Source: a virus. Taken from it: a stretch of DNA of 27,940 nucleotides. Both the position numbers and the translations under genes were made by a program. Positions 1 through 27,940 of this stretch are shown in pieces. The notes beneath the pieces were generated by a model that searched no databases, had not been told where the DNA came from, and worked only from the letters and a program-made list of their open reading frames with translations. The stretch is taken from IMG/VR virus record IMGVR_UViG_3300032116_001059, positions 1 through 27,940 of that record; one strand, given 5' to 3'. Numbering within the stretch: the stretch's first letter is position 1; each line of letters starts with the position of its first letter.

Positions 1-70
1 GGTGGCGAAAGCGCGTTGGTTCGCTAGTGGCAGAGTTTTTCCCCGGCTTCGCTTCCACCGAGGTGCCCGC

Positions 71-1315
71 TTGAAGGTTCAGACGGTCCCGATTGGCAGC
101 GTCGTGCCTTATGCGCGTAACCCGCGCAGAAACACCGGCGCAGTGGCCAAGGTAGCCGCCAGCCTGCGCGAATTTGGCTGGCGCCAGCCGATCGTCGTGG
201 ACGCCGACATGGTTGTCGTCGTTGGCCACACGCGCCTGCTGGCCGCGCAGCAGCTTGGTATGGCCGAGGTGCCTATCCACGTCGCGGAAGGGCTGACGCC
301 GAACCAGATCAAGGCGTATCGCCTGGCCGACAACCGGGTGCATGAAGAAGCCGAGTGGGACGACGAGCTCCTGGCGCTGGAGCTGGGCGACTTGCGCGAC
401 GCCGGGCTGGATCTGGCGCTGACTGGCTTTGACGACGACGAGCTGGCGCGGCTGACGATTGAGCAAACTGAGGGCCTGACTGACGCCGACGACGTGCCGG
501 AACCGCAAGACGAAGCGGTGTCGGTGCTGGGCGACGTTTGGCTGCTTGGCCGGCACCGGATCGTCTGCGGCGATTGCACCGACGCGCTGGTGGTGGAGAA
601 GGCGCTCAACGGCGTGAAGCCGCACCTCATGGTGACGGACCCGCCGTATGGGGTGGAATACGACGCTGACTGGCGGAACAAGGCCATGCGAAGCGACGGC
701 TCGCCTAGCGCTGGTCGCGCGGTTGGCAAAGTCCTGAATGACGACACGGCGGACTGGCGCGAAGCCTGGGCGCTGTTCCCCGGCGACGTGGTTTACGTTT
801 GGCACGCCGGCAACAAAGCGCACGTCGTAGCTGAGAGCCTGATGGCGTGTGACTTTGGAATTCGTGCGCAGATCATTTGGGGCAAAAGCCAATTCGTGAT
901 TAGCCGCGGCGACTACCACCCGCAGCATGAGCCTTGTTGGTATGCCGTTCGCAAAGGCAAGACGGGCCACTACGAGGGCGGACGCAAGCAGTCCACTCTC
1001 TGGCAGATCGAGAAGCCTCGCAAATCCGAAACCGGCCACAGCACTCAAAAGCCCGTCGAGTGCATGAAGCGCCCGATCGAGAACAACAGCAGCCCAGGCC
1101 AAGCCGTCTATGAGCCTTTCTCTGGCTCTGGCACCACGATAATTGCCGCAGAAACTACCGGCCGCGCCTGCCACGCCATCGAGCTTAACCCGGTCTATGT
1201 CGACGTAGCTGTCCGCCGCTGGCAGGAGTTCACCGGCCAGCATGCCAAGCTGGAACGCACCGGCGAGACGTTTGCCGAAGTCGAAGCTCGCACCAAGACG
1301 CAAGAGGCCGCGTGA
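71..1315 (+). CDS. ParB-domain DNA methyltransferase (N4/N6, beta class)
   Basis: An orphan phage DNA methyltransferase with an N-terminal ParB/sulfiredoxin-like domain (about residues 1-110, with NPRRN and GHTRLLAAQQLG motifs) and a C-terminal N6-adenine or N4-cytosine methylase domain. The catalytic motif DPPYGVEYD (about residues 190-198) comes before the SAM-binding motif FSGSGTT (about 350-356), the beta-class order; HSTQKPVE lies between them. It probably modifies phage DNA, perhaps against restriction; the target site cannot be read from the sequence. The frame is open to the left edge with a GTG at base 2, but I prefer the TTG at 71: it has a GAGG seven bases upstream and begins right at the ParB homology, whereas the preceding 23 residues look like no domain. 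The stop overlaps the next gene (GTGA). Methylase and fold are sure; start moderately so. Confidence 0.9.
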   Translation: MKVQTVPIGSVVPYARNPRRNTGAVAKVAASLREFGWRQPIVVDADMVVVVGHTRLLAAQQLGMAEVPIHVAEGLTPNQIKAYRLADNRVHEEAEWDDELLALELGDLRDAGLDLALTGFDDDELARLTIEQTEGLTDADDVPEPQDEAVSVLGDVWLLGRHRIVCGDCTDALVVEKALNGVKPHLMVTDPPYGVEYDADWRNKAMRSDGSPSAGRAVGKVLNDDTADWREAWALFPGDVVYVWHAGNKAHVVAESLMACDFGIRAQIIWGKSQFVISRGDYHPQHEPCWYAVRKGKTGHYEGGRKQSTLWQIEKPRKSETGHSTQKPVECMKRPIENNSSPGQAVYEPFSGSGTTIIAAETTGRACHAIELNPVYVDVAVRRWQEFTGQHAKLERTGETFAEVEARTKTQEAA

Positions 1316-1785
1316 GCGCCACCACCACCTATCCGATCGGCACCATTGCCAAGCTGCTGCTGCTCACCGAGCGGCGCGTCCAGCAGCTGACCGAGAAAGA
1401 CGTGATCCCGAAGGCCGAGCGTGGCCGCTATGAGCTGGCGCCGGCGGTGCAAGGCTACATTCGCTTTCTCCGCGACCGCGCGCTGAAAGGCGACGCCGAA
1501 GAGGCAGACGAAGGCGAGAACGTGAAGCTAAAGCGGGCAAAGCGACGCGCCGCCGAGGTGGTTGCGGCCCGCCTGGAAGAAAGCGTGATCGCCAAAGAGC
1601 CGACGCTGCAACGCATTCGCGAATTGGCGCAAGGCGAACGCGACGCGATCCTGGCCTGGCCGGCTCGCGCCGCACCGCTTCTCGCGGCGGATCTTGGTGT
1701 CGATCAACACAACTTGCAGGCGGCCATTGACGCCAGCCTCCGCGCCCACCTAGCCGATCGCGCGGAGCCGGTTCTGGAGGCTTAA
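1312..1785 (+). CDS. Terminase small subunit (Nu1-like)
   Basis: Likely the DNA-recognition subunit of the packaging motor. The first 60 residues form a winged-helix-like segment (TIAKLLLLTERRVQQLTEKD, then RGRYELAPAVQGYIRFL), the layout of lambda Nu1-type small terminases, followed by a charged helical stretch rich in Lys, Arg and Glu that would mediate assembly with the large subunit. At 157 residues it is close to the usual Nu1 length. The GTG start sits inside the stop of the methyltransferase (GTGA), and the TAA overlaps the ATG of the large subunit by one base (TAATG), so the three genes are translationally coupled. Assignment rests on the HTH pattern and on position directly before a GpA-type large subunit. 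Confidence 0.85.
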   Translation: MSATTTYPIGTIAKLLLLTERRVQQLTEKDVIPKAERGRYELAPAVQGYIRFLRDRALKGDAEEADEGENVKLKRAKRRAAEVVAARLEESVIAKEPTLQRIRELAQGERDAILAWPARAAPLLAADLGVDQHNLQAAIDASLRAHLADRAEPVLEA

Positions 1786-3698
1786 TGTTCGACGGTGCCG
1801 CGGATATTGACGCGGCCTGGCGCGCTGGGATCAAGCCGGAGCCGTTGCTCACCGTCTCGGAATGGGCCGAGCGCAACCGCATGCTGTCGAGCAAGGGCAG
1901 CGCCGAACCCGGCCCATGGCGCAACAGCCGCACGCCATACCTGGCCGAGATCATGGACTGCCTCTCGCCGTCCCACCCCGCCCAGCGCGTGGTGTTCATG
2001 AAGGGCGCACAGGTGGGCGCCACGGAGAGCGGCAACAACTGGATCGGCTACGTGATCCAGCACGCGCCGGGACCGATGCTGACGGTTCAGCCTACGGTGG
2101 AGCTGGCCAAGCGGTTCAGCCGCCAGCGCATCGAGCCGTTGCTGGAGGAGACGCCATCCCTGCGCAACCTCGTCGCGGCGGCGCGCGAGCGGGACAGCGG
2201 CAACACCATGTTGTCCAAGGATTTTGCCGGCGGCCAGCTTGTGCTCACCGGCGCGAACAGTGCCGTGGGCCTGCGTTCCATGTCGGCGCGGTATTTGTTC
2301 ATGGATGAGGTGGACGCCTATCCCGGCGACGTGGAAGGCGAAGGCGATCCGATCGCGCTGGCGTCGGCGCGTGCGCGCACCTTTGGCCGGCGGAAGAAGG
2401 AATACCTCGTCTCAACGCCCACGATCGAAGGCGCCTCGCGGATCGAGCGCGAATATCTGGCGTCGGATCAGCGGCGGTTCTTCCTGCCGTGTCCGCACTG
2501 CGGCGCGATGCAGTGGCTCCAGTTTGAGCGGCTGCGCTGGGACAAGGGCCGGCCGGAGACGGCGGCTTATGTCTGTGCCGAGTGCGAGGTGCCGATCGAG
2601 GAGCGGCACAAGACGTGGATGCTGGGCGCGGGAGAGTGGCGGCCAACTGCGGAAGCAGAGGCGGCGCACGTCGTCGGGTTTCATATTTCGTCGCTCTACT
2701 CGCCGGTAGGCTGGCTGTCCTGGGAGCAGATCGCGCGGGATTGGGAAGCGGCGCAGGGTAAGGATCAGGCGCTCAAGACGTTCAAGAACACCGTTCTTGG
2801 GCTCACTTGGCAGGAGCAAGGCGACGCGCCGGAGTGGGAACGCCTCGCCGAGCGCCGCGAAGATTACCGCCTCGGCACGGTGCCGGAAGCTGCGGCGGTG
2901 CTCACCGCCGGCGTGGACGTGCAGGACGATCGGCTGGAGTGCGACGTGTGGGCGTGGGGCGAGGGCTTTTCGTCCTGGCTTGTGGATCACGTCAGCATCG
3001 CTGGCAGTCCGCGTGAGGCCGAGACATGGACGCGCCTGTCCGAAATCCTGAACCGCGCATGGCCGCGCCAGGGCGGCGGACTGGTGCGGATCGGCCGGGC
3101 CTGCGTCGACACCGGCGGCCGGGACACGGCGGCCGTCTATGGCCACCTGCGCGGCTTGGCTGACAGCCGGATCGCGCCGGTCAAGGGTGTGGAAGGCTGG
3201 AACAAGGCGGCGCCGGTGCAAGGCCCGACGCCGGTGGACGCGCAGGTGAACGGCAGGAAGCTGCGCCGCGGCCTCAAGCTGTGGACGGTGAGCGTATCGA
3301 CGTGGAAGGCCGATCTCTACCGGCGCCTCTGGCTCAAGCGCACCGAGAGCGAGGAATACCCGCGCGGCTGGGTGCATCTGCCGCAGGGTGTTGAGATTGA
3401 GTGGGTCAAGCAGCTCGTCGCCGAGCAGCTTCGCACCGTGACGGATCGCCGCGGCTTCCAGCGCCAGGAATGGGCGAAGCTGCGCGACAGGAACGAGGCG
3501 CTGGACTGCGCTGTCTACGCGCGCGCGGCGCTGTGGCTGATGGGTGCGGATCGCTACGGCGATCGCTTCTGGCGCCAGGCGGCGGACGCGATCGAGCCGG
3601 AGCATGTGCCGGTGGCCGTGACGGTGCCGCCAACGGCGCCGGCCGTGACGGCGCCGCCTGCGGTGCGGTTCCGCGATAGCAACTGGATCAGACGATAG
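1785..3698 (+). CDS. Terminase large subunit (GpA family)
   Basis: ATP-driven packaging motor and headful/cos nuclease of the lambda GpA family, acting at the portal vertex. The N-terminal ATPase carries a deviant Walker A, KGAQVGATES (about residues 73-82), and Walker B LFMDEVD (171-177). A zinc-ribbon pair CPHC (236-239) and CAEC (264-267) lies between ATPase and nuclease, as in other GpA proteins. The nuclease domain shows the acidic motifs AGVDVQDDRLE (375-385), CVDTGGRDT (440-448) and NEALDCAVYA (570-579). At 637 residues the length is normal. The last 40 residues are a Pro/Val/Ala-rich tail, probably the portal-contacting end. The start overlaps the small subunit stop; no better in-frame start exists. 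The following gene has its own GGGAGGG ribosome site. Confidence 0.97.
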   Translation: MFDGAADIDAAWRAGIKPEPLLTVSEWAERNRMLSSKGSAEPGPWRNSRTPYLAEIMDCLSPSHPAQRVVFMKGAQVGATESGNNWIGYVIQHAPGPMLTVQPTVELAKRFSRQRIEPLLEETPSLRNLVAAARERDSGNTMLSKDFAGGQLVLTGANSAVGLRSMSARYLFMDEVDAYPGDVEGEGDPIALASARARTFGRRKKEYLVSTPTIEGASRIEREYLASDQRRFFLPCPHCGAMQWLQFERLRWDKGRPETAAYVCAECEVPIEERHKTWMLGAGEWRPTAEAEAAHVVGFHISSLYSPVGWLSWEQIARDWEAAQGKDQALKTFKNTVLGLTWQEQGDAPEWERLAERREDYRLGTVPEAAAVLTAGVDVQDDRLECDVWAWGEGFSSWLVDHVSIAGSPREAETWTRLSEILNRAWPRQGGGLVRIGRACVDTGGRDTAAVYGHLRGLADSRIAPVKGVEGWNKAAPVQGPTPVDAQVNGRKLRRGLKLWTVSVSTWKADLYRRLWLKRTESEEYPRGWVHLPQGVEIEWVKQLVAEQLRTVTDRRGFQRQEWAKLRDRNEALDCAVYARAALWLMGADRYGDRFWRQAADAIEPEHVPVAVTVPPTAPAVTAPPAVRFRDSNWIRR

Positions 3699-3708
3699 GG
3701 AGGGCTGC

Positions 3709-3909
3709 ATGGCGTGGACTGCTTCGCAGCTCGCGGCGCTGGAGGATTCGATCGCCACCGGCACCACCCGCGTCACACACGACGGCAAGACGGTAGAGTA
3801 TCGCTCGCTGGCTGAGATGATCCAGGTGCGGAACCTGATGCGCGCCGAGATGGCATCGTCTGCTGCCGGCCCGCGCTCCACGCTTGTGCGCTTTAATCGG
3901 GGCTGGTGA
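3709..3909 (+). CDS. gpW-like head-tail connector protein
   Basis: A 66-residue protein between terminase and portal, the slot held by lambda gpW, which stabilises packaged DNA and prepares the head for tail joining. The pattern fits the family: a first helix (SQLAALEDSIATG), a short beta hairpin (VTHDGKTVEYRSL) and a second helix (AEMIQVRNLMRAEM). A GGGAGGG stretch four bases before the ATG gives a strong ribosome site. Its stop overlaps the portal start (TGATG). The fold and context agree, but the sequence is short and I cannot align it formally. Confidence 0.75.
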   Translation: MAWTASQLAALEDSIATGTTRVTHDGKTVEYRSLAEMIQVRNLMRAEMASSAAGPRSTLVRFNRGW

Positions 3910-5396
3910 TGGGCCTGTTCTCCTGGCTCGGCTTCGGCGCCAAGCGCAGCTACGCGGCGGCGGTGAACACGCGCAACACGACGTGGCGTGACAGCGGCCT
4001 GTCTGCCACGTCCGAGGTAGGCGCGGCTGCGCTCACTGTGGCGCGGCGGGCGCGCGAGGCGGTGCGCAACAACCCATACGGCGCGCGCATCGTGGACTTG
4101 TGGGCCGGCAACGTCGTCGGGCCTGGGATCACGACGACGTGGCGCGACGCGCCGCACGCCGACGCCTGGCGCAAGTGGGCGACGGGCCTGGACTGCGACG
4201 CGGAAGGCCACCTGAACTACGCGGCCATGCAGGCGCTGATCATGCGCGGCGTGGTCGAAAGCGGCGAGGTGTTCATTCGCTTCCTGTATGGCCCGGTGTC
4301 TCCGGCCAACCCGGTGGGGCTGCGACTGGCGGTGCTGGAAAGCGATTTCCTGGACACCACGAAGAACGGCATCCTGGCCGGCGAGCGGACGGTGCAGGGC
4401 ATTGGCCTGGACGCGGACGGCCGGCCGGTGGCCTACTGGCTGTATCGCGAGCACCCTGGCAACGCCTACCTCCTGGGCGCTCGATCGCTGGAGAGCGTGC
4501 GCGTGCCGGCGACGGACGTCATGCACGTCTACCGAAAGCGCCGGCCGGGCCAGTTGCGCGACGTGTCGTGGCTGGCGCCGGTGCTGATGCACTTGCGCGA
4601 TCTGGCGGAATACGAAAGCGCGCTGCTGCAGAAAGCCAAGATCGAGGCGTGCCTTGCCGGCGCGGTCACTGACGACACTGAGGGCGTGATCGGCTCGGCT
4701 GGCGGTGAAGGTGCCGGCGCGGATGGACTGTTCCGCGATGCGCGCGGCAACGTGGTGGAGACGCTGGAGCCGGGCCTGTTGCTCTACCGCCGCACGAACG
4801 GCGCCGGCTCGTCTTTCGAGGCGATCAACCCGTCCTCCAGCGGCGCGCATGTGAGCCTCGCCAAGCGTGCGCTGGAAGCCGCGGCTGTCGGCACCGGCCT
4901 CACCTACGATCAGGTGTCCGGCGATCTGACGCAGGCCAACTACTCCAGCCTGCGCGCGGGCAAGATTGAGTTCCGCCGGCTGTGCGAGCAGATCCAATAC
5001 GGGATGATGATCCCGATGTTGGTGGCGCGCACCGCCGCACGGTTCCACCAGCAAGGCGCCATGTTGGGCCTGTGGCCTGCCGACATGCCGGAGGGCGTCG
5101 AGCACGTCCCGCCGCCGCATGAGATGATTGATCCGCTGAAGGACACGAACGCGCTCATCGCCCAGGTGCGCGCCGGCTTCGTGCCGCAGTCCGAGGCGGT
5201 GGCGAGCTTCGGCAACACCATGGCCGAGATGGTCGAACGCTACCGCACCGACAACGCGATGCTGGATGACGCCGGGATTGCGCTCGACACCGATCCGCGC
5301 CGTGTCGCCAAGTCCGGCACGGCGCAGGACGCGGCGCAGCTCGCCGCGATCGAGATCGCGGCGACGGGTGCGGCGCTGCCGCAGACGCCGGCCTAA
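3909..5396 (+). CDS. Portal protein (lambda gpB family)
   Basis: Forms the dodecameric ring at one capsid vertex through which DNA enters and leaves. The sequence follows lambda-type portals: an N-terminal arm, then ARREAREA-like helix text (VARRAREAVRNNPYGARIVD) ahead of the conserved stem/clip region with GLRLAVLESDFLD, DVMHVYRKRRPGQLRDVSWL (about residues 200-220) and the C-terminal LTYDQVSGDLTQANYSSLRAG segment that marks the crown domain. Length (495 residues) is typical. Translation may start at ATG 3909 (GGGG six bases upstream) or at the adjacent GTG 3906; the two differ by one residue. It ends 14 bases before the protease-capsid gene. The gene is intact and fits its neighbours. Confidence 0.95.
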   Translation: MGLFSWLGFGAKRSYAAAVNTRNTTWRDSGLSATSEVGAAALTVARRAREAVRNNPYGARIVDLWAGNVVGPGITTTWRDAPHADAWRKWATGLDCDAEGHLNYAAMQALIMRGVVESGEVFIRFLYGPVSPANPVGLRLAVLESDFLDTTKNGILAGERTVQGIGLDADGRPVAYWLYREHPGNAYLLGARSLESVRVPATDVMHVYRKRRPGQLRDVSWLAPVLMHLRDLAEYESALLQKAKIEACLAGAVTDDTEGVIGSAGGEGAGADGLFRDARGNVVETLEPGLLLYRRTNGAGSSFEAINPSSSGAHVSLAKRALEAAAVGTGLTYDQVSGDLTQANYSSLRAGKIEFRRLCEQIQYGMMIPMLVARTAARFHQQGAMLGLWPADMPEGVEHVPPPHEMIDPLKDTNALIAQVRAGFVPQSEAVASFGNTMAEMVERYRTDNAMLDDAGIALDTDPRRVAKSGTAQDAAQLAAIEIAATGAALPQTPA

Positions 5397-5410
5397 CGGA
5401 GTTTCCGAAC

Positions 5411-7384
5411 ATGACCGACGAAACCAGCGACGCCGCTCCGGCTGTCGTGACGGCGGCGCGCGCCCTGGCCGCGCCCATGACGATCGACGCCGAGGCCCGC
5501 ACCGTTGACGTGGTGTGGAGCACTGGCGCGCGCGCTCCGAACTACGTGCCGCCGCTGGGCCAGATCATGGAAGAACTGGACATGAGCGGCAACGCCGTGC
5601 GGATGGCGCGTCTCGCCTCCGGCCAGGCGCCGCTGCTGGACAGCCACAGCCACTACTCGGCGTCGTCGGTGATCGGCCGCGTGCTGTCTGCCAGCGTGTC
5701 CGGCGGGCGCGGCGTGGCAAAGATCCAGATTTCCCGCGCGCCGGACGTCGAACCGATCTGGCGCCGGTTGGAGGAAGGCACGCTCCGCAACGTGAGCGTG
5801 GGCTACCGCGTGTTCCGCTACGAGCCGATCCAGGCGGACGGCCAGACAATCCACCGCGCCGTGGATTGGGAACCCTACGAAATTTCTCTGGTCGCGGTCC
5901 CTGTGGACGCCGCGGCCGGTGTGCGCGGTGAGGCTTCGGCCATCCGCGCGACTGCGCTGGAGCCGGACATTCTGGCCGAGGCGCTTCCCGTCCCTGAAAT
6001 CACGGAGTCTGTCATGACCACCGAGAACCACGCGGCGGACTCTGTGCCCGCCGCCGATGCTACCCGCGCCACCCAGGATGCCGTCACTGCCGAACGGTCC
6101 CGCATGGCGTCCCTGACGCCTGTCGTGACTGCCGCGCGTGGCCGCGTGCCGCAGCAGGCGCTGGATGACCTGCATGTCCGCGCGCAGTCCGAAGGCTGGA
6201 CGGCCGAGGCCCTGCGCGCGGCCCTGTGGGACGCCGCCGTCGCCAGCGCGCAGCCCGCCAGCGTGCCGGCTGCGCCGGCCGCGCAGCGCGGCGAATCCAA
6301 CGACGATCCGACCGTCATGGCCCGCGCCATGGGCCACGCGCTCGCCGTGCGCGCCATGCCGTCGCTCGCCACCGACGCTGCGATCGACCCGCGGTTCCGC
6401 GAGTTCGCCTCGCTGCGTCCGTCCGACATGCTGATGGAGCTGGCGGCGGCCCGTGGCGAGCGTGTCAGCCCGCGCGATCGCCTGCGCCTCATTGAGCGCA
6501 GCTTCCACACGTCGAGCGACTTCCCGCTGCTGCTGGAAGCCGCCGGCAACAAGATGCTGGAGGCCGGTTTCACCGCGGCGGCGCCGAGCTATCGCCAGTT
6601 TTTCGCCCAGCGCGCTTTCAATGACTTCAAGGCGCACAAGTTCTTGACTGCGGGGGACATGCCGGCGCTGGTGAAGCTGGAAGAAGGCGGCTCCATCAAG
6701 GCCGGCACCATCTCGGAGAAGCGTGAAACCATCACACCTGACACCTACGCGCGCCAGGTGCGGATCACCCGTCAGGCGCTGATCAACGACGATCTCGGTG
6801 CCTTCACCGATTTCGGCGCGATGATCGGCCGCCGCGTGGCGGATCTTGAGAACGCGCTGGCCTATGCGCTGGTGAACACCGCCAACGGTGACGGCCCCAC
6901 GCTGGCCACTGGCAACGCGGCCGTGTTCGGCACCGGCGCCAGCCGCGCCAACAAGGCCAGCAGCGGCGGCGCGATCAGCGAGGCCACTCTGGATGCCGGC
7001 TACGCCTCGATGATGGCGCAGACGAGCCTGGACGGGATCAAGCTGAACCTCACGCCTGCCATCCTGCTCACCGGCGCGGCCTACCGTGGCGCGGCCATCC
7101 GCTACACGACCCGCATCACCGCGGATCAGGGCGCCAACGTGGGCCTGTATGCCGGCCTGTCGCCGGTGTCGGACGCGAACATCGTCGGCAACCGCTGGTA
7201 TCTGTTCGCCTCGCCCTCTGCCGCGCCCGTCTACGTCTACGGCTACGTGAACGGCCAGACGGCGCCGCAGGTGCGAGTGCATCAGTATGTGCCGGGCACC
7301 GATGGCGTGGCCGTCGAGGTGGTGCATGACTTCGCCGTGGGTGCGATCGGGCACCAGGGCGGCTATTTCAACGCCGGCGCCTGA
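5411..7384 (+). CDS. Prohead protease / major capsid protein fusion
   Basis: One 657-residue chain carries two functions that are separate genes in many phages. Residues about 20-175 are a HK97-type prohead protease: likely catalytic His in LLDSHSHY (79 or 81), Ser in RNVSVGY (129), and an acidic partner near WEPYEISLVAVP (Asp152/Glu157). Residues about 200-340 are a low-complexity Ala-rich, helical linker that resembles a scaffold (delta) segment. From about residue 365 (FHTSSDFPLLLEAAGNKML) onward it matches Mu gpT/HK97-like major capsid proteins. The protease would release the capsid part during assembly. An in-frame ATG at 6014 (residue 202) with its own GGAG suggests a shorter product containing only scaffold plus capsid. 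Such fusions are known in databases; the joined ORF is clear here with no frameshift. Confidence 0.92.
   Translation: MTDETSDAAPAVVTAARALAAPMTIDAEARTVDVVWSTGARAPNYVPPLGQIMEELDMSGNAVRMARLASGQAPLLDSHSHYSASSVIGRVLSASVSGGRGVAKIQISRAPDVEPIWRRLEEGTLRNVSVGYRVFRYEPIQADGQTIHRAVDWEPYEISLVAVPVDAAAGVRGEASAIRATALEPDILAEALPVPEITESVMTTENHAADSVPAADATRATQDAVTAERSRMASLTPVVTAARGRVPQQALDDLHVRAQSEGWTAEALRAALWDAAVASAQPASVPAAPAAQRGESNDDPTVMARAMGHALAVRAMPSLATDAAIDPRFREFASLRPSDMLMELAAARGERVSPRDRLRLIERSFHTSSDFPLLLEAAGNKMLEAGFTAAAPSYRQFFAQRAFNDFKAHKFLTAGDMPALVKLEEGGSIKAGTISEKRETITPDTYARQVRITRQALINDDLGAFTDFGAMIGRRVADLENALAYALVNTANGDGPTLATGNAAVFGTGASRANKASSGGAISEATLDAGYASMMAQTSLDGIKLNLTPAILLTGAAYRGAAIRYTTRITADQGANVGLYAGLSPVSDANIVGNRWYLFASPSAAPVYVYGYVNGQTAPQVRVHQYVPGTDGVAVEVVHDFAVGAIGHQGGYFNAGA
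6004..6016 (+). promoter_or_regulatory. Possible internal translation start for scaffold-capsid product
   Basis: Within the fusion gene a GGAG (6004-6007) stands six bases before an in-frame ATG (6014-6016, residue 202). It lies at the end of the protease domain, exactly where a stand-alone scaffold plus capsid protein would begin (MTTENHAADS). In lambda, gene C contains an internal start for scaffold Nu3 in the same way. The site is seen directly; its use is inferred. Confidence 0.45.
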
Positions 7385-7407
7385 TAGCGCGAACAGGAGG
7401 CAGTAAC

Positions 7408-7755
7408 ATGGCTACTAACTTCGTGCAGGGCGCGGTGGACACCTTCCAGGTGGCCGCGCCTCACGCCGTCGTGTCCGGTCGCGTCGTCGTGGTCGGCACC
7501 AACCTGTTTGGCGTGGCCCTCTCCAACGCCGACAGCGCCGCCGCGGTGGCGCTGTCTCGCGGTGGCGTGTGGTCCTTCGCCAAGCCGAACGCCGTCAGCA
7601 CCAGCGCCGCCGCTGGCGCCTCGGCCTACTGGGACAACACCAACAGCCAGATCACGCTGTCGGCCACGTCCAACACCAAGATCGGCGTGTTTGCGGCGGC
7701 GGTGTCCAACACCGACACCACCGCGACCGTCATCCTCAACAACGCCGCGCTCTGA
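7408..7755 (+). CDS. Head decoration protein (DUF2190-like)
   Basis: A 115-residue, beta-rich, Ala/Ser/Val-rich protein directly after the capsid gene, the place of lambda gpD-type stabilising proteins. The N-terminus MATNFVQGAVDTFQVAAP and the GVALSNADS and GVWSFAK text follow the DUF2190 (capsid cement) pattern. A strong AGGAGG ribosome site lies ahead of the ATG, fitting a protein needed in hundreds of copies. Charged residues are few, as in other surface trimers of this class. The next gene begins three bases after its stop. Confidence 0.8.
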   Translation: MATNFVQGAVDTFQVAAPHAVVSGRVVVVGTNLFGVALSNADSAAAVALSRGGVWSFAKPNAVSTSAAAGASAYWDNTNSQITLSATSNTKIGVFAAAVSNTDTTATVILNNAAL

Positions 7756-7758
7756 TCC

Positions 7759-8505
7759 GTGGCAGTAGCAGACACCGCACCGGCCGTTCATCTGTTTCGC
7801 CAGCCGGCGGGGCTGATGATCGGTGCGCCTATGTATGGCGGTGTCTGCTACGACAACTTTCTGCTGGGCGTCTTTGATCTTCAGCGCGAATGCTACGACC
7901 GGAAGATCCCGCTTTCGCTGCACACCATCCGCAACGAGAGCCTGATCCCGCGCGCACGCAACCGCGTGTTGGCGGACTTCCTTGAGAGCCACTGTTCGCA
8001 CCTAGTGTTTATCGACTCTGATATAGGCTTCACCGGCCGCGACGTGCTGCGGCTGGTGGCGCACGACAAGGCGCTGATCGGCGCCACCTACGCGAAGAAA
8101 AACCGCGAACGCTATGATCCCGCTTTCGTGCCAATGCCGCACGGCGTCACCGTGACAAAGTCTGAGCTGGTCGAGGTGCAATGCCTCCCCGGCGGCTTCA
8201 TGTGCATCTCGCGCGACATGGCGCAGCGCATGGCTGGCGCGTATCGGGAACTCTGGTATCGCGACGGCAACACGGTAGAGCGGCGAGTGCTGGACCTGTT
8301 CGGCACCTACACCGACGACGAGACGCGCCAGTATTGGAGCGAGGATTACGCTTTCTGCCAGCGGTGGCGCGCCATCGGCGGCGACGTGTGGCTCGATCCG
8401 AACATCCTGCTCACTCACAACGGCACGACGGTGTTTGACGGCGATCCGCGCTCCGTGTTCGTCAACCCGCCGGAACCGGCCAAGGCGAAGGCGCGCGGCA
8501 AATGA
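7759..8505 (+). CDS. Glycosyltransferase-like protein (GT-A fold) in the head gene cluster
   Basis: A 248-residue protein that looks like a GT-A glycosyltransferase, using a nucleotide sugar and a divalent metal. Evidence is an N-terminal Rossmann-like opening (LMIGAPMYGGVCYDNFLLGV), a Glu-Ser-x-x-x-x-Arg-Ala-Arg-Asn segment (NESLIPRARNRVL), and a DxD-type metal motif FIDSDIGF with Asp86 and Asp88. Later LPGGFMCISRDM and SEDYAFCQRWRAIGG resemble the acceptor/catalytic half of family 2-like or Anp1-like enzymes. It starts with GTG three bases after the decoration gene and its end overlaps the next structural gene by four bases (ATGA), so it is expressed with head proteins. It may glycosylate a virion protein or host surface sugar; substrate unknown. 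The motif is seen, the function inferred. Confidence 0.7.
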   Translation: MAVADTAPAVHLFRQPAGLMIGAPMYGGVCYDNFLLGVFDLQRECYDRKIPLSLHTIRNESLIPRARNRVLADFLESHCSHLVFIDSDIGFTGRDVLRLVAHDKALIGATYAKKNRERYDPAFVPMPHGVTVTKSELVEVQCLPGGFMCISRDMAQRMAGAYRELWYRDGNTVERRVLDLFGTYTDDETRQYWSEDYAFCQRWRAIGGDVWLDPNILLTHNGTTVFDGDPRSVFVNPPEPAKAKARGK

Positions 8506-8822
8506 CAGCTTTCGCTGTGGCGCGCGCCACCCTCCACGCCGACCCCAACATGGCCGAGCCCGCCAGCTACCGCCGGCCGCCGTGGCCATGGGCATCGGCC
8601 CGCATCATCCGCACCGCGCCGAACGAGATCATGGGCGGCCTCGGCGGCCCTGGCGCACGTGCCGGCTACCTCTACGCCGACGTGCTCACCGCGGCGCTGG
8701 CCTACACGCCGCAGCGCGGCGACGAGGTGAAGCTGGGCGCCACCGTCTACACCGTCGAGGACGCCGAGCGCGACACGCTGGGCCTGTCCTGGCGGCTCAC
8801 CTTGTCGGCGCTGATGCCATGA
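8502..8822 (+). CDS. Head-tail joining protein (gpFII-like)
   Basis: A 106-residue protein with the features of small head-tail joining/stopper proteins: after a short variable N-terminus (about 45 residues) comes a compact beta-rich part ending RGDEVKLGATVYTVEDAERDTLGLSWRLTL, broken here only for description. That 'define value, type of field, then wide-ranging strand' pattern (KLGATVYTVEDAE) is common to gpFII-type adaptor proteins. It lies between head genes and the tail terminator, as expected. Both ends overlap neighbours by four bases (ATGA). Identification depends mainly on position and size. Confidence 0.6.
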   Translation: MTAFAVARATLHADPNMAEPASYRRPPWPWASARIIRTAPNEIMGGLGGPGARAGYLYADVLTAALAYTPQRGDEVKLGATVYTVEDAERDTLGLSWRLTLSALMP

Positions 8823-9271
8823 GCACGCCACTCCGCGAGGCGGCGCTGGCGGCCATTGCCGCGCGTCTCACGTCCCAGCTTTCCGGCGTCACCGTCGAGC
8901 GCGCGCGTCGCGCTCCGGTGGACACCGACGCCGAACACCTGCCGCGCGTGGTGCTTACCGCAACCGACTGGACGGCAGACGAGACGGCCGAGCCTCTGGC
9001 CACCCACTACACGCTGGCGTTCGTGGTGTCCGGCTACGTGCGCGGCTCCAGCGATCTGGCCATTGAGCAGGCACTTTCCGCGCTCCACGCGCGTGTCGTG
9101 GCGGCTTTGGCTGGCTGGACGCCTGCGGTGTCCGGCGTGGGCGATGTGGCCGAGGACGGCGCGGAAATCCGGCTCTACGACGCCGACGAAAGCGCCAAGC
9201 CGGCCGGCGAGTTTGCGGCGCGGTTCAGCGTCCTCTGCATTGGCGGCCTGGGCACTCCCTACGCCGCGTAG
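8819..9271 (+). CDS. Tail terminator / minor tail protein (gpU- or gpZ-like)
   Basis: A 150-residue protein starting at the ATG that overlaps the previous stop (ATGA); the frame is open further upstream but that part is only shadow of the preceding genes. It begins with an alpha helix (LREAALAAIAARLTSQLSGV) followed by alternating strands (RVVLTATDW, YTLAFVVSGYV) and a second helix (AIEQALSALHARVVAALAG), the alpha/beta fold of tail terminators that cap the tail tube and dock it to the head. Position before the tail tube gene supports this. After its stop comes a 71-base untranslated block with hairpins. Confidence 0.65.
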   Translation: MSTPLREAALAAIAARLTSQLSGVTVERARRAPVDTDAEHLPRVVLTATDWTADETAEPLATHYTLAFVVSGYVRGSSDLAIEQALSALHARVVAALAGWTPAVSGVGDVAEDGAEIRLYDADESAKPAGEFAARFSVLCIGGLGTPYAA

Positions 9272-9279
9272 CCTCATCT

Positions 9280-9320
9280 GGCCTTGGGCAAGCCTGACCG
9301 CAGCGCCGTGACGGCGCCGC
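9280..9320 (+). other. Two-hairpin intergenic block, copy 1
   Basis: Directly seen: a weak stem at 9280-9294 (GGC-C-TT, loop GGGC, AA-GCC) followed by a strong stem at 9300-9320: GCGCCG (9303-9308), loop TGA, CGGCGC (9312-9317), continued past one A/C mismatch by a GC/GC pair. The tail tube ATG follows 22 bases later, after CCCTTCGATGGAG. The same block with a covarying pair stands at 18540-18580. There is no long T run, so a classical intrinsic terminator is unlikely; mRNA stabilising, processing or translation control is possible. Confidence 0.65.
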
Positions 9321-9342
9321 TTTCCCTTCGATGGAGCCTCGC

Positions 9343-10521
9343 ATGTCCACGAACCTGGTGCGGATGAAGTTCGCGGCCGTTGCCGCCAAGATCGAGACGA
9401 CGGTTGGCACCGACGCCATCGCCGGCACTCCGGCGGCATCCGACTGGATCGGGACGGACTGTGAGGTGCAGTTTGACCCGCAGGTGATCGACATCCCGGA
9501 ATACAACGGTTCGTTGGACCGTTCCGCCGGGATCGTCGGCGGCCTGCGGCCCCGCCTGCGCCTGCGGATGCCGCTGCGTGGCTCCGGCACTGCCGGCACC
9601 GCGCCGGAGTGGGGCAAGCTGCTGCGCTGCTGCACGTTCGCGGAGACGGTGACGAGTTCCGCCGTGGGTGCGCCGACTGCCGCCACCGCCGGCACCACCA
9701 CCACCGTCACCGCCGCCACGCCGTTCGGCACGACGGCGCAGCAGTATCGTGGGATGCCGCTGATCGTCACTGGCACGGCGGCCACCACCACGGGCATCAT
9801 CGACTACACCGCCGGCCGCGTGATTACCGTGGGTGAGACGGCCAGCACGGCCTTCACCACGGCGTCGCTGCTTCAGGTGCCGATCAACGTGCTCTACAGC
9901 CCGACCTCGGACGAGAGCGTTTACAAGACGGCCACCGTCTACTTCTACGCGGACGGCCTGCTGTGGACGTTCACCGGCGCGGTGGGGACGGCCTCGATCG
10001 AACTCACCACCGGCGGCATTGGGTTCATCAGCTTTGAGCTGCGCGCGCAGTTCGCCACCAAGTCCGCCACGGCTCTGCCGGCCGGCGCGGCAACGGCCGC
10101 CAACACGCGCGTAGCCGTCGTGCCGCCGCGCTTCGTGGCTGGCAAGTGCCAGTTGAACAAGGCGCTGGCGCAGGTGCGGACGCTCTCGATCGGCGCCGGC
10201 GTCAACGTGATCCTGCCGGACGATCCCGAGAGCGCGGAAGGCTACGGCCCGGCGCTTCCGGTGGAGCGCGACACCGCCGGCACGCTTGATCCCTACATGA
10301 ACACCAGCAACTCGGTGTCCCTGTTCTCGGCCTTCCGCGCTGGAACGGCGATGAGCCTCATGGCGATCATCGGCAGCACGGCCGGCAACCGCATGTTGCT
10401 CACCGTGCCGCTGGCCAAGGTGGTCGGCATGGACCCCGGCAACCGCGAGGGCCTGGGCCAGCACGGCATCAGCTTCCAGGCGGACGGCGCCGACGCGGCT
10501 TTCTACATCTCCCACTTCTAA
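9343..10521 (+). CDS. Tail tube (major tail) protein
   Basis: A 392-residue beta-rich protein in the place of lambda gpV, expected to polymerise as the tail tube. The N-terminal text (FAAVAAKIETTVGTDAIAG, then CEVQFDPQVIDIPEYNGSL) follows tail tube proteins of the 'phage_tube' type, where a first domain of strands is followed by an insertion of Thr/Ala-rich loops (about residues 110-160) and a second copy-like domain. I chose the ATG at 9343 rather than 9331, because GGAG at 9333-9336 lies six bases before it. It is preceded by a 71-base untranslated region with two hairpins, so unlike most neighbours it is not coupled to the gene before. The longer than usual size probably reflects an added Ig-like domain. 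Confidence 0.8.
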   Translation: MSTNLVRMKFAAVAAKIETTVGTDAIAGTPAASDWIGTDCEVQFDPQVIDIPEYNGSLDRSAGIVGGLRPRLRLRMPLRGSGTAGTAPEWGKLLRCCTFAETVTSSAVGAPTAATAGTTTTVTAATPFGTTAQQYRGMPLIVTGTAATTTGIIDYTAGRVITVGETASTAFTTASLLQVPINVLYSPTSDESVYKTATVYFYADGLLWTFTGAVGTASIELTTGGIGFISFELRAQFATKSATALPAGAATAANTRVAVVPPRFVAGKCQLNKALAQVRTLSIGAGVNVILPDDPESAEGYGPALPVERDTAGTLDPYMNTSNSVSLFSAFRAGTAMSLMAIIGSTAGNRMLLTVPLAKVVGMDPGNREGLGQHGISFQADGADAAFYISHF

Positions 10522-10533
10522 CCCGGAGCCTTC

Positions 10534-11133
10534 ATGGCCGACGAAACGCCTGTCGTGTTCAGCGCGCGCGAAACCGAGTGGTTCACGCCACCGAGATCGC
10601 CGCGCTCCTACCTCCTCCAGCCACTCACCTACCGCGAGCGTTCGGCCATGCGCCGCGAGCTGCGGCGCGTCGGCGGTATCGCGCCGGAGCGTGCGGCGCT
10701 GCTGGAGGGAATGCGCGAGGCGTTGCGCCAGGTGCAGCCGGCCAACCTCGACGCCTGCCTTGCCGTCGTGGACGAGGCCGAGGCGGCACCGGAAGATACC
10801 AGCGTGCAGGCGCGGCTGGCGGTGGTGGAGCAGGCTGTGGCGGACGTGCCGGCCTATGCCGCGCTGATCGACGCGCAGATGCGCCACAACGACGCGGTGC
10901 CTTACGTCGCGGCGCGCTACGGCCTGCGCGACTGGCGCGGCCCTGGCCTGCCGGTGTTCGCGCGGGTGGACGGCGTGGTGCCTGACGATCTGCTGGAAGA
11001 ACTGCCGGCGGTGGAGATCGGCATTGTCGGCTGGCGTGCCTACGTGCTGGCCATGCTTGGCCGGAGTGCGGAGGGAAACTCCGCGGCGCTCTCGCCGTCG
11101 CACGAGAGCCCGACGCCTACGCCGGAGGGCTGA
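10534..11133 (+). CDS. Tail assembly chaperone (gpG-like)
   Basis: A 199-residue helical, acidic protein between the tail tube and tape measure genes, the classic position of the tail assembly chaperone. It opens with FSARETEWFTPPRSPRSYLL and the LTYRERSAMRRELRR segment typical of these proteins, followed by helices. Near its 3' end the in-phase heptamer G GGA AAC at 11073-11079 permits a -1 shift into an open frame that runs to 11390. The unshifted product ends in a Ser/Pro/Thr tail (SPSHESPTPTPEG). Confidence 0.75.
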   Translation: MADETPVVFSARETEWFTPPRSPRSYLLQPLTYRERSAMRRELRRVGGIAPERAALLEGMREALRQVQPANLDACLAVVDEAEAAPEDTSVQARLAVVEQAVADVPAYAALIDAQMRHNDAVPYVAARYGLRDWRGPGLPVFARVDGVVPDDLLEELPAVEIGIVGWRAYVLAMLGRSAEGNSAALSPSHESPTPTPEG

Positions 11134-11390
11134 GGCCCGTTGATGGCTCTGACTGGCTGGTGGCTGGCGAGCCTTGGCCGGGCGACAACCCACGGCTCAC
11201 GATCGGGCCGGAATGGCATGAGTTCGTGCGGCTTTGGGCGGCCTGTCGCGGTGAGGCCGGCACCGCTCACTGGCCGGACGTTGGCGGCGTGGCGGATCAA
11301 GCGGCGTGGGTTGTCGATGCGTTCGCCACGCTCACGTCCATCGACGCCGACATGCGCGAGGCTGATCGCAAATTGCGAGGGCGCGGATGA
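10534..11390 (+). CDS. Tail assembly chaperone frameshift product (gpGT-like)
   Basis: The product expected when ribosomes slip by -1 at 11073-11079: 182 residues shared with the G-like chaperone followed by about 103 residues read in the other frame (GEPWPGDNPRLTIGPEWHEF, DVGGVADQAAWVVDAFATLT), total near 285. The minus-one frame is open without a stop from the slip site to TGA 11388-11390, and has no good start of its own: the GTG at 11160 lacks a ribosome site. The extension carries the Trp-rich, acidic features of 'T' domains that bind the tape measure. Gene order G, GT, tape measure is as in lambda. Its stop overlaps the next start (ATGA). Confidence 0.8.
11073..11079 (+). promoter_or_regulatory. 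-1 ribosomal frameshift slippery site
   Basis: GGGAAAC, a canonical X-XXY-YYZ heptamer in the right phase (codons GGA AAC for Gly-Asn of the 0 frame), close to the GGGAAAG site of lambda G/GT. After slipping, tRNAs repair on GGG AAA and reading resumes at CTC 11079. A GC-rich, potentially structured stretch (CTCCGCGGCGCTC) follows. Seen directly; efficiency unknown. Confidence 0.8.
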
Positions 11391-12112
11391 GCCTCCTACA
11401 CGCAAGCGTCACCGGCAACCTTCGCGCCGCCATGGATCAGCAGGTGCGGCAGGTGGCCGGTGCGCTGCGGCGCGCAGTGGCGACGGCCGGCAAGCAGACA
11501 CAGGACGACTTGCGCGCACAGGCGCGCGGTGCCGGCTTCCGCGACGGCGGCCGTGCGCTGGCGAATAGCTGGCGGCTGAACGTCTACCCGCGGCCGGGCG
11601 TTGGCGCCACGTCGCTGCGGCCGGCGGCGTTGGTGACGAGCCGGATGGCCGACGTGGTGCGGATTTTTGAGACGGGCGCGGTGATCCAGGCCAAGGGCCG
11701 GCGCTACCTCGCCATTCCGACGCCGGTGAACCGCGTGGGCAATCGCCGCAGCAATGACGGCCAGTTTCCCGTGCGCGTGACGCCGCAAGAGATGTTCCGC
11801 GCCGGCGGCTTTGTCCGGCCGACTGACAATCCCGCCGTCAAGCTGTGGTGTCTGCCGCTGCGCACCGAGACGACGAAGCGCGGCCGCATCCAGCTATTCG
11901 CGGGCCGCTATGCGCGGGTGCTCACGGGCAACCGCAAGGGCGCCGAAGCCATGCGCCGCCAGTTTGCTGCCGAGCGGAGGTTCGTCCCGATGTTCTTCCT
12001 CATGCGCCAGGTGTCGCTCCGCAAGCGGCTGAACGTGGCGCAGGTGGAAGCACGCGCGCCGGGCCGGTTCGCGTCGGCGGCACAGTCTGAACTGGCGAGG
12101 GTGGCACGATGA
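11387..12112 (+). CDS. Tail-associated protein (DUF6441-like)
   Basis: A 241-residue basic protein between the chaperone fusion and the tape measure gene. It starts with a helix (LHASVTGNLRAAMDQQVRQV) of the kind found in HK97 gp10-like minor tail components, then has RRYLAIPTPVNRVG and a RFVPMFFLMRQVSLRKRLNV segment. The last part (LRKRLNVAQVEARAPGRFAS) is typical of the proteins grouped as DUF6441 in alphaproteobacterial phages, as far as I recall; I cannot verify this by search. Its function is unknown; a tail completion or connector role is suggested by position. Both ends overlap neighbours (ATGA). Confidence 0.55.
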   Translation: MSLLHASVTGNLRAAMDQQVRQVAGALRRAVATAGKQTQDDLRAQARGAGFRDGGRALANSWRLNVYPRPGVGATSLRPAALVTSRMADVVRIFETGAVIQAKGRRYLAIPTPVNRVGNRRSNDGQFPVRVTPQEMFRAGGFVRPTDNPAVKLWCLPLRTETTKRGRIQLFAGRYARVLTGNRKGAEAMRRQFAAERRFVPMFFLMRQVSLRKRLNVAQVEARAPGRFASAAQSELARVAR

Positions 12113-15100
12113 GCGGTAGCCGTCCCACCGTTGGCATCCGCATCTCGGCCGAGGGTGCGGAGCAGGTAAAGCGCCAGCTCGAGGCGCTTGGCCCGGCCGG
12201 CGAGCGCGCATTTCAGACGATCCAGGCCGCCAGCCGGAACGCGCAGCCGGAGTTTCAGAAGCTCGGCACGTCGGTGGACGTGGTGCAGCGCGCTTTCATC
12301 GGCATGGGCGGCTCGCTCGGCAGCGTCGGCTCCGTGTTCACCGGCGTGTCTGCCGTGGCTGGCGGCCTCACCACGGCCATCGTGGCGCTCGGCGCGGCTG
12401 CGGCTACCAGCGCCGTCGCGATCGCCAAGGCCGGCGACGAGGCCACCGCCACAATGGCGCGGCTTGCCTCCTCCACCGGCGGCGTGGCGCAGGCGACGCA
12501 GGTCTACGAGCAGCTTTTCAAGCTGTCGCAGCAAACCGGCGTGGCGGTGGCGGAGAGTGCCGGCGCGTTCTCCCGTTTTGCCGTTGCGGCAAAGGAAATC
12601 GGCGGCACCAACGCTCAGGTGCTGCAACTGGTGTCCGGCATCCAGAAGGCCGGCATCGTGGCGGGCACCAGCGCGGCCGAGGCGGCGGCGTCGGTGCAAC
12701 AGCTTGGCCAGGCGCTGGCTTCCGGCACGCTCCAAGGCGACGAGCTGCGCTCTTTGCTGGAGAACATGCCGCAGCTTGCGCAGAAACTGGCGCAGGAACT
12801 CGGTGTGTCGATCGGCCAGCTTCGGCAAATGGGCAGCGAGGGCAAGCTCACCGCGGACACGGTGTTCCCGGCGCTGCTCCGCGCGACTGAGAAGATCGGC
12901 GCCGAGTTTGAGAAGATGCCGGTCACGATGTCCCGCGCCAAGGACATACTGCTGGCGGCGACGCAGGACTTTGGCGAGCGGCTGGACCGGATCACTGGCC
13001 TGTCGCAGACGTTCGCGCGGTTCATGCAGCAGGGCGCGGCGGCGCTGAGTGCGGCGGGCCGTGTGATCGCGCCCAGCGAGCGTGAGGCGGCGGATCAGGC
13101 TGTCGCGGCGGCTGAACGCCAGAGGGCCAATGTTGCGCGGCAAGTGGCCGCTGAGCGTGCCGCCAGCGCATACGGTGACGTGTCGCCGGGCTTGCAGCAG
13201 GCGATGGAAATTGCCGACGCCGATCTTCAAGCGGCGCTTGCGCGGCAGGCCGAGATCCGCCGCGAGGCGCGCGAGATGGAGCGCGCGGAGGCTGCGGACG
13301 CTGCGCGGCAGTCCGCCGAGGCGGCACGCCAGCGCGCACAAACAGACTTCGACAAGCTGCGCACTGATCTGGACAAGGAATTTAAGCTCCGCAAGGAGAA
13401 CGCGGATCGGCTGAAGATCATCGAGCGCGCGGAAGCCACCGGCGCCATCACCAGCGCGCAGGCAGCGGCACAGCGCAAGCTGGCCAACGATGACTTGGCC
13501 GATGGTCTGAAGAAGCTTGCCGACGCCCACAAGCAGGTGGGCAAGGAAGCCGCCGACGCCGATGCGCACGTCAAGGAATACCTGAAGGATCAGGAGCGCA
13601 TCGCCAAGGAAGCGGCGAAGGCGCAGGAGCAGGCAGCCGAGGCGATCAGGAAATACCACGAGCGCAGCTTCGATGCCGTGGTGTCCATCGGCGAGCGCGC
13701 TTTCGAGCGGTTGGGCGATGCGATGGTGGACGCCTTCGTGTCGGGCCAGGGCGCGGCGGTGAACTTCGGCAACGTGGCGCGCGGCATCGCGGCGTCTGTG
13801 GTGACGGACTTCGCCAAGCTGGCGATCGTGAACCCGATCCTCAACAGCCTGTTCGTGGGCTCTGGCGGGCCGCGGCCGACGCTGAGCGCGGCGTTCGGTG
13901 GCAGCAGCACCGGGATCGGCATGGGCGACTTGCTCGGCCTGTCGTCGCTGCTGCCGAAGGACGGGTTGCTCGGCTCGCTTGGCATCAGCGGCTCCGGGAT
14001 TGGAAGCTCAATTTTTGGCACCGCCGGCACTGTCGGCGGTTCGTTTGCGGATTTGGGCGGTATCACCATCGCAGGCACCGCTGGCACGCCCGGGCTGCTT
14101 GGCACTTACGGCACGTCGCTGATGGGCGGCTCGCAACTGACGCTCGGCGGCGCTTTCGGCAGCATCGGCGGCGGCCTAGCCATCTCCAGCCTGCTCAACT
14201 CCGCCCTCGGCCGCAGTTCGGCACAGTCCACCAACGGCATGATCGGCTCCGGCCTTGGCGGCCTTGCTGGCTTCCTGATCGGCGGCCCGCTCGGTGGTCT
14301 TATCGGCGGCACGCTGGGCGGGCTCGGCGGCGGCCTCATCGGCCCCGGCGAGTCCGTCCGCGGCTACGGCTTCCGCCTCCAGTCCGCCGGCTGGGGGCCA
14401 GACGCCACGCCTACGAACGAGATGGCCAGCAGCCTCCTCCCGATCAGCCGCCAGTATTACAACGAAAGCGGCGCGCAGATGTTTGCCGCGGCGGATCAGC
14501 TTGTCGCGGCCACCAATGCCTACCTCGCCGCGCGCGGCCTGACGGTGGGCGGCGTCTCTGTGGTGGGCGGCAACAAGAACGGCGCGGATTACTCCTGGGC
14601 GGACGCCGGCAACCTGAACGAAGCATTCACCCGCCTGCGCTTCGGCGCCGCCAACGACAACCAGCTGGCGGGGGCGCTGACAGGCCGGACATTCTCCGAT
14701 CTCGGTGGCCTGCAGCAGTTCGTGGAAGGCTTCACCGCCGTCCGCGACACCATCCGCAACCTCACCGAGACGCCGGCGCAGAAGCTGGCGCGGCAGTTGG
14801 AGGAGATCGGCAAGCAGTTTGACGACCTCAGCGCCAAGGCCAAGGAATACGGCTTGAGCGAGGAAGGGCTTGCTGACGCGCGCCAGAAGGCCCTGGACGT
14901 CGTGAAGGCGCAGCAGAACAACGAAGGCCAAGCGATCCGCGCCTACCTCGATCGTTTGAGCACGAACGATCCCAGCGCCTCGCCGGTGGATCGTTTTGCC
15001 GCGGCGCAGGGCATATTCGGTGCCGATCTGGCGGCCGCGCAGTCGGGCGACGCGGCGGCCCTGGCACGGATCACGGGCAGCGCAGACACGCTGCTTGGCG

Positions 15101-15312
15101 CCGGCCGCGCTGCCTACGCCTCCGGCCCGCAGTTCGCCGCGCTGCGCTCCATGGTGGTGTCCAGCCTCGAGAACCTGCCGGCGGTGCGCGGCCTGCCGAC
15201 GAGCCAGCAGCCGATCGACATGGTGCCGCTGATTGACGAATTGGCGGCGCTCAAGATGCAGGTGGCCGAGCTGCGTGAGGAGCTGCGCACGGCGCGGCTG
15301 CGTGCGGCATGA
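12109..15312 (+). CDS. Tail tape measure protein
   Basis: A 1067-residue protein that sets tail length and is ejected with DNA. The N-terminal region has the 'tape measure domain' pattern, seen in SGTLQGDELRSLLENMPQLA and VSIGQLRQMGSEGKLTADTV (about residues 205-255). Residues about 315-520 are charged, heptad-like helices rich in Ala, Arg and Glu (predicted coiled coil), followed by the SFDAVVSIGERAFERLGDAM segment common in the tape measures of this type. A Gly-rich hydrophobic stretch (about residues 709-745, GGLAGFLIGGPLGGLIGG) could span membrane during DNA entry. It ends in another helix (LIDELAALKMQVAELREELR). At 1067 residues the tail would be roughly 160 nm by the usual 0.15 nm per residue rule. 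Starts and ends in ATGA overlaps. Confidence 0.95.
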   Translation: MSGSRPTVGIRISAEGAEQVKRQLEALGPAGERAFQTIQAASRNAQPEFQKLGTSVDVVQRAFIGMGGSLGSVGSVFTGVSAVAGGLTTAIVALGAAAATSAVAIAKAGDEATATMARLASSTGGVAQATQVYEQLFKLSQQTGVAVAESAGAFSRFAVAAKEIGGTNAQVLQLVSGIQKAGIVAGTSAAEAAASVQQLGQALASGTLQGDELRSLLENMPQLAQKLAQELGVSIGQLRQMGSEGKLTADTVFPALLRATEKIGAEFEKMPVTMSRAKDILLAATQDFGERLDRITGLSQTFARFMQQGAAALSAAGRVIAPSEREAADQAVAAAERQRANVARQVAAERAASAYGDVSPGLQQAMEIADADLQAALARQAEIRREAREMERAEAADAARQSAEAARQRAQTDFDKLRTDLDKEFKLRKENADRLKIIERAEATGAITSAQAAAQRKLANDDLADGLKKLADAHKQVGKEAADADAHVKEYLKDQERIAKEAAKAQEQAAEAIRKYHERSFDAVVSIGERAFERLGDAMVDAFVSGQGAAVNFGNVARGIAASVVTDFAKLAIVNPILNSLFVGSGGPRPTLSAAFGGSSTGIGMGDLLGLSSLLPKDGLLGSLGISGSGIGSSIFGTAGTVGGSFADLGGITIAGTAGTPGLLGTYGTSLMGGSQLTLGGAFGSIGGGLAISSLLNSALGRSSAQSTNGMIGSGLGGLAGFLIGGPLGGLIGGTLGGLGGGLIGPGESVRGYGFRLQSAGWGPDATPTNEMASSLLPISRQYYNESGAQMFAAADQLVAATNAYLAARGLTVGGVSVVGGNKNGADYSWADAGNLNEAFTRLRFGAANDNQLAGALTGRTFSDLGGLQQFVEGFTAVRDTIRNLTETPAQKLARQLEEIGKQFDDLSAKAKEYGLSEEGLADARQKALDVVKAQQNNEGQAIRAYLDRLSTNDPSASPVDRFAAAQGIFGADLAAAQSGDAAALARITGSADTLLGAGRAAYASGPQFAALRSMVVSSLENLPAVRGLPTSQQPIDMVPLIDELAALKMQVAELREELRTARLRAA

Positions 15313-16916
15313 TGTTCGGCCCCGTCGCCGCCGCGCCAATTGCGGCCTTCGCCTTCGGCATCACCGCCACCGGTCCCGCCACCAGCGCCACGGCCGAGAC
15401 GGCGCGCACCGAGCCGTCCGTGTGGCTGGTGGAGATCGTCACCGACAGCGCCACCGTGGCCGTCTCCGACCGCGGTTGGCTGAAGGAGCCCTCAGACACC
15501 GCCCCCATCAGCAAATACCCGCCCCGCCTGCTGGAGCCACCAGCCCTTGAGCTGTCGATCCCGGTCTATCCCTCTCAGGAGCGTCGCACCTCGATCAGCG
15601 CCGGTGAACTGCGGATCGCCAACGGCGATGGTGGCGTGAACAGCCTCACTGGCGACTGGACTGTGGCGGGACGTGCCGTAACGATCTACCGCGCGCCGCA
15701 CCGCCGCCCCGTACACGCACCGCGCTCCACCTTCGAGCGCGTGGCCACGCTCAAGACAGCGGCAGCCTTCGGCGGCACGTCCACACTGCGCATGCCGCTC
15801 CAGTCCGGTGCGAAGAACCTCAACGATTCCGCCTGCGGCACCTACACCGGCGCCGGCGGTATCAACGGTGATGCCGCGCTGGCTGGCGCCAACATCCCGC
15901 GCCTGTTCGGCCTGGTGCGCAACATCGTGCCGGTGCAGGTGGAGGCCGGGAAGCTGATCTACCAGCTCCACGACGGCGCCATGTCGCAGGTGTTGGCCGT
16001 GCGCGATGCCGGTGTGGCGCTGGTGCCGGGCGGCGACGTGGCCAGCTATGCCGCGCTCCAGTCCGCGACGGTAGCCGCGGGAACGTTCCAGACATGTCTT
16101 GCCACCGGTCACTTCCGCGTCGGCGCGGTGCCCGTGCGCCTCACCGCGGACGCGCGCGGCTCGACGGCCTTCGGCGGCTATCCGGCGACGGCCGGCGCGC
16201 TCGCGGCACAGATCCTCAGCGTCTCCACCGGCACCACCGTGAGCTCGACGGCCTTCGCGGCATGGCGCGCCGCGGAGGCTGGCATCGTGGTGCGCGGCGG
16301 CACGGCCGCAGAAGCGCTGGACAGGCTTGCAGCAGGCCTCGGCACGGCTTGGTGGGGTACCGACACGAATGGCAACTGGATCGGTGGCGCCGTCACCGCG
16401 CCGGAGACCCTGGGCACCGGCATCTCCATCCGCGAGTCCATGCTGGCCGCCCCGCCTGAGGAAGTTGCCGGTGCGCTGCCGCCGTGGTGGCGGGCCCGTG
16501 TCGGCTACCAGCGCCTCGACCTGGTGCAGTCCGGCGCCGACCTGGTGACGTCCGTGTCGGCGGCGGATCGCGATTACTACAGCCGCCTCCAGCGCACCGC
16601 CGTCGACAGCGACACCGCGGTGCAGTCCGCCTATCCGCTGGCGGTGGACGGCGAGGACGTGCCGGGCGTGCTGGACAGTGCCGGCGAGGCGACCGCGGTG
16701 GCGGCTGACCTGCTGTCCTTGTTCAAGGTGCCGCGTCGCTCCTGGCTGGTGCGCCTCGGTCCGAACGCTGGTGGCCTGCCGTGGTGGCAGTTCGGCCTGG
16801 GCACCCCTGTGCGCCTCACCTGGAAATACGCCTCCGCGCTCACCTCCGGCCGTACACTCCTGGTGCGCTCGATCAGCGCGCGCGGCGACAACGCAGAACT
16901 GGAGCTGTGGGGCTGA
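15309..16916 (+). CDS. Tail tip / baseplate protein, unknown family
   Basis: A 535-residue protein directly after the tape measure, thus expected at the distal tail (hub or distal tail protein region). I do not recognise a family. Visible features: a short Ala/Thr-rich start (GPVAAAPIAAFAFGITATGP), then beta-rich text with an adaptor-like segment SIPVYPSQERRTSISAGELR (about residues 77-96), and a C-terminal half with many short strands and a final RLTWKYASALTSG, LLVRSISARGDNAELELWG reminiscent of beta-sandwich ends in distal tail proteins. It starts with MM; the first ATG overlaps the previous stop (ATGA), the second lies at 15312. Its stop overlaps the next start (TGATG). Confidence 0.6.
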   Translation: MMFGPVAAAPIAAFAFGITATGPATSATAETARTEPSVWLVEIVTDSATVAVSDRGWLKEPSDTAPISKYPPRLLEPPALELSIPVYPSQERRTSISAGELRIANGDGGVNSLTGDWTVAGRAVTIYRAPHRRPVHAPRSTFERVATLKTAAAFGGTSTLRMPLQSGAKNLNDSACGTYTGAGGINGDAALAGANIPRLFGLVRNIVPVQVEAGKLIYQLHDGAMSQVLAVRDAGVALVPGGDVASYAALQSATVAAGTFQTCLATGHFRVGAVPVRLTADARGSTAFGGYPATAGALAAQILSVSTGTTVSSTAFAAWRAAEAGIVVRGGTAAEALDRLAAGLGTAWWGTDTNGNWIGGAVTAPETLGTGISIRESMLAAPPEEVAGALPPWWRARVGYQRLDLVQSGADLVTSVSAADRDYYSRLQRTAVDSDTAVQSAYPLAVDGEDVPGVLDSAGEATAVAADLLSLFKVPRRSWLVRLGPNAGGLPWWQFGLGTPVRLTWKYASALTSGRTLLVRSISARGDNAELELWG

Positions 16917-17686
16917 TGGGCGCGCTTCTGTCATGGGCGAACCTCGCCGACGCCGGCACGGTGACGGTCTCCAGCCAAGCCTCCGACCTCGGGCCAGCCG
17001 GCCTGCTCACGCCGCAGATGAACGACGTGTGGAGAAGCGGCAGCCTGGGTGCGGCGGCGGTCTGGGTGGAGGTCGACCTGGGCAGTGCCAAGACGGTGAA
17101 CCTGGTGGCAATCGGAGCGCCACGGGATGGCGTGCTGCCCACGTCCGCCGCCACGATCCGGCTCACGGCCGGTTCTGCGTCGGGCGGCACGACGGCGCTG
17201 GATACCGGCGCCGCCACCTTCACCATGTCGCCCTGGGGCGTCTGGGGCTGGCGCAGCACGGCGGGCGTCTCCGCGCGCTACTGGCGCCTGACCTTTGGCA
17301 TGTCCGCCGGCGATAGCTACCTGCAACTCGGGCGCGTCTGGGTGGGGGCGGCGCTGATCACCGCGCGTGGCTATGCCTTCGGCGCAGCCCGCGCCGGTCG
17401 TGATCCCGGCACCGTGTCGCGCACCGGCATGACCGGCACGCGCTATGCCACGCTCGGCCGGCCCTATCGCATCGAGCGCTTCACCCTGCCAGCACTCACC
17501 AGCGCTGAGGCAGCCCAGATGGAAGCGATGGCGATGGCGGTGGGCACCACCGGACAAGTCTTCGCCGCGCGCTCGGATGCCGCGCTCGGCCAGGGGATTT
17601 TCGGAGCTTTCACCGAGCCTACCACCGTGGCGCGGCCCTATCCGCAGGTCTGGACGTCTGACCTCCAAATTGAAGAGGACGCTTGA
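16916..17686 (+). CDS. Tail protein with discoidin-like N-terminal domain
   Basis: A 256-residue protein starting at ATG 16916 (one-base overlap with the previous stop; the frame is open further upstream but only as shadow). Residues about 10-140 look like an F5/8 type C (discoidin) jelly-roll: VWVEVDLGSAKTVNLVAIGA, then a second half ending RYWRLTFG, the usual closing strand of such sugar-binding folds. Residues about 155-256 (GRPYRIERFTLPALTSAEAA, RPYPQVWTSDLQIEEDA) resemble the C-terminal half of distal tail proteins. It may bind a glycan or simply connect tail and fibres. The next gene's ATG follows its TGA without a gap. Domain guess from pattern only. Confidence 0.6.
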   Translation: MGALLSWANLADAGTVTVSSQASDLGPAGLLTPQMNDVWRSGSLGAAAVWVEVDLGSAKTVNLVAIGAPRDGVLPTSAATIRLTAGSASGGTTALDTGAATFTMSPWGVWGWRSTAGVSARYWRLTFGMSAGDSYLQLGRVWVGAALITARGYAFGAARAGRDPGTVSRTGMTGTRYATLGRPYRIERFTLPALTSAEAAQMEAMAMAVGTTGQVFAARSDAALGQGIFGAFTEPTTVARPYPQVWTSDLQIEEDA

Positions 17687-18532
17687 ATGGGGACACCGAA
17701 CGTCGTCGCCGATCGGGTGCTGGTCACATTTGGCAGCACCGCATCGACAGATCCTTATATCTTCACGTCGGCCGTGGCGGGCTACCTGGCGCCCGGCGCG
17801 GCTGGCGTGCCCAATGGCGCGCGTGTGGCCTACGTCGCCGTGAACAGCCAAACTGCACCGACGCTGTTTGAGGTCGGCGAAGGCGTGTTCACAGCTGCCA
17901 CGTCGCAGATCACCCGCGCTACCATCCACCGTACGAATACCGGCGGCACTACGGCCGTGACTTGGGGCGCAGGGCCGAACTTCCTCTTCCTGGCCCCCTC
18001 CGCCGCCCGCCTGCCGGTGCTCGAGACAGACGGCCGCCTGACGCTCACCGGCGGCCTGAATATTACCGGCGGCGGCGCCACAGTGGCGGGCAATGCCACC
18101 GTCACCGGCACCATGACCGTCAACAGCGGTCTGACGGTCGCCGGAGGCGGCGCCAATATCACAGGCAACGGCCTGGTGACCGGCAACATGACCGTCTCAG
18201 GGAACGTCATTACCTCGCCTGGCACCGGTCTCAATCAGGCCGTGATCACCAACCAATTCTCTCCCACCTGGGGAACCACCGGCGCGATGGAATTCCCCAG
18301 CGCCTTCAAGATGAAATGGGGCACCGGCACCGTCACGAGTGGATCCGGCTCGGTGACGTACGCGGCCGCGTTCCCGGTCGCCACGCTGAACGTGCAGCTC
18401 ACGATCTCGGCTGGTGGCAATCCCTCGACGCAGGACGCTCTGATCCTGGGCGCGACAACCGCCGCTGGCTTCGGGGTGTGGGGCAGTTCCACGACAAACG
18501 TCGCGTTCAACTGGCTCGCCGTCGGCTACTGA
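17687..18532 (+). CDS. Tail fibre-like protein with Gly/Thr repeats
   Basis: A 281-residue fibre-type protein. The N-terminal 105 residues (VVADRVLVTFGSTASTDPYI, then GEGVFTAATSQITRATIHRT) form a domain found at the start of fibre proteins in phages of alphaproteobacteria. Next is a run of short repeats (LNITGGGATVAGNATVTGTM, TVNSGLTVAGGGANITGNGL) at about residues 120-180, with strand-turn periodicity typical of a trimeric beta-helix or a collagen-free shaft. The C-terminal 80 residues (MKWGTGTVTSGSGSVTYAAA, then AFNWLAVGY) look like the knob/receptor-facing domain seen at ends of phage fibres. The gene is followed by a hairpin block before the next gene. Confidence 0.75.
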   Translation: MGTPNVVADRVLVTFGSTASTDPYIFTSAVAGYLAPGAAGVPNGARVAYVAVNSQTAPTLFEVGEGVFTAATSQITRATIHRTNTGGTTAVTWGAGPNFLFLAPSAARLPVLETDGRLTLTGGLNITGGGATVAGNATVTGTMTVNSGLTVAGGGANITGNGLVTGNMTVSGNVITSPGTGLNQAVITNQFSPTWGTTGAMEFPSAFKMKWGTGTVTSGSGSVTYAAAFPVATLNVQLTISAGGNPSTQDALILGATTAAGFGVWGSSTTNVAFNWLAVGY

Positions 18533-18539
18533 CTCCCCT

Positions 18540-18580
18540 GCCGGCGGGTGGCCGGCTCCGCAGCGTCGTGACGACGCCGC
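18540..18580 (+). other. Two-hairpin intergenic block, copy 2
   Basis: Directly seen: a perfect stem GCCGGC (18540-18545), loop GGGTG, GCCGGC (18551-18556), then at 18560-18580 a stem GCGTCG (18563-18568), loop TGA, CGACGC (18572-18577) with an outer GC/GC pair past an A/C mismatch. Copy 1 at 9280-9320 has GCGCCG/CGGCGC at this point, so a C-G pair became T-A with both sides changed. Spacing to the flanking stop and start matches copy 1 within one or two bases. Confidence 0.7.
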
Positions 18581-18601
18581 ATCCCTTGGACGGAGGCCCA
18601 C

Positions 18602-18988
18602 ATGGCCAACAACCTCACCGACTACGGCGAGAACCAGCTGCTCGTCTGGCAGCTTACCACCACCGCCATCACCCGACCCACAGCCTGGTTTCTTGGCGTC
18701 GGCACTGGCAACACCGACATCACCCTCACTGGCGAGCCCAGCGGCAACGGCTATGCGCGCCAGTCGGTGGCCTTCACCGTGACGAACGACACGGCGACGA
18801 ACAGCGGCGCCATCACCTTCGGTCCGAACACCACGAGCAACTGGGGCACGATGGCAAGCGTGGCGATCTTCGACGCGGCCACCGGCGGCAACTGCCTCTG
18901 GGCCGGCGCGCTCACGGACGCCAAGGCAATCGCCGTGGGTGACTCGCTGACGATCGCCGCCAGCGCGCTCACCGTCTCGCTGGCCTGA
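18602..18988 (+). CDS. Small tail fibre / virion protein
   Basis: A 128-residue protein, beta-rich and Thr/Ser/Ala-rich. The opening NNLTDYGENQLLVWQLTTT and the AWFLGVGTGNTDITLTGEPS, TAWFLG-type text match a small phage fibre family (proteins that start 'MANNLT.Y.EN..' and describe a single beta domain), often found beside tail fibres. The C-terminus ends in IAVGDSLTIAASALTVSLA. It has its own ribosome site (CGGAGG, 18591-18596) and sits after the two-hairpin block rather than being coupled. Role as a fibre or decoration protein is inferred from context. Confidence 0.65.
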   Translation: MANNLTDYGENQLLVWQLTTTAITRPTAWFLGVGTGNTDITLTGEPSGNGYARQSVAFTVTNDTATNSGAITFGPNTTSNWGTMASVAIFDAATGGNCLWAGALTDAKAIAVGDSLTIAASALTVSLA

Positions 18989-19006
18989 GCCTAGGGGGCC
19001 GCTGCC

Positions 19007-19735
19007 ATGGCGAACATCAAGATATCGGATCTTCCAGCCGCGTCCTCCGTGGCGGCGGCCGATCTGTTCGAGGTTTCGCAAGGCAGCGGCACGCTTACCT
19101 CGCGCAAGGCCACCGGCACGCAGGTGCAGTCCTTCGTGCTGGGCTCCTACGCCGGTGCGACGTCGATCACCACACTGGGCACGATCGGCACCGGGACGTG
19201 GCAAGGTTCGGTGGTGGCCGGCCAGTATGGCGGCACCGGGGTCAACAACTCCGGCAAGACGATCACGCTAGGCGGCAATTTCGCGACCTCTGGCGCCTAT
19301 GCGCTGACGCTGACGCTCACGGCAGCCACGACCGTGACGCTGCCGACGACGGGCACCTTGGCCACGCTGGCCGGCGCTGAGACGCTCATCAGCAAGACGC
19401 TCAAGGGCCAGTCCGTTCAATACTACAATAGCGGCACCACCTCGGCGCTGGACTACACCAACGGCTCTCACCAGCGTTGGGCGCCGACCGGTTCGGTGTC
19501 GCTGACCGTGACGAACTGGCCCGCATCTGGCGTGCTGGGTGAATTGCTCATTGAAGGTATCAACCTAGGCAGCGCCACGATTACTTGGCCTACGGTAAAC
19601 TGGATCAAGAGCGACGGCACGACGACGACGACGTTTGCGAGCAACGGCGTGACGTTGCAGGCCACTGGCACGGATTGGGTTTTTCTGTGGACTCGTGATG
19701 GGGGCACGACGGTTTACGGGAAGATCGTGCGATGA
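19007..19735 (+). CDS. Tail fibre / receptor-binding domain protein
   Basis: A 242-residue fibre protein. It begins with the very common fibre-attachment text KISDLPAASSVAAADLFEVS and GTLTSRKATGTQVQSFV (residues 4-45), then a repeat-like shaft (GTIGTGTWQGSVVAGQYGGT, TLGGNFATSGAYALTLTLTA) at about 55-125, and a C-terminal beta domain ending TDWVFLWTRDGGTTVYGKIV, as in fibre head domains. A GGGGG stretch precedes the ATG. Its last codons overlap the RCC1 gene (ATGA), so the two are made together and the propeller may be an add-on at the tip of this fibre. Confidence 0.75.
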   Translation: MANIKISDLPAASSVAAADLFEVSQGSGTLTSRKATGTQVQSFVLGSYAGATSITTLGTIGTGTWQGSVVAGQYGGTGVNNSGKTITLGGNFATSGAYALTLTLTAATTVTLPTTGTLATLAGAETLISKTLKGQSVQYYNSGTTSALDYTNGSHQRWAPTGSVSLTVTNWPASGVLGELLIEGINLGSATITWPTVNWIKSDGTTTTTFASNGVTLQATGTDWVFLWTRDGGTTVYGKIVR

Positions 19736-20841
19736 GTTTGCTGGTGAGGTTTGCGGGGTTAAGCAGCGCCCCGATCTCCGCTGGTTTTTCACTCTATAGG
19801 TGGGGCGTTAATGATAGCGGGCAGTTGGGGGATAATACCGTCCTCGACAAAAGTAGCCCTGTGCAAATCGGTACTTTGGTGGATTGGACTTCAGCAAGCG
19901 CAGGGCCTACACACAGCCTTGCAGTCAAAACAGACGGCACGTTGTGGGCGTGGGGTTCTGGGGCTAATGGTAGGTTGGGAGACGGGACCGTAGTCAGCAA
20001 AAGCAGTCCTGTGCAAATCGGCACTTTGACGGATTGGGCGTCGGTAAGTGCCGGATCATCGCACAGCCTCTCACTCAAGAATAATGGCACGTTGTGGGCG
20101 TGGGGTTCTGGGGCTGAAGGTGTGCTTGGAGACGGGACAACCTCCAGCAAAAGCAGCCCTGTGCAGATCGGCACGTTAACGGATTGGGCATCGGTAAGTG
20201 CCGGGGCCACCCACAACCTTGCAGTGAAGACAAATAACACCTTATGGGCGTGGGGAAACGGGTCAAACGGGCGACTTGGAGACGGGACAATAATTGGCAA
20301 AAGCAGTCCTGTGCAGATCGGCACTTTGACGAATTGGGCGTCGGTAAGCGCGGGCGGCAACCATAGTCTTGCGGTCAAGACGAATGGCACGTTGTGGGCG
20401 TGGGGGTTTAATAACTCCGGACGACTTGGCGACGGCACAACCGTGAGTAAAAGCAGCCCCGTTCAGATCGGGACATTGACGGATTGGGCGTCCGTAAGTG
20501 CCGGGGGTGGCCACAGCCTTGCGGTCAAGACGAACGGCACGCTGTGGGCGTGGGGGTCTGGAACTAATGGTGAACTTGGCGATAGCGCAACCGAGAATAA
20601 AAGCAGCCCCGTTCAGATCGGGACATTGACGGATTGGGCGTCCGTAAGTGCAGGCATCGCCCACAGCCTTGCGGTCAAGACGAACGGCACGCTGTGGGCA
20701 TGGGGGTCTGGAACTAACGGGCGACTTGGAGACGGCACAACGGTCAGCAAAAGCAGCCCCGTGCAGATCGGCACTTTGACGAATTGGGACAGCGGTGTAT
20801 CTATCGGGACGGCATCTTCAACCTCCGGCGCATTCCAATAA
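19732..20841 (+). CDS. RCC1-type seven-repeat beta-propeller protein (putative receptor binding)
   Basis: A 369-residue protein made of seven tandem 50-residue RCC1 repeats after a 20-residue leader. Each has the consensus LWAWGsGxNGrLGDGT-xxx-KSSPVQIGTLTDWASVSAG-xx-HSLAVKTNGT (split here by its variable sites). RCC1 propellers bind proteins, DNA or glycans; within a phage tail region this is probably a surface-binding domain. The seventh repeat is cut short (DSGVSIGTASSTSGAFQ), and the leader plus this end would close the ring. Between repeats the core KSSPVQIGTLT is invariant, while positions 6-11, 15-19 and 39-40 vary, as expected of loops on one face. The gene has clearly lower GC than its neighbours and repeats 5 and 6 are nearly identical in DNA, pointing to recent duplication or transfer. 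It overlaps the upstream fibre gene (ATGA) and, at the 3' end, the glycosyltransferase frame. Confidence 0.9.
   Translation: MSLLVRFAGLSSAPISAGFSLYRWGVNDSGQLGDNTVLDKSSPVQIGTLVDWTSASAGPTHSLAVKTDGTLWAWGSGANGRLGDGTVVSKSSPVQIGTLTDWASVSAGSSHSLSLKNNGTLWAWGSGAEGVLGDGTTSSKSSPVQIGTLTDWASVSAGATHNLAVKTNNTLWAWGNGSNGRLGDGTIIGKSSPVQIGTLTNWASVSAGGNHSLAVKTNGTLWAWGFNNSGRLGDGTTVSKSSPVQIGTLTDWASVSAGGGHSLAVKTNGTLWAWGSGTNGELGDSATENKSSPVQIGTLTDWASVSAGIAHSLAVKTNGTLWAWGSGTNGRLGDGTTVSKSSPVQIGTLTNWDSGVSIGTASSTSGAFQ
19792..20790 (+). repeat. 150-bp tandem repeats encoding RCC1 blades
   Basis: Six full and one shortened unit with exact 150-base spacing (starts 19792, 19942, 20092, 20242, 20392, 20542, 20692). Units 5 and 6 match almost base for base over the core and next-blade start, while codon-level differences are larger among units 1-4. 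They are coding repeats, not CRISPR. Confidence 0.9.
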
Positions 20842-21833
20842 CTCATCCCCTCGACATCGCCTTAACAGCGGCGATTAACGGCCACTCCGACATCAGCGAA
20901 GCCATTCTCCGCGAACAACCACAAGACGATGCGCGCGTCCTTTTTAACCTTGGTTGGCACGAGATGCGCCACGGCAGGCTTAACTCTGGCCTCCGCCACA
21001 TGGACGCCGGCCGCTTCATCAACTGCTTCGGCCTACCACGCATCCCCGGCCCAATCTGGAAAGATGAGCCGCTTGAAGGCAAGACACTCCTGTTTCGTTG
21101 CGAAGGTGGCTACGGCGATCAAATTCTGAACTTCCGTTTCGCCAAAGATTTTCAAGATAAGGGAGCGCGTGTTCTAATCTCTTGCGCCCCTAGCCTCAAG
21201 CCTTTCTTTGCACGTCACGGTTTTGTATGTGCAGACAACGAAGTTGTCAGCGGATTGCACTACGACTATTGGGTGCCTGCTATGAGTGCGGCCCACATTC
21301 TTGGCTATGACCAAGATACCATTTCAGGCGCACCTTATCTGTCCGCAGAACCGCGTCAACTTTACGCCAAACCCGGCACGTTGCGCATCGGCCTTCGCTG
21401 GGCTGGCTCGCCTGAGTTTGAGCATCAGCAACACCGCGTCTTCGATCCGGCGCCGCTGTTCGAGTTGCACGCGCTGCCGGGCGTCACGCTCTACAGCCTG
21501 CAGCGCGACGACAACCTCGTGGATGGCCTGCCGTTTGCGGATCTGCGGGACCAGATCAAGACCTGGGAAGACACGGCCAGCGTGATCGCCGGCCTCGATC
21601 TCGTCATCACGTCCTGCACCAGCGTGGCGCACCTGGCCGCGGCGCTGGGCGTCGAGACGTGGGTGATCGTGCCGGTGCTGCCCTACTACGTCTGGGCTGT
21701 CCCTGGTGATCGATCTGCTTGGTATCGCTCGGTGCGGTTGTTCCGACAGGCAACCTACGGCGATTGGACCGCGCCATTGGCGGCGGTGAGTGAAGCGTTG
21801 CGCGAGCGCGTGGCGTTGAAGGAGGCAACATGA
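20784..21833 (+). CDS. TPR/glycosyltransferase family 9-like protein (GT-B)
   Basis: A 349-residue protein resembling the TPR-linked family 9 (heptosyltransferase-like) enzymes. Signals: LFRCEGGYGDQILNFRFAKD (about residues 103-122), LRIGLRWAGSPEFEHQQHR (200-218), TLYSLQRDD (235-243), and the nucleotide-sugar-binding segment LDLVITSCTSVAHLAAALGV (271-290) followed by SAWYRSVRLFRQ. The first 90 residues hold a single degenerate TPR. It may add sugar to the propeller or fibres, or alter host LPS; acceptor unknown. The start is doubtful: TTG 20784 is the first in-frame candidate, inside the RCC1 gene, without a ribosome site; relatives of this type would plausibly begin near THPLDIALTAA, where this sequence has ATA (20838) or ATT (20832). 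The next ATG is at 20964. Bases before about 21420 are lower in GC than those after, so the gene looks mosaic. Ends in ATGA overlap. Confidence 0.7.
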   Translation: MGQRCIYRDGIFNLRRIPITHPLDIALTAAINGHSDISEAILREQPQDDARVLFNLGWHEMRHGRLNSGLRHMDAGRFINCFGLPRIPGPIWKDEPLEGKTLLFRCEGGYGDQILNFRFAKDFQDKGARVLISCAPSLKPFFARHGFVCADNEVVSGLHYDYWVPAMSAAHILGYDQDTISGAPYLSAEPRQLYAKPGTLRIGLRWAGSPEFEHQQHRVFDPAPLFELHALPGVTLYSLQRDDNLVDGLPFADLRDQIKTWEDTASVIAGLDLVITSCTSVAHLAAALGVETWVIVPVLPYYVWAVPGDRSAWYRSVRLFRQATYGDWTAPLAAVSEALRERVALKEAT

Positions 21834-22324
21834 GCCGGTATGCCTACGTTGAGAACGGCGCTGTCGTGGAAGGCCCGATGCCGCTGCCAAAGAACTGGGC
21901 CAACGTCAGCGGGCTGGATCTGCTGGACGCGGAACAGCTCCAGGCAATCGGCTGGCTGCCGTGGCGGTTTGTGGAAATTCAGGCCGAGGTGCTGACGGGC
22001 TCGACGGTCGAAGTGTTTCCCACTGAGGTGGTCGAAACGCAGACGGGCCGCGATCGCACGCCGGAGGAGATCGCGGCGGCACTGGACGACTGGCGCCGCG
22101 GTATGTCGGTGACGCCGCTGCAGATCCGCCGCGCGCTGCTGGCACAGGGCCTGCTGGACGACGTGACGGCTTTTGTTGAACAGGCCGATCTTGAGACGCG
22201 CATGGCCTGGGAATATGCCGTGCAGATCGACCGCACCAACGCGCTGATCGGTGCCGCGGCCGAGGCCATTGGCGCGACGGCGGCAGACGTAGACGACTTG
22301 TTCCGCCTCGCGGCAACCCTGTAA
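21830..22324 (+). CDS. Small tail-associated protein, unknown function
   Basis: A 164-residue protein downstream of the glycosyltransferase. N-terminal text RYAYVENGAVVEGPMPLPKN and FPTEVVETQTGRDRTPEEIA resembles the small accessory proteins that follow fibre genes in many phages (tail fibre assembly type), with a helical C-terminal half (TPLQIRRALLAQGLLDDVTA, then LFRLAATL). This later half matches the 'pass one argument per residue' helices of tail chaperones only loosely. ATGA overlap at its start. No catalytic motif is visible. A role in fibre assembly or tail binding is inferred from position only. Confidence 0.5.
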   Translation: MSRYAYVENGAVVEGPMPLPKNWANVSGLDLLDAEQLQAIGWLPWRFVEIQAEVLTGSTVEVFPTEVVETQTGRDRTPEEIAAALDDWRRGMSVTPLQIRRALLAQGLLDDVTAFVEQADLETRMAWEYAVQIDRTNALIGAAAEAIGATAADVDDLFRLAATL

Positions 22325-22339
22325 CCAGGAGGCCCGGCC

Positions 22340-23800
22340 GTGGCGTTCGATGGCGTCCGCATAACAGAGGCCGGCGACTACCGCGTCACGGAGACGGCCA
22401 GCGACCTGCGTATCACCGAAGCCTTCGACGGCGCGGTTGCCGCGTCGGCGGCGCTGTCCGGTGCGGGTGCGCTGGCGCTGGCGGCGGGTGCCAGCCGGGC
22501 GACAAGCGCCACGCTGGACGCTTCTGGCGCGCTGGCCGCGTCGGCTGGCATTTTGCGGCCTGGCACGGCGGCGCTGGACGCCACAGGGACGCAGACAACC
22601 GCAGCCGTCGCAAGCCTTGAAGCATCTGCCAGCCTGCCGGCCGTGGGCGCGCTCACTGCCGCCGCAGATCGCAGCCGGGCCGCTGCCGCCGCGCTGGACA
22701 GCGCCGGCACGCTCGCCGGCACAGCGCAAGCAACCGCATCGGCCACGGCCGCGCTTGCCAGTTTGGGCACGCTGGCGGCGGCTGGCGATCGCACGCGGGC
22801 CGCTGCGGCGGCACTGGATGGCTCCGGCACGCTGGCCGGTGCTGCCGGCGCCAGTCGGGACACAGCCGCCGCACTAGCCTCGGCTGGCGCGCTCACTGCC
22901 GCCGCCTCGGCCAGCCGCGACACATCGGCCACTCTCAGCGCGTCCGGCACGCTATCCGGCGCTGCGGATCGCTCCCGCGCCGCAGGCGCCACACTGGACG
23001 CGGCCGGCAACCTGACCGGCGCGGCCACGTCCTCCAGGGCCACAAGCGCCGCGCTCTCGGCCTCCGGCACGCTCACCGCCGCGGCGATTGCCGGCGACGT
23101 TGGCGCCTTCCTTGAAGCATCCGGCACGCTGGCGGCGTCTGCTGGTGCAGCGCGCACCGGCGCGGCAGTTCTGACAGCCGCCAGCAACGCCACCGCGTCC
23201 GCTGGCCTGACGGCCGCCGGCTTGGCCAGCCTGGACACTGCCGGCGCGCTTGCTGCGGCGGCCGATCGCACGCGCGGCACATCGGCCTCGCTTTCCTCTG
23301 CGGCGACGCTGGCGGCCACAGCTACGGCCGCGCGCGGGGCAGCCGCACCACTGGCAGCAGCCGCCACGCTGGCAGCGACAGCCGCGGCCGATCTCACGGC
23401 AGCCGCGGCGCTCAACGCAACCGGCACTCTCCAGGCTGTCGGCGGCAAGACGCTGGAGGCTGGCGCCACATTCACAGCGGCAGGCGTATCCACGGCGGCA
23501 GCGGGGCGACTGCGCGGCACGTCGGCGGCTTTGTCGGCGGATGGCGCGCTTTCCGCCGCCGTGGCGCGCGCTGCTGGTGCTGCGGCGTTGCTTGCGGCCA
23601 GTGGCGCGATCTTTGCAACCGCCACGCGCACGGCCGGCGTCTCGGCGGTCCTGGCCGGCGCCGGCGCGATCGTCTGCGCCGCAAATGTGCGCCGGAACGC
23701 AGTGATCGCCTCCGCGACAGTCGGCCGGCCACTCACAGCCACGGCAGCAATCTCCCGGCCGATCACTCTGGCCGTCACGGTGGAGGGTAGAGCGGTATGA
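22340..23800 (+). CDS. Ala-rich protein of about 21 twenty-residue repeats, probable minor tail / fibre shaft
   Basis: A 486-residue protein with a strong AGGAGG ribosome site before its GTG start. After a 36-residue head (FDGVRITEAGDYRVTETASD) it is built of about 21 near-perfect 20-residue repeats with consensus A-[AT]-L-D-A-S-G-T-L-A-A-A-A-x-x-S-R-x-x-x, spanning residues 37-455. Every unit has Leu at 3 and mostly 9, Gly at 7, and a polar RSR-like turn, so a solenoid or stacked-sheet fold is likely. Unit 11 has 19 residues. The last 31 residues (ATVGRPLTATAAISRPITLA) are strand-rich. Similar 'L-x-x-x-G-x-L-x-A' repeats occur in minor tail proteins of other phages, so a tail shaft is likely; other folds are possible. 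The antisense strand is also open because of the GC-rich repeats. Ends in ATGA overlap. Confidence 0.65.
   Translation: MAFDGVRITEAGDYRVTETASDLRITEAFDGAVAASAALSGAGALALAAGASRATSATLDASGALAASAGILRPGTAALDATGTQTTAAVASLEASASLPAVGALTAAADRSRAAAAALDSAGTLAGTAQATASATAALASLGTLAAAGDRTRAAAAALDGSGTLAGAAGASRDTAAALASAGALTAAASASRDTSATLSASGTLSGAADRSRAAGATLDAAGNLTGAATSSRATSAALSASGTLTAAAIAGDVGAFLEASGTLAASAGAARTGAAVLTAASNATASAGLTAAGLASLDTAGALAAAADRTRGTSASLSSAATLAATATAARGAAAPLAAAATLAATAAADLTAAAALNATGTLQAVGGKTLEAGATFTAAGVSTAAAGRLRGTSAALSADGALSAAVARAAGAAALLAASGAIFATATRTAGVSAVLAGAGAIVCAANVRRNAVIASATVGRPLTATAAISRPITLAVTVEGRAV
22448..23704 (+). repeat. 60-bp tandem coding repeats
   Basis: About 21 units of 60 bases, each coding a 20-residue period (one unit of 57). 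DNA identity is lower than amino acid pattern identity, so the array is old and held by selection on the protein rather than recently amplified. Confidence 0.75.
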
Positions 23801-24093
23801 GCACGTCATATTTCTGGCCCGGCGAGACGGTGCGCGTGCGCGTCACCTTTGCCGGCGAAGATGGCCAGCCAACGGCCGTGACAGGCGTGGCCATGACCTA
23901 CCGCGCGCCAGGCGCCACCACGCCGACAAGTATAGCGGCCGGCTCGATCGTCGCGGACGGCACCGGCGTGTTCTACACGGATCTGCCGCTGCCCACATCC
24001 GGCGACTGGGCCGTGCGGGCCACCTGCGCCACGCCCACGGCCAGCGCGGTTGAAATTGGGTTCTCGGTCCTGCCGTCTGCGGTGCTGGCATGA
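23797..24093 (+). CDS. Small beta-rich virion protein
   Basis: A 98-residue protein that looks like one immunoglobulin-like beta sandwich: alternating strands VRVRVTFAGEDG, AVTGVAMTYRAPG, GVFYTDLPLPTSGDWAVRAT and a closing EIGFSVLPSAV. Such modules decorate tails or fibres in phages. The ATG overlaps the previous stop (ATGA) and its own stop overlaps the next gene, so it belongs to the same transcript. No specific family recognised. Confidence 0.6.
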   Translation: MSTSYFWPGETVRVRVTFAGEDGQPTAVTGVAMTYRAPGATTPTSIAAGSIVADGTGVFYTDLPLPTSGDWAVRATCATPTASAVEIGFSVLPSAVLA

Positions 24094-24371
24094 GCGGCGC
24101 CGGCGAGCCGTGGCACCTGGACAAGCGGGTGCCGCTGGCGCTGATCCTGTCGCTCAGCGTCCAGACGGGCGCCATGGTGTGGTGGGCCGCGACGCTGAGC
24201 GCGCGAGTGGACGATCACGACCGGCGGATCGAGCGCGTCGAGGCGGCCGGCAAATCCCAGGCGGACGAGTCGCGGAAGATGGCCGAGGCGCTGGTGCGGC
24301 TAGACGAGCGCATGGCCGGGCAGACGGCGATCCTTCAACGCATCGAGGCGCAGATCGCGCGCCGGCAATAG
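24090..24371 (+). CDS. Membrane-anchored coiled-coil lysis accessory protein (XhlA/Rz-like)
   Basis: A 93-residue protein with one membrane segment (about residues 15-36, PLALILSLSVQTGAMVWWAA) followed by a long charged helix with heptad spacing (DDHDRRIERVEAAGKSQADE, ALVRLDERMAGQTAILQRIE). This is the layout of XhlA-type and Rz/i-spanin-type lysis helpers, with the helix on one side of the membrane. It sits directly before a putative holin and the endolysin. Which of the two types applies is unclear; no separate lipoprotein partner (Rz1) is seen in the window. Start in ATGA overlap; stop nine bases before the next ATG. Confidence 0.65.
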   Translation: MSGAGEPWHLDKRVPLALILSLSVQTGAMVWWAATLSARVDDHDRRIERVEAAGKSQADESRKMAEALVRLDERMAGQTAILQRIEAQIARRQ

Positions 24372-24380
24372 GAGAGACAC

Positions 24381-24554
24381 ATGCAGGATGTGGCAATCGG
24401 GCTGCTGCGGCACGCGCTTCAGCTTATCGGCGGCGTGCTGATCGCGCGCGGCGTGGTGGATGGGCCGGGATGGGATCTGGTGGCGGGTGCGGCGACTTCG
24501 GCGGCGTCGGCGGGGTGGTATCTGTGGGGGCGCCGCAATGCTGACCGCCCGTGA
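24381..24554 (+). CDS. Putative holin (57 residues, Pam3-gp28-like)
   Basis: A small gene between the coiled-coil protein and the endolysin. The ATG follows GGAGAGACAC. Its product has two likely membrane segments (AIGLLRHALQLIGGVLIARG, about residues 5-24, and DLVAGAATSAASAGWYLWG, about 32-50) with a short Gly-Pro loop and a basic end (GRRNADRP). Such two-segment small proteins beside endolysins are usually class II holins that open the inner membrane; the text resembles the Pam3-gp28 type. Its stop lies 17 bases inside the endolysin gene. The length and position make the call good but not proven. Confidence 0.7.
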   Translation: MQDVAIGLLRHALQLIGGVLIARGVVDGPGWDLVAGAATSAASAGWYLWGRRNADRP

Positions 24555-24912
24555 CATGCAACGCCTTTCGGGTGTCCATCCCGATCTCGTGCGCGTGATC
24601 TCGCGAGCGCGCGCGTCGGCGGATTTTATCGTGACGGAGGGCCTACGCACTCCAGAACGCCAGAAGCAGCTCGTCGCCGCCGGGGCCTCGCAGACGATGC
24701 ACAGCCGCCACCTGACGGGTCATGCGGTGGACGTGGCGGCGCTGGTGGATGGCGTCGTGCGGTGGGACTGGCCGCTTTACGACCGCCTGGCGCTGGCGGT
24801 GAAGCGCGCGGCGGTGGAGGAAGAGGTTGCCATCGTCTGGGGCGGCGACTGGCCGAAATTTCGCGACGGACCGCATTTTGAGCTGGATCGGCGGCGGTAT
24901 CCGGCGGCGTAG
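24538..24912 (+). CDS. Endolysin, M15-family peptidase (VanY / L-Ala-D-Glu type)
   Basis: A 124-residue zinc peptidase that cuts cross-bridges or peptide stems of peptidoglycan to release phage. It has the M15 signature: VTEGLRTPERQKQLVAAGAS (about residues 32-51), SRHLTGHAVDVA with zinc ligands His58 and Asp65, and WGGDWPKFRDGPHFEL with His113. The start at ATG 24538 (MLTARDMQRLSGVHPDLV) fits the family; ATG 24556 is a shorter alternative. No signal peptide, so it depends on the holin. It overlaps the holin by 17 bases. It is the last plus-strand gene; the facing minus-strand gene ends ten bases later. Confidence 0.92.
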   Translation: MLTARDMQRLSGVHPDLVRVISRARASADFIVTEGLRTPERQKQLVAAGASQTMHSRHLTGHAVDVAALVDGVVRWDWPLYDRLALAVKRAAVEEEVAIVWGGDWPKFRDGPHFELDRRRYPAA

Positions 24913-24921
24913 GGCGGGGGG

Positions 24922-25200
24922 TCATCCATCGGCATCCCCGAGGGCGCGGATGGCGGCGGCGATGGACGATGCAGTGCGTTTAGCACCCGGTGATTGCGCC
25001 ATGCTGTTACCAACGTCGGCAAGTTCCGCACACCGCTCCCTTTCCGCCTTGGCAATCAGCGGGGCCACGGCGGCGAGGGCGGCATCAATCAGATTGCCCA
25101 TCTCTCCGCCGTGCATGCGAATACCCAACTTCTCAGCATTTCGGCTAGCGGCTAGCCAAGCGCGATTGCTCCACACTTCCGGCACATCCTCCTGCCTCAT
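24922..25200 (-). CDS. Small phage protein, unknown function
   Basis: A 92-residue protein, start chosen at 25200 because GGGAGG stands seven bases upstream and the ATG overlaps the stop of the HNH gene (ATGA); the frame extends back to 25221 but lacks a better site. The text AERERCAELADVGNSMAQSP and SIAAAIRALGDADG shows the 'ERERCA ... AIR' pattern seen in many small phage proteins of unknown role in high-GC hosts. The ring-like Cys-Ala pattern is too short for a domain call. It converges on the endolysin gene. Confidence 0.6.
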   Translation of the reverse strand: MRQEDVPEVWSNRAWLAASRNAEKLGIRMHGGEMGNLIDAALAAVAPLIAKAERERCAELADVGNSMAQSPGAKRTASSIAAAIRALGDADG

Positions 25201-25730
25201 CGCCCGACCTCCCGGTAGCAAAATTCACCGTGCATTTGCACGGCTGCCGTTTGATACATTATCGCGGCTTCTTCTGCCGTCGCGAACAAGCCCAAATAAT
25301 GATGACGGCCATCAACGCCTATTGTAGCGCGCCATTTTTGCGTGCTTTTGTCAAAGCTAACCCCCTTGTATCCGGAAGTATTAGAGCGCGGCTTCCCTCT
25401 ATTGCGTTGATTTTGTCCAATTGTAGCAGCGCGCAAATTGACCCATCGGTTGTCGTTGGGGATGCCGTTGATGTGGTCAATTTCTCCATCAGGCCACGAT
25501 CCTGTCATGTAGGCCCATGCAAGGCGGTGCGCTTTGTAAGTGCGCTTATAAATTTCTATGCGAACATACCCCTTCTCATCTCGCCACCCTGCGGCCTTCC
25601 CCGCGCGACGGGTGTTGTCGCTAGCCCTTGCCCCCTCCCGAAACTTCCAAAAGAAACACCCTGTTTCTGGCTCGTAGCGGAGCAGCGCCAGAATCTCATG
25701 CGGCTCGCATCGGCCTTCATTCGTAGTCAT
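25197..25730 (-). CDS. HNH endonuclease with AP2 DNA-binding domain
   Basis: A 177-residue homing-endonuclease-like protein. The HNH part has AHRLAWAYMTGSW (His68), GEIDHINGIPNDNRWVNLR (Asp85-His86, Asn94, Asn99) and QNQRN (107-110). From about residue 118 to 172 is an AP2/ERF-type DNA-binding domain (SGYKGVSFDKSTQKWRATIG, HHYLGLFATAEEAAIMY). Such enzymes cut a specific site and promote their own spread. Codon use is clearly lower in GC than in neighbours, a sign of recent arrival. An AAGGAG ribosome site precedes the ATG. It lies between lysis and integration genes with its stop coupled to the next minus-strand gene. Intact; target unknown. Confidence 0.9.
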   Translation of the reverse strand: MTTNEGRCEPHEILALLRYEPETGCFFWKFREGARASDNTRRAGKAAGWRDEKGYVRIEIYKRTYKAHRLAWAYMTGSWPDGEIDHINGIPNDNRWVNLRAATIGQNQRNRGKPRSNTSGYKGVSFDKSTQKWRATIGVDGRHHYLGLFATAEEAAIMYQTAAVQMHGEFCYREVGR

Positions 25731-25776
25731 TCGGTGTCGTCTCCTTACAGTGTCTAGCCCGTTACTAAGCGGCGCC

Positions 25777-25860
25777 TACCCTGCAAGGTGTTGATTCTTT
25801 AGGTGTGCGATATGTTCATGACGTATATTGCACGCATTGGAATCAAAACCCTACGGGGTA
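25777..25860. other. Concentric imperfect inverted repeats, candidate attP
   Basis: This fills most of the 120-base gap (25731-25850) between the HNH gene and the integrase and reaches the integrase stop. Outer arms 25777-25797 and 25840-25860 match as inverted repeats at 17 of 21 positions (core TTGATTC / GAATCAA). Inner arms GTGCGATAT (25805-25813) and ATATTGCAC (25825-25833) match at 8 of 9 and surround an 11-base centre containing TCATGA. Both pairs share the same centre, about 25819. A short direct repeat AGGTGT (25786, 25801) is also present. Such architecture next to a tyrosine integrase suits attP core and arm sites; an operator or transcript hairpin is an alternative. Pattern seen, role inferred. 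Confidence 0.45.
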
Positions 25861-26741
25861 ATTTTCGACCGTTGCGAACCGCGATTGACGGCCCGCTCGG
25901 CCAGCTTCTCACGGTTCACGCTCTCCGTGTAGTGCTGCACCATCCCCAGCGTCTTGTGGCCGGTCACGGCGGCAATCTCGTGCGTGGTGGCGCCATCGGC
26001 GGCGAGGCTGGCGGCGACATACTTGCGGATGCCGTGGATGCCCAAGCCTGCCAAGCCAATCTTGGCCAGCGCGCGGCGTAGCTGCTCCGTCAGGCGCGGC
26101 GCCTTCCACGGCTGGCCGCGTGCATCGTGCAGGATGGTCAGCGTCGTGGCCTCTCGGCGCCATGCGTCGAGTTCCGCGCGCAGGGTAGGGGATACGGTCA
26201 GCACCATGGCTTGCCCCGTTTTCTGCTGGGTGAACCGCAGCTTGTGCCCGTCGTAGGCGTCCCACCGCAGCGCGCACAGGTCGCCCCGGCGCTGGCCTGT
26301 ATGGGCTGCCAGCACGACGGCACGGCGCAGGGGTTCGCGCAGCTTGCACACGGCGGCGGCAACCTGATGTTCGTTCCAAGCCGGGAAGGCGCCACGCGGC
26401 AGGGCCTTGATGCGAACCACGGGCGTGGTGTCAATCCACTCCCTATCGACGGCCCAGGAGAACAGCGCGGAGGCGGCCCGGAGGAAGCCCGTAGCGGCGC
26501 CGTTGCCGCGTGCCTGCGCCACGGCATCGCGCACGGCCAACACGTCGCGGCGGGTGATATCGGCAACCAGCGTGGCGGGGTCGGCTTCAAGCACCTTGAG
26601 GTAGACCTTGTAATTCGCCTGTGTGCTGGCGGCCAGGCGGTGCCATTCAGGACTGGCCTTGTATGCGAGGATGAGGGCCCCGACCGTCTCGGCCCCGAAG
26701 CGCGGCTTGCGTGGCCTTCGTGCCTTGTATCTGGACGGCAT
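25851..26741 (-). CDS. int: Tyrosine-type site-specific integrase
   Basis: A 296-residue tyrosine recombinase for integration and excision of the phage. It carries the complete active set: Arg151 in HTGQRRGDL, Lys174 in TQQKTGQ, His236 and Arg239 in GIHGIRKY, His262 in GHKT and Tyr271 in QHYTESV. The N-terminal part (residues 35-110) is a SAM-like core-binding domain; a short basic start (PSRYKARRPRKPRFG) could be an arm-binding or nuclear-type tag. The ATG at 26741 follows AGGAG by six bases. The 5' 95 bases overlap the end of the excisionase-like gene in another frame. It points left, away from the early genes, with the attP-like palindrome beyond its stop. Confidence 0.95.
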   Translation of the reverse strand: MPSRYKARRPRKPRFGAETVGALILAYKASPEWHRLAASTQANYKVYLKVLEADPATLVADITRRDVLAVRDAVAQARGNGAATGFLRAASALFSWAVDREWIDTTPVVRIKALPRGAFPAWNEHQVAAAVCKLREPLRRAVVLAAHTGQRRGDLCALRWDAYDGHKLRFTQQKTGQAMVLTVSPTLRAELDAWRREATTLTILHDARGQPWKAPRLTEQLRRALAKIGLAGLGIHGIRKYVAASLAADGATTHEIAAVTGHKTLGMVQHYTESVNREKLAERAVNRGSQRSKITP

Positions 26742-26949
26742 GGACGGCTCCTGTCAGCGGTCGGCGTGACGGTGCGGCAGGGGTCATGGCGGCGTCAAGC
26801 GCGGCGCGGTCCCAGCGCAACAGGCGCGGGCCTAGGGCTGCGGACGGCTTCGGGAGCGTGCCAGCCTTGACGCGACGGCGGAACGTGTCAGGTGCCAGGC
26901 CGATGTATTCCGCCGCCGCGTGCATGTCGAGCCAGCGGGGGTTAAGCAT
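26647..26949 (-). CDS. Excisionase-like HTH protein
   Basis: A 100-residue protein with an AlpA/MerR-type winged helix: LDMHAAAEYIGLAPDTFRRR, VKAGTLPKPSAALGPRLLRW, DRAALDAAM (about residues 8-60). Such proteins bend attachment DNA for excision or regulate the integrase. Start at ATG 26949 is chosen because it overlaps the previous gene's TAA (ATGCTTAA); no ribosome site is visible, so it depends on coupling. Its basic C-terminal tail (about 35 residues) overlaps the integrase start for 95 bases, unusually long; the last part may be loosely constrained. HTH is clear, exact role inferred from place beside int. Confidence 0.75.
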   Translation of the reverse strand: MLNPRWLDMHAAAEYIGLAPDTFRRRVKAGTLPKPSAALGPRLLRWDRAALDAAMTPAAPSRRPLTGAVHAVQIQGTKATQAALRGRDGRGPHPRIQGQS

Positions 26950-27286
26950 GGGGGGGCGCTTTCGCAAACGCTCGATACACAGCATCCACGGCGCGGTAGA
27001 TGCGGTGCCGCGCCTTAATCTGCATGCCCTCACCGACTGCCGCAATTTGTGCGTCGGTCATTGCGCTGGACGGCAGCACTGGCACGGCCTCTCCGCGCGC
27101 CACAGCCAACAAGAGCCGTTGATTTGCAATCCGCCGGCAATCGTTCCGCGTTCGCTCGGTGACTGAAAGCCAATAGGCTTCCGGGCTGTCGGTGCGTTTT
27201 TCAGGGTGATAAAACTCTGCCCAGCACAACGCGCACGCCAAAGCCTCGCGCGCGGTCCATGTCACGTCTGCCGGCCTCTCACTCAT
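26942..27286 (-). CDS. Small phage protein, unknown function
   Basis: A 114-residue protein in the minus-strand cluster. It starts at ATG 27286 with GAGG six bases upstream and overlaps the end of the previous gene by eight bases (ATGAGTGA). The text has AREALACALCWAEFYHPEKR and VTERTRNDCRRIANQRLLLA and near the end MTDAQIAAVGEGMQIKARHR, predicted helical. No known domain recognised. It is likely an early or accessory gene, perhaps linked to lysogeny by proximity. Confidence 0.6.
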   Translation of the reverse strand: MSERPADVTWTAREALACALCWAEFYHPEKRTDSPEAYWLSVTERTRNDCRRIANQRLLLAVARGEAVPVLPSSAMTDAQIAAVGEGMQIKARHRIYRAVDAVYRAFAKAPPHA

Positions 27287-27482
27287 CCGCCACCTCGCGG
27301 GGCTGGTGTTTCCGGTTCAGTTGGTCGGCGTATGCCTGCGCATGTTCTCGGCGCGCAAAGATGTACACGCCACCTTGTGCAGTGCCGGCGGCTTCACAGG
27401 TGCCGCGCTTGACGTAGTACCGCCCCTTTGCCCAAACGCCCGGTTTCCATCGAGCCTCGCACGTCGCGCGCTCACTGGGCAT
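27279..27482 (-). CDS. Small phage protein, unknown function
   Basis: A 67-residue protein, start at ATG 27482 (GGAG seven bases upstream; a longer open frame to 27656 exists but is only shadow of the next gene). The product is basic with KPGVWAKGRYYVKRGTCEAA and GGVYIFARREHAQAYADQLN, suggesting a small mixed alpha/beta fold like those of short phage early proteins. It overlaps the gene before by 11 bases and the gene after by 8. Function unknown. Confidence 0.55.
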   Translation of the reverse strand: MPSERATCEARWKPGVWAKGRYYVKRGTCEAAGTAQGGVYIFARREHAQAYADQLNRKHQPREVADE

Positions 27483-27684
27483 GGTGCGGCTCCGCGATGG
27501 CGGCTGCGGCGGCCTTGGCAAACGCCATGCAGCCCGGCTCATCACACTCGGGGTTGGGCCACAGCACGTTGCCAGCGAAGGCGCTGTCGTAGCATGGTGG
27601 CTCGCCCATGTAGGCGCACCGCTCCCGGCAGATGGCGCGGGCCATGCGGTCAACAACCTCCGGCGGGCGGCATTCGGCGCTCAT
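27472..27684 (-). CDS. Small Cys-rich phage protein, unknown function
   Basis: A 70-residue protein with six Cys (5, 19, 23, 31, 47, 52) in VDRMARAICRERCAYMGEPP and NPECDEPGCMAFAKAAAAAI. Its outline, 'R-x-A-R-A-I-C ... A-A-A-A-I-A-E-P', is common among small phage proteins of high-GC hosts with no known role; the CDEPGC knot might bind metal. GGAGG seven bases ahead of the ATG. ATGA overlap with the upstream gene, 11-base overlap with the downstream one. Confidence 0.55.
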   Translation of the reverse strand: MSAECRPPEVVDRMARAICRERCAYMGEPPCYDSAFAGNVLWPNPECDEPGCMAFAKAAAAAIAEPHHAQ

Positions 27685-27923
27685 TCCCCCACCTCCACCG
27701 CCAGCGCGCGGACTGCGGCGAGAGCGTCGTTACGACCAATCCGGCGCTCGTTGGCATAGACGCCCATGGCGTTGTCGAATGGCTCATCCTTCGGCACCTC
27801 CCGCAGCACCAGGCCCCCGGCGTCGTGGCACGCGCGGATGGCGGCGCGGGCAAGGCATCGGGCAACGCGGCCCGGCATCTGGATGCCCATGTGCTCGGCT
27901 TCATAGGCCATTCTATCGGCCAT
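27681..27923 (-). CDS. Small phage protein, unknown function, possibly cut by window edge
   Basis: An 80-residue product from ATG 27923 (GGAGG very close to it), but the frame stays open to the window edge with DIAEA just upstream, so the real start may lie outside. The text EAEHMGIQMPGRVARCLARA, then AIRACHDAGGLVLREVPKDE, is the kind of short helical protein found in phage early regions. Its stop overlaps the next gene (ATGA). No domain recognised. Confidence 0.5.
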   Translation of the reverse strand: MADRMAYEAEHMGIQMPGRVARCLARAAIRACHDAGGLVLREVPKDEPFDNAMGVYANERRIGRNDALAAVRALAVEVGE

Positions 27924-27940
27924 CGCCTCCGCAATGTCGG

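Follow-up and report, generated by a model that had tools for sequence, protein, structure and literature searches.

A candidate leader RNA family preceding major capsid and tail tube genes of phages

Introduction

Short 5′ leaders in which a pseudoknot sequesters the Shine-Dalgarno sequence are familiar from translational riboswitches and ribosomal-protein leaders, such as preQ1-II, SAM-II and the S15 leader. RNA elements are also established at viral genes and operons: the coat operators of MS2 and PP7 are small hairpins with a conserved defect below the loop, located at the gene start site, and put of phage HK022 is a two-hairpin RNA that targets RNA polymerase where early operons begin. 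Tailed phages contain hundreds of copies of their capsid and tail tube proteins, whereas the portal, connector and tape measure proteins, encoded in the same late region, are present in few copies; to our knowledge, the setting of this ratio at the RNA level is mostly unknown.

The element described here shares features with each of these systems. Like preQ1-II, SAM-II and the S15 leader, it is a short 5′ leader with loop pairing at or beside the Shine-Dalgarno sequence and possible alternative pairings; unlike them, it precedes phage capsid and tube genes rather than metabolic or ribosomal ones, has no Rfam match, and provides through its gene association no metabolic hint of a riboswitch ligand. 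It resembles HK022 put in having two closely spaced hairpins in a phage leader, but lies within the late region and takes in the ribosome-binding site. With the MS2 and PP7 operators it shares this kind of small, defect-bearing hairpin at the start of a viral gene, although its carriers are DNA phages not known to have a coat-type RNA-binding protein, and the downstream proteins are unrelated. Phage-carried RNA motifs have likewise emerged from comparative genomics, including manA and wcaG, linked to metabolism and exopolysaccharide genes, and the antisense RNA c4; the phage passages of that source give no link to virion genes (PMC2864571), and none of the three was matched in our Rfam scans.

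Against Rfam 15, the window and nine relatives gave no matches at the gathering threshold, and searches with two leaders up to E = 10 returned nothing, or chance-level matches only. The element is also undescribed in the literature searched, which included the phage passages of RNA-discovery surveys and had subscription papers and preprints outside its scope. On comparative grounds, we conclude that it represents an uncatalogued and apparently cis-acting leader RNA, and our best guess is that it controls the start of translation for the most abundant virion proteins.

Results

The window, meaning the whole stretch of DNA analysed, is the 27,940-nt IMG/VR virus record IMGVR_UViG_3300032116_001059. 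An earlier note on this sequence had described a GC-rich hairpin, here termed P2, that recurs 9 kb away with a compensated base pair, and the hairpins are indeed present as GCAGCGCCGTGACGGCGCCGC at 9300-9320 (site 1) and GCAGCGTCGTGACGACGCCGC at 18560-18580 (site 2). The change from C-G to U-A on both arms was confirmed, as were the common A-C mismatch, two outer G-C pairs, CCCTT and GGAG, and the matching spacing from the upstream stop codon to P2 (28 nt at site 1, 27 nt at site 2) and from the end of P2 to the start codon (22 and 21 nt, respectively). These are the only two copies of the P2 21-mer in the window at ≤3 mismatches, their own reverse strands aside, compared to a chance expectation of 0.09. 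Each 21-mer is more stable than its shuffles (z = -2.3 and -2.0), and the whole leaders are not (z = +0.4 and -0.2); selection is therefore invisible to thermodynamics alone, and comparison across sequences was needed. P2 is not followed by a U-run, the next letters being UUUCCCUUC or AUCCCUUGG, and neither site appeared in a terminator scan. No sigma-70-like promoter occurs at either site in a scan of window positions 1-20000.

Site 1, on the plus strand, follows a gene whose last base is 9271 and precedes one that begins with ATG 9343. This ATG is the correct start; the mechanical ORF list gives 9331, where the ATG falls within GATGGAG. The variable hairpin P0 (CUACG-CCG-CGUAG, 9259-9271) shares bases with the stop codon of the preceding gene and stands just 5′ of GCCU (9271-9274), the putative upstream partner of the P1 loop (PK1) according to family covariation of its last base with the loop base. 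P1 itself (GGC-C-UU-GGGC-AA-GCC, 9280-9294, with loop GGGC at 9286-9289) was previously recognized as a weak stem, and is now supported by covariation (helix 1) and by a covariance-model match. P2 follows as GC-A-GCGCCG-UGA-CGGCGC-C-GC with its A-C mismatch (helix 2, likewise covarying), and then UCC at 9323-9325, the 5′ strand of a candidate helix P3, which can pair with GGA at 9333-9335; helix 3 is 93% paired with little variation. The block GAUGGAGCCU (9330-9339) combines the Shine-Dalgarno GGAG (9333-9336) with GCCU (9336-9339), the putative downstream partner of the P1 loop (PK2), again assigned by family covariation.

At site 2, also on the plus strand, CCCC at 18535-18538 is a possible upstream loop partner from its sequence only, and the weak stem is replaced by a P1-like hairpin (GCCGGC-GGGUG-GCCGGC, 18540-18556) that lies inside the covariance-model match. 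P2 (GC-A-GCGUCG-UGA-CGACGC-C-GC) also lies within this match, and UCC at 18582-18584 would pair with GGA at 18592-18594. The Shine-Dalgarno GGAG (18592-18595) is followed by GCCC (18596-18599), the downstream partner predicted for the loop GGGU by analogy with family covariation. The gap from GGA to ATG (9343 or 18602) is 7 nt at both sites. Model R1 matches site 1 at 9262-9338 (80.5 bits, E = 9e-16; this sequence is in the training set) and site 2 at 18524-18597 (42.1 bits, E = 1e-7; outside the training set), and the third-best match in the window reaches only E = 0.19.

The exact P2 21-mer pattern was found in 24 IMG/VR stretches, including phages unrelated to the window, and is always intergenic and before a start codon. 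Of the looser patterns, GCAGCGNNGTGANNCGCCGC gave at least 120 IMG/VR matches, many of them chance matches within genes, and TTGGGCAAN{3,22}GCAGCGN{8,10}CGCCGC gave 111. At least 120 matches were obtained with TTGGGCAAN{22,52}CCCN{2,4}GATGGAGCC, which places no demand on P2, the P1 stem or anything upstream, with about 4 evident chance matches among the 108 distinct sequences listed; a scan for loops other than GGGC also produced at least 120. The covariance-model search that the earlier note had proposed matched both window sites and many other phages, amounting to 178 loci and 221 distinct instances; a few of the weakest, which extend to E = 0.05, may be false. Altogether the family, which is mainly alphaproteobacterial, is represented in over 150 IMG/VR contigs and in a few prophages. 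An ORF on the same strand starts close behind the element in 212 of the 221 distinct instances, and 174 of 189 distinct downstream ORFs begin with ATG, usually 6-11 nt after GGA. No locus carries copies on both strands.

The order of parts in the family, from 5′ to 3′, is P0, GCCN, a short linker, P1, a few nucleotides, P2, UCCC, GAUGGAGCC and the start codon. The two hairpins of the earlier description are thus real, but form part of a larger layout that also contains the upstream GCCN, a P1 loop with two potential partners, and the Shine-Dalgarno sequence. P1 consists of a variable stem with a bulged C, UU, the loop NGGC, and AA (loop region CUU-NGGC-AA). The P0 region, taken as the 33 nt before GCC, has a mean folding z of -1.51 compared to -0.22 in control stretches (n = 120). 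P2 mostly has 7-8 pairs, and a loop that is mostly GNRA-like or GGA(C/U). Its mismatch takes the form A-C or C-C in 153 cases; counted from the loop, it stands at position 5 or 6 in 145 of 181 hairpins. With its mismatch, a stem of this size falls below the length of an RNase III site (about 11 bp or more). GCCC occurs 12-16 nt upstream of UUGGGCAA in most copies, although it was absent from the search pattern.

Many copies consist of P2 without P1, and a few of P1 only, namely those in Rhodobacter phage RcapNL and in L015, which is related to the window's tube gene at 71% identity and has the loop CGGC with the upstream motif GCCG. Closer relatives of the tube gene (L010-L014, 77-78% identity) have no leader copy, indicating gain and loss of the leader independent of the gene. 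Extra hairpins are inserted between UCCC and GAUGGAG in L119, L156, L194, L391, L403, L406, L419, L420, L432 and L437; the GCGC-GUGA-GCGC type recurs among them. Terminator-like hairpins with U-tracts stand directly 5′ of GCCN in L445, L446, L475, L511, L519, L598 and L619, leaving scant room for a promoter. A P2-only copy in L147 (357-417, minus strand) is abutted by ACTATAG, which resembles a T7-type promoter core; this arrangement would place P2 at the extreme 5′ end of the mRNA.

Covariation was evaluated for the P1/P2/P3 structure in 56 diverse sequences. Paired cells amounted to 95.5%, compared to 78.9 ± 0.9% after shuffling, with 139 double-change cells (44.7 ± 5.5 shuffled) and a covariation score of 0.425 (0.135 shuffled). 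Shifting the partners by 1-3 columns abolished the signal, the P1 and P2 stems were recovered unprompted by RNAalifold, and G-U pairs are tolerated in the stems. P3 (UCC/GGA) stays a candidate helix, with little variation and with GATGGAGCC part of the search pattern. The earlier proposal of a selected RNA fold is thus strongly supported, through family-wide covariation rather than the single change within the window, and we place very high confidence in the fold of the leader family on this comparative evidence.

To relate the P1 loop to its candidate partners, the first loop base was compared with N of the upstream GCC[N] and of the downstream GGAGCC[N] in 150 non-redundant copies, using permutation within GC terciles; relatedness was controlled by simple identity filtering, and composition by these GC strata. 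Watson-Crick matches numbered 92 for the upstream base (59 in permutations, p ≤ 5e-5) and 77 for the downstream base (57 in permutations, p ≤ 5e-5), and control positions adjoining each N gave no significant signal (p = 0.09-0.98). Among loops with A, C or U in place of G, the downstream signal persisted (30 versus 23.3, p = 0.007; 26 versus 18.3 at 65% redundancy, p = 0.001), and the upstream signal alone was not significant (19 versus 16.3, p = 0.2), such that the upstream case rests on the contrast between G-loops and A-loops. The downstream signal may be compositional in part, as the pairs are mostly GC and pyrimidines are common after the Shine-Dalgarno sequence. In addition, GCC follows the Shine-Dalgarno sequence in 54 of 72 copies with P1 and in 12 of 58 without (p = 7e-10), a conservative figure insofar as the script used the first GGA met and thereby undercounted P1 copies with GGAGCC. 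Covariation with both GCCN partners suggests two alternative pairings, one of which would bury the Shine-Dalgarno sequence.

The DNA patterns that yielded the bulk of the family do not constrain the downstream proteins. Behind the P1+P2 copies are 114 distinct proteins, many of which are unmatched in Pfam; counts within a class may overlap. Major capsid families include PF05065 (39), PF03864 (5), PF09950 (3), PF20911 (2) and PF11651 (2), with single capsid matches to PF17236, PF10124 and PF13252, and a match to the structural protein PF11681. Tail tube families comprise PF06199 (14), PF18906 (10), PF16460 (5), PF16461 (4) and PF08813 (3), and PHROGs agree with Pfam on this capsid and tube association. 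P2-only copies precede scaffold, capsid, portal and other genes. Contigs with two copies typically have one before a capsid gene (405-477 aa) and another before a tube gene (140-310 aa) about 3-6 kb apart, an arrangement present in many contigs, or else a scaffold and capsid pair.

Within the window, the gene behind site 1 (9343-10521, plus strand; 392 aa from ATG 9343) is, by its predicted fold, a major tail tube gene: the AlphaFold model (pLDDT 81) has its best PDB matches in the tail tubes of P74-26 and T5, and its product has no Pfam or PHROG profile match. The gene behind site 2 (18602-18988, plus strand) encodes a 128-aa virion protein assigned to Pfam Gp80, which is fibre-like, and to phrog_240, a head protein. 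The idea that the leader precedes abundant virion proteins is supported for the family as a whole and fits the first gene, but the product of the second gene, which matches a fibre or head family, is not necessarily abundant. The window's own capsid gene (5411-7384) encodes capsid and protease together (657 aa, phrog_4523), and is without the leader that other phages have before theirs. Elsewhere in the window, an RCC1-like repeat protein gene at 19732-20841, containing 150-nt DNA repeats and matching PF00415 in 7 stretches (E = 2e-80), lies among tail and fibre genes, and a gene of degenerate 60-nt (20-aa) repeats at 22340-23800 has no PHROG match. A 22-nt perfect inverted repeat (GTGTTGGCCGTGCGCGATGCCG) occurs at 15990-16011 and 26522-26543, and is common to a late-region gene and a minus-strand ORF at 25851-26741, a putative integrase.

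Among 385 sampled Alphaproteobacteria genomes, model R1 matches 5 at E ≤ 1e-3; among 349 from the wider phylum, the Bauldia MAG is its only match at E ≤ 1e-4. In this MAG, a tube gene and a capsid gene are each preceded by a good copy, with 10 kb between the two copies, and two relatives of the MAG also carry the element. Given these positions and the rarity in chromosomes, the copies are ascribed to a prophage, and a host element was rejected. Pattern matches in genome contigs were taken as chance because nearly all lie within genes without the flanking motif; the exceptions are L276 (Bauldia), which fits, and L322, which is doubtful and unmatched by R1. A general feature of gene transfer agents (GTAs) was also rejected, since the pattern is no commoner in 295 Mesobaculum-family genomes than its reversed control. 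Searching the leader consensuses against 50,697 phages with blastn gave nothing convincing, and among the isolated-phage relatives of the capsid and tube genes examined, only RcapNL has a copy.

Discussion

The comparative data show P1 and P2 helices, association with particular genes, sense orientation, a fixed distance to the start codon, and covariation of the loop with both partners. The anatomy of the leader suggests a role in translation initiation more than in setting transcript ends. The RNA stands before major capsid and tail tube genes, or in some phages before scaffold or other genes. It shares sequence with the ribosome-binding site and could adopt two states. In one, the P1 loop NGGC would pair with the upstream GCCN, with the Shine-Dalgarno sequence then restrained only weakly. 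In the other, the loop would pair with GCCN after the Shine-Dalgarno sequence; because GGAGCCY is complementary to both UCC after P2 and NGGC in the P1 loop, pairing both would bury the Shine-Dalgarno sequence, with GGAGCC in a continuous helix and initiation blocked. Between these halves of the element, P2 may be a conserved hairpin used for recognition or stacking. The outcome would be tuned translation initiation of capsid and tube genes within a long late mRNA, and covariation with both partners is the trace expected of such a two-state RNA.

We consider the case evenly balanced that this is a leader family before the most abundant virion genes that tunes initiation via alternative loop pairing. 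The switch mechanism, as deduced from sequence, is in our view similarly poised between right and wrong. A somewhat bolder statement, which we hold tentatively and at rather less than even weight, is that the two-state RNA has been passed among unrelated phages of (mainly) Alphaproteobacteria and sets or times the synthesis of capsid and tail tube. We infer that the pairings alternate in time, that they affect translation, and that a trigger is involved, which may be a conserved host factor, the ribosome or folding kinetics; any trigger in trans should be something common to hosts or phages, and not the virion protein itself, as the downstream proteins are unrelated. Copies without P1 and P1-only copies (L015 and RcapNL) indicate that not every member can rely on one obligatory switch, and the need of capsid genes for a translational off state is not obvious.

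The main rival is a static leader with only one relevant pairing, in which the hairpins would make the 5′ end of an mRNA, processed or newly started, more stable and keep the ribosome-binding site open, with the loop pairing to the upstream GCCN only. The association with the highest-copy virion proteins would be consistent with such a role, as would the upstream GCCC, unasked by the pattern, and the variable P0, sometimes terminator-like with a U-tract, that ends just before the element. However, it leaves unexplained why the base after GGAGCC tracks the loop base and why the presence of P1 predicts GCC after the Shine-Dalgarno sequence, and we regard it as rather unlikely. Less probable again is a protein operator, in which P2 would bind a putative conserved RNA-binding protein, of host or phage origin, and translation would be repressed or activated as a result. 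Although the positioned mismatch, the preferred loops and the P2-only copies before scaffold, capsid and portal genes would suit an operator, P1-only copies exist, and self-regulation by a virion protein is unlikely because the downstream families are unrelated. A CsrA/Rsm site (ANGGA in the Shine-Dalgarno sequence) was set aside, as the P2 loop is mostly GNRA-like and not GGA.

A transcriptional role, either as a put-type antiterminator or as a leaky terminator/promoter boundary before capsid and tube genes, appears improbable. HK022 put is likewise a two-hairpin RNA, and some phages have terminator-like hairpins and U-tracts upstream (TTTT before GCC in 9 of 120), but most copies are without an upstream terminator, P2 is without a following U-run, and window positions 1-20000 hold no sigma-70-like promoter; furthermore, the conserved part takes in the Shine-Dalgarno sequence at a fixed distance from the start codon. 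Least of all do we favour a DNA element, such as a palindromic operator or a recombination seam, which we consider very improbable. The 21-mer is near-palindromic and the element moves between unrelated genes, yet nearly all instances are in sense orientation to the downstream gene, without any locus having both strands. Conservation of the asymmetric mismatch and loops, tolerance of G-U pairs, and covariation of the loop with distant single-stranded partners also argue against DNA as the functional form.

If the two-state leader RNA acts on initiation as proposed, a conserved RNA at two high-copy genes for non-homologous proteins would provide a direct and portable handle on virion protein ratio. 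Where phages are unannotated, the leader could also mark their capsid and tube genes, and it may be usable as a strong, regulated expression part. The P1-only copy of RcapNL (JQ066768.1, L651:9871-9921), located before a GTA orfg9-like major tail gene, offers a convenient laboratory system.

Follow-up and report, generated by a model that had tools for sequence, protein, structure and literature searches.

An RCC1-type propeller as a probable exchangeable tail adhesin, with a linked glycosyltransferase, in a temperate tailed phage

The RCC1-repeat protein described here is probably an exchangeable adhesin borne on the phage tail. We infer both its place in the virion and its binding to a receptor from sequence comparisons; as expected of a receptor-binding protein, its gene lies in the tail-fibre region and is exchanged with another adhesin module. 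The original prediction was of an adhesin in which a rigid scaffold carries a variable face. In support of it, a tail-fibre-type module takes the place of the gene in a sister phage, the RCC1 genes of relatives come after tail-fibre genes, and the repeats are joined to a T7-type fibre anchor in Pseudomonas phage PollyC. The same reading draws on a divergence exceeding that of the adjoining tail genes, on amino acid changes gathered in the loops of one face, on the order of long tail fibre, RCC1, RCC1 and glycosyltransferase (GT) genes in a cyanophage, on the presence of RCC1 proteins in the virions of coliphages and on the linkage to a GT with a predicted heptosyltransferase-like fold. If this reading is true, it adds a propeller class to the phage proteins for host recognition.

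The source was an IMG/VR virus fragment of 27,940 bases, which was treated in its whole length as the window. On the basis of its terminase, lambda-type portal, capsid, tape measure and integrase genes we considered it as a temperate tailed phage.

Table 1. Positions of the features in the window
Feature	Position	Strand	Remarks
ParB-N domain joined to N6/N4 DNA methylase	2..1315		5' of terminase
Second glycosyltransferase-like ORF	7759..8505		weak Anp1 match; within head gene cluster
Tail fibre protein, gp53-like C-terminal domain	17687..18532	+	PF21882 3.5e-7; phrog_1396
Fibre-associated protein, Gp80 family	18602..18988	+	PF23140 1.8e-29; phrog_240 labels it as head protein
Tail-fibre gene	19007..19735	+	5' part common to L087/L202, remainder replaced there
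Exchangeable cassette	19239..22093	+	in L202 replaced by DUF7483 tail-fibre-type module; low GC
RCC1 seven-bladed propeller (predicted), presumed tail adhesin	19732..20841	+	PF00415 x7; model Z 51.5 to HERC2 RLD
RCC1 unit cores (starts)	19849, 19999, 20149, 20299, 20449, 20599, 20749	+	unit at 20749 partial
GT9-like glycosyltransferase, helical (TPR-like) N-terminus	20838..21833	+	model Z 16 to 3TOV, TibC, WaaF; RCC1 linkage
Chaperone-like gene (name inferred from position)	21830..22324	+	phrog_6034, unknown function
Ala/Thr-rich protein	22340..23800		486 aa; short degenerate tandem repeats; GC about 0.75

The RCC1 gene and its predicted fold

The RCC1 gene encodes 369 amino acids, and its ATG overlaps the TGA of the preceding fibre gene (ATGA), in agreement with the start overlap originally predicted. 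Pfam recognized PF00415 in seven stretches with a score of 265.5 bits (cut-off 21.7), and the protein is built of the tandem repeats of about 50 residues that characterize the RCC1 repeat family (PF00415 / PF25390). The units are spaced by exactly 150 nt, and the prediction of seven 50-residue repeats is borne out, far beyond chance. The core KSSPVQIGTL is identical in all seven units; the T that was thought to close an invariant motif is present in the others and replaced by V in unit 1. Units 5 and 6, expected to be nearly identical in DNA, were indeed the top-scoring pair, with an identity of just 87% over 150 nt vs 67-79% for the remaining pairs. Between these two units long scaffold blocks are identical, and all 7 amino acid differences are confined to two loop segments.

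AlphaFold produced a confident propeller model (pLDDT 88.7), which in the fold search matched the HERC2 RLD2 with a Z of 51.5 over 351 residues; the protein is thus predicted to be a seven-bladed propeller. It shares the repeat family and the fold with eukaryotic RCC1, UVR8 and the HERC2 RLD (Z 48-51), but its sequence gives no sign of a function in Ran exchange, chromatin or UV-B.

RCC1-type propellers of tailed phages are already known from the coliphages W70, GAP32 and phAPEC6, which have the same best PHROG as the window protein (phrog_4219). RCC1 proteins were found by mass spectrometry in the virions of W70 (PMC11370258) and GAP32 (PMC5259590), and phAPEC6 encodes many of them (PMC7247149). 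They differ from our case in their interpretation, which is DNA condensation, and in that no GT partner is reported; between the coliphage proteins and the window RCC1 there was no sequence match at 1e-5, and the matches were structural alone (17-20% identity). As expected of adhesins, two proteins annotated as RCC1 rank with the most divergent ones in the phages fEgEco12 and Ecwhy_1 (PMC13070987).

We regard it as very improbable that the RCC1 proteins of phages serve to condense or order the packaged DNA, or that they target host regulators. A role in packaged DNA was suggested by the authors of the W70 and phAPEC6 studies (PMC11370258, PMC7247149), and both the PHROG category of phrog_4219, 'DNA, RNA and nucleotide metabolism', and the binding of the nucleosome by eukaryotic RCC1 are in its favour. 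However, the folds nearest to the model are generic RLDs (HERC2, UVR8) and not RCC1 itself, the loops diverge highly, and a near-identical phage has no RCC1 at all; the tail-fibre neighbours, the swap with a tail-fibre-type module and the T7-fibre fusion, all described below, also argue against it. Reading the matched phage RCC1 families as adhesins would correct both the filing of these PHROGs under DNA metabolism and the published guess of DNA condensation.

Exchange with other tail modules and tail-fibre neighbours

The window has its backbone in common with four close virus contigs. The identity is 99.0% over 6309-17735 for L088, and 97.5% over 8619-19239 (10.6 kb) for L087, whose match ends inside the fibre gene that precedes RCC1. 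A third contig, L202, matches L087 without any difference over 2.7 kb and extends further: neither RCC1 nor GT is present in it, and in their place there is a DUF7483 protein (PF24299, 2e-50) that matches phrog_24898, tail fiber (4e-39), and phrog_19943, virion structural. For the fibre gene of the window the Pfam search gave no match; its allele in L202 matches phrog_9017, tail fiber (4e-14).

The homology with L202 picks up again inside the chaperone-like gene, at position 22093. The N-terminal 70-90 residues of this gene product are 42-47% identical to the counterpart genes of RCC1-GT loci, and its C-terminal half (87-164) is 85% identical to L202; the gene is thus a mosaic, with a front like the cassette and a back like the backbone, and we placed the right border of the exchanged block inside it. 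The GC content of the RCC1-GT stretch is about 0.56 vs 0.69. As judged from these borders, the RCC1 and GT genes appear to behave, together with the front half of the chaperone-like gene, as one exchangeable cassette. The host-range cassette would span about 19239-22093, with the fibre gene contributing its 3' part, followed by RCC1, the GT9-like enzyme and the N-terminal half of the chaperone-like protein, and it would be exchanged in one piece against other adhesin modules, the DUF7483 fibre among them. The chaperone-like product may act as an adaptor in fibre assembly.

Low GC and block exchange would also suit cargo of lysogenic conversion, in which RCC1 would be a surface protein of the lysogen unrelated to the virion, and cellular RCC1 proteins are often large and multi-domain. 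This is highly unlikely, since the start of RCC1 overlaps the fibre gene, no signal peptide was apparent on inspection of its sequence, half of the chaperone-like gene travels along, and the same slot beside tail fibres is found in isolated cyanophages.

Another relative, L090, is 92-97% identical in the tail genes that follow the tape measure; it retains RCC1 with 69.6% identity over 125 aa vs 90-97% for the adjoining tail genes. It stops within RCC1, and L249, from the same metagenome, begins within GT; the two are probably the same phage, broken there probably because the repeats disrupt assembly.

Tail-fibre neighbours were searched for among the 40 genes directly 5' of GT-linked RCC1 genes. 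A match to phrog_9017, tail fiber, was present in 22 of them, and the remaining ones include genes with Collagen, Mtd_N (major tropism determinant) and Peptidase_S74 domains. In Pseudomonas phages PollyC and Ppr_SeaP2 the T7 tail-fibre N-terminus (E 6e-5, slightly under the Pfam cut-off) and RCC1 repeats are in a single ORF, which in PollyC sits after the internal virion protein gene. These phages resemble the window in having RCC1 repeats within a tail-fibre gene, and differ from it in the fusion to a T7-type anchor, the window RCC1 being a separate gene (about 25-31% identity). Along the genome of cyanophage S-SRM01, the genes for baseplate wedge and long-tail-fibre distal subunit are followed by RCC1, hypothetical, RCC1 and TPR/GT protein. 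In this phage (L325, NC_070963 216000-240842) there are three RCC1 genes beside the long tail fibre, and the region also contains genes for a 2OG oxygenase, a sulfotransferase, a sugar epimerase and another glycosyltransferase.

Tail beta-propellers with a known or supposed role in host recognition have been described in phiKZ (gp131) and phi11 (Gp45) (PMC4901313). Both are without RCC1 repeats: the C-terminal domain of gp131 (4GBF) matches our model with a Z of 15.9 and 12% identity, and the propeller of Gp45 is five-bladed and part of a trimeric RBP, the window one being predicted as seven-bladed.

Number of propellers and variable loops

Repeat units were counted with a repeat HMM in 94 ORFs, 93 from GT-linked loci plus that of the window. 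There were 7 units in 63 ORFs and 14 in 17, and 21, 28, 35, 42 and 49 in few or single cases, so that 88/94 had an exact multiple of seven. In 3 further ORFs 13 units were detected over a span of 13.9 units, i.e. one undetected unit short of 14. The number of blades in phage RCC1 is therefore, as far as repeat counts tell, fixed, and gain occurs apparently by whole propellers, which contradicts the earlier proposal that blade number can change by recombination. The blades of cellular RCC1 ORFs likewise number about 7n, one unit being split, and we consequently considered the rule of seven as general to the RCC1 family. The similarity of units was 0.60 within one ORF, 0.526 for the same blade in another ORF and 0.521 for different blades. 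The higher value within ORFs points to homogenisation inside the RCC1 gene, hence to a recombination that would act on the repeats leaving the blade count per propeller unchanged. A 2,484-aa protein (L028:58-7512) has 49 repeats, i.e. seven propellers, and one contig (L042:1-9330) carries about seven RCC1 genes arranged in tandem.

Comparing the loops across related phages was a check named with the original prediction, and we made it on 43 pairs of relatives 60-97% identical to each other. At unit positions 5, 7, 8, 38 and 39, a different amino acid was present in 0.70-0.76 of the comparisons; for position 18 the value was 0.66. In the model the strands are at unit positions 19-24, 31-36, 40-45 and 50-4; hence loops 5-18 and 37-39 share one face and 25-30 and 46-49 the other, whichever strand is innermost. 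The mean change was 0.45 for the former face vs 0.19 for the opposite one. In the units of the window, variation gathers at positions 6-11, 15-19 and 39-40, as originally predicted, and those positions also vary most among 883 units of relatives.

Variation in the loops of one face supports, on the modelled fold, a binding face. Variable loops on a conserved scaffold are what a receptor-binding protein should have; the trait is common to cellular RCC1 units, which vary at the same positions as phage repeats, and is hence a family trait and no proof by itself. In the adhesin reading the seven-bladed propeller would be carried on the tail by the preceding fibre, or next to it, and would act as a scaffold whose loops 5-18 and 37-39 presumably touch a molecule of the host surface.

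We also considered the RCC1 gene as a target of a diversity-generating retroelement, and dropped this reading since no reverse transcriptase (PF00078) was matched in the window and 19 related records, most of which are fragments.

The linked glycosyltransferase

Among the fetched viral loci, a GT was found downstream from RCC1 in 113/127 hits. With GT as the query, 67 of 76 loci had RCC1 at most 1.5 kb upstream and seven start at the contig end, so RCC1 is just 5' of GT in 67/69 assessable loci; the true exceptions are two (L317 and L321), with a partial GT match. The fetched loci are partly redundant, and 79 are left once identical GTs are removed. A GT accompanies 53 of 79 viral RCC1 loci vs 2/77 cellular ones, the 2 cellular cases being probably binned phage. 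When viral records without an RCC1-adjacent GT were searched whole, a GT was found elsewhere in 8/15. GT is present in 6 of 50,697 phage records, and 4 of these 6 hold the four best RCC1 matches; the pair is also present in marine virus AG-345-E08 and in BUCT-ZZ01. We found no earlier description of the pair, or of the RCC1-GT cassette, in the open-access journal literature covered by our search.

The model of the GT (pLDDT 92.3) begins with four helices, and its best fold matches were 3TOV (Z 16.3), TibC (16.2), WaaF (15.9) and WaaC (15.3), with other chains at 13 or less and the OGT and SPY chains ranking low. The model thus has a predicted heptosyltransferase-type GT-B fold, GT9/TibC-like. 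No Pfam family was above its cut-off, and PF01075 reached 13.4 bits vs 22, for which reason we call the enzyme 'GT9-like' with no membership of family 9. By sequence, the search of the PDB gave nothing useful alone, and the profile gave just LapB, a TPR protein (0.004). The motif E89-x-G-x-G-D94 is invariant. Residue 82 of the model pairs with residue 1 of WaaC and WaaF, so that D94 falls on position 13 provided that there is no gap; we take Asp-13, near the N-terminus of the GT domain, to be the catalytic Asp of WaaC. In TibC the catalytic Asp is Asp-110 (PMC4358343).

The likeness to TibC-TibA and AAH-AIDA-I, a hypothesis that preceded the fold search, consists in the pairing of a repeat adhesin with an enzyme of heptosyltransferase fold. 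In the former pair, TibC glycosylates the adhesin TibA (PMC4358343). The BAHTs have a four-Cys iron finger and an N-terminal beta-barrel (PMC4358343). The phage GT lies next to its putative substrate, the repeat protein, in the 113/127 hits above; we rejected it as a BAHT, since the iron-finger cysteines are missing in 43 aligned GTs (C260 is the only conserved Cys) and the model has the helical N-terminus instead of the beta-barrel.

The GT would most likely add a sugar to the newly made propeller during infection, before virion assembly, as TibC does on TibA; by this analogy, we give nearly an even chance to its acting on the RCC1 propeller. The pairing bears on whether phages glycosylate their own receptor-binding proteins.

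It is also conceivable, if unlikely, that RCC1 is the adhesin and that the GT alters the host surface (serotype conversion or superinfection exclusion), and with it the receptor targeted by its own cassette. The LPS heptosyltransferases WaaC and WaaF among the nearest solved folds, the temperate phage with its integrase, and the extra GT2, GT25 and methyltransferase genes of relatives, which also suit surface glycans, are consistent with this. However, the enzyme gene stands between the adhesin and the chaperone-like gene, within the tail operon, the pair also occurs in cyanophages whose observed features include no integrase, and so tight a linkage is more simply explained by a partner protein in common.

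With glycosylation of the propeller as the preferred reading, we put forward tentatively a widespread system in which propellers, added in whole steps from one to seven, are glycosylated by a dedicated GT9-like enzyme, giving a modified and exchangeable tail-tip glycoprotein; the enzyme would often be accompanied by further glycosyltransferases and methyltransferases. In relatives, methyltransferase, GT2-like and GT25 genes often come after the GT.

Two candidate acceptors were examined, and neither was supported, which weighs against the preferred reading. N-glycosylation of an N-G-T per repeat (HMW1C-like) was rejected, because Asn is present in 25% of phage vs 21% of cellular units, with no enrichment of N-X-T sequons. 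The Ser of [KR]SSPVQ is present in 90-91% of phage vs 14-28% of cellular units; the Ser-Ser pair was dropped as a glycan acceptor, since viral RCC1 genes that lack a neighbouring GT have it equally often, a class contaminated by de-duplication (the 8/15 records above do contain a GT). From these frequencies, the pair appears to be a signature of the phage lineage, whether or not a GT lies beside RCC1.

In relatives, the RCC1 stop and the GT start overlap as ATGA or GTGA, and in the window the junction (20838-20841) is ATAA; the GT of the window would hence start either at this ATA or at the TTG at 20784, inside RCC1, which is its first canonical in-frame start. The ATA, a point against the preferred reading, may represent a weak start, a mutation or an assembly error.

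Finally, the Ala/Thr-rich protein that follows the chaperone-like gene is 57-60% identical in relatives vs 93-98% for the adjoining genes.
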